DNA of 64,000 nt from Leucobacter sp. cx-42. GTDB lineage: Bacteria > Actinomycetota > Actinomycetes > Actinomycetales > Microbacteriaceae. Under the pieces are notes generated by a model. That model had not been told where the DNA came from and searched no databases. It worked only from the letters and a program-made list of their open reading frames with translations. Position 1 is the stretch's first letter. Each line of letters begins with the position of its first letter. The stretch lies in contig NZ_JACVMU010000001.1 of NCBI RefSeq assembly GCF_014529985.1, positions 62,001 through 126,000 of the forward strand, read 5' to 3'. Positions 1-64,000 of the stretch are shown one piece after another. The position numbers and the translations under genes are program-made.

Positions 1-2
1 CA

Positions 3-422
3 CAGGTTCAGGGCGCAATCGATCAGGGCGCAGACGTTCTCGTGGGCAACAACACCCCCGAGGGCAACCTCTACACCCCGACCGTCCTCACCAACATCAC
101 TCCCGCAATGGACGTGTACAGCCAGGAGCTCTTCGGCCCGGTTGCGCAGCTCTACCGCGTATCGAGCGATGCAGAGGCAATCGAGCTCGCTAACTCGTCG
201 CCCTACGGCCTCGGTTCGGTCATCATCTGTGACGACCTCGACCGCGCTGAGCAGGTTGGTAACCAGCTCGACGTAGGCATGGTCTTCATCGGCGGCGCAG
301 GCCTCGAGGGTGCAGACGTTCCCTTCGGTGGCGTCAAGAAGTCGGGCTACGGCCGCGAGCTTGGCCGCGTCGGCATGCTTGAGTTCGCAAACAAGAAGCT
401 CTTCCGCTTCGCAGCGAAGTAA
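3..422 (+). CDS. NAD(P)-dependent aldehyde dehydrogenase, C-terminal part (5' end outside window)
   Basis: The reading frame is open from base 3, so only the last 139 or so residues are visible. They match the C-terminal third of the aldehyde dehydrogenase superfamily, which oxidises aldehydes to carboxylic acids. Visible hallmarks are the ELFGPV motif, whose Glu contacts the nicotinamide ribose, the ANSSPYGLGS segment, and the terminal PFGGVKKSGYGRELG motif. The catalytic Cys lies upstream of the window. The C-terminus resembles succinate-semialdehyde dehydrogenase-type members, but the substrate cannot be assigned. The next gene, a ThDP-dependent enzyme on the same strand, follows after 115 bp and a hairpin, so it may be a separate transcription unit. 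Confidence 0.9.
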   Translation, partial: QVQGAIDQGADVLVGNNTPEGNLYTPTVLTNITPAMDVYSQELFGPVAQLYRVSSDAEAIELANSSPYGLGSVIICDDLDRAEQVGNQLDVGMVFIGGAGLEGADVPFGGVKKSGYGRELGRVGMLEFANKKLFRFAAK

Positions 423-443
423 GCGCTTTCCCGCATAGCGAAT

Positions 444-480
444 GAGGGGCTCGAGATCCGTTTCGGATTTTGAGCCCCTC
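444..480 (+). terminator. Hairpin after aldehyde dehydrogenase
   Basis: The arms GAGGGGCTC and GAGCCCCTC pair perfectly, and an inner ATCCG/CGGAT pairing closes the stem around a short loop. It sits 22 bp after the stop codon. There is no T-tract afterwards, so it may be a weak or factor-assisted terminator. Confidence 0.55.
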
Positions 481-537
481 TCCGCATATTCAGCCCGCTA
501 CACTTCGTAGCAACACGCAGTTTTACAAAGGATGACG

Positions 538-2307
538 ATGTCGCATTCCTCTTCTATTTCCCTCTCCAGTGCACTCGCGTCTGCCCTCGCACGGCACGCC
601 GGTCGCAGCTTCGGCCTGATGGGAACCGGCAATGCACATCTTGTCCAAGGGCTCGTTGACCTCGGCGTCCCGTATACCGCGGTACGCCACGAGGCTGGCG
701 CGGTCGCAGCTGCAGACGCGTACACGCGGATCAGTGGCCGTCTCGCTATCGCCACGACTGCCTACGGCCCCGGCTTCACCAACGCTTTGACGTCACTGGC
801 TGAGGCTGCACACGCACGCACCCCGCTCCTCATGGTTGTCGGCGATGCACCGACAGACGGTCGTCGTCCATGGGATGTCGACCAGGAGATGCTTGCGGCA
901 GCGCTCGGCGTGCGCACGTACGAACTCAAGGTACGCGGCATTGACGAGATCGTCGACCGCGCTGTCTCGTACGCGCTTCGGGCTCGCCGCCCGGTCGTGC
1001 TCGCAGTCCCGTGCGATCTCGTTGTCGCCCCGACACGTAGCACCACCGGCCCTGTCGACATTCAGCGCATGCCTTCCGAAGCAATCGACGCAAACGATCC
1101 CGCTGTGCTCGCTAGTCTGCTTGCCTCGGTCGCGGCGACCCCGACCAAGCCTTCGATTTCTACCGCTCCCACCAAGATCGCACCGACGAAGCTGCAGATC
1201 GACAACGCGGTCTCCGCACTGCTCGCAGCAGAGCGACCGCTCGTACTGGCAGGTCACGGAGCCGTGCTCGCGTGCGCTCAGCAGGAGCTCGGTGTCATCG
1301 CGGATCGTCTCGGTGCGCTCACCGCCACGACCGCGCTCGCACGAAACGTATTCCCCCGCCCCGAGTTTGACCTCGGCGTCTCCGGCGGTTTTGCGCAGCC
1401 AGCAGCGGGTGAGCGCATTGCTTCGGCTGATGTTGTCGTGCTCGTAGGCGCGAGTTTTGATCGCGTCTCGGCCCGCTTCCGCTCAATCTTTGGGGCAGAC
1501 ACCAAGATCATTCGCATCGATGAACAGCAGCTCGCAGCCCCTCCTGGGGTGCACGACCAACGCCACATCATGCTGCAGGGCGACGCAAAGGCAACGCTGC
1601 AGACCCTCACTGGCGCGTATGCCACCGCTGGCGGCAAGTCCAAGGGTTGGCGCGAAACCATTGAGGGACTCGAACCCGGCGGCGCGCTTCGCGTTCGCGA
1701 GAACGGCCTCGAAGCGCATCCCGACGGTATCTGCGCTGATGGCAAGCTCGATCCGCGCGCGGTAGCTGCCCGGATCGGCGACATCCTCCCAGAGAATATC
1801 CACATCACGGTCGATGGCAACCGGTCGGCGACATGGCCAAACATGTACTGGCCTGTGGGTTCACCCGAGCGCCTCATCATGGTGGGTTCAACGTTCCACA
1901 CGATCGGCCTCGGCATCTCGACGATCGCAGGTGTTGCAGCCGCCGCACCAGGAACCACGACGGTACTGAGCACCGGTGATGGCGGCGGGCTCATGGCACT
2001 CGCTGACCTGGAAACCGCAGTGCGCAATTCTCAGAGCTCCATCATTGTCGTATGGAACGACGGCGCGTACGGCGCAGAGGTCGCGCACTACGGCGCGCTT
2101 GGCCTCGATGAGGCTCCCATGCTCATCCCCGACGTGGACTTCGCGAGTATCGCAAACGCGTTTGGGGCCCGCGGAGTTACCGTGCGCACGATGCTCGATC
2201 TCACCGCCCTTGAACACTGGATTGCCGCCGGCGCGACGGGCACCATCTTGCTCGACTGCCGGATCTCGCGCGACATCGTGCCGCAGTCGCGGTTCACTGC
2301 ACTGTAG
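538..2307 (+). CDS. ThDP-dependent enzyme, acetolactate synthase large-subunit-like
   Basis: This 589-residue protein has the three-domain architecture of the acetolactate synthase/benzoylformate decarboxylase family. An N-terminal pyrimidine-binding domain carries the catalytic Glu in VRHEAGA and the AYGPGFTNALTSL segment. A central FAD/NAD-fold domain follows at roughly residues 215-360. The C-terminal pyrophosphate-binding domain has the GDGGG...ND motif (GDGGGLMALAD to VVWND) that binds ThDP and Mg. Start choice: an in-frame ATG lies two codons upstream at 532, but the Shine-Dalgarno AAAGG at 527-531 is correctly spaced only for 538. No ilvN-like small subunit is adjacent, so a biosynthetic acetolactate synthase is unlikely. 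A 2-oxoacid decarboxylase or ligase acting with the upstream aldehyde dehydrogenase is possible, but the substrate is unknown. Confidence 0.85.
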   Translation: MSHSSSISLSSALASALARHAGRSFGLMGTGNAHLVQGLVDLGVPYTAVRHEAGAVAAADAYTRISGRLAIATTAYGPGFTNALTSLAEAAHARTPLLMVVGDAPTDGRRPWDVDQEMLAAALGVRTYELKVRGIDEIVDRAVSYALRARRPVVLAVPCDLVVAPTRSTTGPVDIQRMPSEAIDANDPAVLASLLASVAATPTKPSISTAPTKIAPTKLQIDNAVSALLAAERPLVLAGHGAVLACAQQELGVIADRLGALTATTALARNVFPRPEFDLGVSGGFAQPAAGERIASADVVVLVGASFDRVSARFRSIFGADTKIIRIDEQQLAAPPGVHDQRHIMLQGDAKATLQTLTGAYATAGGKSKGWRETIEGLEPGGALRVRENGLEAHPDGICADGKLDPRAVAARIGDILPENIHITVDGNRSATWPNMYWPVGSPERLIMVGSTFHTIGLGISTIAGVAAAAPGTTTVLSTGDGGGLMALADLETAVRNSQSSIIVVWNDGAYGAEVAHYGALGLDEAPMLIPDVDFASIANAFGARGVTVRTMLDLTALEHWIAAGATGTILLDCRISRDIVPQSRFTAL

Positions 2308-2411
2308 GCTCCCAGCACCGCGTCGTGCCGAACCCCGCGTCGCTTCTCTTCGCTTCGACCGCGTCGCACCGTGCCCGCACCTTTTTGCACCTCAACCCCG
2401 CGAGATCGACC

Positions 2412-2450
2412 GTTTCTCCCGAGACAGGGCCTTTCATGCGCATGAAACGG
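2412..2450. repeat. Dispersed palindromic repeat, copy 1
   Basis: This 39-bp element matches 29810-29848 at 33 of 39 positions without gaps. Both contain GTTTCT.CCGAGA.AGGG followed by a palindromic core. Here the core at 2432-2447, TTTCATGCGCATGAAA, is a perfect 16-bp palindrome. It lies in non-coding DNA, as does the second copy, which suggests a dispersed intergenic element. Confidence 0.75.
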
Positions 2451-2873
2451 TCCGTCTCGCAGGGAACTGCCCTGTTCGACGTGGTGACGCAGGGGTCTCA
2501 GCGTGGCGAGCAGCCACTACAGCCCAGCACCTCGTCTCTTTCCGTCAGGTTGTGCATCTTCGGTGCGGCCACAGGCCGCGCCCTCTGATCAATTCAGCGG
2601 CGCAATATGCGCCGCGTACCCCTCACCAGTGAGAACGCAATAGTTGTGGGCACTACGCGAGGGCCAACGGTCAGCAATGCTCTTGATGCGTGGCCTGCAC
2701 TCGGTTGCAGGAGGAAGACTGTGTGTGGCGATCAGCACACACAACAGTTCTCTTTGCGCGTGCTTTACCGGGACAGCAGCTACGCTCCGAGCCCCGCCCG
2801 CAACACTAGCCCGCACCACACCCAAAGTGGCCCATGACCGATTCAACGCACGAACATGGATCTGAAAGATGAA

Positions 2874-2911
2874 GAGGTGGTGGGCGACCAGCACCGGCCA
2901 CCAACCACCTC
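2874..2911 (-). terminator. Hairpin downstream of the ABC-transporter operon
   Basis: GAGGTGGT pairs with ACCACCTC, allowing one bulge in the lower stem. It lies just past the leftward stop codon at 2945, and a T-rich TTCATCTTT follows on the minus strand. Confidence 0.5.
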
Positions 2912-2944
2912 TCATTCACCACGCACACACGCGCAGCCCCGGAA

Positions 2945-4594
2945 CTAGTCCCAGACCGGCTGCGGCACGGACGCCAACAGCGCTCGCGTGTACTCGTGCT
3001 GCGGGTCGGTCAGAATCTCCTCGGTCGCGCCGTATTCCACGATCTCACCGCGCCGCATAACGACGGTCTCGTCGCACACGCGGCGCACAACGCCGAGGTC
3101 GTGGCTGATGAAGAGGATCGTCAGCCCGCGCTCCTCGCGAACACGCGCCAGGAGATCGAGCACCTGAGCCTGCACGGACACGTCGAGCGCACTCGTCGCC
3201 TCATCGAGCACAAGCACGTCGGGATCAATCGCAATTGCGCGCGCAATTGCGACGCGCTGACGCTGTCCGCCGGAAAGTGTGCGCGGATGCGCCGCAGCAA
3301 ACTCCTCACCAAGCCCAACCGCGTGAAGCAGTTCGATCGCACGCTGCCGCGCGGCCGCACCCTTCACTCCGGTGTGCAGCGTGATCGCGTCCTCGACTGC
3401 CTTGCCGGCAGGGATTCGCGGATCGAGCGACAGGTACGGGTCTTGGAACACCATTTGCGCACTCCGCGCCCGCTGGAGCCGCTCAGCCCGGTTGCGCGGG
3501 ACCGCCATGCGCGATGCACCAGCGATGCGGAGTTCGCCGCCGTCCGGCTGCTCGAGTCCGATGATCATGCGCGCCAGGGTGGACTTGCCTGAGCCCGACT
3601 CCCCCACGACACCGAGTGCGCCACCGCGCGGAATCGCGATGGAGGCCTCAGCGACCGCGGTCACTGGCGCCTTGCCACGCGGATAGTAGGTCTTCGTGAG
3701 CTTGTCAGCAAAGACCATGGGCTCACCCGCACCACCATCCGTAGCACCAGCGCCATGCGCGCCAAGCACACCAGCGTCCGCCAGCACCGCTGCTGCTTCA
3801 CCGGCAGACCCCACCCCGTCGACGGCGATGCTCGGTGTCGCAGCGATGAGCCGCTTCGTGTACTCGGTTGTTGGCTCGAGGAAGATCTGTCGCGCGGTGC
3901 CGCGCTCCTCGATCCGCCCCTGTTGCATGACGGTCACGCGATCGCAGATCGATGCGGCCAGGTTGAGGTCGTGCGTGATGAACAGCATGCCCATGCCGCG
4001 CGCATCGCGCTGCTCGCGCAGCACATCGATGATCTCGGCCTGGGTCGTGACGTCGAGTGCGGTGGTCGGCTCGTCACAGATGAGGAGCTTCGGCGAGCTC
4101 GTGAGTGCTCCCGCGATCATGACGCGCTGCAGCATGCCGCCCGAGAACTCGTGCGGGTACTGGTCGAGGTGTTCTTCGGGGCGCGGCAGCCGTACCGCAC
4201 GCAGGAGTTCGATCGCTTGTGCCCGCGCATCAGCGGCAGATACCCCCTGGCACAGACGGAGCGACTCGGTCATGAAGTCACCGATCGTGCGCATGGGGTT
4301 GATGCCAGAGCGCGGATCTTGAAACACCATCGAGGCGCTGTGCCGTCGCACGTCCAACAGCGTGGCACGCGACGAGCCGAGCACTTCGTGGCCGTCGATC
4401 TGTACGCTGCCACCGAGACGAGCGTTCTGCGGCAGCAGGCCGAGCACCGAGCGTGCGGTGAGCGACTTGCCTGAGCCAGACTCGCCGACCAGGCCGACCG
4501 TCTCCCCCGGTGCTACCGAGATTGAGATGTCATCAAGCAGGCGCTTGCCTGTGGGCAGGTCGAGCGTGAGACCTGAGATTTCGAGCAGGGTCAT
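2945..4594 (-). CDS. Peptide/nickel-type ABC transporter, fused double ATPase (DppD-DppF)
   Basis: This 549-residue protein contains two complete ABC ATPase domains and powers an importer of the oligopeptide/dipeptide/nickel family. The first domain has Walker A GESGSGKS, signature FSGGMLQR and Walker B LLICDEPTTALD. The second has GESGSGKST, LSGGQRQR and VLVLDEATSALD. The two are joined by an Ala/Gly-rich linker near residues 255-290. Two separate DppD and DppF subunits are the classical form; this fusion is common in actinomycetes. The start overlaps the upstream permease stop by 4 bp (ATGA), so translation is probably coupled. It is the last gene of the leftward operon that begins with the amidohydrolase. 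Confidence 0.93.
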   Translation of the reverse strand: MTLLEISGLTLDLPTGKRLLDDISISVAPGETVGLVGESGSGKSLTARSVLGLLPQNARLGGSVQIDGHEVLGSSRATLLDVRRHSASMVFQDPRSGINPMRTIGDFMTESLRLCQGVSAADARAQAIELLRAVRLPRPEEHLDQYPHEFSGGMLQRVMIAGALTSSPKLLICDEPTTALDVTTQAEIIDVLREQRDARGMGMLFITHDLNLAASICDRVTVMQQGRIEERGTARQIFLEPTTEYTKRLIAATPSIAVDGVGSAGEAAAVLADAGVLGAHGAGATDGGAGEPMVFADKLTKTYYPRGKAPVTAVAEASIAIPRGGALGVVGESGSGKSTLARMIIGLEQPDGGELRIAGASRMAVPRNRAERLQRARSAQMVFQDPYLSLDPRIPAGKAVEDAITLHTGVKGAAARQRAIELLHAVGLGEEFAAAHPRTLSGGQRQRVAIARAIAIDPDVLVLDEATSALDVSVQAQVLDLLARVREERGLTILFISHDLGVVRRVCDETVVMRRGEIVEYGATEEILTDPQHEYTRALLASVPQPVWD

Positions 4595-5457
4595 GCGACC
4601 ACACCTCCTCCGATACGTTCAGACAGTTCTTCACCAATAATGTTCACGGCAACGACGACGAGGACGACCGCGATTGCAGGAACGAGGGCTGGCAGGAAGT
4701 GCCCGCCAACGATACCGGCCTGCGCCTCGTTGATCATCGCACCCCAGTCAGACATCGGCGCTTGCACTCCAAGGCCAAGGAACGACAGGCCAGCGAGCTC
4801 GGCGAGCACGTATCCGAAGTTCAGGGTCGACTGCGCGCCAACGATCGGCGTGATGTTCGGGAGCACGCGGCGCAGCGCGATCCACGCTCCGCCGAAGCCG
4901 GCGACTCGGTACGCGGCAACGTATGGGCGGTGACGCTCGGCCGTGATGAGCGAGCGGGTGAGGCGCGCAACATATGGGATGTACGCGATCACCATCGCGA
5001 TGACCGGAGCGACGAACCCCTTGCCAAACAGTGCGACCGCCATGATCGCGATGAGCAGCGCAGGGAACGCGAAGATCACGTCAAAGATGCGGCCGAGCAC
5101 GGCGTCGATCCAGCCCCCGCGCCAGCCTGCGAGGAGGCCGAGCAGGATGCCGAAGATCGTCGAGAAGATCACGACAAGCAACGGACCGAGGAGCGCGGTG
5201 CGGGCACCGAACGCCATGCGGCTGAGGATGTCGCGCCCGAGGCCGTCGGTGCCGAGCCAGTGCGCGGCTGACGGGCCGGAATAGAACGCGAGGAAGTCGA
5301 CTTCGTCCGGATCATACGGTGCCACGATCGGCGCGAAGATCGCCGCGAGCGTGAATACCGCAAGCACGACGACGCTGCCAGTGAAGAGCCAGTTCGCTCG
5401 GCGTACCCGTGGGGCACGCATCACGCGAACGGCAGTGGTTGCATTCGGGACGGTCAT
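4591..5457 (-). CDS. Peptide-type ABC transporter permease, DppC-like
   Basis: This 288-residue integral membrane protein has the BPD_transp_1 fold. After a basic N-terminus (RAPRVRRANW) comes a first helix, the DppC-type extracytoplasmic loop containing YDPDEVDFLAFYSGPSAAHWLGTDGLGRD, and then further helices. The ATPase-contacting EAA-like loop is in the region RSLITAERHRPYVAAYRVAGFGGAWIALRRVLPN. It overlaps both neighbours by 4 bp, typical of a stoichiometric complex, and pairs with the DppB-like permease immediately upstream. Confidence 0.92.
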   Translation of the reverse strand: MTVPNATTAVRVMRAPRVRRANWLFTGSVVVLAVFTLAAIFAPIVAPYDPDEVDFLAFYSGPSAAHWLGTDGLGRDILSRMAFGARTALLGPLLVVIFSTIFGILLGLLAGWRGGWIDAVLGRIFDVIFAFPALLIAIMAVALFGKGFVAPVIAMVIAYIPYVARLTRSLITAERHRPYVAAYRVAGFGGAWIALRRVLPNITPIVGAQSTLNFGYVLAELAGLSFLGLGVQAPMSDWGAMINEAQAGIVGGHFLPALVPAIAVVLVVVAVNIIGEELSERIGGGVVA

Positions 5458-6410
5458 CGTGCATCAGCTCCTGCCGCAGCTCGGGGGTCAATGAGGGGTT
5501 CGCAGAGATCGACGATCGCGTTCACCACGACGAAGGCCGTAACAACGAAGAGCGTGATCGCCTGCACGACCGGGAAGTCGAGACGATCGACCGACTGCAC
5601 GAGCAGCGAGCCGAGGCCTGCAACACCGAACGCCGTCTCAACGATCGTGCTTGCCACGAGGAGGCCCGCAACGAGCAAACCACTCACGGTCACGATCGGG
5701 CCGATCGAGTTCCTGAACACGTGGCGGCGGATCACGACACCACGCTTCAGACCACGACTCGTCGCGACCTCCACGTGTTCCTTGCCAACCTGCTCGATCA
5801 TCGAGGAGCGAGTGACCTTGCCGACGAGCACCACGAAGGTAATCGCAAGCGCGAAGGACGGCAGAATCAGGTGGTACACCGTGTCCCAGAATCCTTCTCC
5901 CGATCCGAACGTCGGGAACCAGCCGAGGGTCACCGCGAAGACTGCGATGAGCACGATAGACCCGACGAACGATGGGATCGCGCCAAGTACGGTGAGGAAG
6001 ATGAGCGTCGCGCGATCCGCGAACTTGCCCTTGTTCAATGCGGCAATGACGCCGGCCGTGATACCGATGATCGCGATCATGATTGCCGACATTGCGACGA
6101 GGCCGAGGGTGACCGGGAGGCGGTCGCCGACGACGACCGCCACGTCCTGGCGGAACTGCAGGGATCGGCCGAAGTCGCCCCGGAACATTCCGAAAAGCCA
6201 ATTGATGTACTGCTGCCACGGCGGCAGGTCCAGGCCGAACTGTTCAGTGACGGCCGCAACCGCCTCCGGGCTTGGCTTGCGGCCACGGAGGAGGAAGCGG
6301 ACGGGGTCACCAGGTACTAAGAACCTGGAAAAGAAGACCAGGAGCGACGCGAGGAACAGCGTCAAGAGCAACGCCCCGAGTTTCGAGGCGATGCGGCGTG
6401 CGTATGCCAT
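5454..6410 (-). CDS. Peptide-type ABC transporter permease, DppB-like
   Basis: This 318-residue membrane protein has the DppB layout: an N-terminal helix (LLLTLFLASLLVFFSRFLVPGDPV), a long external loop, then a five-helix BPD_transp_1 core. The EAA-like cytoplasmic loop is visible in VGKEHVEVATSRGLKRGVVIRRHVFRNSIGP. DppB and DppC subunits form the heterodimeric channel. It begins 12 bp after the stop of the solute-binding lipoprotein gene and overlaps dppC-like by 4 bp. Confidence 0.92.
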   Translation of the reverse strand: MAYARRIASKLGALLLTLFLASLLVFFSRFLVPGDPVRFLLRGRKPSPEAVAAVTEQFGLDLPPWQQYINWLFGMFRGDFGRSLQFRQDVAVVVGDRLPVTLGLVAMSAIMIAIIGITAGVIAALNKGKFADRATLIFLTVLGAIPSFVGSIVLIAVFAVTLGWFPTFGSGEGFWDTVYHLILPSFALAITFVVLVGKVTRSSMIEQVGKEHVEVATSRGLKRGVVIRRHVFRNSIGPIVTVSGLLVAGLLVASTIVETAFGVAGLGSLLVQSVDRLDFPVVQAITLFVVTAFVVVNAIVDLCEPLIDPRAAAGADAR

Positions 6411-6422
6411 TCGGAGTCCTCG

Positions 6423-8072
6423 TTAGCGTGCGCCGAGCGTTGCCGCCCAGGGGTAGTACAGGAAGTTGATCGAGGGCGAAAGCCCGGTGACGCGTTCGCC
6501 CATGTACATGGCATTCGGTACTTCAACAAGCGGCAACCACGGAAGCTCAGCGTTTGCCAGCTGCTGCATATCTGCGTTTACCTTGCTGCGTTCCTTCACG
6601 TCCATGGTGGTGACAGCCTGTTCGACGAGTGCGTCATACTCTGGGTTCGACCAATTGCCATAGTTGCTGAATTCGCCGGTACGGAGGATGCCGAACATTT
6701 CCGCGGGATCCGGGCTCGACAGGTACCAGTTCGTGTAGAAGAGGTCCACGCCCTCACGCGCAGCGGGGTCAGCGAACAGCGTGGTGTAGGCCGCCGGGGT
6801 CACCGTGTCGATCTTGGCGTTCAGGCCGATTGATTTGGCTGCAGCAACAGTTGCCTGCGAAATGACGGTGAATTCTTGGCTGATTGGAGCACTCACGATA
6901 GTGAGTTCTGCACCCTCGAACCCTGCGTCCTGAACGAGCTTCTTCGCCGCTTCAACGTCGAAGTCGTACGACTCAATGTCGGTGAACGCCCGCTCGCGGG
7001 CCGCAGGGTCAGCATCATTCCACACCGACTCGGTGGTGTACACATCAGTCACTTCACCAACGCCGCTGTATGCCGCGTCGAGAATTCCCTGGCGGTCGAG
7101 CGCCATGAGCAGTGCCTTACGCACGTTCACGTCGCCTAGGGGTCCGTCGAGGTTTGAGACCACCATGTTTGCGACAGAAGTGCTCATACCGAAGAGGACG
7201 TCTCCCGAACCCTTCGATTGCAGCTCACGGATCGAATCCATTGGGAGGAGCCACGTGCCATCTACGTCGCCAGCTTTCAGAGCGTTGGTGCGCGCGTTTG
7301 CGTCCGCCATGAATACGAAGTCAAACTTCTCAGACTTCGCCTTGAGCTCTTCGTTCCAATAGTCATCGAAGCGACTCAGCGAGATCTTCTCTCCTGACTT
7401 CCAGCTGTCAAACTTGAATGGACCGGTGCAATTTACGCCGCCCGTGGAATTTCCGTAGTCGCTACCGAGTTCGGCGAGCGTCGCCGCAGACTCGACGACA
7501 CCTGCGGATCCACCCATACCGAGGTTGAACTGTGAGTCAGGCTTTGACGTGGTGACCGTCACCTCCCAGTCGCCGGTCTTCTCAATAGAGGTGACGTACT
7601 GGTAGACGCTAAACCATGACGACCCGACCTCTGGATCAATGTGACGGGACATGGTTGCCACGACATCGTCAGCAGTCATTTCAGTTCCGTCATGGAACTT
7701 CACACCCTGTCGAATCTGATACACCCACTTCGTCGGCTCTGGGTTTGAGAACGACTCAGCCAGACCAGGAGTGAGGCTGAAATCGGGGTTCAACCGCAAC
7801 AGCGATTCGCACACGTTCGCAAGAACCTGGTTATCTGAGTAATCGAAGGCGTACGCGTTATCGAGCGAGAACGGCTCCGCGTAGCTCGCCCAGGTGATCT
7901 GATCGATTTCACCCGACGGCGCTGCCGTTTGCTCGGTGAGCTTCCAGTCGACTGGCTCGCTGCTCCCACCGCCCGAGCCCGAACCAGAACACGCAGTGAG
8001 CGCAACGACGGTAATCGCTGCACCGATCACCGCAGCGCCGCGGCGCCCGCGGGTAAATGCTGTAACTGACAT
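6423..8072 (-). CDS. Solute-binding lipoprotein, family 5 (peptide/nickel type)
   Basis: This 549-residue extracellular receptor feeds the ABC importer encoded downstream. The N-terminus has Arg residues, a hydrophobic stretch and the lipobox VALTAC with the lipidated Cys at residue 28, followed by a Gly/Ser linker. The body matches SBP_bac_5, including the segment WVYQIRQGVKFHDGTEMTADDV. Start choice: an upstream in-frame ATG would add nine residues, but GAAGGAG precedes the ATG at 8072 at proper distance and that start gives a clean signal peptide. The neighbouring amidohydrolase suggests import of an amide or N-acyl substrate. The ligand is not predictable from sequence. Confidence 0.92.
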   Translation of the reverse strand: MSVTAFTRGRRGAAVIGAAITVVALTACSGSGSGGGSSEPVDWKLTEQTAAPSGEIDQITWASYAEPFSLDNAYAFDYSDNQVLANVCESLLRLNPDFSLTPGLAESFSNPEPTKWVYQIRQGVKFHDGTEMTADDVVATMSRHIDPEVGSSWFSVYQYVTSIEKTGDWEVTVTTSKPDSQFNLGMGGSAGVVESAATLAELGSDYGNSTGGVNCTGPFKFDSWKSGEKISLSRFDDYWNEELKAKSEKFDFVFMADANARTNALKAGDVDGTWLLPMDSIRELQSKGSGDVLFGMSTSVANMVVSNLDGPLGDVNVRKALLMALDRQGILDAAYSGVGEVTDVYTTESVWNDADPAARERAFTDIESYDFDVEAAKKLVQDAGFEGAELTIVSAPISQEFTVISQATVAAAKSIGLNAKIDTVTPAAYTTLFADPAAREGVDLFYTNWYLSSPDPAEMFGILRTGEFSNYGNWSNPEYDALVEQAVTTMDVKERSKVNADMQQLANAELPWLPLVEVPNAMYMGERVTGLSPSINFLYYPWAATLGAR

Positions 8073-8131
8073 TGTTTTCTCCTTCGAAAACTGCGGCACT
8101 CCACTGTGCCAATGCGTTGAAAGTGGGTGCC

Positions 8132-9787
8132 CTACTGGGCGCGGGCGAAGGCCTGGGAGCCTTCGATCCAGGTCTGCGTGACGGCGGCATCTGCGATGTC
8201 AGCCGGCGCGAGCGCGAACGGGTTAGGTTCGATCACGACGAGATTCGCGAGGTAGCCCTCACGGATCCAGCCGGTGTCGTGGTCACGGTGGTTTACGTAT
8301 GCGGTGCCCGAGGTGTACGCGGCAAATGCGGTCGACAGCGCGAGGCACTGTTCCTCGCCGCCGAGTGGGCCAGCGGTGATTTCGGGGCCAACGCGCGTCA
8401 CACCAATGTGGATCGCGGCAAGCGGATCCGCCGTCGAAACCGGCCAATCGCTGCCCGCAGCGAGCCGCGAACCGTCACGGACAAGATCGCCGAACGGGTA
8501 CTGGCGAGTTGCCGCGCGCTCACTCATGAATGGCAGCGTAAGTGTGTCGAGCTGGTCTTCGTGGGTTGCCCACAGCATCTGCAGGTTGGCAACGGCGTCG
8601 ACTTCAGCAAAGCGCGCAGTATCTTCGGCAGCGATCACCTGGAGATGGGCGAGGTGGTGACGGCCATCACTCGGGCCGTTCACCTTTCGTGCCGCTTCGA
8701 CTGCGTCGAGTGCATTACGAACCGCGCGGTCGCCGAGGGAATGGAAGTGCACCTGCATACCGGCCGCGTCGATCTGCTGTACTGCGTCGGTGAGAATCTC
8801 TGCGGGGATAAAGGCGATGCCGTGATTGCAGGTGTGTTCGCCGTGTTCGTCGAGGTACGGGTCGAGCATTGACGCGGTGAAGTTCTCTGCAACACCGTCG
8901 ACCATCATCTTGACCGTGCCGAGGTTGAAACGGTTCGAGGTGCCGCTTGCGACGTTCGCGTCGCGGCGAGCGATGATCTCGGGAATCTGGTCGAGACCGC
9001 GATCGCGCTCCCACCACTGTGAGCCGGTCACGTGCACGCGCAGGGTGCCTTCCGCGACCGCGCGCTCATACGCCTCAAGCGTGCCAGTGCCGGGTCCGTC
9101 CGAACCCACCCAAGCATCTTGCCAGCCGGTCACGCCCTGCGCAATGAGTTCCGTTTGTGCATGCAGGAGGCCTCGGTAGGTGAGATCCGCAGACGATTCG
9201 GGTTTGACCTCATTGAAGAGATTCATTGCCCCTTCGTGGAAGGTACCGGCGGGGAATCCGTCTGACTCGCGCTCGATACGGCCGTCCTCTGGGTCTGCAG
9301 TTTGCGCAGTCAGGCCGGCAAGCTCAATTGCGCGAGTATTAGCCCAGACACTGTGGTGATCGCGACTCGATAACACCACTGGTCGGTCACTCACGATCGC
9401 ATCGATGAGATCACGAGTGGGGGCACCACCTTCGAAGTGGTCCATCGACCAGCCCGCGCCAAGGATCCAGCCTTCATCTGGGTTCGCCGCTGCGTATTCC
9501 GAGATGAGACGCACGCTATCTTCTGCGTTCTCCGACTCGGTCAGATCGCACTGCAGCGCTTCAACGCCGCCGCCGATCGGGTGGATATGTGCGTCCTGGA
9601 AGCCAGGCGAGAGGAGTGCGCCCGCCAGATCAATCACTTTGGTCTCCGGACCGGTAATGCTGCCAGCATCACTTGCTGCCACGATTGCGGTGATGCGTTC
9701 GCCGGTGATACCGATTGCGAGATCCGTGCGCGGATCTCCCTCACCAGTGAATACGGCTCCGCCGGTGAACAGAACGTCAACGTACAT
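8132..9787 (-). CDS. Amidohydrolase, YtcJ-like (amidohydrolase_3 family)
   Basis: This 551-residue metal-dependent hydrolase belongs to the YtcJ group of the amidohydrolase superfamily, cytoplasmic TIM-barrel enzymes acting on amides and carbamoyl-type bonds. The N-terminal beta-sandwich (MYVDVLFTGGAVFTGEGDP) is followed by the metal-binding DAHIHP motif near residue 68. Later metal ligands are likely in HFHSLGDRA and HLAHLQV, and the catalytic Asp in GSDWPV. It is the first gene of a leftward operon with a family 5 ABC importer, 59 bp before the lipoprotein gene, so it probably processes the imported compound. A divergent TetR gene and a perfect palindrome in the 150-bp gap suggest local repression. 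Confidence 0.87.
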   Translation of the reverse strand: MYVDVLFTGGAVFTGEGDPRTDLAIGITGERITAIVAASDAGSITGPETKVIDLAGALLSPGFQDAHIHPIGGGVEALQCDLTESENAEDSVRLISEYAAANPDEGWILGAGWSMDHFEGGAPTRDLIDAIVSDRPVVLSSRDHHSVWANTRAIELAGLTAQTADPEDGRIERESDGFPAGTFHEGAMNLFNEVKPESSADLTYRGLLHAQTELIAQGVTGWQDAWVGSDGPGTGTLEAYERAVAEGTLRVHVTGSQWWERDRGLDQIPEIIARRDANVASGTSNRFNLGTVKMMVDGVAENFTASMLDPYLDEHGEHTCNHGIAFIPAEILTDAVQQIDAAGMQVHFHSLGDRAVRNALDAVEAARKVNGPSDGRHHLAHLQVIAAEDTARFAEVDAVANLQMLWATHEDQLDTLTLPFMSERAATRQYPFGDLVRDGSRLAAGSDWPVSTADPLAAIHIGVTRVGPEITAGPLGGEEQCLALSTAFAAYTSGTAYVNHRDHDTGWIREGYLANLVVIEPNPFALAPADIADAAVTQTWIEGSQAFARAQ

Positions 9788-9847
9788 GCTTCCTCTTTCG
9801 ACTCTGAAATCAGGTTTGTTCGGAGCTTAGGCGGGAATCATTACTCT

Positions 9848-9864
9848 TGTCAAAGGCTTTGACA
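9848..9864. promoter_or_regulatory. Perfect palindrome, candidate TetR operator
   Basis: TGTCAAAGGCTTTGACA has two perfect 8-bp arms around one central base. It lies in the gap between the divergent amidohydrolase and TetR genes, 61 bp upstream of the amidohydrolase start and 74 bp upstream of tetR. Palindromes of this size in a divergent gap are typical TetR operators. Binding is inferred. Confidence 0.6.
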
Positions 9865-9937
9865 ACATTTCTGACATTGATAGGTTTAGTTCCGACGCGT
9901 TGGATGCTCTACGCTGGCAGAAGGACAAAGGGGTGAC

Positions 9938-10624
9938 ATGACGACCGCGACACGTACCGTGCGAACCGGGCCACGAAAAGTGCGTCTCGACACGCAGAAA
10001 ATCATCGCTGCCGGCTTGAAAGTCGCTACCGAGCACCGCAGCTCAACGTTCTCGGCAAAGCGTTTGGGCACTGAACTCGGCGTCGACCCTTCCGCGGTCT
10101 ACCGTCACTTCCGCAGCAAGAGCCACCTCATGGAGGCGCTGCTCGATGAGCTGCACGTACGCGCGCTCGCGAGCATTACCGCCACACCAGACGATTGGCG
10201 CGGTCGCATCCAGGGACTTGCCGATGGCACCCTTCGCGAGTACTGCGAGCATCCAGCAATCGCAGCAGAGGCAATGACACTTACGACGCACGGCCCCGGT
10301 GAGTTTGGCGCAATGGAACTCATCCTCAGCGCGCTCTCCACATGTGGCCTTGACGAAGTCGGTGTACTCCAGCATTATTCGCTCATTTCTTCATACACAC
10401 TCTCCATGTCGTCGGGCATCGCGCGCGCACGCGCCGATGATGGCGGCACATCTGGCGAACCGAGTGGGCCGGAGCGATGGGTCGAGGGACCGCTGCACGC
10501 TGATCCGCGCACCTATCCGCACATTGCCCACTACTCCTCGAGACTTACCGAACTCGATGACCAGGCGATCTTCCTCGCGGGTATCAACGCGCTGCTGGAC
10601 GCGGCAGAGCGCGACGCTCGGTAG
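9938..10624 (+). CDS. TetR family transcriptional regulator
   Basis: This 228-residue regulator has an N-terminal TetR DNA-binding domain. The helix-turn-helix is in the segment FSAKRLGTELGVDPSAVYRHF, with the typical YRHFRSK end. The C-terminal domain (residues ~75-228) resembles the helical ligand-binding dimerisation domain of TetR_C-type proteins, with no specific ligand indicated. An AAGG-type ribosome binding site (GGACAAAGGGG) precedes the ATG. It is divergent from the amidohydrolase-ABC importer operon and is its probable local repressor. It converges on the helicase gene across a hairpin terminator. Confidence 0.9.
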   Translation: MTTATRTVRTGPRKVRLDTQKIIAAGLKVATEHRSSTFSAKRLGTELGVDPSAVYRHFRSKSHLMEALLDELHVRALASITATPDDWRGRIQGLADGTLREYCEHPAIAAEAMTLTTHGPGEFGAMELILSALSTCGLDEVGVLQHYSLISSYTLSMSSGIARARADDGGTSGEPSGPERWVEGPLHADPRTYPHIAHYSSRLTELDDQAIFLAGINALLDAAERDAR

Positions 10625-10671
10625 CGAAGGCAACAGCGAAGGTGCGCCCAACAGCTACCCGGGCACGCAAA

Positions 10672-10702
10672 AGCGGCGGGGAGCCGAAGCTCACCCGCCG
10701 CT
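10672..10702. terminator. Bidirectional terminator between tetR and the helicase
   Basis: AGCGGCGGG pairs with CCCGCCGCT, extended by GAGC/GCTC past a one-base bulge, with a CGAA loop. It lies between convergent genes, with A-rich flanks on both sides. Confidence 0.7.
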
Positions 10703-10736
10703 AAAGATCATCGCTCAGTGAGCGATGCAGAACGCC

Positions 10737-12785
10737 TTACCAGCGCGGCTTGCGCTTGCCGTCTGCACGGTCGTTACCGAAGTCACGGCCGCCGCCACGG
10801 TTGTCGCGATCCCAGCTGTTGCCGCCACCACGGTTGTCGCGGTCGCCACGGAAGCCGCCACGATCGTTACGGTCGCCACCACGGTACCCACCGCGGTCGC
10901 CGCCGCGGTCATTGCGGTCGCCGCCACGGTAGCCACCGCGGTCGTTGCGATCGCCACCACGGTACCCACCACGGTCGCCGCGGTACCCACCACGGTCGCC
11001 GCCGCGATCGTTACGGTCACGATCACCCTTGAAGTCCCAACCCTTGCCGCGGGGGCTGGGGCCGGTGTCTTCGGTGATCTCGATGGCCTTGCCACCGATC
11101 TTGGTCGACTTGAGCGACTCAAGCGCACTTTCCGACAGGTTCGAGGGGAGCTCGACGAGCGAGAAGTCATCGCGCACCTGGATACGACCGAAGTCGTCAC
11201 GGCTCAGACCACCCTCGTTGGCAATCGCGCCAACGATCTGACCGGGCTGCACGCGCTGGCGACGGCCAACCTCGATGCGGTAGGTCTTGAGGTCATCACG
11301 ACGCTGACGGGGGCCGCGGTCCTGGCGAGGTGCACGGTTGTCATCGCGACCCGAGTCCTCGAGGAAGCGCGACGCCTGCTTGCGGTCACGATCGAACTTT
11401 GCGTCGTCTGCCTCGGTCAGGAGGAGCGGGGTGTCACCCTGTGCAACAACAGCGAGTGCTGCAGCGACGTCTGCCTCAGCTACGTCGTGGTTACGGACGT
11501 AGTGCTCGATGATCTCACGGAAGCGGCTGATACGAGCGGTCTCACCGAGAGCGGTCGTGATCTCGTCATCGAAGCGGGTCAGACGCGTTGCGTTGACCTC
11601 TTCGATGCGAGGAAGCGGCATCTGGGTGAGCGGCTGCTTGGTCGCGCGCTCGATCGCCTTGAGCATGCGCTGCTCGCGAGGAGTAACGAAGCTGATCGCG
11701 TCGCCGGTACGGCCCGCACGGCCGGTACGGCCAATACGGTGGACGTACGACTCGGTGTCGATCGGGAGGTCGTAGTTGATGACGTGGCTGATGCGCTCAA
11801 CGTCAAGGCCACGAGCTGCAACGTCGGTTGCAACGAGGATGTCAAGCTTGCCATCCTTCAGCGCCTGAACGGTGCGCTCACGCTGTGCCTGCTGGATGTC
11901 ACCGTTGATCGCCGCTGCCGAGTAGCCACGAGCGCGCAGCTTCTCAGCCACCTGCTCCGAATCACCACGGGTACGGGTGAAGACGATGAGGCCGTCGAAG
12001 TTTTCCACCTCGAGCACGCGGGTCAGCGCGTCAAGCTTCTGCATGTACGACACCACGGTGTAACGCTGCGTGATGTTCGAGCTCGTCTGGGTCTTGCCAG
12101 CGATCTTGATCTCGCGCGGATCGTTGAGGTGCTGCTGCGAGATACGGCGGATCTGCGCAGGCATGGTTGCTGAGAAGAGGGCAACCTGCTTCTCTTCAGG
12201 GGTGTCAGCGAGGATCGTCTCGACGTCCTCAGCGAAGCCCATCTTGAGCATCTCGTCAGCCTCATCAAGCACGAGGTACTTGATCTGTGAGAGGTCAAGC
12301 GAGCCGCGCTTCATGTGGTCCATGACACGGCCGGGGGTGCCCACGACGATGTCAACGCCACGGCGAAGTGCCGAAAGCTGCTGACCGTACGCCTGGCCAC
12401 CGTAAACGGGGAGGAGCTTCACCTCGGGGAGGTGGGTTGCGTAGCTTTCGAATGCCTCGCAGACCTGGAGCGCGAGCTCACGGGTCGGTGCGAGGACGAT
12501 AGCCTGCGGCGCACCTGCGCCGGGCTGGATTCGGGAAAGGATGGGGAGCGCGAATGCAGCGGTCTTACCAGTACCGGTCTGGGCAAGTCCAACGACATCG
12601 TGGCCCTCAAGGAGCACTGGGATCGTCGCGGCCTGAATGGCGGAGGGAGTCTCGTATCCCACCTCGGTAATGGCCTGCAGAACTCGGGGCTCAAGGCCCA
12701 GGTCTGCGAAGGTCGTGCGCTCGCTCTCGGGGGCAGCAGCAGTCTCGCCGGCTTCAGTCGCGGCGTTCTCAGAAGAGGTCATCAT
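10737..12785 (-). CDS. DEAD-box ATP-dependent RNA helicase with RG-rich tail (DeaD/CsdA-like)
   Basis: This protein of about 682 residues unwinds RNA duplexes, probably in ribosome assembly and cold adaptation. The helicase core begins with the Q-motif (TFADLGLEPRVLQAITEVGYETPSAIQ), then motif I AQTGTGKT, the PTRELALQV motif, DEAD and SAT, and ends with the HRIGRTGRAGR motif. A DbpA-like RNA-binding segment (YRIEVGRRQRVQPGQIVGAIANEGGL) follows near residues 520-590. The last 90 residues are GG-D-R-G-G-Y-R repeats that look disordered and RNA-binding. Two consecutive ATG codons make the exact start uncertain by one residue, and no strong Shine-Dalgarno is visible. The repetitive tail creates a long open frame on the opposite strand, which I regard as spurious. 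Confidence 0.95.
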   Translation of the reverse strand: MMTSSENAATEAGETAAAPESERTTFADLGLEPRVLQAITEVGYETPSAIQAATIPVLLEGHDVVGLAQTGTGKTAAFALPILSRIQPGAGAPQAIVLAPTRELALQVCEAFESYATHLPEVKLLPVYGGQAYGQQLSALRRGVDIVVGTPGRVMDHMKRGSLDLSQIKYLVLDEADEMLKMGFAEDVETILADTPEEKQVALFSATMPAQIRRISQQHLNDPREIKIAGKTQTSSNITQRYTVVSYMQKLDALTRVLEVENFDGLIVFTRTRGDSEQVAEKLRARGYSAAAINGDIQQAQRERTVQALKDGKLDILVATDVAARGLDVERISHVINYDLPIDTESYVHRIGRTGRAGRTGDAISFVTPREQRMLKAIERATKQPLTQMPLPRIEEVNATRLTRFDDEITTALGETARISRFREIIEHYVRNHDVAEADVAAALAVVAQGDTPLLLTEADDAKFDRDRKQASRFLEDSGRDDNRAPRQDRGPRQRRDDLKTYRIEVGRRQRVQPGQIVGAIANEGGLSRDDFGRIQVRDDFSLVELPSNLSESALESLKSTKIGGKAIEITEDTGPSPRGKGWDFKGDRDRNDRGGDRGGYRGDRGGYRGGDRNDRGGYRGGDRNDRGGDRGGYRGGDRNDRGGFRGDRDNRGGGNSWDRDNRGGGRDFGNDRADGKRKPRW

Positions 12786-12888
12786 ATTAGCTTACCGCGA
12801 AAAAATCGAGCATTCAGCATGTCAGTGTTTTATTCGGCTGGTTTTCAGGCAAAATTCGACTCGAATTCAGCAACTCCAAGAACTCGAG

Positions 12889-12906
12889 TGTCTGGGATCC
12901 CAGACA
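12889..12906. promoter_or_regulatory. HutR-type operator upstream of hutU
   Basis: TGTCTGGGATCCCAGACA is a perfect 18-bp palindrome 79 bp before the hutU start. Its 14-bp centre recurs at 18487-18500 and, with one change, at 18562-18575, always upstream of hut genes. I recall that IclR-type HutR of Corynebacterium resistens binds TCTGwwATwCCAGA; these sites are close to that. Confidence 0.8.
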
Positions 12907-12985
12907 ACTACGCGCACTCCCCCGTTGTTTAGCACCTGCAGGCACGGTGTCATGGAAGCAGTCACATTCCCAGGAAAGGAACACC

Positions 12986-14683
12986 ATGACACTCCCCGGC
13001 GCACGCTCAGTGAAGAGCCCGCGAGGCACCGACATCAGTGCCAAGAGCTGGCAAACCGAAGCCCCTCTCCGTATGCTCATGAACAATCTCGACCCAGAAG
13101 TTGCCGAGCGGCCAGACGATCTCGTCGTTTATGGCGGCACGGGTCGCGCGGCCCGCAGCTGGGAAGCATTCGACGCAATCGTCGAAACCCTGCGCGATCT
13201 CGAAGAAGACGAAACACTTCTTGTGCAATCAGGAAAGCCAGTCGGCGTGTTCCGCACGAATGTGTGGGCGCCGCGCGTCATCCTCGCGAACTCCAACCTC
13301 GTCGGTGACTGGGCCACGTGGCCAGAATTCCGCAAGCTCGAGGCAGAGGGCCTCATGATGTACGGCCAGATGACGGCCGGCTCATGGATCTACATCGGCA
13401 CCCAGGGCATCCTCCAGGGCACCTTCGAGACGTTTGCCGCGATCGCACGCAAGAAGTTTGGCGGATCACTCGCAGGCACCATCACCCTCACGGGTGGCTG
13501 CGGCGGCATGGGCGGCGCCCAGCCGCTCTCCGTCACCCTGAACGACGGCGCATGCCTCATCGTCGATGTCGACGAGACGCGCCTGCAGCGCCGCGCTGGC
13601 AAGCGCTACCTCGACGAGGTCGTCACCGATATCGACGAAGCGCTCGCCAAGGTGCAGCAGGCGAAGGACGAAAAGCGTGGCTGGTCTGTCGGCCTCGTCG
13701 GCAACGCTGCAGAGGTGTTCCCCGAGATCCTCCGGCGCCACCGCGCAGGTGACATCACGATCGACATCGTGACTGACCAGACCTCCGCGCACGATCCACT
13801 CTCCTACCTCCCGATCGGCTACGACGTCGCAGACTGGCAGGAGCGCGCGGCAGCCGATCCTGAGACCTTCACCGCCGATGCGCAGGCCGCGATGGCCGCA
13901 CACGTTCGCGCGATGGTTGAGTTCCAAGACGCTGGCGCCGAGGTCTTCGACTACGGCAACTCGATCCGCGACGAGGCGCGCAAGGGTGGCTACGATCGCG
14001 CCTTCGAATTCCCCGGCTTCGTTCCGGCGTACATTCGCCCGCTCTTCTGCGAGGGCCTCGGCCCGTTCCGTTGGGCCGCCCTCTCGGGGGATCCCGAAGA
14101 CATCCGCGTCACCGACGAAGCGATTCTCGAGCTCTTCCCCGAGAACGAGCACCTGCACCGCTGGATCCGCGCTGCACAAGAGCGTGTTGAGTTCGAGGGC
14201 CTGCCCGCTCGCATCTGCTGGCTGGGTTACGGCGATCGCGCCCGCGCGGCCGTCCGGTTCAATGAACTCGTTGCTGAGGGCAAACTCAAGGCACCAATCG
14301 TCATCGGACGCGACCACCTCGATTCCGGCTCGGTCGCATCGCCATACCGAGAAACCGAGGCCATGGCCGATGGCTCGGACGCAATCGCCGACTGGCCGCT
14401 CCTCAACGCCCTCACCGCAACCTCTTCCGGCGCAACCTGGGTTTCGCTGCACCACGGCGGTGGCGTCGGCATCGGCCGCTCGATCCACTCGGGTCAGGTC
14501 TCGGTCGCTGACGGCACCGAACTCGCGGCGCAGAAGCTCGAGCGACTGCTCACGAACGATCCGGGCATGGGCGTGATCCGCCACGTCGATGCCGGTTATC
14601 AGCGCGCGGTCGATGTCGCGAAGGAACGCGGCGTCAGGGTTCCCATGGAGCCCGTGATCCGCAACACTGATCAGAGCTGGTAA
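12986..14683 (+). CDS. hutU: Urocanate hydratase (urocanase)
   Basis: This 565-residue cytoplasmic enzyme carries out the second step of histidine degradation, hydrating urocanate to 4-imidazolone-5-propionate using tightly bound NAD+ as electrophile. The family signatures are clear: [17 protein letters not shown], the Gly-rich [12 protein letters not shown] and the conserved Cys segment [19 protein letters not shown]. Length is typical of urocanases. An upstream ATG would add 13 residues, but AGGAAAGGA precedes the ATG at 12986, and the longer start would lack a site. It is followed after 18 bp by hutI, and the pair forms a rightward operon behind a HutR-type palindrome. Confidence 0.97.
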
Positions 14684-14701
14684 CTCACCAAAGAAGGCAC
14701 G

Positions 14702-15913
14702 ATGTCTGACTCCATCCTCATTACGAATATCGGCGAGCTGACCACCAACGATGATGCGAACGGCGGCCGTCTCCACGACGCCGCCGTCGTCATCGAGGGT
14801 GGGCGGATCGCCTGGACCGGTCAGGCGGCACACGCCCCGGCGGCAGATACACACGTTGATGCCGCCGGTCGCGCGGTGCTCCCTGGCTGGGTAGATTCGC
14901 ACACCCACATGGTCTTTGCGGGCGACCGCACGGCTGAGTTCGAGGCGCGGATGGCAGGTGAGTCCTACGCCGCGGGTGGCATCAACGTCACGGTTGACGC
15001 CACCCGCGCTGCGACCGACGCCGAGCTCGCCGCAAATCTCACCCGGCTGGTCGACGAAGCCAGGCGCGGCGGCACCACCACGCTCGAGACGAAGACCGGG
15101 TACGGTCTGACGGTCGCTGACGAGCTGCGATCAGCACGCGTCGCCGGCACGGTTGCCGACGCGGTGACGTTCCTTGGGGCGCATCTGGTACCTGCTGGGG
15201 CGGATCCGCGCGCCTACATCTCCCTCGTCACTGGCGAGATGATGACCGCGGTCGCACCCCACGTGAGCGCGGTAGACGTGTTCTGCGAGACCGGCGCGTT
15301 CGATGGCGACGCCTCGCGTGAGGTGCTCGCGGCTGCGCAGGCGCACGGCCTCGCAACTCGCGTGCACGGCAACCAGCTCGGGCACGGCCCCGGCGTGCAG
15401 CTCGCGGTCGAACACGGCTCACTCAGCGTCGATCACGTCGCGTTCCTCACGCCCGGCGACATCGATGCGCTTGCGGACTCGTGGACCGGCGGATCGCGCG
15501 GCACCGTCGCGACAGTCCTCCCCGCATGCGATCTCTCGACCCGGATGCCGCTCGCGCCAGCTCGCGCGCTGGTCGACGCCGGCGCCGTGATCGCGCTCGC
15601 GTCGAACTGCAACCCTGGCACCTCGTACACGAGCTCGATGGCGTTCTGCGTCACGACGGCTGTGTTGCAGATGCGCCTCACCGTTCAGGAGGCGGTGCGC
15701 GCAGCGACGCTCGGTGGCGCGGTCGCGCTCGGGATGCACGAGGACGGATGGATCGATCCGCGCGGCGTCGCCCAGCCACGGGTCGGCGTGATTGCGCCTG
15801 GCGCGCGAGCCGATCTGCACCTCATCAGTGCTCCGTCGGTAACGCACCTCGCGTACCGTCCGGGCATGCCGCTGACGGCAGGGGTCTGGCGCACGGGCGA
15901 ACGGATCGTCTAA
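14702..15913 (+). CDS. hutI: Imidazolonepropionase
   Basis: This 403-residue metal-dependent amidohydrolase catalyses the third step of histidine catabolism, opening imidazolone propionate to N-formimino-L-glutamate. The metal-binding HTHMVFAGDR motif lies near residue 65, with the HutI-specific EFEARMAGESY and TTTLETKTGYGL segments. Further ligands are in RVHGNQLG and in the ALASNCNPG region. AAGAAGG provides the ribosome binding site. It lies 18 bp after hutU in the same operon and converges on hutR. Confidence 0.97.
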   Translation: MSDSILITNIGELTTNDDANGGRLHDAAVVIEGGRIAWTGQAAHAPAADTHVDAAGRAVLPGWVDSHTHMVFAGDRTAEFEARMAGESYAAGGINVTVDATRAATDAELAANLTRLVDEARRGGTTTLETKTGYGLTVADELRSARVAGTVADAVTFLGAHLVPAGADPRAYISLVTGEMMTAVAPHVSAVDVFCETGAFDGDASREVLAAAQAHGLATRVHGNQLGHGPGVQLAVEHGSLSVDHVAFLTPGDIDALADSWTGGSRGTVATVLPACDLSTRMPLAPARALVDAGAVIALASNCNPGTSYTSSMAFCVTTAVLQMRLTVQEAVRAATLGGAVALGMHEDGWIDPRGVAQPRVGVIAPGARADLHLISAPSVTHLAYRPGMPLTAGVWRTGERIV

Positions 15914-15920
15914 CCCCGCC

Positions 15921-15935
15921 GCGAGGCTGCCTCGC
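15921..15935. terminator. Small hairpin between hutI and hutR
   Basis: GCGAGG and CCTCGC form a perfect 6-bp stem with a 3-base loop in the 21-bp gap between convergent genes. There is no T-tract, so terminator activity is uncertain. Confidence 0.35.
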
Positions 15936-16777
15936 TACGAAGTGACACGACGACCGTGGATGCGCGCTGACAGCGCCTCCGCGGTCGTTCGCACGTCTGC
16001 GGCGAGCGCGGAGACCTGTGCCTCGGTGAGGCGCTGCTCGGGAAACGTCACCGCGATTGCAGCGACGGGCCAGCCGCGGTGGTCGAGTACCGGGATACCT
16101 ACCGAGGCGAGGCCGTCAGTAATGTCGCCGCGTTCGAGGGCATAGCCCCGGTTCAGGGTGTCATCGAGAATCGAGCGCAGCCGCGAGTATCGGTCGATCT
16201 GTTCTGGCGAACCGACTCGGCTCACGAACGCATCGCTACTCGGATAGAGCGCGCGCACCTGCGCCTTCGGCATCATCGAGAGGATCGCTCGACCGCTCGC
16301 GGTGAGGTGCATCGGCAACCGCACGTCAACGTCGGTGACGAGCGGAGGTGAGCCAGCCGCGCGCTCCTCAATCACGTAGAGCACATCTCGTCCGTGCGGC
16401 ACGGCGAGGTGACCGCTCACGCCAACGCGGTCGACGAGCGCGGCGAGCAGCGGCCGGCCGATGCGGGTAAGGGGTTCCTGACGTTCGTACGCCGAACTTA
16501 GCGCGACCGCGGCAATGCCGAGGCCGTAGCGTCGTTCTTCTGGCAGGTGCATGACGTAGCCGTGTTCTTGCAGCGTGCCGAGCAGGTGGTACACCGTTGA
16601 GCGAGGTAGTTCGAGCTGTGCGGCAATCATCGTTGCGGCCATCGGTCCGCGTGAGGTCGCGAGCAGATTTAGGATCCGTAGGGTCTGGTCAGCGGCAGGG
16701 ACCTTCGACGTCGCGAGCGGCGGTGCCGCCGCGTCTGCGCTTCGTCGGGTTGCCCCCGTGGGGTGATGCTCGTTCAT
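15935..16777 (-). CDS. hutR: IclR family regulator of histidine utilisation (HutR-like)
   Basis: This 280-residue protein has an N-terminal winged helix-turn-helix (residues ~30-85, QTLRILNLLATSRGPMAATMIAAQLELPRSTVYHLLGTL) and a C-terminal IclR effector domain (residues ~100-275). The effector domain includes VRLPMHLTASGRAILSMM, typical of IclR proteins. It is embedded in the hut cluster, and HutR-like palindromes lie upstream of hutU and in the hutH-hutG gap. No such site is seen upstream of hutR itself. It is 79 bp downstream of hutH on the same strand, separated by a perfect hairpin, so its expression may depend on readthrough or a short promoter. The HutR name rests on genomic context plus operator similarity. 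Confidence 0.85.
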   Translation of the reverse strand: MNEHHPTGATRRSADAAAPPLATSKVPAADQTLRILNLLATSRGPMAATMIAAQLELPRSTVYHLLGTLQEHGYVMHLPEERRYGLGIAAVALSSAYERQEPLTRIGRPLLAALVDRVGVSGHLAVPHGRDVLYVIEERAAGSPPLVTDVDVRLPMHLTASGRAILSMMPKAQVRALYPSSDAFVSRVGSPEQIDRYSRLRSILDDTLNRGYALERGDITDGLASVGIPVLDHRGWPVAAIAVTFPEQRLTEAQVSALAADVRTTAEALSARIHGRRVTS

Positions 16778-16805
16778 GCTCTCGCTTTATGTTCGGCACT
16801 GAATG

Positions 16806-16844
16806 CGATGGGTGCCCTGTGAGTTAATCACAGGGCACCCATCG
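16806..16844 (-). terminator. Perfect 17-bp-arm hairpin between hutH and hutR
   Basis: Two perfectly complementary 17-base arms (ending GGGTGCCCTGTGA / TCACAGGGCACCC) enclose a 5-base loop just after the hutH stop. No T-tract follows on the minus strand. It may be an attenuating terminator or an mRNA 3'-end stabiliser. Confidence 0.6.
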
Positions 16845-16856
16845 GGAACCAGCAGG

Positions 16857-18431
16857 CTAGGCGAACTGGCCAGCAATGACCTGTTCTGCAGTTTCGCGCA
16901 CGGCTCCGGTCGCGACGAATGAGGTTGCCGCCTGGATCGTGGGCGACAGGAAGGAATCGGTATCGGGTGCGCTGATCTCGGTGCGGAACAGGGCGTGGAT
17001 CGCCTGCGTCACCGCCGCGGGATCACCGGCACCAGCTGCCTGCGCACGGAAGTCGAGTGCGCGGGTCGACGCGAGGAGCTCGATGCCGAGCACGCGTGAC
17101 AGACCGTCAATGCCGCGGCGCAGCTTGCGCGCCGCGTGCCAGCCCATCGAAACGTGGTCTTCCTGCATCGCCGACGACGGAATCGAGTCGACCGAGGCTG
17201 GCACTGCGAGGCGCTTCAGCTCTGACACGATGCCTGCTGCTGTGTACTGCGCGATCATGAGTCCCGAGTCGAGGCCAGCATCTGCCGCGAGGAACGGCGG
17301 CAGGCCGTGGTTGCGAGCTACGTCGAGGAAGCGGTCGGTGCGACGCTCCGAGATGCTTGCGACGTCAGCAACAGCGATCGCGAGGAAGTCGAGGACATAC
17401 GCGACGGGTGCGCCGTGGAAATTGCCGTTCGATTCGACGCGGCCATCGGGTAGCACGACGGGGTTGTCGATGGCCGAGCGGAGCTCGATCGCTGCCACCC
17501 GCGAAGCATGCTCAGCGGTGTCACGAGCGGCGCCGTGCACCTGGGGTGAGCAGCGGAGCGAGTAGGCGTCTTGCACACGGGTGAACTCGCCCTCGGTCGG
17601 GCGCTGGACGAGGGTCGAGCCCTCAAGCACGCGAAGCATGTTCGCAGCGGCACGGCCCTGACCGGGATGCGGACGGAGCTCGTGCAGATCCGCCGCGAAT
17701 ACTGCGTCGGTGCCAGTCAGCGCCTCGACGCTCGCTGCGGCAGCGATGTCAGCCGTGACGAGCAGCGACGAAAGATCGTGGAGCGCAAGGCACAGCATGC
17801 CGAGCATGCCGTCAGTGCCGTTAATGAGCGCCAGGCCCTCCTTCTCAGCGAGCACGAGCGGCTCGATGCCGGCTGCGGCGAGCGCTTCAGCTGCAGGAAT
17901 CGGAGCGGAGTGCGGATCGCGGCTCACCCGCACATCGCCCTCACCCATGAGCGTGAGCGCGCAGTGTGCCAGCGGGCTGAGGTCGCCCGAGCAGCCGAGC
18001 GAGCCGTACTCGTGCACGACCGGGGTGATGCCTGCGTTAATAATCGCCGCGTAGGTTTCGACCACGACCGGGCGCACACCCGTGCGGCCCGAGGCAAGGG
18101 TGTTGAGGCGCAGCAGCATGAGGGCGCGAACCACCTCGCGCTCAACCTCGGCACCGGTGCCAGCTGCGTGCGAACGGATGAGGCTGCGCTGGAGCTGCTG
18201 GCGCTTCTCAACGGGAATCTGCACCTTTGCGAGCGCGCCGAAGCCGGTCGAGACGCCATAGTGCGGGCGGCTATCGTTTGCGAGGTCTTCGATGACCTGG
18301 CGGCTCGCAGCGACACGTTCGAGGCCCGCTGCGGCAATCTCGACTCGAGCGTCTGCACGGGCGACGTTTACGACATCGGCGATGGTCAAGGGGTCGGCGC
18401 CAAGGACGACAGCTTCGGGGAGATTATTCAT
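16857..18431 (-). CDS. hutH: Histidine ammonia-lyase
   Basis: This 524-residue enzyme deaminates L-histidine to urocanate and is the first step of the pathway. It has the PAL/HAL family fold with segments YGVSTGFGALA and QRSLIRSHAAGTG. The electrophilic MIO cofactor should form at residues 147-149 in GSLGCSGDLSPLAH, where the usual Ala-Ser-Gly reads Cys-Ser-Gly. Ser148, the essential residue, is kept. Downstream LALINGTDGM, YSLRCSPQVHG and SIPSSAMQEDHVSMG are HAL-typical. It is divergent from hutG with two HutR-type palindromes in the 202-bp gap and is followed by hutR. Confidence 0.96.
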   Translation of the reverse strand: MNNLPEAVVLGADPLTIADVVNVARADARVEIAAAGLERVAASRQVIEDLANDSRPHYGVSTGFGALAKVQIPVEKRQQLQRSLIRSHAAGTGAEVEREVVRALMLLRLNTLASGRTGVRPVVVETYAAIINAGITPVVHEYGSLGCSGDLSPLAHCALTLMGEGDVRVSRDPHSAPIPAAEALAAAGIEPLVLAEKEGLALINGTDGMLGMLCLALHDLSSLLVTADIAAAASVEALTGTDAVFAADLHELRPHPGQGRAAANMLRVLEGSTLVQRPTEGEFTRVQDAYSLRCSPQVHGAARDTAEHASRVAAIELRSAIDNPVVLPDGRVESNGNFHGAPVAYVLDFLAIAVADVASISERRTDRFLDVARNHGLPPFLAADAGLDSGLMIAQYTAAGIVSELKRLAVPASVDSIPSSAMQEDHVSMGWHAARKLRRGIDGLSRVLGIELLASTRALDFRAQAAGAGDPAAVTQAIHALFRTEISAPDTDSFLSPTIQAATSFVATGAVRETAEQVIAGQFA

Positions 18432-18477
18432 AGTCCGATTCTGAGCGCGCCCGTGCCCTTATTCCACAAGAAACTCC

Positions 18478-18509
18478 CGTCAAGTGTCTGGGATCCCAGA
18501 CACTTGACG
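18478..18509. promoter_or_regulatory. 32-bp perfect palindrome, HutR-type operator for hutH
   Basis: A perfect 32-bp palindrome is centred at 18493/18494. Its inner 18 bases, TGTCTGGGATCCCAGACA, are identical to the operator upstream of hutU. It lies 47 bp upstream of the hutH start. Confidence 0.82.
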
Positions 18510-18560
18510 TTTCGCTCCGTAGAATTGAAGCTATGAGCCGCAGTCCCGCCAACCTGACGA

Positions 18561-18576
18561 GTCTGGTATCCCAGAC
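18561..18576. promoter_or_regulatory. Second HutR-type operator, hutG side
   Basis: GTCTGGTATCCCAGAC is a 16-bp palindrome with one mismatched pair. It lies 58 bp upstream of hutG. Its centre TCTGGTATCCCAGA is close to the TCTGwwATwCCAGA consensus I recall for corynebacterial HutR. Confidence 0.75.
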
Positions 18577-18633
18577 GAAAGCGGGATCTACCCCCTTGAT
18601 CGACCACAGCACGCCGATGCTACGGTCACAAGC

Positions 18634-19593
18634 ATGAGCAACGATGCCGTAATTCCGAAGCCCCTGTCCCATGATCCTGCGTGGCCCCGCACGGGCAACT
18701 GGGCCAGCGCCGAGACCGCACCAGCTGACCTCATCGTCGTCGGAATTCCGACCTCGGCGACCTCGCTGTCTCCCACGAACGCCCATGAGACCCCCGCAGC
18801 GATCCGCGCCGCACTGCAGCGCTACTCCAGCCATGTTGTCGCAGCAGGGTCACCAGCCACTCGCGGTGCAGAGCGTGAGCTCGTGCTCGACGAAGCACTC
18901 CGCATCCTCGATGCCGGTGACGTCGACTCCCCCGATACTGAAGAAGGCGAAATCGCAGCAACCGCGTACGTCCAGGCGCTCGCCGCGAAGGCTGAACTCG
19001 TCGTCGCACTTGGTGGCGATAACGCCCTCACCGTGCCAGCCGCCCTCGGCGTCGCCGGCGACCAGCTCGCGACCGCAGGGCTCATCACCCTCGACGCGCA
19101 CCACGACCTTCGTGACGGCCGCTCGAATGGTTCCCCCGTGCGTCGCCTGGTCGAAGCGGGTCTCGACCCCACCCGCATCGTGCAGATCGGCATCGCTGAC
19201 TTTGCCAATTCCCGCGCATATCGCGAGCGAGCAAAGCAGCTCGGCATTTCGGTGATTCACCGCACTGAACTTTTCGAACGCCCAATTTCGGCTATCGTCG
19301 AAGAGGCTCTCAGCATCGCGGGCTCGGCAGGTGGCCCGATTCACGTTGATCTCGACGTGGACGTCTGCGATCGTTCGGTCGCACCTGGGTGCCCGGCCTC
19401 GATTCCCGGCGGAATCCAAGCGCACGAACTCCGCAGCATCACCCGACTGCTCGCGGCCGATCCTCGCGTGCGTGGTGTCGATCTCGCTGAGGTTGATGCC
19501 ACTGCCGATAGCGCGGATCAGCGCACAGTGCGGCTCGCCGCCCTGTGCGTCCTCGAAGCAGCAGCCGGTCTCGCCGAGCGCCTCGGCAAATAG
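18634..19593 (+). CDS. hutG: Formimidoylglutamase (arginase superfamily)
   Basis: This 319-residue ureohydrolase-fold enzyme should hydrolyse N-formimino-L-glutamate to glutamate and formamide, completing the hut pathway. Metal-site motifs are LDAHHDLR (Asp154, His156, Asp158) and DLDVDVCD (Asp241, Asp243, Asp246). The first ligand motif reads GGDNA, with Asn130 where arginase and agmatinase have His (GGDHS). I recall that formiminoglutamases such as the trypanosomal one also have Asn there, so this supports hutG over agmatinase or arginase. It is divergent from hutH, with operators in between, and is followed after 11 bp by a permease. The Shine-Dalgarno is weak. Confidence 0.87.
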
Positions 19594-19604
19594 TAGGAAG
19601 CATC

Positions 19605-21089
19605 ATGGGTCACACAGACACCCCCGCTCAGGAAGCAACCCTGAAGCGCGGTCTCACCGCACGTCACATTCGGTTCATGGCACTCGGCTCGGCCATCGGC
19701 ACGGGTCTGTTCATGGGATCGTCAAGCGCGATTCAAACGGCGGGCCCCTCGGTGCTGCTCGCCTACATCATCGGCGGCGCAGCGGTCTTCATGGTCATGC
19801 GCGCCCTCGGTGAAATGGTTGTGCGCTACCCCGTCTCTGGTTCGTTCGGTCAGTACGCCTCGCGCTACATTCACCCGTTCGCAGGGTTCCTCGTTGGCTG
19901 GAGCTTCGCATTTGAGATGTTCCTCGTCGCGGTCTTCGACGCCACGGCGGTCGGCGTCTACATGAGGTTCTGGTTCCCAGACGTCTCGCAGTGGATCTGG
20001 GTGCTCGCGGTCATCTTCTTCCTCGCGGCGATCAACCTCGTTGGTGTGAAGGTCTTCGGAGAGCTTGAGTTTTGGTTCTCGCTCCTGAAGGTCACCGCAA
20101 TCATCGTCTTCATCGCCGCGGGCATTGGCGTCATCCTGTTCGGCTTTGGCAGCGCAGACAATTCGAGCATGGGTCTGCACAATCTCGTCGACCACGGCGG
20201 CTTCATGCCCCACGGTATCGGCGGTTTCCTCGCGTCCTTCACCATTGTGATGTTCGCTTTCGGAGGCATCGAGATCATCGGCATCACCGCTGGCGAGGCA
20301 CAGAACCCCAAGCAGGTGCTGCCGAAGGCGATCAATTCGGTCCCCGTACGTATTCTGCTCTTCTACGTGCTCACCCTCGGCGTCATCATGTGCATCCAGC
20401 CGTGGGTCGACATCACGGGTGACACGAGTCCGTTTGTATCGATCTTCGAGTCGATCGGGTTCCAGGCAGCAGCAGCGGTCTTCAACGTCATTCTCATCAC
20501 GGCCGCACTGTCGGCAATGAACGCTGATGTGTACGGCGCTGGCCGCATGATTCACGGTCTTGCCGAGCAGGGCCACGCACCCCGGGCGTTCATGCGTACC
20601 ACCCGGAACGGCGTGCCCATCATGACCGTGCTCGCAATGATTGTCGCGCTCCTCATCGGCGTCGTGCTCAACTTCCTCTACCCCGACCAGGTGCTGTTCT
20701 TGCTCGGCGCACTCGCGACCTTCGCGACGGTGCTCGTGTGGCTCGTCATTCTCATCGCGCACATTCGTATGAAGCGCGAGGTCGAACGTGAGCACCGACT
20801 GCCGAGCGAGTTCCCCGTGCCACTCTGGCCGGTCGGCTCATACCTTGCCGTGGCGTTCATCCTGTTCGTCATCGTCATGGTCGGCATCGTGCCCGAGTCA
20901 CGCCCTGCGCTCTGTGTCGGACTCGTCTGGATCGCGCTGCTCGCGGTCTGCTACAAACTTTTCGTGCCGGCGCGAGGTCGCCTGCCGTTCCAGCTCGTTG
21001 ACCAGACCGAGCGCATCCACGTGGTGCAGCCGTCGGCAGCCGACGTAGCCGAGCGCGCTGCGGCAGACGCCGCGTCCGACAAGCAGTAG
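19605..21089 (+). CDS. Amino-acid permease, APC family, probable histidine transporter
   Basis: This 494-residue inner-membrane permease has 12 predicted helices and the amino-acid transporter signature near the N-terminus ([31 protein letters not shown]), as in the ProY/HisT-like branch. A C-terminal hydrophilic tail after the last helix ends in Ala/Asp/Lys. An upstream in-frame ATG lies inside hutG; the ATG at 19605 has AGGAAG 4 bp before it and starts 11 bp after the hutG stop. Co-transcription with hutG makes histidine or urocanate uptake likely. The specificity is inferred from context only. Confidence 0.88.
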
Positions 21090-21099
21090 TTCCCACTGC

Positions 21100-21146
21100 A
21101 CGCAAGCAGGGCGGCCCCGAGAATCTCGGGGCCGCCCTGCTTGCGT
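21100..21146. terminator. Strong bidirectional terminator
   Basis: Perfect 23-bp arms are centred on base 21123 between two convergent permease genes. The stem is very GC-rich and followed by TTC. Confidence 0.85.
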
Positions 21147-21182
21147 TTCACTACCGCTGGAAAGCCGCCAGCGCGACCGGTG

Positions 21183-22592
21183 TTACTCGGTGGGAGCTGA
21201 TCCGCGCACCACGGTGATCGGTGTGGTCTTGCGGCTCTTCCGGAGCACGAAATAGGCAATGATCGTGAGAGCGAGGCTGCCTGCACCGAAGGGCAAGGTG
21301 GCCCAGAACTCCTGGGTGAACGCGGTCGAGACTGCGACAGCGATCATCATGAGCGCACCAACCCAGGCGCCGATCTTCGTGAAGCTCATCTTGTAGTCGA
21401 GCGTCTCACCGCGCTTCGCGTAGTAGCGGCGGAATGCGATGTGCGTGATGAAGATGAGGCACCAGGTGAACATCGCACCGAACATCGAGATCGCGAACAT
21501 CAGTGTGAACGCCTGCTCTGGTACGAGCACGTAGATGATGGTTGCCACCGCGATACCAGCCGTGGAGAGCGCAAGGGCGTTGAGCGGGCTGCCGTTCTTG
21601 GCCACCTTGCCGAAAGCCTTGGGGGCTTCGCCAGCACGCGCGAGCGAGAACATCATGCGGGTCGAGATATACAGCTGGCTGTTCATCGCAGAGAGGGCCG
21701 CAACGATGACGACGAAGTTGAGAATCGAGTCTGCGAACGGGATACCAACGACCTGCATGACCGTCACGAAGGGGCTGCCACCCTCGAGGATTTCGTGCAT
21801 CGGCGCAATCGACACGATGAGCGCGAGCGTGAGGAAGTAGAAGATGACGAGACGAAGAATCGTCGAGCGGAACGCCTTCTTCACGGCCTTCTCAGGTTCC
21901 TTCGCCTCGCCAGCAGCGACCGCGATCATCTCGATGCTCAGGTAGCTGAAGATCGCCACGATCACCGCGAACCAGGTGCCGGTGAACCCGTTGGGCATGA
22001 AGCCGCCGTCTGCCGTCCAGTTCTGGAAGCCGTATTCCTGCTGCTTGCCGGCAAAGAAGACAAGCCAGATACCAATAATGATGAACGCGAGAATCGCGAA
22101 CACCTTGATCGTCGAGAACCAGTACTCCAGGGTGCCGAAGCTCTTCACGTTCATCGCGTTGACGAGGATGAGTGCGGCTGAGAAGACCACCACCCAGATC
22201 CACGGTGGAACGCCAGGGAACCACAGCTGCATGTACTCACCGATAGCGGTGACCTCAGTGCCGACCGCGAGCACAATGCACAGCCAGTACATGTAGCGGG
22301 TGAGGAAGCCCCAGATGGGACCGAGGTAATACTCTGCGTACGCTCCGAATGAGCCCGAGGTAGGGTGCTTCACAGTCATCTCAGCGAGTACGCCCATGAG
22401 CATGAGTGCAATGAAGCCACCGATGAGGTAGCTGATAATGACGCTCGGACCGGCGAACCCGATCGCGAACTTACTGCCGAGGAACAGGCCGGTACCGATT
22501 GCGCCGCCCAGCGCGATCATGCCCAGCTGGCCCGAGGTCAGGCTTTTCGCGAGACCGATCTCGCGCGTTTGAATGTCTTTGAATTCCTGCAT
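21183..22592 (-). CDS. Amino-acid permease, APC family, in the kynurenine operon
   Basis: This 469-residue permease has about 12 membrane helices and the classical amino-acid permease signature (GQLGMIALGGAIGTGLFLGSKFAIGFAGPSV), resembling the AroP/GabP/AnsP branch. GGAGAAG precedes the ATG at 22592, so an upstream start adding 16 residues is less likely. It lies 63 bp downstream of kynU in the same orientation. Import of kynurenine, tryptophan or a related aromatic amino acid is the likely role. This is inference from context; the sequence gives family but not substrate. Confidence 0.87.
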   Translation of the reverse strand: MQEFKDIQTREIGLAKSLTSGQLGMIALGGAIGTGLFLGSKFAIGFAGPSVIISYLIGGFIALMLMGVLAEMTVKHPTSGSFGAYAEYYLGPIWGFLTRYMYWLCIVLAVGTEVTAIGEYMQLWFPGVPPWIWVVVFSAALILVNAMNVKSFGTLEYWFSTIKVFAILAFIIIGIWLVFFAGKQQEYGFQNWTADGGFMPNGFTGTWFAVIVAIFSYLSIEMIAVAAGEAKEPEKAVKKAFRSTILRLVIFYFLTLALIVSIAPMHEILEGGSPFVTVMQVVGIPFADSILNFVVIVAALSAMNSQLYISTRMMFSLARAGEAPKAFGKVAKNGSPLNALALSTAGIAVATIIYVLVPEQAFTLMFAISMFGAMFTWCLIFITHIAFRRYYAKRGETLDYKMSFTKIGAWVGALMMIAVAVSTAFTQEFWATLPFGAGSLALTIIAYFVLRKSRKTTPITVVRGSAPTE

Positions 22593-22655
22593 GTTTTCTT
22601 CTCCGTTCGCACCCGACCGCACCATTGCGGCCGGACACACAGCTAGGGATACGGC

Positions 22656-23921
22656 CTACGTCACCGCGCCGCGGATCTGGAACTCAGGCGCACGCCACAG
22701 CTCCTCGTCAAGCACGCGACGCAGGGTCTCCACCGAGTCCCACACATCTGCGAACCCGATGTACAGCGGGGTAATGCCGAAACGCAGCACCTCAGGTTCG
22801 CGGTAGTCGCCGATGACGCCGTTCGCGATGAGGGCCTTCATCACTGCGAACCCCTCGGGGTGACGCAGGCTGACGTGGCTGCCACGCTCGTCCTCATCGA
22901 GCGGAGTGACGAGCGTGAGCGGGTGGTTCGGGATCCGCTCTTCGACCAGCTTGATGAAGAGCGACGTGAGTGCAAGCGACTTCTTGCGCAGCTCCGCTTC
23001 GTCGACGCTCAGGGCGATATCGACGCCGACCTCCATGGTCGCGAGCGAGATGATCGGCTGCGTGCCCACGAGGAATCGGCGGATCCCCTGGCTCGGCTCG
23101 TACGACACCGACATGTCGAAGGGCTTCGAATGCCCCCACCAGCCCGCGAGGGGCTGCCATGCGCGATTGACGTGGCGATCCGCGACCCAGATGAAGGCGG
23201 GTGAGCCGGGGCCACCGTTGAGGTACTTATACGTGCAGCCGACAACGAAGTCGGCGTTCGCCTCATCGAGACGAATCGGGACCGCGCCAGCCGAGTGGCA
23301 GAGATCCCAGATCGAAAGCGCGCCAGCGTCCTGGATCTTGCGCGTCACGCGTGCCATGTCCCACAGACGACCCGAGCGGTAGTTCACCTGCGTCAGGAGC
23401 ACCGCGGCGACGTCGTCACCGAGTGCGGCGTCAAGTGACGCCTCGTCGTCGATAAGACGGAGTTCGTACCCACGGTCGAGGAACTTGATGAGCCCCTCCA
23501 CCATGTAGAGATCAGTCGGGAAGTTCTCACGCTCCGAGATGATGACCTTGCGCGCAGGGGCATCCTGCGACTGAATGTCGAGCGCTGCACCAACAGCCTT
23601 GAAGACATTGATCGAGGTGGTGTCGGTCGCGACGCAGGCACCGGCCGCGCCACCGAGGAGACGTGCGATCTTCTCGCCAATGCGAACGGGGAGGTCGAAC
23701 CAGTCGTTCGTGTTCCAGCTCGCAATGAGGTCGGTGCCCCACTCGCGCGAGATCACGTCGTTCGCACGCGCACTCGCGTCCTTCGGCAGCACACCGAGCG
23801 AGTTGCCGTCGAGGTAAATGACTCCCTCGGGCAGCGCGAACTTGTCACGGTACTGCGCGAGCGGATCGGTCGCGTCAGCGGCAACACAGTCCTCGCGGGT
23901 AACGATGGTCGAAACGGTCAT
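22656..23921 (-). CDS. kynU: Kynureninase
   Basis: This 421-residue PLP enzyme of fold type I cleaves L-kynurenine to anthranilate and alanine. Family features are YLDGNSLGVLPKDA near the N-terminus, the EWGTDLIASWNTNDWFDLP segment, DLCHSAGAVPI with the PLP-pyridine Asp, and the Schiff-base Lys in GCTYKYLNGGPGSPAF. An in-frame ATG 42 codons upstream is rejected because AAGGAG stands correctly before 23921 and homologous sequence starts there. It lies between kynB and a permease in a leftward operon. No tryptophan 2,3-dioxygenase is nearby, so the operon would start from N-formylkynurenine or kynurenine. Confidence 0.95.
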   Translation of the reverse strand: MTVSTIVTREDCVAADATDPLAQYRDKFALPEGVIYLDGNSLGVLPKDASARANDVISREWGTDLIASWNTNDWFDLPVRIGEKIARLLGGAAGACVATDTTSINVFKAVGAALDIQSQDAPARKVIISERENFPTDLYMVEGLIKFLDRGYELRLIDDEASLDAALGDDVAAVLLTQVNYRSGRLWDMARVTRKIQDAGALSIWDLCHSAGAVPIRLDEANADFVVGCTYKYLNGGPGSPAFIWVADRHVNRAWQPLAGWWGHSKPFDMSVSYEPSQGIRRFLVGTQPIISLATMEVGVDIALSVDEAELRKKSLALTSLFIKLVEERIPNHPLTLVTPLDEDERGSHVSLRHPEGFAVMKALIANGVIGDYREPEVLRFGITPLYIGFADVWDSVETLRRVLDEELWRAPEFQIRGAVT

Positions 23922-23998
23922 GGGATGACTCCTTCGTCTGGGATGGATGAGTCGGCCGAGTAGTGGCCAGAAGAGGTGTGGAGATGCCCCGGATCGCG

Positions 23999-24700
23999 CT
24001 ACGTGCGCAGCACCGCTCGCACTGGCGCAGCATCGGCGCCAGCCCACGCAACGGGAAGCGCCGCGAGATCGCCAACACCCTCCGGAACTGCGGCGAGCGC
24101 AAGCCCCTCGAGCATGACGACGCCACCAGCGATGGCCGCGTGGTGCGCGGGCAAGCCTTTCGAAGTGAGCGGGTCAAACGAATCAATGTCGATACCGATC
24201 AGTCGCCCGCCCTGCCCCGCAAACCAGGTCACAAACTCAGGGTCGAGTCCAGGCGAGTCCGGCAGCCAGTCGTTTCCTGGGGCGGATCGGTGCCGCAGCA
24301 GCACCCGTTCGACCGTCATCTGTGCCGCGCTCGCCGCAGCGGGATGTGCGGGCGCTGTCTGCTGTGTGCGCTGCAGGAGCTGTGCGATCCGCGCCCGGAT
24401 TGCGGCAACCGGTGCTGGTCCGTGCGGTATGTTCGTGCGATCGACGAGATCGGCGACATCGAGCACCAGGCAGTCACCGATGCACGCATCGAGCGGGATC
24501 GCCTCCGCCGTTGCCGCACCATCGACGACGTGGGCCGGGGCATCGATGTGTGCGCCGATGTGAGACGTGGTCGTGACGGTACCAACGTTGACCGATGAGC
24601 CGTCGGCGATGCGCCAACGCTCGGCACGGGTGAAGTCTTGATCGCCCGGCCAGTGCGGGGTCTCCGGCGTCACGATGGGACTGAGATCGTAGAGTGGCAC
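23999..24700 (-). CDS. kynB: Kynurenine formamidase (cyclase family)
   Basis: This 233-residue metal-dependent hydrolase of the cyclase/KynB family removes the formyl group from N-formyl-L-kynurenine. The metal-binding signature HIGAHIDAPAH gives His47, His51, Asp53 and His57. The N-terminus YDLSPIVTPETPHWPGD is typical of KynB. Length is slightly above the ~210 residues of most KynB proteins. It is the first gene of the operon with kynU and a permease, and is divergent from an Lrp/AsnC regulator. Confidence 0.92.
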   Translation of the reverse strand: MPLYDLSPIVTPETPHWPGDQDFTRAERWRIADGSSVNVGTVTTTSHIGAHIDAPAHVVDGAATAEAIPLDACIGDCLVLDVADLVDRTNIPHGPAPVAAIRARIAQLLQRTQQTAPAHPAAASAAQMTVERVLLRHRSAPGNDWLPDSPGLDPEFVTWFAGQGGRLIGIDIDSFDPLTSKGLPAHHAAIAGGVVMLEGLALAAVPEGVGDLAALPVAWAGADAAPVRAVLRT

Positions 24701-24750
24701 CGAATTCCCTCCGTCGCGATTCGAGTTGGTTGCCTTAGTTTGCCAGTATG

Positions 24751-24776
24751 TCCGAATTGGGTCTGGCCATTTCGGA
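24751..24776. promoter_or_regulatory. Inverted repeat in the kynB/Lrp divergent gap
   Basis: TCCGAA and TTCGGA stand 14 bp apart in the gap between kynB and the Lrp-type gene, close to the kynB promoter region. A wider pair, TTGCCAG and CTGGCAA, flanks part of it. These are possible regulator sites but short enough to occur by chance. Confidence 0.3.
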
Positions 24777-24842
24777 AGGAATCCGAGAAACTGGCAATTA
24801 ATCGTAAAAGTTTCAGTTTTTTACGCGTATTGGGAGCCGATT

Positions 24843-25307
24843 TTGAGCACAGTTCACCTCACGGACATCGACCGCAAGATCGTGACCGCACTCGCTCGCC
24901 ACGGTCGCATGCCCTACAAGGAGCTTGCGGCGCAGGTGGGAATCCCGACGTCTACCTGCCACGGCCGTGTCCAAGCGCTCGAGGAGCGCGGCGTGATCCG
25001 CGGCTACCAGGCCGACATTGACCCCGAAGCCCTCGGCCGGGCAGTGAGCGCGCTCATTCTCGTTGCCGTGCGCGCGGATCAGCGCGACCAGGTCCCGGTA
25101 CTCGCAGAAGACCTGCGCTCGGTGCCTGGGGTGCAGCAGGTGTTCCTCATCGGCGGCGAAAAGGATCTCGTGCTCCACGTGTCATGCGAAAGCGTCTCAG
25201 CATTGCGCGCGCTCATCGCCGAGCACCTGAGCAATCGACCCGCGCTCGCACAGACACAAACACAAATCGTGTTCGAGCATCTCTCCGGCCTGCAGCCGGT
25301 CTCATGA
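24843..25307 (+). CDS. Lrp/AsnC family regulator, KynR-like by context
   Basis: This 154-residue regulator has an N-terminal helix-turn-helix (DIDRKIVTALARHGRMPYKELAAQVGIPTSTCHGRVQALEERGVI) and a C-terminal RAM effector domain with the GGEKDLVLHV beta-strand. Start choice: the frame is open further upstream, but the domain begins at a TTG at 24843 with GGGAG at 24832-24836, 6 bp before it. It is divergent from kynB across a 142-bp gap. In several bacteria an AsnC-type KynR responds to kynurenine and activates kyn genes, and the same role is inferred here. Confidence 0.88.
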   Translation: MSTVHLTDIDRKIVTALARHGRMPYKELAAQVGIPTSTCHGRVQALEERGVIRGYQADIDPEALGRAVSALILVAVRADQRDQVPVLAEDLRSVPGVQQVFLIGGEKDLVLHVSCESVSALRALIAEHLSNRPALAQTQTQIVFEHLSGLQPVS

Positions 25308-25321
25308 GGGACGGGTTACGC

Positions 25322-26041
25322 CTAGTCGTCCCACAGCGTCGCCTGCGGCACGCGCCAATCGATCGTGTCAATCCCCTGCGCACTGAGGGCGGCGTTTGCA
25401 CGGCTGAACGGTCGCGAGCCGAAGAACCCGCGCGATGCAGACAGCGGTGACGGGTGTGCGCTCTCGATGATCTCGACGCCGGCAAGCAACGGTGCGAGCT
25501 TGCGCGCATCCGCTCCCCACAGCACTGCGACAAGCGGGCCACCACGCTTTGCGAGGGCGCGGATCGCGACCTCGGTTACCGCCTCCCAGCCATGACCGCG
25601 GTGCGAGCCGGCCTCCCCCGCGCGCACCGTGAGCACGCGATTGAGGAGCAGCACGCCCTGATCAGCCCAGGAAGTGAGGTTACCGTGATCCGCCGGTGCG
25701 ATCTCCAGGTCAGTCGCGAGCTCACGATAGATGTTCGCAAGGCTGCGCGGCAGCGGCCGCACCTCCTGCGCAGTGGAGAAGGACAACCCGACCGCGTGGC
25801 CAGGTGTCGGGTACGGGTCTTGACCGACGATGAGCACGCGCACGTCGGCGAGGGGCTGGGTGAAGGCGGCGAAGATCCGCGCCTCGTCTGGAAGCACCAC
25901 CTCGCCTGCCGCGCGTTCGGCAGCCTGGAATTCAAGCGCGGCCGTGAGCTCGGCCTCGACCGGGGCGAGTGCCTCAGCCCAGTCCGCAGCCATGCGACCG
26001 GTGGCGACGAGATCGGCGAGTGTTGCTGCCACCGGGGTCAC
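25322..26041 (-). CDS. ung: Uracil-DNA glycosylase, family 1
   Basis: This 239-residue DNA repair enzyme excises uracil from DNA. The water-activating loop GQDPYP contains the catalytic Asp75, followed by HAVGLSFS. The DNA-intercalation loop [21 protein letters not shown] holds the catalytic His. Length and order of motifs match family 1 Ung proteins. Its start overlaps the SDR gene stop by 4 bp (26038-26041), and it converges on the Lrp-type regulator with a 14-bp gap. Confidence 0.96.
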
Positions 26042-26847
26042 TCGGCGGTACGCGCTGCGAGCGGGCCGCGACGCGTGTGGAAGACACTGGACTGCGCGAC
26101 CGGGCGGATCACAATGAGGTCCTGATTCACGTGGGGCGGCTGCTCGAAGGCGTTCACGAGCACTCGCGCGACATCTTCCGGCTGCAGCGGGGTGACGTCA
26201 ACGTACGGCTTCTCAGCTGCAACAGCGTCGCCGCGCAGCCGGTTCAGGGTGAACTCCTCCGTGTGCACGAGGCCGGGGGCCAGCTCCATGACGCGGATCG
26301 GCTCGCCAGCAAGCTCGTGCCGCAGCACCTCGGTGACGGCGTGCGCCGCATACTTCGCCGCGTTGTAGCCACCGCCACCGGGGTACGCGCTGTGACCAGC
26401 AGTCGAGGTGAGGTTCAGAATGGAGGCCCACCCGTGCCCGGCATCGACGCCGGTGGCCTCGGGATCCGCGTGCTCAGTCGCAGCGCGCAGGATCGGCAGC
26501 ATGGCGGCAGTCACCGTACGCAGGCCGATCACATTGACCTCAAACATTGCGCGCCAGTCATCGTTCGACGCGTCCTCAACGCGCTCCGTGCCGAGCGCAC
26601 CACCGGCATTGTTCACGAGCGCATTCGCGCCGCCAGTGCGGGCAACCTCAGCGGCCATCGCAGCAACCTGCGCCTCGTCTGTCACGTCACACACGATGAC
26701 GTGCGCGCCGGTCTCAGCTGCGAGCGCCTGCAGGCGGTCTGCACGGCGCGCGACCGCGACCGTTTCCCACCCCAGTTCGGCAAAGCGACGCACCGTTGCA
26801 GCGCCAATTCCTGAGCTTGCTCCTGTGACAACAACGCGATTGCGCAT
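26038..26847 (-). CDS. Short-chain dehydrogenase/reductase
   Basis: This 269-residue classical SDR has the NAD(P)-binding TGASSGIG motif at residues 8-15, the structural NNAG motif, a catalytic Ser in LTSTAGHS and the YNAAKYA active site. ARRADR after the second strand suggests NADP preference. An upstream ATG would add 16 residues, but GGAG precedes the ATG at 26847 and the Rossmann strand begins right after it. It is coupled to ung by a 4-bp overlap; no substrate is suggested by the context. It is related in form to YdfG/serine dehydrogenase-like SDRs, but I would not name it. Confidence 0.88.
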
Positions 26848-26998
26848 GGGGACTCCATTCGTGCAAAACAGCACCCGGTCGGGATTCTGGCTCAAGGTTA
26901 CACTTCGTGTCGTATTGCGTTGCTGGTTGTGTGGGAACCTTTTAGTGTCTTACTCAGACCTACACCGCCCACATCTTTTCACTATCGGGGGATCCAAC

Positions 26999-28318
26999 AT
27001 GACTGAACCGACCGCCTGGAGCTTTGAGACCAAGCAGATCCACGCTGGCCAGCAGCCCGACCCAACGACGGGTTCGCGCGCGCTGCCGATTCACCAGACG
27101 ACCGCATTCGTGTTCGACAGCACCGAGCAGGCAGCAAACCGCTTCGCACTCGCTGAGTTCGGCCCGATCTACACGCGCATCACCAACCCCACGCAGGACG
27201 TTGCTGAGCAGCGCCTCGCAGCGCTCGAGGGTGGCACCGCAGCACTCCTGCTGTCGAGCGGCCAGGCAGCATCGACCTTCGCAGTACTGAACATCGCGAG
27301 CGCAGGCGACCACATCGTGTCGTCGGCTTCGATCTACGGTGGCACCTACAACCTCTTCAAGTACACCCTGGGCAAGCTCGGCATCGAGGTCACCTTCGTC
27401 GAGAACCAGGATGATCCCGCAGAGTGGCAGCGTGCCGTTCGCCCGAACACGAAGCTCTTCTTCGCTGAGTCGATCGCCAACCCCCGCACCAAGGTGCTCG
27501 ACATCCGCACTGTCGCAGACGTCGCACACGAAAACGGCGTGCCCCTCATCGTCGACAACACCGTCGCAAGCCCCTTCCTCGTGCGTCCGCTCGAGCACGG
27601 CGCTGACATCGTGCTCCACTCGGTCACGAAGTTCCTCGGCGGCCACGGCACCACCCTCGGTGGCGCAATCATCGACGGCGGCAAGTTCCCCTGGTCGCAG
27701 CACGTCGAGCGCTTCCCCGACCTCACCGAGCCCGACGCTTCGTACAACGGCGTCAGCTACACCGGTGCAGTCGGCGACGGCATCGCATACATCATCAAGG
27801 CACGCGTGCAGCTGCTCCGCGACCTCGGTTCGGCAATCGCGCCCCTCAGCGCATGGCAGCTCCTCCAGGGCGTCGAGACCCTTTCGCTGCGCATGGAGCG
27901 TCACACCCAGAACGCACAGGACACCGCAGAGTGGCTCGATTCGCACGCCGACGTTGCGACCGTCTACTACGCAGGCCTCCCCACCGATCCGAGCTACGCA
28001 GCAGCAAACACCTACGCACCCAAGGGCGTCGGCGCAGTGCTCTCGTTCGAACTCAAGGGCGGCGTTGAAGCTGGCAAGGCATTCGTGAACTCGCTCGAGC
28101 TCTTCAGCCACGTCGCAAACATCGGCGACGTTCGCTCGCTCGTCATTCACCCCGCATCGACGACCCACTCGCAGCTCACCCCCGAGCAGCAGCTGTCGGG
28201 CGGCGTGACCCCCGGCCTGATCCGTCTCTCGGTCGGCCTCGAGCACATCGACGACATCAAGGCAGACCTCGAGCAGGGCTTCGCAGCCGCTCGCGCGGTC
28301 GTCGCAAACAACGCGTAA
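26999..28318 (+). CDS. metY: O-acetylhomoserine sulfhydrylase
   Basis: This 439-residue PLP enzyme of the Cys/Met metabolism family makes homocysteine (or methionine) from O-acetylhomoserine and sulfide (or methanethiol). It starts with [23 protein letters not shown], the usual MetY opening, and contains the PLP-binding Lys in [16 protein letters not shown]. Its size fits MetY (about 430), not the shorter MetB/MetC (about 380). The open frame extends upstream, but ATG at 26999 follows GGGGGAT and begins the conserved sequence. metX follows on the same strand, separated by a hairpin. Codon use here is strongly biased to GCA for Ala, suggesting high expression. Confidence 0.95.
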
Positions 28319-28338
28319 CCTTCGACTACGCACGCACC

Positions 28339-28386
28339 ACGCGGGCGCTGCCTGAGCTCCATTTGGGGCCCGGGCAGCGCCCGCGT
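28339..28386 (+). terminator. Hairpin between metY and metX
   Basis: Perfect 14-bp arms (core GCGGGCGCTGCC / GGCAGCGCCCGC) enclose a loop of about 20 bases, 20 bp after metY. It is followed by CGTTGTGTG, so termination may be partial. Confidence 0.65.
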
Positions 28387-28485
28387 CGTTGTGTGTGGCG
28401 GGGCGCGCGGATCCGCCACCACTCCCCCCAGCCCGGTTCCGTAACATTGGCACGCGAATTTCGGAACCAGGCCACAATAGGGAGT

Positions 28486-29697
28486 ATGGACTGGCAGACA
28501 CCCGAGGATTCATTTCCCACCGACTTCATCACCGACGCGCAGTTGCGCGCGCTCATGGGTCGTCCGCCGATTTCCGGCGGCTGGCGGGACGGCGACCCGG
28601 TTGGCGATCGCCAGTTCCTGAACATTGGATCGCTCGATACGGAGGCCGGTGAACACATCCCCCACGTGCGCATCGCGTACGAAACTTTCGGCGAGCTCAA
28701 CGAGGCGCGAGACAACGCAATTCTCGTCTTCCACGCGCTCACCGGCGACAGCCACCTCGTTGGTCCGGCAAGCTCCGGACACGCAACGAGCGGCTGGTGG
28801 GAAGAGATCGTCGGCCCAGGCAAGCACCTCGACACCGACAAGTACTGCATCATCGCACCCAACGTGCTCGGCGGCTGTCAAGGATCGACCGGCCCGGGGT
28901 CACTCGCGGCCGACAACCGCGAATGGGGCGGCCGATTCCCCTACCTCACCATCCGGGACCAGGTGCACGCGGCGGCCCGCTTCACCGAAGCGCTCGGTGT
29001 TCCGAAATTTGCGGCAGTGATTGGCGGATCGATGGGTGGCATGCACGCCCTCGAGTGGGCCATCATGTACCCGGAACGCGCAGAGCGCCTCGCGGTGATC
29101 GCGTCACCGCCCGTCACCACGGCGGATCAGATCGGTCTGAACCTCGTACAGCTCGAAGCCATTCGTTCTGACCCCGCCTACCGCGGCGGCAACTACTACG
29201 ACGCTCCAGACGGCATCGGCCCGCACCACGGCCTCGCCACCGCACGTCGCCTCGCGCTACTCAACTACCGCAGTAACCGCGAGCTCGACGAGCGATTCGG
29301 CCGGTCGTGGCAGTCGGCGGTGAGCCCGCTCGGCAAGGGAGGCCGCTTCGCCGTCGAGTCGTATCTCGACTTCCACGGCAACAAATTCACCCGCCGCTTC
29401 GACGCAAACAGCTACCTCACACTCGTGCAGGCCATGAGTTCACACGACGTCGGTCGCGGGCGTGGTGGCGTGCGCGCTGCACTCACCACGATCACTGTTC
29501 CGACGCTCGTAATCGGCATCCCGAGCGACCGCTTGTTCACGCTCGACGGTCAAGACGAGATTGCGTTGCACGTGCCCGGCGCCCTCGACGGCGATCAGGC
29601 TGTGCGGCTGGAGTCGCCCTTCGGCCACGATGCGTTCTTGATCGAGTTCGAGTTCGTTGGCGCGCAGCTCACGCGGCTGCTCGGGGTTGCGGTGTAA
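28486..29697 (+). CDS. metX: Homoserine O-acetyltransferase
   Basis: This 403-residue alpha/beta-hydrolase-fold acyltransferase makes O-acetyl-L-homoserine from homoserine and acetyl-CoA, supplying MetY. The motif GGSMGGMHALEWA carries the nucleophilic Ser, the Asp of the triad is expected in IGIPSDRLFT, and the catalytic His is in FGHDAFLIE. The NVLGGCQGSTGP segment is characteristic of MetX. The start at 28486 has AGGGAG only one base before it, which is unusually close, but no other start gives a better site. It lies 167 bp after metY, with a hairpin between them. Confidence 0.95.
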   Translation: MDWQTPEDSFPTDFITDAQLRALMGRPPISGGWRDGDPVGDRQFLNIGSLDTEAGEHIPHVRIAYETFGELNEARDNAILVFHALTGDSHLVGPASSGHATSGWWEEIVGPGKHLDTDKYCIIAPNVLGGCQGSTGPGSLAADNREWGGRFPYLTIRDQVHAAARFTEALGVPKFAAVIGGSMGGMHALEWAIMYPERAERLAVIASPPVTTADQIGLNLVQLEAIRSDPAYRGGNYYDAPDGIGPHHGLATARRLALLNYRSNRELDERFGRSWQSAVSPLGKGGRFAVESYLDFHGNKFTRRFDANSYLTLVQAMSSHDVGRGRGGVRAALTTITVPTLVIGIPSDRLFTLDGQDEIALHVPGALDGDQAVRLESPFGHDAFLIEFEFVGAQLTRLLGVAV

Positions 29698-29722
29698 GCT
29701 CCTCAGTTCTTGAGCCAACCCC

Positions 29723-29805
29723 GCGAAAAGTTTCTTGCGCTCAGCCTGCGAAAAGTTTCTTACGCTCAGCCTGCGAAAAGTTTCTTACGCTCACCTCGCG
29801 AAAAG
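29723..29805. repeat. 25-bp tandem repeat, three units plus a partial fourth
   Basis: Units start at 29723, 29748 and 29773, each opening GCGAAAAGTTTCTT and continuing CGCTCA, and a truncated fourth (GCGAAAAG) begins at 29798. Units 1 and 2 differ by one base. The partial unit runs into the left arm of the hairpin at 29794-29881, so the array probably grew by duplication of the hairpin's arm. Confidence 0.85.
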
Positions 29806-29881
29806 AGGTGTTTCTACCGAGATAGGGTCTTTCATACGCATGAAAGTGGCTTTTTCGGGAGAAACACCCCTTTTCGCGGGG
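29794..29881. repeat. Long imperfect hairpin containing dispersed repeat copy 2
   Basis: Bases 29794-29820 pair with 29855-29881 over about 27 bp with three non-Watson-Crick positions; the arm core is CGCGAAAAG.GGTGTTTCT. The loop holds the near-palindrome TTTCATACGCATGAAA at 29830-29845. The segment 29810-29848 matches 2412-2450 at 33 of 39 bases. It lies between convergent metX and a DUF21 gene, so it can also act as a bidirectional terminator. Confidence 0.85.
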
Positions 29882-29910
29882 TTGACCCACTCCGCAAGTG
29901 GGGGCTGAGA

Positions 29911-30960
29911 CTACGCGTACTTCTGGCGACGCGTCGCGTCGTGCACCTCGCCGACGAGCTCTTCGATGACGTCCTCCAAGAAGACCACACCGAGGTCATC
30001 GGCAGTCGCCACGTCTTGCACGCGGGCCACGTGGATGCCGCTCGCCTGCATCTCAGCAAGGAGATCTTCAAGGTCCATCGATGCAGGAACCCGCATCATG
30101 TCACGAATACGCTTTGCGGGAATAGGGTCGTTGATACGCGAATCCTGGATGCGCACGAGGTCTTTGATGTGCACGTAGCCGTGCAGCGCACCGCTCTCGT
30201 CCGCAATCGGGTATCGAGAAAAGCCCTGCTTCACGACCGCAGCTTCAACATCGGCTGGCGTCGCGTCCATCGGCATCGTCACCAGCTCGGCACGGGGCAC
30301 CAAGACATCGCCCGCATGCTTCGCAGTGAACTCAAAGGCTGCAGACAGCGCCCCGCTCCGATCCTCAAGCACGCCTTCGCGGGTTGAGTGGCTCACGATG
30401 TTCGCGACTTCCTCGAGCGTGAACGTGCTGTTGGTCTCCGATTTCGGCTCAACCTTGAAAAGGCGCAGCACGCCGTTCGCAATCGCGTTCAATCCCGCAA
30501 TGAGCGGCTTGAACACCTTCGAGACGAGCACGAGCGGCGGAGCGAGCAGCAACACGGCCTTGTCAGGCATCGAGAACGCAGCGTTCTTCGGCACCATCTC
30601 GCCGAGCACGACGTGCAGGTACGACACGAGGGTGAGCGTCAGGATGAAGGCAACAACGTTTACCGTCGCCACCGACATGCCCGTCCAGGCGAGTGGCCCC
30701 TGCAACAAGTGGTGAATCGCCGGCTCAGACACGTTCAGAATAAGCAGCGAGCAGACCGTAATGCCGAGCTGACTCGTCGCGAGCATCAGCGTCGCATGTT
30801 CCATCGCGTAGAGCGCGGTGATGGCGCGCTTCGAGCCGGCCTCGGCCTTAGGCTCGATCTGTGAGCGGCGGGCTGAGATCACGGCGAATTCCGCGGCAAC
30901 AAAGAATGCGTTCGCAGCGAGCAGCACTACGAGCCACACAATTCCGGCCCAGTCGTTCAT
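29911..30960 (-). CDS. DUF21/CBS-domain membrane protein, short form (CNNM/HlyC family)
   Basis: This 349-residue protein has an N-terminal DUF21 transmembrane domain of about four helices (residues ~1-190) starting WAGIVWLVVLLAANAFFVAAEFAVISARRSQIE. A cytoplasmic CBS pair follows (about 205-335, including MPMDATPADVEAAVVKQGFSRYPIADESGALHGYVHIKDLV). The family is linked to divalent cation (Mg2+) efflux or homeostasis. The C-terminal CorC_HlyC domain present in its upstream partner is absent here. It overlaps that partner's stop by 4 bp (ATGA), so the two probably form a heteromer or are at least co-expressed. Confidence 0.9.
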   Translation of the reverse strand: MNDWAGIVWLVVLLAANAFFVAAEFAVISARRSQIEPKAEAGSKRAITALYAMEHATLMLATSQLGITVCSLLILNVSEPAIHHLLQGPLAWTGMSVATVNVVAFILTLTLVSYLHVVLGEMVPKNAAFSMPDKAVLLLAPPLVLVSKVFKPLIAGLNAIANGVLRLFKVEPKSETNSTFTLEEVANIVSHSTREGVLEDRSGALSAAFEFTAKHAGDVLVPRAELVTMPMDATPADVEAAVVKQGFSRYPIADESGALHGYVHIKDLVRIQDSRINDPIPAKRIRDMMRVPASMDLEDLLAEMQASGIHVARVQDVATADDLGVVFLEDVIEELVGEVHDATRRQKYA

Positions 30961-32306
30961 CGTCGTTCCTCCTCTCGCTCAGTCACCAGTTCGTCTTCAA
31001 ATTCCTTCGGCAGCGGGGCCGCGATGTAGCGAAGCCTCGCGATGCGGTGGCCTTCCATGCGTTCAACCCGAAGCGTTGCGCCGCTCGGCAGGTGTGCCTC
31101 GTCGCCGACTTCCGGGATCCGCCCCAGTTCCTGGAGCACCCAGCCAGCGGCCGTGTCGTACTCACCGTCGTCAGGGATTTCGATGCCGGTCTGTGCGAGA
31201 ACTTCGTCAGGACGCAGGTCGGCGGGGAAGGTCATTTCTTCGGCGGATCCGACAACGCCAGCCGATGCTCGGTCGTGTTCGTCGGCGACCTCGCCGATGA
31301 TCTCCTCGACAAGGTCCTCGAGGGTGACCAAGCCGGCGGTGCCACCGTATTCGTCAACGACAATGGCGGTCTGGTAACCCTGTTCACGAAGCTCGCCGAG
31401 CAGCTGGTCGAGACGCATGGTCTCGGGTACGCGCAGTTCGTCTTCAGCAAGTGCAGCAACCGGGACGTCGGCTCGCTTTTCGCGGGGAACGGCAACCGCC
31501 TGCTTCACGTGCACGATACCGACGACGTCATCGCGATCCTCGTCAATGACGGGGAAGCGAGAAAAACCGGTACGGCCAGACAGCTCAAGCACTGCGCTCG
31601 CGGGTTCGAGACGCTGAATGCTCTCCATTTTGAGTCGCGGAGTCATGACGTCTGCCGCGGTGAGCTCTGCAAATCGCAGGGTGCGGTCAAGCAGCGTCGC
31701 CGTGTCAGCTTCAAGCAGACCCGCGCTCGCTGAGTGGCGTACGAGTGACGATAGCTCTTCGGCGCTGCGGCTCCCACTCAACTCTTCGACTGGCTCGATG
31801 CCGACGGCACGTAGCAGCGCGTTCGCACTGCCGTTAAGCACGGCAATCGCCGGCCTGAACACGGCAGTAAATGCGCTCTGCAGCGGCACCACGAGTCGCG
31901 CGGTTGCCAGCGGCATTGCAATTGCAAAGTTCTTGGGAACGAGCTCGCCGATGATCATCGAGAAAATGGTCGCGATTGCGACGGAAACTGGCACGGTAAT
32001 GACGCTTTGGAAGGACGATGAAACGCCCATCGCAGTGAGCGGTACCTGCAGCAGCGTGCTGACCGCCGGCTCAAGCGTGTAACCAGCGAGCAGCGTGGTC
32101 AGCGTAATTCCGAGCTGAGCTGCAGACAGGTTTGTCGACGTATGCGCAAGCGCACGAATCACCCGGTCAAGGCCGGTCTCGCCTGCGTCTCTGCGCCGTT
32201 CGAGGTCGTGCCGATCAAGGCCAACCATCGCGAACTCGGCGGCGACGAACACGCCTGTGCCGAGGGTGAGGAGAATTCCGACGAGAAGGAGCCACCACTC
32301 GTTCAT
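30957..32306 (-). CDS. DUF21/CBS/CorC_HlyC membrane protein (CNNM/HlyC family)
   Basis: This 449-residue protein has the full family layout: DUF21 membrane domain (residues ~1-195, opening [29 protein letters not shown]), a CBS pair (about 215-340) with [21 protein letters not shown] and [24 protein letters not shown], then a CorC_HlyC domain to about residue 435. Related proteins export or regulate Mg2+/Co2+. The ATG at 32306 has GGGGGTGG before it and is preferred to a codon 12 bp upstream. It is the first of a two-gene leftward unit divergent from kgd. Confidence 0.92.
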
Positions 32307-32554
32307 CGCCACCCCCAATGGGGAAACTGATGCCGCGCAAATGCACGGCTACTACTCGGGGGGTCTGACGATCTTCGAGGGCCTGCGTCCATGATTCAAG
32401 AAACATTACCAGTCAGATCCTGAAAATAGATGGGTGTTTCCAAACTTTTTCCACCCCAAAACCCCGTAGGCTAGAGACGCGAAGGAGCGCCGTAGCTCCT
32501 TCTGTGGCATCAAAGACGCGCCCTGTTACGGGCGTGACATGAGAGGAAGTAGCT

Positions 32555-35500
32555 GTGGCTGAGCACACGAGCACGACTGATCACGACGGATCCGCCGAGG
32601 ACTTCGGCGCAAACGCTTGGCTTGTCGATGAGATGTACAAGAAGTTCATCGTCGACAAACACTCCGTAGATGCATCGTGGTGGCCGGTTCTTGAAGCATT
32701 GACCGCTGAGGAGAACGCGGCATCTGCTGCCGCGCCCGCAGCCGCCGCACCTCCCGCACCCGCGCCCACAGCTGCAGTTGTTCCCACAGCGACCACGCCG
32801 ATTCCGACGCAGCAGGCAACTCCAGCTCGCACGACGAACACGGCGCCTCGTCTGACCCCTATCCCGGCAGATGCCCCGCATCGCGGCGCGAGCGCCGCAG
32901 TGCCAGCCGAAACTGCTGAAGACTCGGCTCCCGTGACGACGCCGCTCCGCGGCATGTCTCGCACTCTCGCAAAGAACATGGACCAGAGCCTTTCGGTCCC
33001 GACTGCAACGAGCGTGCGTACGGTTCCCGCCAAGCTTCTGATTGACAACCGCATTGTCATCAACAATCACATGCGTCGCAGCCGCGGCGGCAAGGTGTCC
33101 TTCACACACCTGATTGGCTGGGCAATCATCCAGTCGCTCAAGAGCTTCCCCGCGCAGAACGTTGCGTACGGCGAGGTTGATGGCAAGCCTGCCGTTATCT
33201 CCCCAGCGCACATCGGTCTCGGCATCGCGATCGACGTTCCCCAGGCCAATGGCGACCGGGCGCTCCTTGTCCCGTCGATCAAGCGCGCAGAAACGCTCAC
33301 GTTCAACGCATTCCTTGATGCGTACGAAGACCTCGTGCAGCGCGCTCGCGGCGGCAAGCTTGGCGCCGCCGACTTCCAGGGCACGACGATCTCGCTCACC
33401 AACCCCGGTGGCATCGGTACCGTGCACTCGGTTCCCCGTCTCATGCCCGGCCAGGGCAGCATCATCGGTGCAGGCGCACTTGAGTACCCCGCTGAGTTCC
33501 AGGGATCCTCCCCCGAAATTCTGAACAACCTCGGCATTGGCAAGACCATCACGCTCACGAGCACCTATGACCACCGGGTCATCCAGGGCGCCGGTTCTGG
33601 TGAGTTCCTGAAACTCATCCATGAGCGTCTCACGGGCGGCCACGACTTCTACGAAGAGGTCTTCGCAGCGCTCCGTATTCCGTACAAGCCCGTGCAGTGG
33701 GGCCAGGACATCCACGTTGACATCTCCGGCGCAGTCGACAAGTCGGCACGCGTGCAGGAGCTCATCAACTCGTTCCGCGTTCGCGGCCACCTGATGGCTG
33801 ACACCGACCCGCTTGAGTACGTGCAGCGCACGCACCCCGACCTAGAAATCGAGTCGCACGGTCTGACCTTCTGGGACCTCGATCGCGAGTTCGTCACCGG
33901 CGGTATCGGTGGCAAGCGCTCGATGAAGCTCCGCGACATCCTGGGTGTGCTCCGTGATTCGTACTGCCGCAAGATCGGCGTCGAGTACATGCATATCCAG
34001 GATCCGGCTCAGCGCATGTGGATCCGCGAGCAGCTCGAGGTTCCCTACGCGAAGCCCGATCACGACGAGCAGATGCGTATCCTCGAGAAGCTCAACGAGG
34101 CTGAAGCTTTCGAGACCTTCCTCCAGACGAAGTATGTTGGCCAGAAGCGCTTCAGCCTTGAGGGTGGCGAATCGGTCATTCCGTTCCTCGATGCGATGCT
34201 CATTGACGCCGCAGAAGACGGGGTCGACAGCGTCGATATCGGCATGGCACACCGTGGCCGACTGAACGTGCTTTCGAATATTGCGGGCAAGACCTACGGT
34301 CAGATCTTCCGTGAGTTCGAGGGCGCACAGGCCTCGACCGGCTCTGGCGACGTGAAGTACCACCTCGGTACGACCGGTGTCTTCACCGCACCGAACGGCA
34401 CCCAGGTCCCGATCCACCTCGCTGCGAACCCCTCGCACCTCGAGACGGTCAACGGTGTTCTCGAAGGCATCGTCCGCGCGAAGCAGGACCTCAAGCCGAT
34501 TGGTTCGTTCACCACGCTCCCGATCCTCATTCACGGCGATGCCGCGATGGCGGGTCAGGGCGTGGTCTACGAGACTCTCCAGATGTCTCAGCTGCGCGGC
34601 TACCGCACCGGTGGCACGATCCACATCATCATCAACAACCAGGTGGGCTTCACCACGCTCCCGAGCGATTCTCGCTCGGCGGTGTACGCGTCAGACGTCG
34701 GAAAGGTTGTGCAGTCGCCAATCTTCCACGTCAACGGTGATGACCCCGAGTCGGTTGTTCGCGTTGCGCGTCTCGCATACGAGTTCCGTCAGCGCTTCCA
34801 CGTCGATGTCATCATCGACCTGGTGTGCTACCGCCGTCGCGGCCACAACGAGGGCGACGACCCCTCGATGACCCAGCCGCTCATGACCGACCTCATCGAG
34901 GCGAAGCGCTCGACGCGTCGTCTCTACACCGCAGGCCTTGTCGGCCGTGGTGACATCACTGAGGAAGAGTACGAGAAGGCGAAGCAAGACTTCCAGAACC
35001 GGCTCGAGCTTGCGTTCATGGAGACGCACGCTGCCCAGACCGGCTCGATTCCGATCATTGAGACCATCGTCCCCGAGACGAACCTCACGCCTGAGCCCGT
35101 CACTCCCCCGGTCGTGCTTGATACGGCCGTCGATCGTTCGATCATTGAGCGGATCGGTGACGCCCACATCAACCCGCCGCAGGGCTTCACCGTGCACAAG
35201 AAGCTGCAGCGCCTGCTGACGAAGCGTCACGAGATGAGCCGTAACGGCGGCATCGACTGGGGCTTCGGTGAGTTGCTCGCGCTCGGCTCGCTTCTCATCG
35301 AGGGCACCCCGGTGCGCTTCGCGGGTCAAGACGCACGACGCGGCACCTTCGCACAGCGTCATGCGGTCTTCCACGACCGTGCGAACGGCCAGGAATGGAT
35401 CCCACTGCTCAACCTCTCGGAAGAGCAGGCTCGCTTCTGGATCTACGACTCGCTCCTCTCGGAGTACGCAGCGCTCGCATACGAGTACGGCTATTCGCTC

Positions 35501-36283
35501 CAGCGCGAAGACGCACTCGTCGCATGGGAGGCGCAGTTCGGTGACTTCGTCAACGGCGCCCAGTCGGTGGTCGATGAGTTCATCTCGTCAGCTGAGCAGA
35601 AGTGGGGCCAGCGTTCGTCGGTCATCATGTTGCTCCCCCACGGGTTCGAGGGTCAGGGCCCTGACCACTCTTCAGGACGCATTGAGCGCTTCCTCCAGCT
35701 TTGCGCTGAGGACAACATGACGGTCTGCCACCCGTCGACGCCTGCGAACTACTTCCACCTGCTGCGTCGCCAGGCCTACGCTCGGCCCCGCAAGCCGCTC
35801 GTCGTCTTCACCCCGAAGTCGATGCTGCGCCTGCGTAACGCCACCTCGAGCGTTGAAGACTTCACGACCGGCGCTTTCCAGCCGGTGATCGATGATGCGC
35901 GGATCACCGATCCCGCAGCCGTCGAGCGCGTGGTCCTCACCTCGGGCAAGGTCACCTACGACATTCTCGGTGAGCTCGAGAAGCACCCCGATCCCCGCAT
36001 CGCGGTCGTACGCCTTGAGCAGTTCTTCCCGATTCCCGGGGCAGAGCTCTCGCAGATCCTCGCGAAGTACCCGAACGCTGAGCTGGTGTGGGTACAGGAC
36101 GAGCCTCAGAACCAGGGCGCGTGGCCGTTCATTGCACAGTGGTACCCCCGCCACATCACGGATCAGCGTTCGTTCTCGGTTGTGTCACGCCGCGCTTCGG
36201 CCGCGCCGTCAACCGGCTCGGCAAAGATCCACGCGCTTGAGCAGGCTCAGATCATCGAGCAAGCTACGCGCTTCGAGGATTGA
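32555..36283 (+). CDS. kgd: 2-oxoglutarate dehydrogenase, fused E2-catalytic/E1 (Kgd/OdhA/SucA type)
   Basis: This 1242-residue TCA-cycle enzyme begins with GTG (GAGGAAG is the ribosome binding site). A short E1-like N-terminal segment (DFGANAWLVDEMYKKF) is followed by a Pro/Ala linker (residues ~50-115). Next is a succinyltransferase (E2) catalytic domain (about 120-360) with the active-site YDHRVIQGAGSGEF motif. The E1 decarboxylase part follows (about 375-1242), with the ThDP motif GDAAMAGQGVVYETLQMSQ...NNQVGFTT near 660-690 and the acetyl-CoA/transketolase C-terminal domains. It lacks a lipoyl domain, as in corynebacterial OdhA and mycobacterial Kgd. It decarboxylates 2-oxoglutarate and transfers succinyl to an E2p-bound lipoyl group. 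A GntR gene starts 7 bp after its stop. Confidence 0.97.
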   Translation: MAEHTSTTDHDGSAEDFGANAWLVDEMYKKFIVDKHSVDASWWPVLEALTAEENAASAAAPAAAAPPAPAPTAAVVPTATTPIPTQQATPARTTNTAPRLTPIPADAPHRGASAAVPAETAEDSAPVTTPLRGMSRTLAKNMDQSLSVPTATSVRTVPAKLLIDNRIVINNHMRRSRGGKVSFTHLIGWAIIQSLKSFPAQNVAYGEVDGKPAVISPAHIGLGIAIDVPQANGDRALLVPSIKRAETLTFNAFLDAYEDLVQRARGGKLGAADFQGTTISLTNPGGIGTVHSVPRLMPGQGSIIGAGALEYPAEFQGSSPEILNNLGIGKTITLTSTYDHRVIQGAGSGEFLKLIHERLTGGHDFYEEVFAALRIPYKPVQWGQDIHVDISGAVDKSARVQELINSFRVRGHLMADTDPLEYVQRTHPDLEIESHGLTFWDLDREFVTGGIGGKRSMKLRDILGVLRDSYCRKIGVEYMHIQDPAQRMWIREQLEVPYAKPDHDEQMRILEKLNEAEAFETFLQTKYVGQKRFSLEGGESVIPFLDAMLIDAAEDGVDSVDIGMAHRGRLNVLSNIAGKTYGQIFREFEGAQASTGSGDVKYHLGTTGVFTAPNGTQVPIHLAANPSHLETVNGVLEGIVRAKQDLKPIGSFTTLPILIHGDAAMAGQGVVYETLQMSQLRGYRTGGTIHIIINNQVGFTTLPSDSRSAVYASDVGKVVQSPIFHVNGDDPESVVRVARLAYEFRQRFHVDVIIDLVCYRRRGHNEGDDPSMTQPLMTDLIEAKRSTRRLYTAGLVGRGDITEEEYEKAKQDFQNRLELAFMETHAAQTGSIPIIETIVPETNLTPEPVTPPVVLDTAVDRSIIERIGDAHINPPQGFTVHKKLQRLLTKRHEMSRNGGIDWGFGELLALGSLLIEGTPVRFAGQDARRGTFAQRHAVFHDRANGQEWIPLLNLSEEQARFWIYDSLLSEYAALAYEYGYSLQREDALVAWEAQFGDFVNGAQSVVDEFISSAEQKWGQRSSVIMLLPHGFEGQGPDHSSGRIERFLQLCAEDNMTVCHPSTPANYFHLLRRQAYARPRKPLVVFTPKSMLRLRNATSSVEDFTTGAFQPVIDDARITDPAAVERVVLTSGKVTYDILGELEKHPDPRIAVVRLEQFFPIPGAELSQILAKYPNAELVWVQDEPQNQGAWPFIAQWYPRHITDQRSFSVVSRRASAAPSTGSAKIHALEQAQIIEQATRFED

Positions 36284-36290
36284 TTCTCAG

Positions 36291-37112
36291 GTGAACGCTT
36301 GGGGGCAACCGTCACTCGGTCAGACCGCGGCTTCGCTCGACACTGATGCTCAGTCGTCGAGCGTCGCCGCGGTGACGCAGAGCATCTCATCGGCGATCTC
36401 GATGGGCATGCTCAGCGTGGGTGAACGGCTGCCGCCCGAGATTGACCTTGCGCATCAGTTCGGGATCGCAGTGGCGACTCTGCGGAAGGCGCTCGCCCAG
36501 CTTCGTGAGCAGGGCGTCGTTGAAACGCGTCGTGGGCGCAGTGGTGGCACGTTCATTGTGCAGACCCCGTTCCCCAAGCCAGAGGAGCTGTGCGCGTCGC
36601 TTGAACGCACGAGCGTGATCGCGCTCCGCGACTTCTTTGATGAGCACGCAGCGATCTCCGGGATGGCCGCTCGTCTCGCTGCGGAGCGCACCCAGCTCGG
36701 ACAGCGCACGCGCCTCGCGGAGTTCGCCTTCCAGGCCCGCGATGCCCGCACCATGCGTGACCGCGCGATGGCTGACAGCCGCTTCCACTTTGAAATCGCG
36801 GTGCTGAGCCAGTCGGCACGGCTCCTTGCCGCTGAGCAGCGACTCCAGTCTGAGCTTTCCCCGTTCCTGTGGTGCGACGAGGTCTGCAGTGCTTCAACGC
36901 ACCTCGCATTCACTGAACATCTCGCGATGGTGATGGCGATCGAGCAGCAGGATGCCGAGACCGCAGAGCGTCTCGCGGTCGAGCACGTGCACGGCAACAT
37001 GCACCTCATCATCACTGGCAAGTTGGCCCTCAACCGCAAACAGCTTGATGGCAGCGATGCAGCTCGCCAAGCGACTGGGGCTGTCCGATCTGGCACGAAG
37101 GGGAAGCAATGA
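36291..37112 (+). CDS. GntR family regulator, FadR-like
   Basis: This 273-residue regulator has an N-terminal GntR winged helix (MLSVGERLPPEIDLAHQFGIAVATLRKALAQLREQGVVETRRGRSGGTFI) and a C-terminal all-helical FCD/FadR effector domain (residues ~105-245). The start is uncertain: GTG at 36291 gives a normal-length leader before the DNA-binding domain, though the Shine-Dalgarno is weak. It follows kgd by 7 bp, so it may be partly co-transcribed with it. Its stop overlaps the start of the Cache-domain gene (ATGA). The leftward P450/glutamine-synthetase operon ends 48 bp beyond that pair, so this is the likely regulator of the amine cluster. Confidence 0.88.
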   Translation: MNAWGQPSLGQTAASLDTDAQSSSVAAVTQSISSAISMGMLSVGERLPPEIDLAHQFGIAVATLRKALAQLREQGVVETRRGRSGGTFIVQTPFPKPEELCASLERTSVIALRDFFDEHAAISGMAARLAAERTQLGQRTRLAEFAFQARDARTMRDRAMADSRFHFEIAVLSQSARLLAAEQRLQSELSPFLWCDEVCSASTHLAFTEHLAMVMAIEQQDAETAERLAVEHVHGNMHLIITGKLALNRKQLDGSDAARQATGAVRSGTKGKQ

Positions 37113-37816
37113 CCGCTTCGCTCCGCACCCAAGGAACCGTCGAGGCGGTCAACGCCTGGTTCACCGAGCGATTCTCACGCCTGGCTGACCTCTCCGATCG
37201 GTTTCTCGCAAAGATTGACCTGAATTCCGGTGGCCTGATCGATGTCACGGCAAGCATGCAGCGTCAGCTTCGCTTGATCGCTGAACAGTATCTTGAAGAC
37301 AACGCATCGGTAGACGGCTGCGGACTCATCTTCTCGCGGACAGCAATGGGCACCGAGAACGGCCACATCGAGTGGTGGGTCCGTGAAGACGAGCAACGGT
37401 TCGCTCGCTACTCGTTTGGCGTCGTGCCCGGCGGTGACCGCTACTACGATTACGAACACCACGAGTGGTTCATTCGCGCGTTCCACGAGGATGTCCCGGT
37501 GTTTGTCGGGCCGTACCTCGACTACCTCGGCGTCGAAGCATACGTGACCACGCTGACTCTGCCCGCGACGCTCAACGGTACTCGCATCGGCGTCGTCGGC
37601 AACGATATTCAGCTCGCAGACCTCGAAAAGAGCCTGCTGCCGCTGCTGCTCGGATGCCCCACTGACGCGATTCTTATTGGCACACACAACAACGTGCTCA
37701 TCAGCAATTCGGCGAATTACCTGCCCGGCGCGCAGGTCCCCAACGATCTTGCTGGGTTCCGCCGGGTGTCGGTAGAACCGCTGAGTATCGGGCTTGAACT
37801 GCTGCTTGCCGAGTAG
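37109..37816 (+). CDS. Stand-alone cytoplasmic Cache (PDC) sensor-domain protein
   Basis: This 235-residue protein appears to consist of a single PDC/Cache ligand-binding domain. The segment YYDYEHHEWFIRAFHEDVPVFVGPYLDYLGVEAYVTTLTLPATLNGTRIGVVGNDIQLADLEK, at roughly 112-175, has the usual order: aromatic ligand-pocket box, Tyr-x-Asp, threonine strand, then GVVGNDI. There is no signal peptide, membrane helix or output domain, although Cache domains normally sit outside the membrane on receptors. It is translationally coupled to the GntR gene by a 4-bp overlap. I infer that it supplies ligand sensing to the GntR protein or binds a cytoplasmic amine or amino acid. Confidence 0.82.
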   Translation: MTASLRTQGTVEAVNAWFTERFSRLADLSDRFLAKIDLNSGGLIDVTASMQRQLRLIAEQYLEDNASVDGCGLIFSRTAMGTENGHIEWWVREDEQRFARYSFGVVPGGDRYYDYEHHEWFIRAFHEDVPVFVGPYLDYLGVEAYVTTLTLPATLNGTRIGVVGNDIQLADLEKSLLPLLLGCPTDAILIGTHNNVLISNSANYLPGAQVPNDLAGFRRVSVEPLSIGLELLLAE

Positions 37817-37863
37817 CTGATGAGCACGTGTGGTGCTGGTCTCGCGGTGTTGTGTGATGCCGC

Positions 37864-38586
37864 CTAGCGTGCCTGGGTGATGACCGCTGCGAAGCGATCC
37901 GCAATTGGCAGCCACGCCGCTCCGAGCCGAGGCTCGGCGTCCGTGACCGCTGCAATAATCTGGCGCGGATCGAGCCCCAACTCATCGAGGCTTTCGGGAT
38001 CCTCGTCGACCCAGTCACTTGCGGTCGGGCCAAGCGCTTCTGGGTGGAACTGCACGCCCCATGCCGCCGATCCAACGCGGAATGCTTGGTTCGCACACGC
38101 GTCGCTTGAGGCCAGGACCTCGGTGTTCAGCGGCAGGGTGTCAGCTTCGAGCCAGTGCCACTGCACGACCGGAAGCGATGCGCTTGCGATACCTCCGAAT
38201 ACGGGATCCGCGCTCGCAGACTCAGCGAATTCCACCTTGCACAGACCAACTTCTGGGCCGGCAGGCATCGTTCGGACATGACCGCCGGCCGCCGTCGCAA
38301 GCAGTTGCGCACCGAGGCAGATGCCGAGCATCGGGATCTCACCGTCGATTGCTTCGGTGATGAGCCCGCGAGTGGCTGGAAGCCAGGGCGCCCGTTCATC
38401 CTCTGTTGGCCCCATTGCGCCGCCGAGCACGATGAGTGCGTCGAATCCGTCCAGTGAGTCAGGCACGGACTCGCCGGTGTCTGGCCCAACCGTGACAAGG
38501 TCGAGGCCGTTTGCGCGCAAACGCGGCGCGAGCTGGCCAAGGCCAGCGTTCTTCTGGTGCTCAACAACGAGTACGCGTGCGGTCAT
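37864..38586 (-). CDS. Class I glutamine amidotransferase-like protein
   Basis: This 240-residue protein has the class I amidotransferase fold with nucleophile Cys90 in MLGICLGAQLLATAAGG and the catalytic His-Glu in GVQFHPE. The sequence QWHWLEADTLP is typical of the GuaA-related stand-alone GATase1 group. No synthetase partner is fused, so it may hydrolyse a gamma-glutamyl compound rather than supply ammonia. It is the last gene of the leftward P450-GS operon and overlaps the PuuD-like gene by 4 bp. Confidence 0.85.
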   Translation of the reverse strand: MTARVLVVEHQKNAGLGQLAPRLRANGLDLVTVGPDTGESVPDSLDGFDALIVLGGAMGPTEDERAPWLPATRGLITEAIDGEIPMLGICLGAQLLATAAGGHVRTMPAGPEVGLCKVEFAESASADPVFGGIASASLPVVQWHWLEADTLPLNTEVLASSDACANQAFRVGSAAWGVQFHPEALGPTASDWVDEDPESLDELGLDPRQIIAAVTDAEPRLGAAWLPIADRFAAVITQAR

Positions 38587-39311
38587 CGTCCCTGTTCCTC
38601 TCGGTAGCGCTGTGCGCTGGTGACGAGCCAGTCAAAGAGTGCTTGCTGACGCCCGTCTTCAGCGGCGGTGTCTTCAGGATGCCACTGCATTGCCAAAACT
38701 GGTGCAGCCACATGCTCAAATGCTTCAACTACGCCGTCGGGCGCGCGACCGACCACGCGGAGATCGGCACCGATCCGCCCAATCGCTTGATGGTGATACG
38801 ACGACACCGGCAGCTGCGTCGATGCGAGCACGGCTGCCATGCGTGAGTCGGGTTCGAGCGTGACGTCGTGTACCGAATTGCGATGCACGCTGTCGGGTGC
38901 GACATCTTGGACCAGGCTGCCGCCCTGCTCGACGTTGAGGAGCTGGAATCCGCGGCAGATCGCAAGCACGGGAAGCCCCATCTCGATCGCTGCGGCGAGG
39001 AGCCCGGCTTCGAACTCGTCTTGCTCAGCAAAGTCAGCGGTGAGCGTGGCGTCACCTGCTGCCTCGCCATAGCGGGCAGGTGCGACGTCGGCTCCGCCAG
39101 GCACGAGCAGCGCGTCGAGCCCGAGGAGGCGCTCAGCTGGTTCGAGACTGCTGAGCGCAAACAGCGTGTGCGGCTCGCCGCCGGCGCGGATCACTGATTT
39201 CAGTACCGCGCCGGCGACGGCGCTGCCGTCGAATCGGAGCCCGTGCACCTGGTTAGACCACATGCCCGTTACGCCGATTCGCGGCACCGCCTGCGCCTTC
39301 GTGTGCTGCAT
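38583..39311 (-). CDS. Gamma-glutamyl-gamma-aminobutyrate hydrolase-like (PuuD/peptidase C26)
   Basis: This 242-residue protein matches the peptidase C26 group of class I amidotransferase-fold hydrolases. It has the PGGADVAPARYGE loop, the nucleophile Cys119 in LAICRGFQLLNVEQGG, and His-Glu in MQWHPED. PuuD cleaves gamma-Glu-GABA to glutamate and GABA. The start at 39311 is 3 bp after the previous gene's stop and has GGAG at 6 bp, so an upstream ATG inside that gene is rejected. In operon with a glutamine-synthetase-like ligase it would remove the gamma-glutamyl group that the ligase added. Confidence 0.87.
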   Translation of the reverse strand: MQHTKAQAVPRIGVTGMWSNQVHGLRFDGSAVAGAVLKSVIRAGGEPHTLFALSSLEPAERLLGLDALLVPGGADVAPARYGEAAGDATLTADFAEQDEFEAGLLAAAIEMGLPVLAICRGFQLLNVEQGGSLVQDVAPDSVHRNSVHDVTLEPDSRMAAVLASTQLPVSSYHHQAIGRIGADLRVVGRAPDGVVEAFEHVAAPVLAMQWHPEDTAAEDGRQQALFDWLVTSAQRYREEQGR

Positions 39312-39313
39312 TT

Positions 39314-40042
39314 TTACTCCGCGTTCTTCAGTGGGAAGGGCAGCAACGGCATCCACTTCTTCCAGACGGCTTCGAGCGAGCCATCTGCGATGACCGACTC
39401 GATCGCCGCGTTGATCTCGGCTCGTAGCTCATCGTTGCCCGGTGCGACGCCGATGCCCCACCGGTTCCCCGTGAGCACGGTGAATGCCTCAACGAAGTCA
39501 GGATCTTCCTGCCCGAGCGGAATCATCACCACATCGTCATCAACGAAGCCGTCGACCTCGCCCGACCGGGTCGCCTCGATCATGTCTTTGAAGACATCGT
39601 CGCTCGCGCCAAAGTGCACCAGCTCGACACCGGGGAAGGTCTCGGCGAGCTTCATGTTCGTCGATCCGGTGATCGCGCCGATCCTGTAGCCGGCGAGATC
39701 ATCGGCCGAGCGTGCCGGGTCATCGGCTCGCACGATCAACGTCTCATTGAATACAGCGTACGGATGGGTGAAATCAACGAGTGCTGCGCGCTCTGGCGTC
39801 ATACCCTGACCGCACCAGACCGCGTCGGCGCCGCCGGCGCGCACGGTCGGGATCATGTCGTCCCACGGGACCATCACCCACTCGACACTTGCCGCGCCGC
39901 CCGCGAGCCGCGACATGACCAGCGCGGCAGCCTCCGGCTCGTATCCCCCACGGGTCTTCCCGTCCTGGCTTTTCGAGAACAGGGGCAGCGCCTCTGAGTC
40001 GATGCATGCCAGCTTGATGATTCGTTCGTTGTTGGTGCTCAC
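39314..40042 (-). CDS. Orphan solute-binding protein (SBP family 3) without signal peptide
   Basis: This 242-residue protein has the bilobal amino-acid-binding fold of SBP_bac_3: KLACIDSEALPLFSKSQDGKTRGGYEPEAAALV, then MTPERAALVDFTHPYAVFNETLIVRADD and the YRIGAITGSTNMKLAE segment. It starts MSTNNERIIKL with no signal peptide or lipobox, and no ABC permease or ATPase is nearby. A cytoplasmic location is therefore likely. It begins with GTG overlapping the stop of the glutamine-synthetase-like gene (GTGA). Possible roles are a soluble ligand sensor or buffer, or an enzyme evolved from this fold (arogenate/cyclohexadienyl dehydratases are of this type), but I see no basis for choosing. Confidence 0.82.
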   Translation of the reverse strand: MSTNNERIIKLACIDSEALPLFSKSQDGKTRGGYEPEAAALVMSRLAGGAASVEWVMVPWDDMIPTVRAGGADAVWCGQGMTPERAALVDFTHPYAVFNETLIVRADDPARSADDLAGYRIGAITGSTNMKLAETFPGVELVHFGASDDVFKDMIEATRSGEVDGFVDDDVVMIPLGQEDPDFVEAFTVLTGNRWGIGVAPGNDELRAEINAAIESVIADGSLEAVWKKWMPLLPFPLKNAE

Positions 40043-41475
40043 GGAATTGCCTCCCAGTACTGATCAAATTCCCACTGTGTAATGACTCCGCAATAGCGGG
40101 CCCATTCGTCACGCTTGAGCTGCACAAAGATACGTGTCAGCTCTTCTGGCATTGCGTTCATGAGGTACTCATCTGCCTCGAACGCCTCGATCGCCATGCC
40201 GAGCGTGTTCGGCACGAGGCCACCGTTGGCCTCGTCGCTGAGCTGGCCTGGTTCGCCTGGATCGATCCGCGACTCCAGACCGTGCTCAATTGCGGCCAGC
40301 AAGTACAGGTGCGAGAGATACGGGTTCACGCTCGCGTCTGGCAGGCGGTATTCCATACGGCCGTTGGCAGAAATGCGGATCGCAACGCCACGGGTATCGA
40401 GGCCCCAATCGGCTCCCGACGGCGCGAACTGGCCAGCGTCCCAGAAACGCTTGTACGAGTTCACAGTCGATGCCATCACCAGCATCGAACCGGGGGTGTG
40501 CCGAAGCATGCCGCCCATCGCGTGCCGCGCAAGCTCCGTCGCGTGCAGTTCGACGCGACCGTCCTCAACGACGTTTTCTGCTGGGCCGTCGCCGTCGACC
40601 TTCCACAGGCTGAGGTTGTGGTGGCAGCCATTACCCATTTTGCCGTTGTACGGCTTCGCCATGAAGCTTGCCTGAAGCCCGAGCTCACGCGCCGTCTGCT
40701 TGCAGATCTGACGGTAGGTGGTCATACGCTCTGCCGTGAGGTCGGCACGATCGTAATCCCAGTTGAGCTCAATCTGTCCGTCGTCTTCATAGTCACCCTG
40801 GATCATCGTGAAGTCGAGGGCCTTGCCGTAGCCGTACACCTTCTTGAAGACCGGGCGCATCCTCTCAAGGTTTTCGACCTGGTACGCGGGGCTCTGGTCT
40901 TCCTTCGAGACTGGTTCAATCCCGGGACCGATCCAGGTCATTTCTGGCTCGAGACCCGAACGAAGCTCCAGGCCGGTGCGCTCGGTGAAGCCACGCATCG
41001 CTGCTTTGAGGAGCGCACGAGTATCGAGCGCTACGAGCCGGCCACCGCCCTCGCCAAGATGGGGCGGATCGTACGCGGTACAGAAGATACGAGCGACCTC
41101 AGTATCCCAGGGCAGCACCTGGAAGGTCTCTGGCTCGGGAAGTCCCCAGAACTCGTGTGCGTCGACGCCACCACCGATGAGCTCGCCCTCGCGGCTCGTC
41201 TGCAGGTCAGTCAGGGCCGTGCGGTGAAACGCGATGCCCTTCTTCAACATGCGCTCATAGAGTTCTGCTGGCACGACCTTTGCGACCGTGCGCGCCCCCA
41301 GCGTCGGGAGCATGTAGTAAATGTACTTCACCCCGGTTTCGCGGATCTTGTCACTGAGTGCCTGCACGACCTCGGGTCGCAGGTTTGCGGCTTGATGTCG
41401 CGCGAACGCTGTGTCATCCGCGAGAATTTCACGCATGGCAGCGCCGAAGCTGCCACCCGTTTTCAGATCAGACAT
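40039..41475 (-). CDS. Glutamine synthetase-like gamma-glutamyl ligase (GlnA/PuuA family)
   Basis: This 478-residue ATP-dependent ligase belongs to the glutamine synthetase family. Recognisable elements are the ELRSGLEPEMTW strand with metal-binding Glu, the GQIELNWDYDRADLTAERMTTYRQICKQTA segment, the catalytic-pocket ASFMAKPYNGKMGNGCHHNLSLW, and the C-terminal RISANGRMEYRLPDASVNPYL region. The usual GSGxH reads GNGCHH. No typical adenylylation Tyr region is evident. Housekeeping GlnA would not be in this context, so ligation of glutamate to an amine is more likely, as in PuuA or ethanolamine/aromatic amine ligases. AAAGGGA precedes ATG at 41475, 46 bp after the P450 stop. Confidence 0.87.
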   Translation of the reverse strand: MSDLKTGGSFGAAMREILADDTAFARHQAANLRPEVVQALSDKIRETGVKYIYYMLPTLGARTVAKVVPAELYERMLKKGIAFHRTALTDLQTSREGELIGGGVDAHEFWGLPEPETFQVLPWDTEVARIFCTAYDPPHLGEGGGRLVALDTRALLKAAMRGFTERTGLELRSGLEPEMTWIGPGIEPVSKEDQSPAYQVENLERMRPVFKKVYGYGKALDFTMIQGDYEDDGQIELNWDYDRADLTAERMTTYRQICKQTARELGLQASFMAKPYNGKMGNGCHHNLSLWKVDGDGPAENVVEDGRVELHATELARHAMGGMLRHTPGSMLVMASTVNSYKRFWDAGQFAPSGADWGLDTRGVAIRISANGRMEYRLPDASVNPYLSHLYLLAAIEHGLESRIDPGEPGQLSDEANGGLVPNTLGMAIEAFEADEYLMNAMPEELTRIFVQLKRDEWARYCGVITQWEFDQYWEAIP

Positions 41476-41521
41476 GAGGTCCCTTTCGTCTTTGGAAGGT
41501 TCGTAATGCCGTGTCGCGTCG

Positions 41522-42742
41522 TTAGCGTACGGAGAATGTGATGGGGAGTTTGACCGGTCCGTGGTTTCCCGAGTCGGGGAGCCACTCATCGCCACCGGGG
41601 CAGGTGATATCGGTGAAGGCCTGGGCGAGCAGCGGGAGCGCAACGCTCATGTCCGCGCGCGCAATGTAATGACCGAGGCAGTGATGCACGCCGCCGCCGA
41701 AGGTGTGATGCTGCTTCCGGTCCGTCGCGTTGAGATCAATGTCAGGGTCCGGGTAGGCCTCGGGGTCGGTGCCACTCGACATCGTGAAGAGATGCACCGT
41801 GGTGCCGTTTGCGATCTGCAGCCCCTTGAACTCAAAGTCTTCGTTTGCCTCGCGTGTCACCCACCGAGTTGTGGGGTTCACACGCAGTCCTTCTTCGAGC
41901 GCAGGCTTTGCGTACTTCGCGGGATCCGCTGCGAGCAACTCCCACTGCTCGGGGTTGCGCATGAACGTCTGCAAGAGCAGACCGATCTGGTTACGGGTGG
42001 TGTCCATGCCACCGAACAGCATGAGCACGAGTGCATTCCGCAACTCTTCGGTCGTGAGCTTGTCGTCTGCCTGAGAGAACTGCACCAGGCGCGAGACGAC
42101 ATCTTCACCCGGGTGTGCCCGGCGCTCCTCGATGAGTTCATCAACGAAGTCGTAGAGTTCCTTCACTGCCTCATCAATCGCTTCGATGTCTTCCTTGATG
42201 GAGACACTCAGCGCGTAACCGACCGTGTTCGCGCGAGATGCAATGAACTTCCAATGCTTGTGATCGAGCCCCATCATTGCGCAGAGCGCACGGGTCGCAA
42301 ACGGCTCAGAGAACGCCGCGACGAAGTCAACCTCTTCCCCTGCCGCGTGCAGCGCCTTCATCTCCGCAATGAGCTCATTTGCAATGTCAGCAAACTCTGG
42401 CTCAAGTCGACGTGCAACCGCTGGCGAGAATGCGGGGTTCAGGAGTCGGCGAATGCGGTGGTGCTCGTCTCCCTCAAGCACGAGCAGGTTTTTCGCCCAC
42501 CACTCGTAGAAGATGCCGGTGTGCACCCCGTGGTGCTCCGGCCATTTTGCGCTGCCCTGGTTCAGGCTCGGGTGCTTCAGCAGCTCGGTGACTTCCTTGT
42601 ACCGCAGAATGCCGTACCCGTAGTTGGTCTTTGCGTACCAACTACGTTCACGCGCATCTCGGACCTCTTCAGAGTTCATCGCAAATGCGGGTGAAGCGAT
42701 GTCCAAATACGGCACGTCTGTGTGGGTATCCTGGCCAGTCAT
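41522..42742 (-). CDS. Cytochrome P450 monooxygenase
   Basis: This 406-residue soluble bacterial P450 has the I-helix motif GGMDTT (residues 244-249) with the acid-alcohol pair Asp247-Thr248, the K-helix E284-G-L-R287, and the heme loop FGGGVHHCLG with ligand Cys355. The N-terminal EWWAKNLLVLEGDEHHRIRRLLNPAFSP segment contains the C-helix. AAGGAG lies 6 bp before ATG at 42742. It leads an operon with a glutamine-synthetase-like ligase and gamma-glutamyl hydrolases, and is divergent from an FprA-type reductase and flavodoxin. The link to a GS-like gene recalls the mycobacterial secondary-amine P450 (CYP151, piperidine/morpholine); the substrate is inferred, not proved. Confidence 0.93.
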   Translation of the reverse strand: MTGQDTHTDVPYLDIASPAFAMNSEEVRDARERSWYAKTNYGYGILRYKEVTELLKHPSLNQGSAKWPEHHGVHTGIFYEWWAKNLLVLEGDEHHRIRRLLNPAFSPAVARRLEPEFADIANELIAEMKALHAAGEEVDFVAAFSEPFATRALCAMMGLDHKHWKFIASRANTVGYALSVSIKEDIEAIDEAVKELYDFVDELIEERRAHPGEDVVSRLVQFSQADDKLTTEELRNALVLMLFGGMDTTRNQIGLLLQTFMRNPEQWELLAADPAKYAKPALEEGLRVNPTTRWVTREANEDFEFKGLQIANGTTVHLFTMSSGTDPEAYPDPDIDLNATDRKQHHTFGGGVHHCLGHYIARADMSVALPLLAQAFTDITCPGGDEWLPDSGNHGPVKLPITFSVR

Positions 42743-42816
42743 TCGTACTCCTTTGTCGAATAAATCGTGCTTCGGCCGCCGTCGCGTCATTGCGGCCGGT
42801 CAGCAATAAGCTATCC

Positions 42817-42899
42817 ATGAATGTTTTAGATTGCAAGTAAATTCAACGAAACTTTTGCCCAATGGGAAATTCAGTTAATAAAACATTCATCGAATGAAT
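42817..42899. promoter_or_regulatory. Inverted repeats in the P450/reductase divergent promoter region
   Basis: ATGAATGTTTTA (42817-42828) and its exact reverse complement TAAAACATTCAT (42879-42890) lie 50 bp apart in the 213-bp gap. ATTCATCGAATGAAT (42885-42899) adds an overlapping palindrome. A likely -10, TACACT at 42909-42914, has TTCATC at -35 spacing (42886-42891), so the right-hand site would overlap the -35 of the reductase gene. This fits a shared operator for both directions. Confidence 0.65.
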
Positions 42900-42955
42900 C
42901 TTTATGGGTACACTAGTGCCATTGCACGCGAACCACTCAAGCAAAGGAGCTAGAG

Positions 42956-44218
42956 ATGTCGTCACCTGCGAACCTGCACATCGCGATCATTGGGGCAGGC
43001 CCCTCCGGCTGCTACCTTGCCCAGGCGCTCTCGCGCGGTCTGCCAGAAAGCACCATCACCATCTTTGATCGTTTGGCCTCGCCATTCGGCCTCATTCGCT
43101 ACGGCGTCGCCGCAGACCATCAGCACACCAAAGCCATCACGCGCCAGTTCGAACGACTCTTCGCCAGTGGCGCCGCGCGCTTTGCCGGCGACATCGAGGT
43201 CGGCAGAGATCTCTCGCTCGCAGACCTGCAGGCGAACTTCGATGCGGTCGTCTTGGCTTCTGGCCTGACGATTGACCGCCAACTGGATATTCCAGGCGCC
43301 GAACTGCCTGGCGTGCTCGGCGCAGGCGAGATCACGCGCGCCTTGAATTCGCACCCGGCATCGGCAGCGCTCCGACCAGATTTTGGGACGGAGGTCGTCA
43401 TCATTGGAGCGGGAAATGTTGCCCTCGATATTCTGCGCTTTCTGGTCAAGGATGCTGCAGGCTACGACGCGAGCGATGTCAACGACGCCTATCTCAACGC
43501 CTACCTGTCTGCTCCCGCGCAGCGTGTGACACTCGCGAGCAGATCGCGCACCGCAGAGTCCAAGGGCGATCCGCAGATGATCAAGGAGCTGGCCACACTC
43601 CCCCGCGCGCACTATTCGTCGACGACGGCGACCGCGGCTGCCCCCGATGCCGACCGCACAGCGACTGCCCGATCCGCCGCTTTTGCCGACCTGTTCTCCC
43701 CCGATCGCGCGCCGGCGCCTGGCCCCGAGGTGCACGTGCTCTTCGGTGCGACCCCCACACGCATCCTTGGCGCGGATCACGTGACCGGTGTCGAGTTTGC
43801 GCTCGGCAGCGAGACCACAGTGGTCCCGGCAACATCGGTCATCACCGCGGTCGGGTTTGCGCCTGATGCCGATGACGCATTGAGCGCGCTCACGGCAACG
43901 CCGGCGGCGAGCGGCCGCCTGGCGGCCGGCCTGTACCGTACGGGCTGGGCGAAGCGTGGCCCGAACGGCGCGATTCCAGAAAATCGCGCCTGCGCAAAGA
44001 GTGTCGCTGACGAAATGCTCGCCGATATTGAGAGCGGCGCACTCGCCCCAGCCGGGAAGACCGGATTCGCTGGGCTGCCAGACACGGTACGCGAACGCGC
44101 CGTCAGTTACGACGACTGGCTTCGCTTGGATGCGCACGAACGCAACACTGCGCTCGCGAATCGCGTACGCAACAAGCTTCCCGATCACACGTACATGGTC
44201 AAGATTGCCCGCGGGTAA
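42956..44218 (+). CDS. FprA-like NADPH-ferredoxin/flavodoxin reductase (adrenodoxin reductase type)
   Basis: This 420-residue FAD enzyme has the adrenodoxin reductase/FprA layout. The N-terminal FAD-binding IIGAGPSGCYLAQAL is followed by PFGLIRYGVAADHQHTKAI, specific to this family. The NADP-binding domain has VVIIGAGNVALDILRFL and TLASRSR, and a second FAD contact lies in GWAKRGPNGAIPENR. AAAGGAG precedes the ATG. It is divergent from the P450 and is followed after 40 bp by a flavodoxin, which implies that it passes NADPH electrons to the flavodoxin and then to the P450. Confidence 0.92.
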   Translation: MSSPANLHIAIIGAGPSGCYLAQALSRGLPESTITIFDRLASPFGLIRYGVAADHQHTKAITRQFERLFASGAARFAGDIEVGRDLSLADLQANFDAVVLASGLTIDRQLDIPGAELPGVLGAGEITRALNSHPASAALRPDFGTEVVIIGAGNVALDILRFLVKDAAGYDASDVNDAYLNAYLSAPAQRVTLASRSRTAESKGDPQMIKELATLPRAHYSSTTATAAAPDADRTATARSAAFADLFSPDRAPAPGPEVHVLFGATPTRILGADHVTGVEFALGSETTVVPATSVITAVGFAPDADDALSALTATPAASGRLAAGLYRTGWAKRGPNGAIPENRACAKSVADEMLADIESGALAPAGKTGFAGLPDTVRERAVSYDDWLRLDAHERNTALANRVRNKLPDHTYMVKIARG

Positions 44219-44258
44219 TTCAGACACTTCACGCCTCCTCGAAAGGAACCAACCAGTC

Positions 44259-44726
44259 ATGAAATTCACTGTTCTTTACGGCACTGAGTCCGGAAACTCA
44301 GAACTCATTGCAGAAGATCTCGGCGAGCATCTGCGCGACTCCAACGACGATGTTGCGGTCCACGATCTCCAGAACTTCGACCCAGCGGACCTCACACCAG
44401 ACCGGTTTACCATCGTGATCTGCTCCACACACGGCGAGGGTGACCTGCCCAACACCGCGATTCCTTTTGTTGAAGCGTTCGACCAGGTACTGCCAGACCT
44501 CACCGGGCTCCAGTACGCGATGTTTGGTCTCGGCGACACCTTCTACGAGGAGACCTACAGTCAGGGCAGCGAGCACATTGACCGCCGCTTCACCGCTCAG
44601 GGTGCCACGCGCGTCGGCGAATACGGACGTCATGACGCATCATCGTGGGACATGGGAAGTGACGTGGCAATCGCCTGGATTCCCAGCGTGCTTGAAGCGC
44701 TCGCGGAACTCCGAGCTGCAGCGTAA
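44259..44726 (+). CDS. Flavodoxin-like FMN protein, probable P450 electron donor
   Basis: This 155-residue soluble protein is a flavodoxin of the MioC/CPR-FMN-domain type. The phosphate loop YGTESGNSE near residue 7, the STHGEGDLPNT loop near residue 53, and the FGLGDTFYEETYSQGS isoalloxazine loop near residue 86 are all present. It lacks Cys clusters for iron-sulfur centres. GAAAGGA precedes the ATG. The gene order P450 - FprA-like reductase - flavodoxin resembles the cindoxin system of P450cin (CYP176A), one of few P450s known to use a dedicated flavodoxin. Most actinobacterial P450s use ferredoxin. Confidence 0.93.
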   Translation: MKFTVLYGTESGNSELIAEDLGEHLRDSNDDVAVHDLQNFDPADLTPDRFTIVICSTHGEGDLPNTAIPFVEAFDQVLPDLTGLQYAMFGLGDTFYEETYSQGSEHIDRRFTAQGATRVGEYGRHDASSWDMGSDVAIAWIPSVLEALAELRAAA

Positions 44727-44736
44727 CCCGCACACC

Positions 44737-44788
44737 GAATGAGTGAGGGGCTGGGCACCTCTACGGGCGCCCAGCCCCTCACTCATTC
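44737..44788. terminator. Bidirectional terminator, perfect 20-bp arms
   Basis: The two 20-base arms (left end GAATGAGTGAGGGGC) pair perfectly around a 12-base loop between the convergent flavodoxin and esterase genes. Confidence 0.85.
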
Positions 44789-44809
44789 ATGCCACATACG
44801 CGGCGCGCA

Positions 44810-45787
44810 TCACACCATACGAGTGATGAACTCCGCTGCGCGAGCAAGCTGCTCTTCACCGGCCTGGATCTTGCCAGCCGAGGTGAAGATGCCATGTGCA
44901 TTGCCAGGCAAGTGCGTCAGCTCAACGTGCGTACCCGCGGTCGCAAGGAGCTGCGTGTACTCAAGCGCCTCATCCGCGAGCGGATCGAGTCCGAGCGTGA
45001 TGATCCACGCCGGCGGCTGCGCCTGCGCACCGGGTTCTCGCGCTGCGAGCAGCGGCGAGACACGGTGGTCTGCGCGATCCGCGTCTGCCGTTGCCGGATC
45101 AAGGAACTCCTGAGCGAACCAACGCATCGTGTCTGCCGTGAGCGGGAAGCCCTCGGTGATACGTGCGTACCCAGCAGACTCAGCTGACAGATCAAGCACC
45201 GGGTACAACAGCACCTGAGCCGCGATCGTCGTGCCTTCGACCTGCATCGAGGGCTCAAACGCAAGTGCGGTCGCGATGCCGCCGCCGGCGCTGTCACCGC
45301 AGGTGACGATCCGCTGTGCATCCCAGCCACGCTCGGCAGCAGCATCACGAATCCACGCAACTGCGAGCGCAGAGTCAATGTGTGCCGCGGGGAACGGGAA
45401 TTCTGGGCCGAGGCGGTAATCAATCGCAACAACGGGCAGACCGGTCAGCGTCGCCAGGCGTCGGCACGCAGAATCATGCGTCTCAAGCGAGCCGATGACC
45501 CAGCCACCACCGTGCGCGAATACGATCACGCCGTCAGCGGCGTTACGTTCGGGGCGCGGATCGTAGACCCGGACCTTGAACGCCTCGTCGCCCGCACCAA
45601 CCGTCACATCTTCGACGTGCGCGATGGGGTCGGGAGCAAGACCGTTGGCCTTGCTCGAGACCTCATAGTTCTGGCGCGAGATCGCCATCGTTTCCGCGTC
45701 CTGGAACGACTTGCCCCCGGATGCGCGGAAGGCCGCGACCAGCTCTCGCTGGTCCGCGGCCACCACGTTGATCGGAACGATCGTCAT
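44810..45787 (-). CDS. Alpha/beta hydrolase, hormone-sensitive lipase-type esterase
   Basis: This 325-residue esterase of the HSL family (family IV) has the oxyanion-hole HGGG at residues 92-95 and the nucleophile motif GDSAGGG with Ser166. The Asp and His of the triad are expected in the ITLGLDPLADEALEY and LPGNAHGI segments near the C-terminus. Its ATG overlaps the stop of the Baeyer-Villiger gene (TAATG). In that operon it would hydrolyse the ester or lactone produced by the monooxygenase. Confidence 0.92.
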   Translation of the reverse strand: MTIVPINVVAADQRELVAAFRASGGKSFQDAETMAISRQNYEVSSKANGLAPDPIAHVEDVTVGAGDEAFKVRVYDPRPERNAADGVIVFAHGGGWVIGSLETHDSACRRLATLTGLPVVAIDYRLGPEFPFPAAHIDSALAVAWIRDAAAERGWDAQRIVTCGDSAGGGIATALAFEPSMQVEGTTIAAQVLLYPVLDLSAESAGYARITEGFPLTADTMRWFAQEFLDPATADADRADHRVSPLLAAREPGAQAQPPAWIITLGLDPLADEALEYTQLLATAGTHVELTHLPGNAHGIFTSAGKIQAGEEQLARAAEFITRMV

Positions 45788-47271
45788 TAGTTCGCTGCCG
45801 GAACTGCCGAGCGAACGAGGTAATCGTCCATGTTGAACTCACCTGCGAGCGAGCGGTACTCCTCAACGGTGCCAGACCAGTTGTTGATGACCTTGCCCTT
45901 CGAGTTCTTGTACCAGCTCGAGCAATCGCTCGAGAACGCCGAACCGTTCATCTCTTCCTGCATTGCCTCGTTGAACTGATCGAGGCGCTCGCGGCGAACG
46001 TCAACCGAAACCTTCTCGATGCCAGCGGTCTTTGCGAGCGCGTCCTGCACGTATGCCTGCTGGATCTCAAGCATGGTGACAACCGAGTTATGGTTGAGGT
46101 TGGTGTTCGGGCCGTACATGAGGAACATGTTGGGGAAGCCGTCGACGGTGAGGCCAACGTATGCCTCTGCGTCTTCGGTGCCCCAGCGGTCAGCAAGGCT
46201 CAGGCCGTCGCGACCGATGATCTGGATGTTGCCCTGGAAGTTCTGCGAGTAGAAGCCGGTGCCGTAGATGATGACGTCAGCTTCGTGCTCAACACCATCA
46301 GTGGTGACGATACCGTTCTCGGTGAAGTGGTCGATGCCCTCGGTGACCAGCGTGACGTTGTCGCGGAGGAAGGTCGGGTAGTACGCCGAGGTACGGAGGA
46401 TGCGCTTGCAACCGAACTCGAAGGTCGGGGTGAGCTTCTCGCGGAGCTCGGGATCCTCGATGACCGATGCGAGGTAGTCGAGCGACTCCTTCGCGCCTTC
46501 AGCCTGGCCGCCGGTGTTCAGACGGGTACGCTCGAAGCCAGCCTCACGGAGATCGTGGATCGCGCGACGCGACTCCTCGAAGATCTCGGGGTTCTTCTCG
46601 AATGCGTCGAGCTGCTCGTCAGTGAATTCAATCTGGTCGCGGGGCAAGATGTAGTTTGCCGAACGAGCGAATACCTCGAGCTGGCCTGCCTCTTCTGCAA
46701 CGAAGGGGACGTACTGTACTGCCGAAGCTGCCGAACCGATCGAGATGACCTTCTTGCCGGTCAGATCGATGTCGTGACGCCAGTTTGCCGAGTGGAACTG
46801 CTCGCCCTTGAAGTCTTCGCGACCCTTCCAGTTCGGAATCTTGGGTGCGTTGAGCTGGCCCCAAGCCGGGACGAAGAAGTCAGAAGTGTACTGTTCGCCG
46901 TTTGCGAGCGAGATGACCCAGTGAGCCTCTTCTTCGTTCCAGCGTGCCTCGGTGATCTCCGAGTTGTACTTCATGTGCTTCTCAATGCCGAATGCATCGC
47001 GGAGCTGCTCCTGGTAGGAAAGCATCTCGTCCTGGCCTGCGAACATCTTCGACACGCGAAGGTGCGGGAAGAAGGTGTAGCAGTAGACGTGTGCCTGGGT
47101 GTCGCAAGCTGCGCCGGGGTAGGTGTTGTCGCGCCATACGCCGCCGACTGCGCCTGCCTTCTCGAAGACAGCGAAGTCGTTCTCGCCTGCGCGAACGAGC
47201 TGTGCTGCCATGCCGAGGCCGCCGAACCCGGAGCCGAGGATTGCTACGCGGAAGTGCTGAGGAGTGCTCAT
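45787..47271 (-). CDS. Flavin-containing Baeyer-Villiger-type monooxygenase
   Basis: This 494-residue class B flavoprotein monooxygenase has the FAD Rossmann motif LGSGFGGLG near residue 12 and the class fingerprint FKGEQFHSANWR (residues 154-165, matching FxGxxxHxxxW; Trp is followed by Arg instead of Pro/Asp). A second nucleotide motif, ISIGSAASAVQ, lies near 178, and the late GTGF motif is present. It uses NADPH and O2 to insert oxygen next to a ketone. Placed between an alcohol dehydrogenase and an esterase, it suggests alcohol to ketone to ester/lactone to acid. Cyclohexanone monooxygenase-like enzymes and HAPMO are alternative relatives. Confidence 0.92.
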   Translation of the reverse strand: MSTPQHFRVAILGSGFGGLGMAAQLVRAGENDFAVFEKAGAVGGVWRDNTYPGAACDTQAHVYCYTFFPHLRVSKMFAGQDEMLSYQEQLRDAFGIEKHMKYNSEITEARWNEEEAHWVISLANGEQYTSDFFVPAWGQLNAPKIPNWKGREDFKGEQFHSANWRHDIDLTGKKVISIGSAASAVQYVPFVAEEAGQLEVFARSANYILPRDQIEFTDEQLDAFEKNPEIFEESRRAIHDLREAGFERTRLNTGGQAEGAKESLDYLASVIEDPELREKLTPTFEFGCKRILRTSAYYPTFLRDNVTLVTEGIDHFTENGIVTTDGVEHEADVIIYGTGFYSQNFQGNIQIIGRDGLSLADRWGTEDAEAYVGLTVDGFPNMFLMYGPNTNLNHNSVVTMLEIQQAYVQDALAKTAGIEKVSVDVRRERLDQFNEAMQEEMNGSAFSSDCSSWYKNSKGKVINNWSGTVEEYRSLAGEFNMDDYLVRSAVPAAN

Positions 47272-47318
47272 GATTATTTCCTTTGAGGTACTACGTGATG
47301 AAGAGAAGAATTGAAAAG

Positions 47319-48458
47319 TTATGCGGTGGCTGCCGGCATGCGAATGATCTGTCGCAGCACGTTGCCTGAAGCGAGAGCGTCCATGCCCTCGTTCATTTCG
47401 TCGAGTTCGATGGTGCCGCTAATGAGGCGCTCAAGCGGCAGGTCGCCTGCACGCCAGAGCTCTTCGAACTTGGGAATGTCGCGGCTAGGAACGGCCGAAC
47501 CGAGGTAGCAGCCGATGACAGACTGTGCGCGAGCGGTGAGCTTCAACGGCTCGATCTCACTCATTGCGCCGGGAGCCGGGAGGCCTACGGTCACGAGGGT
47601 GCCGCCGAAGCCGATCATCTTGTACGCGGTCTCGAATGCGCGGGGGTGACCTACGGCTTCGATCACCACATCGGCGATGATGCCAGCTTCTGCTGCCTGC
47701 TGCGGGGTGTACGCCTCGTCGGCGCCCCACTCCTTTGCGAGTTCGAGCTTCTGCTCGTTCGCATCAACAGCGATGACCTTGTTCGGCTTCACCGCAAGCG
47801 CAGTAAGCAGCGCGGCCATGCCCACGCCGCCGAGACCGACGATCGCGATCGACTGGTTCGAAGTAAGCTTCGCCGCGTTCAGTACTGCGCCGCCACCGGT
47901 GAGCACTGCGCAACCAAGTACCGCTGCGATATCTGCGGGAACATCGCTGCCGACCGGAACGATCGAGCGGCGGTCGACAACCGCGTACTCTGCGAAGCCC
48001 GAGCAACCAAGGTGGTGCTTCACGCTCTCACCGTCGCGGGTGAGATGCTCGCTGCCGCTAAGGAGCGTGCCGACCTCGTTGGTCTTCGACCCTGCCGAGC
48101 ACGGCAGGCGACCATCGGTCAAGCACTCTGCGCACTCGCCACAGCGGGGAAGGAAGGTGAGTACCACGCGCTGGCCGAGTTCGAGGTCGGTGACGCCGTC
48201 ACCAATCTCTTCGACGATGCCTGCTGCTTCGTGGCCGAGGAGCATCGGAACGGGACGCGGACGCGACCCGTTTACGACCGAAAGATCTGAGTGGCAGATG
48301 CTCGCTGCTTCGATGCGAACGAGAACCTCTCCTGCTGCGGGGCCAGAGAGTTCAACCGCATCGATGGTGATGGGACGGCTCCTGCTGTACGGAGCCTCTG
48401 CGCCCAACTGGTTCAACACTGCGCCACGGATGGTGCGCGTCGTCGTTGTGCCGCTCAT
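47319..48458 (-). CDS. Zinc-type alcohol dehydrogenase (MDR superfamily)
   Basis: This 379-residue NAD-dependent dehydrogenase belongs to the class III/benzyl alcohol dehydrogenase branch. The catalytic-zinc motif is ICHSDLSVVNG with LGHEAAGIVEEIG, and the structural-zinc Cys set lies in LPRCGECAECLTDGRLPC. The Rossmann motif IVGLGGVGMAALL is followed by the NAD-selecting VDAN. A strong AGGAGG precedes ATG at 48458, so an upstream ATG (adding 23 residues) is rejected. It is first in the operon with the Baeyer-Villiger enzyme and esterase and is divergent from a GAF/PucR regulator. Confidence 0.93.
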   Translation of the reverse strand: MSGTTTTRTIRGAVLNQLGAEAPYSRSRPITIDAVELSGPAAGEVLVRIEAASICHSDLSVVNGSRPRPVPMLLGHEAAGIVEEIGDGVTDLELGQRVVLTFLPRCGECAECLTDGRLPCSAGSKTNEVGTLLSGSEHLTRDGESVKHHLGCSGFAEYAVVDRRSIVPVGSDVPADIAAVLGCAVLTGGGAVLNAAKLTSNQSIAIVGLGGVGMAALLTALAVKPNKVIAVDANEQKLELAKEWGADEAYTPQQAAEAGIIADVVIEAVGHPRAFETAYKMIGFGGTLVTVGLPAPGAMSEIEPLKLTARAQSVIGCYLGSAVPSRDIPKFEELWRAGDLPLERLISGTIELDEMNEGMDALASGNVLRQIIRMPAATA

Positions 48459-48478
48459 CGTCGCCTCCTGATTGTTGA

Positions 48479-48499
48479 TTCGTGTTGTGCTTCGTGTTG
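48479..48499. promoter_or_regulatory. Two direct TTCGTGTTG repeats, 12-bp period
   Basis: TTCGTGTTG occurs at 48479-48487 and 48491-48499 in the leader of the alcohol dehydrogenase operon, 21-41 bp upstream of its start codon. This spacing of about one helical turn could form a regulator site. Chance similarity is not excluded. Confidence 0.35.
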
Positions 48500-48590
48500 A
48501 GAACGACGACCGCGTCGCCGTTAACACTTACGAGAATGCCGCCCACTTTTCACAAACCATGTGTGCAACTATCTATTCTTTTTGATCGAA

Positions 48591-48606
48591 TGTAGAGTTT
48601 TCTACA
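48591..48606. promoter_or_regulatory. Palindrome overlapping the start of the GAF/PucR regulator
   Basis: TGTAGA-GTTT-TCTACA has perfect 6-bp arms and ends at the A of the regulator's ATG. It could be an autoregulatory operator or an RNA hairpin limiting translation. No conventional Shine-Dalgarno is visible. Confidence 0.45.
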
Positions 48607-50372
48607 TGATCACCGCCGACACGCCACCCGCTGATTACGACTCGCTCATCGAATGGGCTCGGCGACAGCAGCGACTCACGAGCTCAATCTCTGAATTCGC
48701 TATCGCAATCACAGCGATTCGTGATGATTCGGCTGCATTGCAACAGCTCGTTGCCCGCACCCGTTCGCTTCTCGATGTCGATATGGCGTACATCAGCTTG
48801 AATGGCACCGACGGCAGCGGCTTCACACACATCGTGGAAACCGCGGGAGTGCGCACCGACGCATATCGCACACTCCGCATGCCACTCGGCGCCGGCGTGC
48901 TTGGTCGCGTTGCAGAGTCAGGCAGCCCGGCACAGACGAGCGATTACGCCACCGACACTGTCCTCACACACGACAGCGAAGTCGACCGGGTCGTCGAAGC
49001 TGAAGGCGTCAAAGCCATTCTTGGTGCGCCAATGAAGTCACGCGGCAAGGTCATCGGCGCACTTCTCGTCGCGAACCGATTCGCCAAAAAGTTCACTGAT
49101 GAGCAGGTCTTTATCGCGGAGACCCTGGCGAATATTGCCACCGTTGCGATCGACAACATGCATCGCGTCGATTCTCTCACCACCTCCCTCACCGAGCTTC
49201 GCGGCTCGGCATCCGAACGCGAACGCGAACTCGAAACGCAACGCAGAATCACGAGCGCGGACGAGTCACTCATGGACGCGATTGCCGGCGGTGGCGGCCT
49301 TGCCTCACTCCGCTCAGGCATGGAGCGTGCAATTGGCCGCGAGACACAACTGGTCGACATGACCGTCCGATTCGACATGCGCGAGGCCGCTGCAGAAATC
49401 GGTGACAGCGAACGCCCACTCTTTGCCCTTTCAGCCAAAACCGGTGACCCCATGAGCGTGATGCGCGAGGGCGGCACCGAACAGACCATCATGGCCGCGA
49501 CCCGACGAGGCGAACTCGTCGGCGCGGTCATGGTTGAGGGCGCCATCTCCGACAGCGATGAACTCGTGTTGCGTCGCTGTGCTCACGTGCTCGGTGTCTT
49601 CCTGAGCGCGCAGGATCGCGAACGCGGCGACCTCGCACGCCGCAGAAAAGAGCTCATTCAGCAGGTACTCTCGCCGCCACCCGGCGGTCTCGATGTGACC
49701 GTCGTGACGCAGCTCAGCGAGCTCGGCATCATGACGGGCCACCCGTACCGAATCCTCATCGCTGATGGCGCAGAGTCGTCGCTCCGAGACTTCCAGCACC
49801 GCCTGGAGCTCAACTTCGGCGTGACACTGTTACACGCACAAATCGGCGAGCAGATCGTTGCACTTGCGCCAGAGGCTGCGTTTGAACGAGTGCAGGCCGA
49901 GCTTGAGTCTCGCGGCGCTCGACACTGGGGCTCGATGCTCGTCGGGCACTCCCCCGCACTCCACATGTTCGAAGTCGTGCCAGACGAGTTTGCGCTACTC
50001 AATCGCGTGCTCGAAGCAGCACGCCGATCAAACCACCCGCGAACCCTTGTCTCGTTGCTCACGTTTGGGGCAATCGGCGCGTTCCTCTCCAAGGTCACGA
50101 TCGAGCCAACGCGATTGGCAATTCAAGACTTCATCGGGCCGGTCATCGAGTACGACCGTACCCACGGAACCGCGCTCGTGAACACGGCGACGGTATTCCT
50201 TGATTCCGGTCGATCAGTGTCAGAGACCGCGCGCACGATGCATGTGCACGAGAACACCGTGCGCCAGCGGATCGACCGCGTGGGCAGTCTCCTCGGCGAG
50301 GACTGGGCAGCAGGTCACCGCGTACTCGATTCGCACATCATGTTCGCGGCGAACCGACTCATCGGCGACTAA
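48606..50372 (+). CDS. GAF-domain transcriptional regulator with PucR-type C-terminal HTH
   Basis: This 588-residue regulator has a GAF domain (about residues 40-205; GAGVLGRVAESGSPAQTSDY and VKAILGAPMKSRGKVIGALLVANR are GAF-typical). A coiled-coil-like segment follows (about 205-245), then a central PucR-like region. The C-terminal PucR/CdaR helix-turn-helix is in RSVSETARTMHVHENTVRQRIDRV (about 545-570). It is divergent from the alcohol dehydrogenase-BVMO-esterase operon and is its probable regulator, sensing substrate through GAF. The start at 48606 is preferred since the longer frame has no ribosome binding site, but no good site is seen here either. Its stop overlaps the convergent hydrolase gene stop by 3 bp. 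Confidence 0.88.
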   Translation: MITADTPPADYDSLIEWARRQQRLTSSISEFAIAITAIRDDSAALQQLVARTRSLLDVDMAYISLNGTDGSGFTHIVETAGVRTDAYRTLRMPLGAGVLGRVAESGSPAQTSDYATDTVLTHDSEVDRVVEAEGVKAILGAPMKSRGKVIGALLVANRFAKKFTDEQVFIAETLANIATVAIDNMHRVDSLTTSLTELRGSASERERELETQRRITSADESLMDAIAGGGGLASLRSGMERAIGRETQLVDMTVRFDMREAAAEIGDSERPLFALSAKTGDPMSVMREGGTEQTIMAATRRGELVGAVMVEGAISDSDELVLRRCAHVLGVFLSAQDRERGDLARRRKELIQQVLSPPPGGLDVTVVTQLSELGIMTGHPYRILIADGAESSLRDFQHRLELNFGVTLLHAQIGEQIVALAPEAAFERVQAELESRGARHWGSMLVGHSPALHMFEVVPDEFALLNRVLEAARRSNHPRTLVSLLTFGAIGAFLSKVTIEPTRLAIQDFIGPVIEYDRTHGTALVNTATVFLDSGRSVSETARTMHVHENTVRQRIDRVGSLLGEDWAAGHRVLDSHIMFAANRLIGD

Positions 50373-51148
50373 CGCGCCTGCGCGACGAGTTCGGCAAAGA
50401 TGCGGTCGCGATCCGCCACATTGCCGCCAGGCTCTTCTGGGTGCCACTGCACCCCCACCATCCAGGAGGCCACGCGGTGCCTCGTCGCCTCAACAATGCC
50501 ATCGTGCGCGCGTGCCATGACAGCGAGCGCGGGCGCCACCTCTGCAACGGCCTGATGGTGACCGTTCCGGACGGTCAATCGGTCGCGGCCATAGATCTGC
50601 GCCAACACTGAATCTGGCTCCAGGATCACTTCTTCATCAATGAACAGCGGATTCCCATCGCCCTTATGGAGCTGCCACTCCGCGAGATCTGGGTACAGCG
50701 TGCCCCCGAAGGCGACGTTCATGAGTTGCGATCCCTTGCAGATCGCGAGCGTTGGAATGTCTCTGGAGGCGGCCTCCCGTAACAGATTGAGGCAGTATTC
50801 GTCACCACGACCATCAACCCCGTAGAGGTTGTCAGGCAGTGCTCCCGCGTAACCGTAGCAGCTGGGGTCGACGTCGGATCCGCCGAGGAACACCAGCGCA
50901 TCTGCCTGCTCGCACACCTCTGCGATTGGCTGCAGTTGCGCTCCTGTCGTATAGGTCACGAGTCGCGGACGACCGCCTGCGGCTCGTACCGCATCGAACG
51001 CAAGCGCGGTCGTGGCGGTCTGAATCTGCGCGGCAGCGGCATTCATGCCTGGAAATCCGAGCGACACAATCATGGCCACGACTGGGCCATCTGATTGCTC
51101 GCGATCCGGGTGATTGAACTGCGTAGGGTCGATGACGAGCTGATGCAT
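50369..51148 (-). CDS. Second PuuD-like gamma-glutamyl hydrolase (peptidase C26)
   Basis: This 259-residue class I amidotransferase-fold hydrolase has the LGGSDVDPSCYGYAGALPDNLYGVDGRGDEY segment, the nucleophile Cys137 in LAICKGSQLMNVAFGG, and His-Glu in VQWHPEE. It resembles gamma-glutamyl-GABA hydrolase but differs clearly from the PuuD-like protein at 38583-39311, so the two may act on different gamma-glutamyl amides. It lies downstream of an amine-type permease on the same strand, separated by a perfect hairpin. Confidence 0.87.
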   Translation of the reverse strand: MHQLVIDPTQFNHPDREQSDGPVVAMIVSLGFPGMNAAAAQIQTATTALAFDAVRAAGGRPRLVTYTTGAQLQPIAEVCEQADALVFLGGSDVDPSCYGYAGALPDNLYGVDGRGDEYCLNLLREAASRDIPTLAICKGSQLMNVAFGGTLYPDLAEWQLHKGDGNPLFIDEEVILEPDSVLAQIYGRDRLTVRNGHHQAVAEVAPALAVMARAHDGIVEATRHRVASWMVGVQWHPEEPGGNVADRDRIFAELVAQAR

Positions 51149-51170
51149 GGGAACCTTTCGGATGGAGCGG

Positions 51171-51215
51171 ACGTGGGTGCGCCCAGCAGCGCGAAACTGC
51201 TGGGCGCACCCACGT
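51171..51215 (-). terminator. Perfect 19-bp-arm hairpin between permease and PuuD-like gene
   Basis: Two 19-base arms (GGGTGCGCCCAGCAG / CTGCTGGGCGCACCC core) pair perfectly around a 7-base loop. It lies 13 bp after the permease stop and only 22 bp before the next gene on the same strand, so it could set the expression ratio inside one operon. Confidence 0.75.
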
Positions 51216-51228
51216 TGAAGTGGAACCG

Positions 51229-52731
51229 CTACGCGACGACCTTGATCGGACCGCTTGCGTCGCCGGCCGGTGCATCACCCTTGGTGTGCGCCTTCGAGGC
51301 GAGCATGTAGATCCAACCAAAGCCGATCACGCACACGGTGGTGATGATGAGGAGATAGTCCTCTGCCCAACCGCCGCCAGTCGGCCGCGGCCACAGGATG
51401 TTGGCAACGGCAGCGACACCCCAGATCAACGCGATGATGTTGACGATGTACGCCCAGGCGCCGAGACGGAACTTGCCAGCCGGTTTCCAGCCGAGAATGC
51501 GAGCTCTGAGCGCCGCAAACACCACCATCTGGAAACCGATGTAAATGCCGACCGTACCGAAGCTCACCATCGCAGTCAGCGCATCTTCAAGGAAGAGCGA
51601 GAGCACGAGAATAATCGCAGGGAACAGCGCTGCCATGAGCAGCGAGCGAGTAGGAACCGCACGCTTCTCGTTGAACTTCGACAGGAAGTTCGACGCCGGC
51701 AGGAAGTGGTCACGGCTCATCGAGTAAATGAGGCGGGTTGCCGCTGCCTGCAGACTCGTGAGGCACGAGATAAAAGCGATCACGATCACGAGCATCGCGA
51801 CCGGGTACACCGGACCGAAGGCTTCCTGCAACAGCACCGCGATCGGATCCGCCACCGTACCATCGGCTACGGCAAGGAAGTTCGGTACTGCCATGGTGAG
51901 CGAGAAGGTCAGCAAAATCGTTGCAAAGCCACCGATGTACAGCGTCACGCGCATTGCGCGGGGCACCACGTAGCTCGGGTTCTTGATTTCCTCTGCAACG
52001 TCACCGTTAGCCTCAAAGCCGTAGTACGCGTACATACCAATGAGCGCTGCCGCAGCGAACGCACCGAGGTAGCCGCCTGGCGCATCGAGACCGATGCCGA
52101 AGTTGTCGAAGAAGATCGAGAAGTCCCACTGGCGACCGAAGATGAGCAGGTACCCACCGATCACCAGGGCGCCGATCATTTCGGCGATCAGGCCGATGAG
52201 TGCCGCCCAGCTGAGCACCTTCGTGCCCGAGAAGTTCAGCAGCGTAGCGATGACGAGCGTACCGAGCGCGATGAGCACCATCGCCGGCGTCGTGGCTTCT
52301 GCACCAAACACAGCGCTCACGAATGGCGCAGCGCCGTACGAGACAGCGGCGATCGTGCCGACGAGTGCGACAACGTAGATCCAACCATTCATCCACGCCC
52401 ACTTGCGGCCCCAGAGCCTGCGCGACCAGGGGTACACGCCACCAGAGACCGGGTAGTTCGAGACGACTTCGCCGAACACAAGCGCCACGAAGAACTGTCC
52501 GATGAGGGCGATAACGACGGCCCACGCCATGGGCGGGCCAGCCGTGCCAAGCGAGATGGCAAACATCGAGTAGACGCCGGCGATCGGCGACAGGTACGTG
52601 AAGCCGAGCGAGACGTTGCCCCAGAAGGTCATGTCTCGCTTAAACTTCGCGTCGTACGAATAACCGAGTGACGCGAGATGCGCGGCGTCCTCGTCGTGGT
52701 GCTCCGTCACCACAGCGTTGTTCTCTGACAT
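51229..52731 (-). CDS. APC family amino-acid/amine permease
   Basis: This 500-residue permease has about 12 membrane helices. An acidic cytoplasmic N-terminus (MSENNAVVTEHHDEDAAHLASLGY) leads into MTFWGNVSLGFTYLSPIAGVYSMF, which places it in the GABA/choline/amine branch of the APC superfamily (Uga4/BAT1/EutP-like), distinct from the two other permeases here. The start at 52731 has GGGAG about 11 bp upstream; an ATG further upstream (52782) is possible. Beside cupin and agmatine-deiminase-like genes it probably imports an amine or amino acid for the cluster. Confidence 0.87.
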   Translation of the reverse strand: MSENNAVVTEHHDEDAAHLASLGYSYDAKFKRDMTFWGNVSLGFTYLSPIAGVYSMFAISLGTAGPPMAWAVVIALIGQFFVALVFGEVVSNYPVSGGVYPWSRRLWGRKWAWMNGWIYVVALVGTIAAVSYGAAPFVSAVFGAEATTPAMVLIALGTLVIATLLNFSGTKVLSWAALIGLIAEMIGALVIGGYLLIFGRQWDFSIFFDNFGIGLDAPGGYLGAFAAAALIGMYAYYGFEANGDVAEEIKNPSYVVPRAMRVTLYIGGFATILLTFSLTMAVPNFLAVADGTVADPIAVLLQEAFGPVYPVAMLVIVIAFISCLTSLQAAATRLIYSMSRDHFLPASNFLSKFNEKRAVPTRSLLMAALFPAIILVLSLFLEDALTAMVSFGTVGIYIGFQMVVFAALRARILGWKPAGKFRLGAWAYIVNIIALIWGVAAVANILWPRPTGGGWAEDYLLIITTVCVIGFGWIYMLASKAHTKGDAPAGDASGPIKVVA

Positions 52732-52802
52732 AGTCTTTGGTACTCCCTTGTACGGCTCGTCAGTTGAGCGCGATTCCGCCATTGGAATCACAGGTACAAC
52801 CT

Positions 52803-52818
52803 ACATCTAGATGTTTTG
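52803..52818. promoter_or_regulatory. Palindrome in the permease leader
   Basis: ACATCTAGATGT is a perfect 12-bp palindrome at 52803-52814, running into GATGTTTTG. The AT-rich ATGTTT core is shared with the P450/reductase gap and with 53404-53412. It lies 72 bp upstream of the permease start. Confidence 0.45.
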
Positions 52819-52874
52819 TTTGGCTAGTGATGAGTTAGAGAATTGGGATACGATCCGGTCACGGTCGCAAATAA

Positions 52875-52892
52875 TCATGCATTTGTGCATGA
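52875..52892. promoter_or_regulatory. TCATGCA-TTTG-TGCATGA inverted repeat
   Basis: Perfect 7-bp arms surround a 4-base loop between the cupin terminator and the permease leader. It could be a regulator site for the permease promoter. The function is not known. Confidence 0.35.
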
Positions 52893-52915
52893 ATCTCGCG
52901 CCGAATTGACACAGA

Positions 52916-52951
52916 AAAGCCGGGAACCAACGCACGTTGGCTCCCGGCTTT
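52916..52951 (-). terminator. Terminator after the cupin gene
   Basis: The stem has 16 pairs plus one mismatch (AAAGCCGGGA / TCCCGGCTTT outer, CCAACG / CGTTGG inner) and a 2-base loop. On the minus strand it ends in CTTTTCTG, and lies 14 bp after the cupin stop. Confidence 0.8.
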
Positions 52952-52965
52952 CCACTCAGCACTCA

Positions 52966-53322
52966 CTAGAGCATTACGTAGAACTTCTCGAGCGGCTCAG
53001 TAATCTCCCACGTTCCACGCCAGCCCACCGGGAATGATGCAACGTCACCGGGACCAAGAGCAACAGGCTCACCGCCCACTTCCGTGACCACCATGGAACC
53101 GGAGAGCACATGAATGACCTCACCCATGTCAACGAAGTTCCACTCAGAAACTCCCGGATCGCAGCGCCAGAAACCGGTATGCACCCCCTTCTCGGCATCT
53201 GAAGTGAACTCTTCAAGCCAGGTCTGCGTTGGCCCGGTCGTTGAGATTCCCAGTGGCGCCCCTAGCTCACCAGCAGCAGGGATGCGAGCAAAAACTTCTT
53301 CAACGGCAACATTCTTCGTCAC
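52966..53322 (-). CDS. Small cupin-domain protein (cupin_3/DUF861-like)
   Basis: This 118-residue protein is a single cupin barrel. WRCDPGVSEWNFVDMGEVIHVLSGSMVVTEVGGEPVALGPGDVASFPVGWRGTWEI shows the two cupin motifs, with a substituted metal-ligand pattern typical of the DUF861/ureidoglycine aminohydrolase group. These proteins are often found with amine and amino-acid catabolic genes, with undefined roles. It is divergent from the agmatine-deiminase-like gene and upstream of the permease but separated from it by a terminator. Confidence 0.85.
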   Translation of the reverse strand: MTKNVAVEEVFARIPAAGELGAPLGISTTGPTQTWLEEFTSDAEKGVHTGFWRCDPGVSEWNFVDMGEVIHVLSGSMVVTEVGGEPVALGPGDVASFPVGWRGTWEITEPLEKFYVML

Positions 53323-53403
53323 GCTATTTCTCCATCGTCATTGGCGGATGAGGTTTCGTCTATGAAAACCGCGCACACATCGTGCATAAAAGATTATGAC
53401 GTA

Positions 53404-53422
53404 GATGTTTAGAGAAATCTAA
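53404..53422. promoter_or_regulatory. ATGTTT site and TTAGA/TCTAA repeat in the cupin/deiminase gap
   Basis: GATGTTTAG at 53404-53412 resembles GATGTTTTG at 52810-52818 and AATGTTTTAG in the P450 gap. It overlaps TTAGA-GAAA-TCTAA (53409-53422). It lies in the divergent gap of cupin and agmatine-deiminase-like genes. Confidence 0.4.
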
Positions 53423-53447
53423 CGTGAAATTCGTACATCACGTCAGC

Positions 53448-53466
53448 CACATTCGAATCACATTCG
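53448..53466. promoter_or_regulatory. Direct CACATTCG repeats upstream of the deiminase gene
   Basis: CACATTCG occurs at 53448-53455 and 53459-53466, an 11-bp period that places both on one face of the helix. A possible -10, TACACT, follows at 53479-53484. This may be an activator site for the agmatine-deiminase-like gene. Confidence 0.4.
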
Positions 53467-53547
53467 TTTTGGAATGACTACACTGTCTTTCAGCGGCCTG
53501 CTTGCCTACTTTGAGGTGGCGCCGCGAGACTCCAAGGAGAACACCAC

Positions 53548-54579
53548 ATGACTACCTGGAAGATGCCCATCGAAGGGAACGAACAGGAACGCCTCTGGTT
53601 GGCATGGCCCTCGAGTGGATACACGCTCGGTGAGACCGAAGTCGAAGCTGATGAAGCACGCGCAACGTGGGCCGCAGTCGCAAACGCGGCAAGCGAGTTC
53701 CAGAATGTCACGGTCATTGTTGACCCGTCAGACAGCGCAATCGCGAAGAAGCACCTGTCTTCGCAGATCACGCTGCTCGCAGCTCCGCTGAACGACGCAT
53801 GGATGCGCGACATCGGACCGAGCTTCGTGCTCGACGAGAACGGCAAGCTCGGCGCAGTGAACTTTGTGTTCAACGGCTGGGGTGCCCAGGATTGGGCCGA
53901 ATGGGACAAGGACCAGCACATCGGCCGCATCGTCGCGGAGGCAGCAGGCGCAGAACTCATCAACTCTGAGATGGTGAATGAGGGCGGCGGCATCCAGGTC
54001 GATGGCACCGGACGCGTCGTACTTACCGAAACCGTCCAGCTCGACCCGCACCGCAACCCCGGCTACACGAAGGCCCAGGTCGAGGCGGAGCTCAACCGCA
54101 CGATCGGCACCACGTCGGCACTGTGGCTCCCCCGCGGCCTGACCCGCGACCACGACACCTTCGGCACCCGCGGTCACTCTGACATCCTCGCGGCATTCAC
54201 CACACCCGACGCACTGCTCATGCACCGTCAGGATTCGGCGAACCACCCCGACCACCTCATCGCGCAGGCAAACCGACTCGCTGCGGAGAAGTACCGCGAC
54301 GACACCTCAGCAGGATTCGAAATCATCGATCTTCCCGCGCCCTCGACACTCAAGGACGCAGAGGGCTGGGTTGACTACAGCTACATCAACCACGTCGTCA
54401 TCAACGGCGCCGTGCTCGCGTGCTCGTTCGGCGATCCCGCTGACGACCAGGCACTTGGCGTACTGCGTGAGGTCTACCCAGGCCGCGAGGTCATCGGTAT
54501 CGATGCCCGCCCGCTGTTCGAACGCGGCGGCGGCATTCACTGCATCACCCAGCAGCAGCCGAAGTCAACGAACGCATAA
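53548..54579 (+). CDS. Agmatine deiminase/peptidylarginine deiminase family protein
   Basis: This 343-residue guanidine-modifying enzyme of the PAD_porph/AguA family hydrolyses a guanidino group to ureido (agmatine to N-carbamoylputrescine in AguA). Catalytic motifs are present: WMRDIGPSFV, EGGGIQVDG, TRGHSD and the nucleophile Cys332 in RGGGIHCITQQ. AAGGAG precedes the ATG. No N-carbamoylputrescine amidase (aguB) is nearby, so a different guanidino substrate is possible. Its place beside an amine permease and gamma-glutamyl hydrolases supports a role in polyamine or amine catabolism. Confidence 0.92.
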   Translation: MTTWKMPIEGNEQERLWLAWPSSGYTLGETEVEADEARATWAAVANAASEFQNVTVIVDPSDSAIAKKHLSSQITLLAAPLNDAWMRDIGPSFVLDENGKLGAVNFVFNGWGAQDWAEWDKDQHIGRIVAEAAGAELINSEMVNEGGGIQVDGTGRVVLTETVQLDPHRNPGYTKAQVEAELNRTIGTTSALWLPRGLTRDHDTFGTRGHSDILAAFTTPDALLMHRQDSANHPDHLIAQANRLAAEKYRDDTSAGFEIIDLPAPSTLKDAEGWVDYSYINHVVINGAVLACSFGDPADDQALGVLREVYPGREVIGIDARPLFERGGGIHCITQQQPKSTNA

Positions 54580-54601
54580 CTCGCGCTCCCCCTCGCGAGT
54601 T
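54578..54601 (+). terminator. Hairpin overlapping the deiminase stop
   Basis: AACTCGCG and CGCGAGTT form a perfect 8-bp stem with an 8-base loop, followed by CTTT. The left arm uses the last two bases of the TAA stop. Confidence 0.6.
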
Positions 54602-54681
54602 CTTTGCACTCGCTGGGGATCTGCAACTAATTCGCACTGAACTACTGCGCAGGCGAGGGTGGGCGAGCTAGGCTCTGAGTC

Positions 54682-55071
54682 ATGATGAACCGTAAGCTCA
54701 CCACTCTCGCACTCGCGGCAAGTGCTACTGCGCTCCTCACGCTTACCGCGTGCTCGGCGAGCGCCACTGACGTGTCTGGCACCTGGGGCACCCCCGAGGG
54801 TGAGGGCACACCGGGCCTCGAGATTGCGAAGGCGTCAGGCGGCACCGGCACCTATCAGGGGACCGACGGCTGCAATCGCGTCTCGGGCGAATACACGCTC
54901 CACGACGACGGCACCATCACCCTCGAGGACATGATGTCGACTCGCATGTACTGCGAGGGCGTAGACACCTGGCTGTCGAACACCCCTGACCTCTCGGCCA
55001 TCGTGAAGGACGGCAAGCTCGTCTTCGTTGACGATCAGCTGAATGAGGTGGGCTCGCTCGAGCGCCAGTAA
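54682..55071 (+). CDS. Small lipoprotein with META/HslJ-like domain
   Basis: This 129-residue secreted lipoprotein has a signal peptide ending in the lipobox LTAC (Cys24). A compact beta-rich domain follows, with GTYQGTDGCNRVSGEYTLHDDGTITL...MYCEGVDTW matching the META domain of HslJ-like proteins. The paired Cys in DGCN and MYCEG may form a disulfide. The function of such proteins is poorly known; HslJ is linked to heat and novobiocin tolerance. Two adjacent ATG codons leave the start uncertain by one residue. Confidence 0.85.
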   Translation: MMNRKLTTLALAASATALLTLTACSASATDVSGTWGTPEGEGTPGLEIAKASGGTGTYQGTDGCNRVSGEYTLHDDGTITLEDMMSTRMYCEGVDTWLSNTPDLSAIVKDGKLVFVDDQLNEVGSLERQ

Positions 55072-55106
55072 GTTCCTGGGGTGCGTTCGCCCCGGTCTTG
55101 CCGTCC

Positions 55107-55172
55107 ATATGCGATCGGCCGTCAATATGCTGTTTGCGCCTATTTTTCGCAGATGTAGCGCAGATCGCATAT
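55107..55172. repeat. Nested inverted repeat, intergenic
   Basis: ATATGCGATC (55107-55116) pairs with GATCGCATAT (55163-55172). Inside it, TGCGC (55135-55139) pairs with GCGCA (55158-55162), directly abutting the right outer arm. It lies downstream of the META lipoprotein gene and is not explained by a coding feature. Confidence 0.55.
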
Positions 55173-55222
55173 ATACGGGAAGAGCATGGCGGCGGATCGC
55201 AGCGCCACACCCCACACACGCG

Positions 55223-55260
55223 TGAGGGCCTGTCCCGGATTTCTCCAGAACAGGCCCTCA
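55223..55260. terminator. Bidirectional terminator between lipoprotein and membrane-protein genes
   Basis: TGAGGGCCTGT pairs with ACAGGCCCTCA (11 bp) and a shorter inner pairing narrows the loop. It lies between convergent genes. Confidence 0.7.
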
Positions 55261-55319
55261 GCGCATTGGTGCGATAGTGCGCTGCTCGCGCCAGCAAGCG
55301 GCGCACATTTCGTGCGTGG

Positions 55320-55670
55320 TTACCAGGCAACCGCCAGTGCAACGTTGACCACAGCGAGGCCAAGGATGGTGCCGATGACGGCGCCCGAAACCTTTTCCTT
55401 CTTCTTATTGATGAGCGTCACAACGATGATCGCGAGAAGCACGAGGGTCTTCACGCCGATCTTCGCGTTGTTCGGCTCGAGATCACGTGCATAGAACATG
55501 CCGACGAGACCAAGACCGGTGATGAGGAGCAGCAGGCTGCTGTGGAGGATGCCGCCGCTGATACGAGCGGTGCCTTCCTTGACCTTGGGGAGCTGGCCAA
55601 CAGTGCCAGCAACAACGCCAGCGAACGCAATGATGTGCAGGACGAGAAGGATGTCCCTGATAATTTCCAT
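55320..55670 (-). CDS. Small integral membrane protein of unknown function
   Basis: This 116-residue protein has four predicted helices: IIRDILLVLHIIAFAGVVAGTVG, ISGGILHSSLLLLITGLGLVGMFYA, KIGVKTLVLLAIIVVTLI and VIGTILGLAVVNVALAVAW. A basic KKKEK loop lies before the last helix. I do not recognise a named family. The ATG at 55670 begins just before the first helix; a longer frame adds a Cys-rich, unlikely leader. It is transcribed leftward between two terminators, so probably monocistronic. Confidence 0.75.
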   Translation of the reverse strand: MEIIRDILLVLHIIAFAGVVAGTVGQLPKVKEGTARISGGILHSSLLLLITGLGLVGMFYARDLEPNNAKIGVKTLVLLAIIVVTLINKKKEKVSGAVIGTILGLAVVNVALAVAW

Positions 55671-55787
55671 ACTCACATCGTATGTCCAAATTGCATGGGG
55701 TTCCTCCCGAACCCCTGAGTAGCTGCTGTGGTCATGCACTCGAGCCGTGATACGCACGCAGCACGCCCACGCACAAGCCACACACAA

Positions 55788-55819
55788 AGGCGGCCGCCGG
55801 GAAACCCCGACGACCGCCT
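55788..55819 (-). terminator. Terminator after purH
   Basis: AGGCGGCCGCCGGG pairs with CCCGACGACCGCCT over 14 positions with two mismatches, with a short A-rich loop. TTTGTG follows on the minus strand. Confidence 0.7.
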
Positions 55820-55856
55820 CATTCCTGAGTGCTAGCGCTCAGCACCAGCCCATGGC

Positions 55857-57536
55857 TTAGTGGAAGAAGTGACGCTCACCCGTGAAGTACATGGTGATGC
55901 CAGCTGCCTTCGCAGCAGCGATGACCTCTTCGTCGCGAACCGAGCCACCGGGCTGTACGACCGCGCGAACGCCCGCGTCGATGAGTACCTGGAGACCGTC
56001 AGCGAACGGGAAGAACGCATCCGAAGCTGCAACCGAGCCCTTGGCACGCTCGCCTGCGCGCTCGACTGCGAGGCGGCACGAGTCAACGCGGTTGACCTGG
56101 CCCATGCCAACGCCGACCGATGCGCCAGCCTGTGCGAGGAGGATGCCGTTCGACTTCACTGCGCGGCATGCGCGCCATGCGAACTCGAGTTCAGCGAGCG
56201 TTGCAGCGTCGACTGCGTCGCCGGTTGCGAGCTCCCAGTCCGATGCGGGCTTGAAGTCACGGTCAGCATCCTGCAGCAGGAAGCCGCCCGAAACCTGGCG
56301 CATCTCGAGGGGGTTCTGCGAGAAGTCTGCGGGCAGCGCCAGCAGGCGGATGCTCGGCTTCTTGGTGAGGATCGCAAGCGCCTCGGGCTCGAAGCCCGGT
56401 GCGATGACGACCTCGGTGAAGATACCCGAAACGGTCTCTGCCATCTCCTTGGTGACAGTGCGGTTCGCAGCGATAACGCCACCGAACGCCGATACCGAGT
56501 CGCACTCGTGTGCAAGCTTGTGTGCCGCAGCGATGCCCTCAGTCGAGACCGCGATGCCACAGGGGTTCGCGTGCTTGATGATCGCTACTGCGGGCAGCTC
56601 GTGATCGTATGCTGCGCGAAGCGCTGCGTCTGCGTCAACGTAGTTGTTATACGACATGGGCTTGCCGTGCAGCTGGGTTGCCTGTGCAATGCCAACACCG
56701 TCGTGCTCTGCGAAGAGTGCTGCACGCTGGTGACTGTTCTCGCCGTAGCGGAGTACCGACTCGCGGAGGCCAAATACCTCGAAGCCAACGGTGCCCTTTG
56801 CGCCGGTCTCTTCGTCGAACTCGAAGATTGCGTCGAGCGACTCTTCGCCCTCTTCGTCGATGAAGTCAGCAGCTGCTGCGGCTGAAGCGTCAGCGTTCCA
56901 GCCGGCTTCTTCCTGCTCGAGGAACCAGTTCGCAACCGCGCCGTCGTAGTTTGCGGTGTGGATGAACGCCTCGGTTGCGAGCGAGCGACGCAGCTCGAGG
57001 GTGGTGCCACCCTCCTTGACTGCTGCGATGACCTCGTCGTAGCGGGTCGGCGAGACAACGATGGCTGCGTTCGCGTGGTTCTTCGCGGTTGCGCGAACCA
57101 TTGCGGGGCCTCCGATGTCGACGTTCTCGATGACGTCAGCTGCGGGCTTGCCTGCAGCGACGGTCTGCTCGAACGGGTAGAGGTTCACGATGACGAGCTC
57201 GAACGGCTTGAAGCCGAGCTCTTCCATCTGGTTGCGGTGATCCGCGAGACGGAGGTCAGCGAGCAGGCCCGAGTGCACAGCGGGGTGCAGGGTCTTCACG
57301 CGGCCGTCGAGTGCCTCGGCGAAGCCGGTGACGTCCTTGACGTCGGTCACGGGGATGCCGGTGTCGCGGATCGTCGACGCGGTCGAACCGGTCGAAACAA
57401 TCTCAACGCCAGCGTCGTTGAGTGCTGCTGCGAGCTCGGTGAGGCGGGTCTTGTCGCTCACCGAGATGAGCGCGCGGCGCACCTCAATGCGGTCGCGGTG
57501 TTCGTAGAGGCTCGGGTCCTGGCTCTGAACTGCCAT
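55857..57536 (-). CDS. purH: Bifunctional AICAR formyltransferase/IMP cyclohydrolase
   Basis: This 559-residue enzyme performs the last two steps of IMP synthesis. The N-terminal IMP cyclohydrolase (MGS-like) domain starts [34 protein letters not shown] and includes [14 protein letters not shown]. The C-terminal AICAR transformylase has the Lys-His pair in [12 protein letters not shown] and ends with the [14 protein letters not shown] and FTGERHF segments. The frame is open further upstream, but AAGGA precedes ATG at 57536 and the extra 92 codons would overlap the gap and the purN end. purN lies 28 bp upstream in the same operon. Confidence 0.97.
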
Positions 57537-57564
57537 GTGATTCCTTACGGTCGGTGACGGGCGT

Positions 57565-58161
57565 CTAGTGGGCTGCTGCAACCTCGGCAAGGCGAATCTC
57601 GCCCTCCGCGATTGCACGAATGGTGTCGGCAAGCAGTGGTCGTTCGACCTGCTTGATGCGCTCGTGGAGATCGACTTCGATCTCGCCGGGAGCGATCTGC
57701 ACGGCTGCCTGTCGCAGCACGGGGCCAGTGTCGACGCCTTCGTCGATGATGTGCACGGTGACGCCGGTCTCGGTCGCACCAGCGGCAAGCGCGTCACGCA
57801 CCGCGTGCGCACCCGGGTACAGCGGAAGCAGTGCGGGGTGCGTGTTGATGAGCGCCGGCGAGAACTCGTTGACGAAGTTCGCTGGCAGGATGCGCATGAG
57901 CCCTGCGCTCACCACGAGGTCTGCATCGTGGGCGCGGATCGCCTGAGCAAACGCGGTGCCCCAGTCTGCGCGGCTCGCAAAGTCGGCAGGACGAACGATG
58001 AAGTTCGGAATCCCTGCTTCTGCCGCGTAGGCCAGGCCAGCGGCATCGGTGTCTGCACCGACGCACACGATCTGCACGGGGTACGCGGGATCATTGGTGG
58101 CGTCGATGAGTGACTTGAGGTTACTGCCACTTCCAGAGATAAGCACGGCGATTTTCAGCAC
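57565..58161 (-). CDS. purN: Phosphoribosylglycinamide formyltransferase
   Basis: This 198-residue enzyme transfers a formyl group from 10-formyl-THF to GAR in purine synthesis. The phosphate-binding [14 protein letters not shown] is near the N-terminus. The catalytic Asn-His-Asp set is in [21 protein letters not shown] and [11 protein letters not shown]. It lies immediately upstream of purH. In many actinomycetes purN directly follows a DUF6350 gene; here a P-loop NTPase and a thiamine-type ABC importer lie in between. Confidence 0.97.
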
Positions 58162-58238
58162 GGGAACAGTCTACCTTGTGTGGCTTAGGGCGATCCGCGC
58201 CCTGTGTGGTCGCAGTGCATTTGCTCGCACGCATCCGG

Positions 58239-58802
58239 TCACGCGGGATGGATTACTTCGTTGGCGGCTGCGAGCGGCTGTGTGCGGGCGAAGAGCGCTG
58301 CTTCCTGTGCGGCCCAGTCGTCCCAGTGCGGAGCGAACATCTCACCGTCGCGGGCAAGCGCGCGATGCTTGCGGGTCGCCTGTGGGAGCGCGAGCCACAG
58401 CGCATACGCCCAGCCGCGAGCCGCTGCGGCGGCGATGGCGTGGGGGGTGATGGATCCGCACCCTTCAACGATCACGAGGCGGTCGGTCGCGAGCTGCCGA
58501 GTTTCCGTAAACGCGGCAGTGTGCCAATCGTAGCGCTGATATGCGCCGTCGGTGATCACCTCGGCGACGCTCGCGCTGCCCGCTGCGAGGCCGTCCCAGC
58601 CCGGATACAACTCGTCCATACTCACGATCTGCGGCGTGACGCCCGTGCGCGTCGCGAATTCGTCGCGCAGGTCGCGAGCAAGCGTCGTCTTACCTGCGCC
58701 CGAATGACCATCGATGAAGATCACTCCGGCGTTCACGGAGTGGTGCGCGGATCGCAGCACCCGATCGGCTACCGCGGCACTCACGGCCTGCCCGTGGCTC
58801 AC
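58239..58802 (-). CDS. P-loop NTPase, small kinase-like protein
   Basis: This 187-residue protein has Walker A GHSGAGKTTLA near residue 31, then SMDELYPGWDGL, a possible substrate Asp region. A Walker B-like RLVIVEGCGSIT follows. The form resembles uridine-kinase/nucleoside-kinase-like proteins (AAA_18/PRK type). It overlaps the thiamine-type ABC ATPase gene by 4 bp, so a role in thiamine or precursor phosphorylation is conceivable but unproved. Confidence 0.8.
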   Translation of the reverse strand: MSHGQAVSAAVADRVLRSAHHSVNAGVIFIDGHSGAGKTTLARDLRDEFATRTGVTPQIVSMDELYPGWDGLAAGSASVAEVITDGAYQRYDWHTAAFTETRQLATDRLVIVEGCGSITPHAIAAAAARGWAYALWLALPQATRKHRALARDGEMFAPHWDDWAAQEAALFARTQPLAAANEVIHPA

Positions 58803-59515
58803 GCCAGCTCCCCTGCTGCCGAAGTGCCAGCCTCGGGTGCCGCTTCGGTGACGGCGCCAGCGCGCACGCGGAGCACGCGGTCGGCAATCACGTCAGCCTC
58901 GCTCTCGTCGTGGGTGACGAGAATCGCGGTCGTGTGCGTCGCACGGAGCATCGCAGCCAGGTCAGTCGCCAGCCGCTCACGCAGTTCGCGATCGAGCGCT
59001 GAGAGTGGCTCGTCGAGCAGCAGGAGCCCCGGTTTCGGGGCAAGGGAACGTGCGAGCGCGATCCGCTGTCGCTCGCCGCCCGACAGCTCGGTCACCCGGC
59101 GGGCATGGGTGTCTGGCAGGCCAACGAGTTCGAGCAGCTCGGTGACGCGCGCCTCGCGCGCTTCCTTTGGCATGCGCTGCACACGCAGGCCGTAGGCGAC
59201 GTTCTCTGCGACCGTGCGGTGGGTGAACAGCTGGCCGTCCTGGAAGACGAGACCAAAGCCGCGCTTGTGCGGGGCGACCTCGGCGAGGTCGGTGTCGTGC
59301 CAGGTGATCCGCCCGGAACGAACGGGTTCGAGCCCGGCGATCGCGCGCAGGAGGGTCGACTTGCCGCTGCCAGACGCGCCAAGCAACGCGATGACTTCGC
59401 CCTCGGGCACAGTGAACGAAGCGTTGCTCACCACGTCGACATCGCGGGAATAGCCCACGGTGACGTGTTCGACCGCGAGGCCGGTGTTGCTGTTGTGCGG
59501 TTGGTGCATCACCAC
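58799..59515 (-). CDS. Thiamine-type ABC transporter ATPase (ThiQ-like)
   Basis: This 238-residue ATPase energises the importer encoded upstream. Walker A LLGASGSGKSTLL, Q-loop FQDGQLF, signature LSGGERQRIALARSL, Walker B LLLLDEPLSALD and switch His VTHDESEA are complete. Its start overlaps the permease stop by 7 bp. Iron and sulfate ATPases are close relatives, but the TPP riboswitch on the same transcript favours thiamine. Confidence 0.9.
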   Translation of the reverse strand: MVMHQPHNSNTGLAVEHVTVGYSRDVDVVSNASFTVPEGEVIALLGASGSGKSTLLRAIAGLEPVRSGRITWHDTDLAEVAPHKRGFGLVFQDGQLFTHRTVAENVAYGLRVQRMPKEAREARVTELLELVGLPDTHARRVTELSGGERQRIALARSLAPKPGLLLLDEPLSALDRELRERLATDLAAMLRATHTTAILVTHDESEADVIADRVLRVRAGAVTEAAPEAGTSAAGELA

Positions 59516-61206
59516 TCGCCTCCTGTTCCGCCTGCGGCGACAGTATCAAATCTCATGCGCTCCGCGAGGAGCATGATCGTTGCGGTCACCACGCCGAGCA
59601 CAACCGCGGCCGCGAGCGCCGACGCGTAGCTCGCGGGGTCCGGGTGCGATGCGAGGGCAGCAATCGCGACGGGAAGTGTCTGGGCATCCGGACGCACGAG
59701 GAATGACGTCGCACCAAACTCACCGAGCGATGCGGCAAACGCGAAACCAACGGCAAGTCCGGCGGATCGCCCAAGTAACGGCACATCAATCGTGCGAAGC
59801 ACGTGCATCGGCGTCGCACCAAGCATCATTGCTGCCTCGCGCGTGCGCTGATCGATGCTGTTGAGCACCGGCAAAATGGTGCGCACCACGAGCGGCAGCG
59901 CGACAAGCGCCTGCGCGATCGGGATGAGCACGGTCGACGTGCGCAGGTCGATGCCGATGCCGAGCGGCCGGTGCATCGTGAGCAGCAGGCCAAACCCAAG
60001 CGTTACAGCTGAGATGCCGAGTGGGAGCATCATCGCTCCGTCGTACAGCGAGATCGCCCGCTTGAGCCCGGCCGCACGCGGCTTGCGCGAGAGCACAAGC
60101 GCGACGAGCGAACCAAGCAGCACCGCGATCGCGGTCGCGATGAGCGCGATCCCGATCGACAGCCCCATCGCATCAAAGACGCTCCCCCGCAATGGCGAGG
60201 TCTCGTGTGGCTTTACGAGCGACACATACCCCGCGAAGCTCCAGCTCCCGTCTGGTGCGCGCAGTGAGCGCAGCAGCAGCGACAGGAGCGGCGCGAGATG
60301 CACGAAGAGCACGGTCGCCGCAAAGATGAGGATGACGGGGAGGTCGGTGATCCGCGCCCTGCGTGCAGCTGCCCGCTCGCGCCGGATGCTCGCCGATTGC
60401 TCGCCCGCGCGGCTGCCCGCGCGCTTCAAGCGTGCCGAAACCCACAGCACCAGCACGATGATGACGAATTGGGTAATTGAGAGGACGGCGGCTCCGCGCA
60501 GGTCGAGGAACTGCACCGTGAGCCGGTAGATCTCGGTCTCGATGTTTGCGAACTCGCGTCCACCGAGAATGAGGACGACACCGAACGAGGTCGCACAGAA
60601 GAGGAACACGAGCGCCGCAGCCGATGCAATCGCTGGCGCAAGCGCAGGCAACGTGATCGTCACAAACGCGCGTGCTGGGCTCGCGCCGAGCATGCGGGCG
60701 GCCTCGGCGCTGCGGGTGTCGAGCTGCGACCAGAAGCCACCGACGGTCCGCGCGACGACGGTGATGTTAAAGAACACGAGCGCGAGGACGATCGCAAGGA
60801 ACGATCCGTCGAGGCCGAGCCAGTTGAGCGATCCGCCCGGTCCGAAAAGCGAAGTGAACGCGATGCCGACGACGACGGTCGGGAGGACAAACGGCACCGT
60901 AAGGAACCCACGCAGGAGCCCACGGCCGCGGAACTCCAAGCGGTACAGCACGTACGCTGCCGGCAAGCCGAGCAGTAGCGCGATCGCGGTAGCGCTCCCG
61001 GCCTGCCCGAGGGTGTTGCCGAGTACGCGCCAGGTGCGCGGATCCGCCGCCGCGTCACCGAACGCAGCGAGCGATACCCGACCATCCTCGACCAGGCCCG
61101 TCGCGATGAGTGCGACGACCGGCCAGAGGAAGAAGAGTGCGAGGAAGGCGAGCGGGATCGCAACCGCGATCGCCCACCCCGCAACTCGCCAGGGACTCCT
61201 GGTCAC
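59509..61206 (-). CDS. Thiamine-type ABC transporter permease (ThiP-like, two fused halves)
   Basis: This 565-residue protein contains two BPD_transp_1 units of about six helices each. The first has the EAA-like loop in RSAEAARMLGASPARAFVTITLPALAPA. The second has it in QRTREAAMMLGATPMHVLRTIDVPLLGRS. The duplicated architecture is that of ThiP/FbpB permeases. It overlaps thiB-like by 4 bp and the ATPase gene by 7 bp. Confidence 0.92.
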   Translation of the reverse strand: MTRSPWRVAGWAIAVAIPLAFLALFFLWPVVALIATGLVEDGRVSLAAFGDAAADPRTWRVLGNTLGQAGSATAIALLLGLPAAYVLYRLEFRGRGLLRGFLTVPFVLPTVVVGIAFTSLFGPGGSLNWLGLDGSFLAIVLALVFFNITVVARTVGGFWSQLDTRSAEAARMLGASPARAFVTITLPALAPAIASAAALVFLFCATSFGVVLILGGREFANIETEIYRLTVQFLDLRGAAVLSITQFVIIVLVLWVSARLKRAGSRAGEQSASIRRERAAARRARITDLPVILIFAATVLFVHLAPLLSLLLRSLRAPDGSWSFAGYVSLVKPHETSPLRGSVFDAMGLSIGIALIATAIAVLLGSLVALVLSRKPRAAGLKRAISLYDGAMMLPLGISAVTLGFGLLLTMHRPLGIGIDLRTSTVLIPIAQALVALPLVVRTILPVLNSIDQRTREAAMMLGATPMHVLRTIDVPLLGRSAGLAVGFAFAASLGEFGATSFLVRPDAQTLPVAIAALASHPDPASYASALAAAVVLGVVTATIMLLAERMRFDTVAAGGTGGEW

Positions 61207-62294
61207 AGGCCGAGCGTTGCGCTGATCTGCTTCAGCCAGGTCTCGCGGCCAGCCTTGATCTCGGCGGGGAGCAGGTCGTGCGACTGCTCAGCCGTTGGCA
61301 TCGGCGCGAAGGACGCCCACGCCTCAGGCATCTCGACAGTCTCATCGACCGGGTACATGTACATTGCGTCTGGAATCTGCTGCTGGAATTCGAACGACAG
61401 CAGGTAGTCAACGACTGCCTCAGCGCCCGCCTTGTTCGCGGCGCCGTTCAGCACGCCCGCGTACTCGACTTGGGTGGAGCAGGTCTCGAGGAGCGCCTTG
61501 GTCGTCGTCGATTCGCCGTCCTCAGAGACGGTCCAAGCGGGTGACGAGCTGTACGACAACACAATCGGGTACGTGCCTTCGCCGCCCTGAGTGAACTGTC
61601 CGTAGTATGCCTCATCCCAGCCCTGCGCGACGCGCGCGTCATTGTCGACGAGGCTCTGCCAGTAGGCGTTGTAGCCGTCCTCACCAAATGCTGCGACCGT
61701 ACCTGCGAGGAACGATGCGCCGGTCGACGACGACAACGGATCGATGAGCACGGTGAGGCCCTGGTACTCGGGCTTCGCGAGGTCTTCGAAGGTGACTGGC
61801 TCTGCGAGCTGCTTCTCGGCAAACCAGGCGGGGTCGATGTTCATGCAGGTCGCGCCACGGTCGATACCGACCATCGCGAACTGGCGGTCTGCGTTACCGG
61901 CGGGAGCACCATCGGTCGCGAGCGCATACTGCACTGCTGAGGCGGGCATGTCCTGTGGCTCGTAGGCATCGACGACCTCGTTCTCGACGAGGCGCGATGC
62001 GAAGGTGTTGTCGACGCCGAAGAACGCGTCAGCGATAGGCGCATTCTTGGTGAGGACCAGCTTGTTGGTGAGCTCGCCACCATCGCCAGCAGTGACGACC
62101 TTGACGTTGTAGCCGGTCGCTTCACTCGCAGCCGCCTCAAACTCAGGGCCGTCAACGAAGCTGTCGTGCACGATGATGGTGACGTCGTTGCTCTTCGCGT
62201 CGGGTGCGCTTGAGCAGGCGCTGAGTGACATCAGTGCGAGCGCCGCAACTGATGCGGTGAGCGAGCGACGAACGATGGGGTTGTAGGCGCGCAT
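61203..62294 (-). CDS. Thiamine-binding lipoprotein (ThiB-like)
   Basis: This 363-residue extracellular receptor has a signal peptide and lipobox LSAC (Cys27). The mature part resembles TbpA/ThiB in the SBP_bac_6/iron-thiamine group, with DVTIIVHDSFVDGPEFEAAASEATGYNVKVV, LTKNAPIADAFFGVDNTFASRLVEN and GATCMNIDPAWFAEK. AGGAAGG-type sequence lies 8-12 bp before the ATG, inside the 3' part of the riboswitch region. TPP-dependent control makes a thiamine (or thiamine precursor) ligand likely. Confidence 0.92.
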   Translation of the reverse strand: MRAYNPIVRRSLTASVAALALMSLSACSSAPDAKSNDVTIIVHDSFVDGPEFEAAASEATGYNVKVVTAGDGGELTNKLVLTKNAPIADAFFGVDNTFASRLVENEVVDAYEPQDMPASAVQYALATDGAPAGNADRQFAMVGIDRGATCMNIDPAWFAEKQLAEPVTFEDLAKPEYQGLTVLIDPLSSSTGASFLAGTVAAFGEDGYNAYWQSLVDNDARVAQGWDEAYYGQFTQGGEGTYPIVLSYSSSPAWTVSEDGESTTTKALLETCSTQVEYAGVLNGAANKAGAEAVVDYLLSFEFQQQIPDAMYMYPVDETVEMPEAWASFAPMPTAEQSHDLLPAEIKAGRETWLKQISATLGL

Positions 62295-62302
62295 AGCTAT
62301 GG

Positions 62303-62390
62303 CTTCCTTCCTCCGCTGGTATGAACCAGATCAGGTTGAACGGTCGAAGCTCGCGTGCTTCCTCTCAACCCCGCGCGTCGGGATTCCCGT
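62303..62390 (-). promoter_or_regulatory. TPP riboswitch (THI element)
   Basis: On the minus strand the conserved 3' core reads CAACCTGATCTGG, then a loop and ATACCAGCGGAGGAAGG, close to the THI-box consensus. The 5' half has GGGG followed by TTGAGAGGAAG, matching the CUGAGA element with one change. It ends at the ribosome binding site of the thiB-like gene, so TPP binding would probably mask translation initiation. Confidence 0.9.
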
Positions 62391-62407
62391 GGATAACGCC
62401 TCTTACC

Positions 62408-64000
62408 CTAGCGCCTCTTTGGACCCTTCCGCCAACCCCGATGAGATCCCTCGTCGGGCTGTGGCGCATCCGGCTCGCTGTCCCACGAGTATGCGGCGAG
62501 CGCAGCTTCCTCCTCTGCGACAGCTTGCGCGGGGCCTGCGGCTGCACGCTGACGCTCGAGTTCACGTTCGGCTGCTGCAGCGGCCTCGGCGCGGGCCTCA
62601 GCTTCTCGGTCATAGAGTGGCGTCTCGCGCGGTTCATCTGTCACTTCAAGGTCTGCTGACGCCTCAGCGTTATCGTCTCCCCCGCCGAAGAACGAGGTGC
62701 CAAAGTCTTCGGTAGCGAGAGACTCGGTCTCGTAGTGACCGTCACCCGGAGCCGTCGCACCGCTGTCGTGGTATTCCATGTCAGCGAACGCGGCTTCGGC
62801 CGCTGCGGCTTCTTCTGCTGCAGCTTCGGCAGCTTGCCGCTCTGCGAATGCGCTCAGCGAGATCGGCGCTGGCAGATCACCCGTATCGCGCATTTCGGGG
62901 TCAGTGACTTCGGCGCCAGCTACCACGGTGGCTCGTGCGTCGGCCTGGTCTGCTGTACCCGCCGTTGTCAGCGCCTCATCGGCGACCACATCCGTGATCG
63001 CTGCAGTCACGGCGTCCTCACCGGTGGCTGCGTCGGCATCGGCGCCGGCGTATTCACCAGCGTTGCCGGCAGGAAGACCGCCGGGCTCGGTCGTAATCGG
63101 CCCGGTCTCAGGCTGGCCCGCCCGATCACCGAGCGTCCACCAGGGGGTGCGGCTGCGTTCTGCGCGCGCTGCCTGCAACGTCGCGCCTTCACTATCTGCA
63201 TCAGTGAGTGCGGCACCCAGGTGCGCGTGTTGGTGCTGCGAGTCAGTTCGGCCGCTGAGGAGGCCAGCGCCAGCCTGTGCCGTATAGAGCCCAATGACGC
63301 TACCGAACGCGAGTTCGCCGGCAAGCAGCCCGCCCACAGCCCAGCCGTTCGGGCCGGCATGAGCGAGGGTGCCTGGACCAAGCGAGCCCGCAGCCATGAC
63401 CGAGAGCAGTACCCACGCCAGGCCGACCAGCACAGACGCGCTGAGTACGGGGCCAAGCAGCGAGAGCGGTGAGCGGTCCTCGAAACGGCGGGTGATCGCG
63501 TGCCCAGCGAGGACGCCGAGGAGTACCACGCAGAGCGGCACAAGCAGCCCAAGCGCGCCCCAGCCCTCGGGCAGCGCAGCGAACAGCGGGAACGCAGGGA
63601 GCAGCGCATCAGGGCTACCAAACGCAGAGAAGCCGCCACCGCCGAGGTCGACACTCGCCCCCGTCAGCCAAGCGCCGCCCCAGATCCAAGCGACCGGCAG
63701 GTACAGGAGCTCTGCGATCCAGATACTCACAACGCCCCAGCCGTCGAGCTGCAGCCCCTGGGTGATTGCAATAGCCTCGGCAAACTGACCAAAGAGCGAG
63801 ATGCCAACGCCACAGGCCGCGAGGCCGGCGAAGCCGACAAAGAGTAACGCAGAGATGAAGATCGTTTCGTTGAACCGCGCACCGAACGATGCCGCGTTGG
63901 GCACGTTGAATTCTGCAAGCTGCTTCTCGGTGCGACGGAGTATTGCCTGCCACGTCGCTGGGCGATTTGTCAGCACGTAGGCGAGCGAACCAACCGCGAC
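62408..64000 (-). CDS. DUF6350-like multi-pass membrane protein (5' end outside window)
   Basis: The frame is open to the right edge, and visible codons continue a hydrophobic segment upstream of the GTG at 63976, so this looks partial. About 530 residues are visible. The first ~290 have several helices (TIFISALLFVGFAGLAACGVGISLF, GWGALGLLVPLCVVLLGVLAGHAI and others). The rest is an acidic, Ala/Glu/Asp-rich disordered tail ending in basic GPKRR. The location upstream of purN-purH fits the actinobacterial DUF6350 family (sometimes called cell division PerM), which normally sits between sucD and purN. Function is not established. Confidence 0.75.
   Translation of the reverse strand, partial: VAVGSLAYVLTNRPATWQAILRRTEKQLAEFNVPNAASFGARFNETIFISALLFVGFAGLAACGVGISLFGQFAEAIAITQGLQLDGWGVVSIWIAELLYLPVAWIWGGAWLTGASVDLGGGGFSAFGSPDALLPAFPLFAALPEGWGALGLLVPLCVVLLGVLAGHAITRRFEDRSPLSLLGPVLSASVLVGLAWVLLSVMAAGSLGPGTLAHAGPNGWAVGGLLAGELAFGSVIGLYTAQAGAGLLSGRTDSQHQHAHLGAALTDADSEGATLQAARAERSRTPWWTLGDRAGQPETGPITTEPGGLPAGNAGEYAGADADAATGEDAVTAAITDVVADEALTTAGTADQADARATVVAGAEVTDPEMRDTGDLPAPISLSAFAERQAAEAAAEEAAAAEAAFADMEYHDSGATAPGDGHYETESLATEDFGTSFFGGGDDNAEASADLEVTDEPRETPLYDREAEARAEAAAAAERELERQRAAAGPAQAVAEEEAALAAYSWDSEPDAPQPDEGSHRGWRKGPKRR

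Follow-up and report, generated by a model that had tools for sequence, protein, structure and literature searches.

The window, a stretch of 64,000 nucleotides from Leucobacter sp. cx-42, carries a cluster of eleven genes and associated operator-like sites in the following arrangement.

36291..37112, plus strand: GntR-family regulator with an FCD domain (Pfam GntR and FCD)
37109..37816, plus strand: cytosolic stand-alone Cache (PDC) protein, predicted amine sensor (Pfam MCP-like_PDC_1)
37864..38586, minus strand: GATase1, a class I glutamine amidotransferase-fold hydrolase (Pfam GATase)
38583..39356, minus strand: Peptidase_C26 (PuuD-like), predicted gamma-glutamyl hydrolase (Pfam, 159 bits)
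39314..40042, minus strand: signal-less family 3 solute-binding protein, predicted cytosolic (Pfam SBP_bac_3)
40039..41535, minus strand: glutamine-synthetase-like ligase, predicted gamma-glutamyl-amine synthetase (Pfam Gln-synt_C)
41522..42745 (to 42790 from an upstream alternative start), minus strand: CYP151-type cytochrome P450 (Pfam p450; tree)
42804..42826, minus strand: operator-like site B in the P450 promoter, AAACATTCATGGATAGCTTATTG (site model)
42881..42903, plus strand: operator-like palindrome A on the FprA side, AAACATTC-N7-GAATCTTT, 77 bases from site B
42956..44218, plus strand: FprA-type (adrenodoxin-reductase-like, XplB-like) flavodoxin reductase, 41% identical to XplB
44259..44726, plus strand: cindoxin-like flavodoxin (Pfam Flavodoxin_1; best solved match cindoxin, 4oxx)
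50369..51148, minus strand: second Peptidase_C26 hydrolase (Pfam, 160.6 bits)
51229..52791, minus strand: APC-family amine/amino-acid permease (Pfam AA_permease_2)
52794..52816, minus strand: operator-like site in the permease promoter, AAACATCTAGATGTAGGTTGTAC (site model and pattern search)

A profile and reading-frame check of 37864-44726, the interval given in the preliminary description, confirms the genes listed there at their positions, but these boundaries are too narrow, since the GntR-FCD/Cache pair (36291-37816), the permease (51229-52791) and the second C26 hydrolase (50369-51148) are also members of the cluster. The latter two are separated from the remaining genes by an ADH-BVMO-esterase island; in other Leucobacter, the second C26 hydrolase gene adjoins the flavodoxin gene. 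The ADH-BVMO-esterase-PucR genes (44810-50372) are rejected as part of the cluster, being found at that spot only in the window and in the near-identical cx-328. Adjacent minus-strand reading frames of the cluster overlap each other, and the start of the Cache gene overlaps the GntR stop. A search for the five-gene operon with flavodoxin, proposed in the preliminary description, finds the gene order again in 18 of the 37 genomes of the genus Leucobacter. The wider census covers 64 related P450 loci, each with at least 6.5 kb of flank on both sides; the ligase is present in 62 of them, the signal-less binding protein in 61, the Cache gene in 58, the GntR-FCD gene in 57 and the permease in 53. 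Since the order recurs in 18 of 37 genomes and the ligase and binding protein are this frequent, the arrangement is not due to chance.

The P450 has a conserved heme ligand (Cys356), ExxR motif and D248-T249 pair. For membership of CYP151 an identity of 40% or more to enzymes of that family was required, and the P450 is 51-53% identical to Mycolicibacterium P450s from pip/mor-type loci encoding P450, ferredoxin and ligase, and 48% identical to the pGKT2 P450, PipA and MorA themselves standing outside this comparison. The earlier proposal of a CYP151-type cluster in which the P450 lies beside a glutamine-synthetase-like gene and a GntR regulator therefore holds, as does the proposal that flavodoxin replaces ferredoxin. 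The electron donors are mutually exclusive: 25 of the 64 loci have flavodoxin and FprA, 37 have ferredoxin, and none has both, ferredoxin being absent from all 25 flavodoxin-type loci. The FprA and flavodoxin genes are divergent from the P450 operon. The cluster FprA falls in an XplB-type clade separate from housekeeping FprA (support 100/100), while the flavodoxin is a separate gene of 155 amino acids, 40% identical to the flavodoxin domain of XplA. Elsewhere in the same genome, FprA and flavodoxin are fused with a P450 as one chain. The Nocardiaceae flavodoxins retrieved in the search lie outside CYP151 clusters.

The ligase has gamma-glutamylmethylamide synthetases (9qur, 7cql) as its best solved relatives. 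It scores 174 bits against the GlnA model TIGR00653, far under the cut-off of 429, and 167.8 bits against the PuuA equivalog, whose cut-off is 650; the type III cut-off is likewise missed. Two stronger glutamine synthetase genes are located elsewhere in the genome. As previously suggested, the ligase thus appears distinct from the ammonia-assimilating GlnA, a conclusion supported by these sequence comparisons. For Gulosibacter, PMC9477822 suggests that such a protein simply assimilates ammonium freed from the amine, and describes its gene as co-expressed with the P450 on molinate. We give this reading very little credence here: besides the low GlnA score and the two stronger synthetases, the accompanying C26 gamma-glutamyl hydrolases would have no point.

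The first C26 hydrolase carries the motifs AICRGFQ and QWHPE, and its score against the PuuD equivalog model is 85.9 bits, under the cut-off of 266. A PuuD-style conservation run on the C26 proteins gave zero informative positions because paralogues were mixed in the set. In the GATase-fold hydrolase, C90, H181 and E183 are conserved. PuuB and PuuC, noted as missing in the preliminary description, are indeed absent from this cluster. No aldehyde dehydrogenase is encoded within it either, while many ferredoxin-type relatives have one within the cluster; the same genome does contain gabT with an aldehyde dehydrogenase gene next to it.

The binding protein had been described as having no counterpart; with 61 of 64 loci encoding it, it is a standard part of such clusters. 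None of its 91 copies has a signal peptide-like N-terminus, and in these copies its start abuts or overlaps the ligase stop. No ABC transporter genes lie within the cluster, so that both features of a periplasmic ABC binding protein, signal peptide and cognate transporter, are lacking. Its predicted fold is confident (pLDDT 93), the best matches being SocA, ArgBP and GlnBP. Most likely it binds a gamma-glutamyl intermediate inside the cell. Retention of an amino-acid-binding fold in a protein encoded directly after the ligase would also suit a different order of events, in which gamma-glutamylation of the amine comes first and the binding protein hands the resulting gamma-glutamyl amide to the P450 for N-dealkylation or hydroxylation. 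It also speaks for this order that the nearest ligase family, the gamma-glutamylmethylamide synthetases, uses free amine. We nevertheless consider it unlikely, as PipA/MorA-type enzymes are reported, in work cited in PMC9477822, to be active on the free heterocycle.

The regulatory genes also point to an amine. PMC10104139 independently describes an operon in actinobacteria whose two genes encode a transcription factor and an intracellular amine-binding dCache protein (a GntR and dCache_1AM pair). In a profile alignment with PctA, W120, Y136 and D166 of the Cache protein are equivalent to W128, Y144 and D173 of PctA, while R126, the carboxylate-binding Arg of amino-acid sensors, is replaced by H118. 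With the aromatic cage and Asp retained and R126 absent, the positions checked have the dCache_1AM pattern, and by its residues the protein would fit this published sensor family. The operator pattern has exactly two matches per genome, one at the P450 promoter and one at the permease promoter, in the six Leucobacter genomes searched (the window genome and five others), and no control matches occur in these genomes. Palindrome A occurs once in the window, where 0.09 matches would be expected, and is found at the same position in most Leucobacter. The GntR-FCD protein would act at the two operator-like sites of the P450 and permease promoters.

In Streptomyces, some members of the clade to which the P450 belongs lie with ectA/ectB/ectC-like genes in an ectoine-like biosynthetic cluster that has no ligase, so that the P450 by itself is insufficient to fix the substrate. 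The Leucobacter cluster might, on this precedent, be biosynthetic or act on an unrelated P450 substrate, the link to amines being secondary. This seems highly improbable, given that conservation extends to the permease, the amine-sensor/GntR pair, the hydrolases and the ligase, and that no other genes belong to the regulon. Amine degradation is strongly supported by the CYP151 type of the P450, the conserved ligase and binding protein, the shared operator and the Cache residues taken together, and the eleven-gene cluster very probably serves to break down a small secondary or cyclic amine by means of the P450 and gamma-glutamyl tagging.

It is probable that the cluster is an inducible catabolic regulon for such an amine, operating by the steps proposed here. 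The sequences themselves show the gene set, its conservation, the common operator pattern and the exchange of redox partners; the substrate, each chemical step and the order of steps, the pairing of repressor with operator and the ligand of the binding protein are what we infer. The permease would bring the amine into the cell, where its binding to the cytosolic Cache protein would lift GntR-FCD repression at the two operators. Electrons from NADPH would pass through FprA and flavodoxin to the P450, which would hydroxylate the carbon adjoining the nitrogen, and the carbinolamine would ring-open or dealkylate to an amino-aldehyde. The glutamine-synthetase-like enzyme would couple the amine so released to the glutamate gamma-carboxyl, a tag that would stop the amino-aldehyde from re-cyclising. 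The gamma-glutamyl amino-aldehyde would be oxidised by an aldehyde dehydrogenase encoded elsewhere in the genome, and the C26/GATase hydrolases would free the omega-amino acid and glutamate.

The cluster brings together four loose ends, which become testable in one genus that can be cultured although it is not a model: what the glutamine-synthetase gene adjoining CYP151 P450s does physiologically, what the GntR/intracellular amine-sensor pair of actinobacteria, so far an orphan, controls, what function a near-universal cytosolic solute-binding protein (61 of 64 loci) serves, and in which natural setting the redox partners, permease and neighbours of the RDX-degrading XplA/XplB system belong.

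Each related system shares a part of this cluster. P450cin and cindoxin likewise use a flavodoxin as P450 redox partner, although P450cin belongs to a different P450 family and no ligase is known from that system. The E. coli Puu putrescine pathway has the same logic of gamma-glutamyl ligase and PuuD-like hydrolase, while the cluster lacks PuuB and PuuC, scores under the PuuA and PuuD cut-offs and adds a P450.

The xpl locus for degradation of the explosive RDX on plasmid pGKT2 of Gordonia KTR9 shares an FCD regulator (40.5% identical), a Cache protein, a CYP151-like P450 (48%), a ligase (51%), XplB (41%) and the N-terminal flavodoxin domain of XplA (40%), and the permease of the cluster is 50% identical to that of the DN22 xpl locus. 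In pGKT2, however, the flavodoxin forms one chain with a second P450, the XplA heme domain, which has no counterpart in the cluster, and the ligase reading frame continues into XplB; neither a binding protein nor a C26 hydrolase was found near that locus. The best relatives of the XplA heme domain among 396 genomes are at most 36% identical, and the window P450 is rejected as one, with only 27% identity over 186 residues. In the first trees, XplB and the XplA flavodoxin fell just outside the cluster proteins; after three further FprA and flavodoxin pairs joined the trees, direct ancestry of XplB/XplA from the window FprA and flavodoxin was rejected, the nearest protein to the XplA flavodoxin being from Rhodococcus oxybenzonivorans (55%). 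The one claim retained from the trees is that, by sequence, the window FprA and XplB share a single XplB-type clade. We regard it as possible, though rather doubtful, that gamma-glutamyl-amine catabolism has in the binding protein a new cytosolic component (carrier, allosteric sensor or even an enzyme with a solute-binding fold) needed to handle the gamma-glutamyl intermediate, and that the regulon is the source context of the xpl regulators, permease, ligase and redox partners.

The flavodoxin version is not without precedent. PMC9477822 reports it, with transcript data, in the bioI and pipA P450 loci of Gulosibacter molinativorax ON4, which have P450, FprA-type reductase, electron-transfer protein (cinC among the validated genes) and glutamine-synthetase gene. 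Molinate, an azepane herbicide, strongly raises expression of a P450 and an FprA homologous to those of the cluster, while the gene set named pipA has no significant induction. The ON4 P450s are given as 53/52% identical to PipA/MorA, enzymes tied to piperidine/pyrrolidine and morpholine oxidation and found in loci of the P450-ferredoxin-ligase type. The authors read the ligase differently, as noted above, and the binding protein is not mentioned in the passages of PMC9477822 covered here. Gulosibacter relatives other than ON4 have the same gene set, with P450s 72-74% identical to that of the window. The Mycolicibacterium CYP151 pip/mor clusters hold GntR-FCD, Cache, P450, ligase, binding protein and C26 hydrolase in one neighbourhood, but in another gene order and with ferredoxin, with or without a ferredoxin reductase, in place of flavodoxin and FprA. 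The Leucobacter cluster is very probably a flavodoxin-powered version of this known mycobacterial pathway.

The preliminary description had placed a P450-led operon of overlapping frames, with divergent FprA and flavodoxin genes, at 37864-44726, and this layout is present there. Although the core genes stand, the boundary does not, since neighbourhood comparison adds a GntR-FCD regulator with a Cache protein, a second C26 hydrolase and a permease as conserved elements beyond it.

Features of the cluster in the window
36291-37816, GntR-FCD regulator and Cache-domain protein, tail to tail with the GATase gene (neighbourhood comparison)
37864-42745, minus strand, P450, glutamine-synthetase-like ligase, family 3 binding protein, Peptidase_C26 hydrolase and GATase1 protein, in overlapping frames
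42804, operator-like site in the P450 promoter (site model)
42956-44726, FprA-type reductase and flavodoxin, divergent from the P450 operon
50369-52791, second C26 hydrolase and APC permease, adjoining the flavodoxin in other Leucobacter (neighbourhood comparison)
52794, operator-like site immediately upstream of the permease frame (site model)

Among the 64 related loci whose flanks extend at least 6.5 kb in both directions, the ligase is found in 62, the binding protein and at least one C26/GATase protein in 61 each, the Cache protein in 58, the GntR regulator in 57 and the permease in 53. The P450 occurs at 76% identity or more in 18 of 37 Leucobacter genomes. In the window and in Leucobacter sp. 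cx-328, the flavodoxin is separated from the second C26 and permease genes by a group (44810-50372) encoding an alcohol dehydrogenase, a Baeyer-Villiger-type monooxygenase, an alpha/beta hydrolase (esterase) and a divergent GAF-PucR regulator. The group resembles an island for breaking down ketones or cyclic alcohols, and its insertion in the amine regulon is confined to this lineage. A small EutQ-like cupin gene (52966-53322), retained in several Leucobacter, lies upstream of the permease; cupins also flank the pGKT2 locus of Gordonia KTR9. An agmatine deiminase gene (53548-54579), a further polyamine-degradation gene, adjoins the cluster in most Leucobacter. Fragments of a second ligase, binding protein and C26 set lie upstream of the main cluster in Mycolicibacterium chlorophenolicum (L116:1201-2906).

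The closest named relative of the P450 is that of cx-328 (99% identity), followed by those of Gulosibacter and Zimmermannella faecalis (72-75%), Mycolicibacterium P450s that adjoin a ferredoxin and the same ligase (51-53%) and the Gordonia KTR9 plasmid P450 (48%). Two P450s of Gulosibacter molinativorax, 53 and 52% identical to M. smegmatis PipA and Mycobacterium HE5 MorA, are both adjoined by FprA-type reductase and ligase genes; on molinate, bioI and its reductase are strongly overexpressed while the pipA set is not, and hexamethyleneimine oxidation was proposed (Lopes et al. 2022, PMC9477822). That study therefore precedes the present one in reporting a flavodoxin form of the cluster. In a Streptomyces locus (L004:1824-11092), a P450 of the same clade and a ferredoxin sit within an ectA/ectB/ectC-like cluster that also encodes adenylation and carrier proteins; here the family is put to biosynthetic use.

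While the Mycolicibacterium loci have a ferredoxin beside the P450, the window has flavodoxin and FprA. The two arrangements are mutually exclusive across the related loci (flavodoxin with FprA in 25, ferredoxin in 37), and the trait changes four times on the P450 tree, or perhaps three; the flavodoxin call in tree row L005 is a false one, from a diflavin reductase. The window FprA belongs to an XplB-type clade split from housekeeping FprA with full support. FprA and flavodoxin as P450 electron donors are supported by a single 1040-codon frame in the same genome (L176:3115-6234; G000:C13 ~285600-288730), in which a P450 is fused to an XplB-like FprA reductase and a flavodoxin; such a self-sufficient layout is unusual. 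A second copy occurs in another Leucobacter (L177), and many Leucobacter genomes have P450 matches in frames 1000-1070 codons long. Outside CYP151 clusters, XplB-type reductase and flavodoxin form a mobile P450-type redox cassette, with pairs in Paracoccus, Nitratireductor (adjoining ehu genes) and Rhodococcus oxybenzonivorans (L198:5775-7465, L199:5754-7468 and L201:5655-7438).

The divergent P450/FprA promoter contains a 15-base inverted repeat, which comparison across Leucobacter separates into two sites with a spacing of about 77 bases. A site model was built on P450- and permease-promoter sites of several relatives, including the cx-328 P450 site, which is identical to that of the window, and leaving out the window's permease site; its only matches in the 64 kb are at 42804 and 52794. 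With one mismatch allowed, six complete or near-complete Leucobacter genomes each contain exactly two matches to the corresponding IUPAC pattern, located at the P450 and permease promoters wherever coordinates were checked; the reversed control pattern has no match in these six. Because both promoters carry the same pattern, the two operons very probably form one regulon, whose sites are presumably bound by the GntR-FCD protein.

The Cache family can be aligned with the amino-acid chemoreceptor PctA. The amine-contacting W128, Y144 and D173 of PctA have conserved equivalents in W120, Y136 and D166, while the carboxylate-binding R126 is replaced by H118 in the window protein and by Leu or Met in others. 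The same residue criteria define amine-binding dCache_1AM domains; in Actinobacteria, copies of these are reported that form intracellular proteins by themselves and share a two-gene operon with a transcription factor (Cerna-Vargas et al. 2023, PMC10104139). Judged by these residues, the GntR-FCD/Cache pair fits that description, giving independent support for an amine inducer, and clusters like the present one are a target on offer for such pairs.

The ligase had been predicted to be other than an ammonia-assimilating GlnA, and this holds: in profile searches it falls below the cut-offs of the GlnA, type III and PuuA models, and its nearest solved relatives are a glutamate-methylamine ligase (9qur) and a type III enzyme (7cql). 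Since the genome has two higher-scoring GS genes at other places, ammonium assimilation is independent of it. The start of the binding-protein gene commonly overlaps the ligase stop, and a signal-like N-terminus is absent from all 91 copies. The 41 columns invariant among 37 diverse copies include the Arg and Asp positions that we take to be the normal holders of the alpha-carboxylate and alpha-amino group in this family. The structure model is confident (pLDDT 93); its best matches, SocA and arginine- and glutamine-binding proteins, are tied within 1 Z unit. We infer that in the cytosol the protein takes a ligand with an amino-acid head, the simplest candidate being the gamma-glutamyl conjugate; this is the weakest link of the scheme below and also the most interesting.

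Amine degradation, as first suggested for the cluster, is well supported by the conserved gene set, the CYP151-type P450 and the amine-sensor residues. In the proposed pathway, the amine would be imported and sensed, alpha-hydroxylated by the P450 and opened or dealkylated; gamma-glutamylation and aldehyde dehydrogenase oxidation would follow, and hydrolysis would free the omega-amino acid. This scheme, all of its chemistry being proposed, would account for every conserved gene. Of the 37 ferredoxin-type loci, 23 have an aldehyde dehydrogenase gene no more than 9 kb away; of the 25 flavodoxin-type loci, 4 do. The genome also encodes a GABA aminotransferase, above cut-off and adjoining an aldehyde dehydrogenase, and this pair could take 4-aminobutyrate further. 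The novel elements are the conserved cytosolic binding protein and the defined regulon.

The xpl locus of pGKT2 (L003), with the order FCD regulator, Cache, P450, ligase, XplB and XplA, is a part-for-part counterpart of the window at 37-51% identity, the heme domain of XplA being the sole exception. Its ligase frame continues into XplB in a single uninterrupted frame (L003:13193-15751); annotation in the record covers the XplB portion alone, leaving the ligase half unannotated. The window permease and its counterpart in the xpl locus of Rhodococcus DN22 share 50% identity. The Leucobacter branch itself does not seem to be the source of these parts, since on the P450 tree the KTR9 protein groups with the ferredoxin clade, and a Rhodococcus flavodoxin is closer to that of XplA. 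Given the pGKT2 match and the DN22 permease, the xpl loci seem to be composites whose components came from this type of amine cluster.
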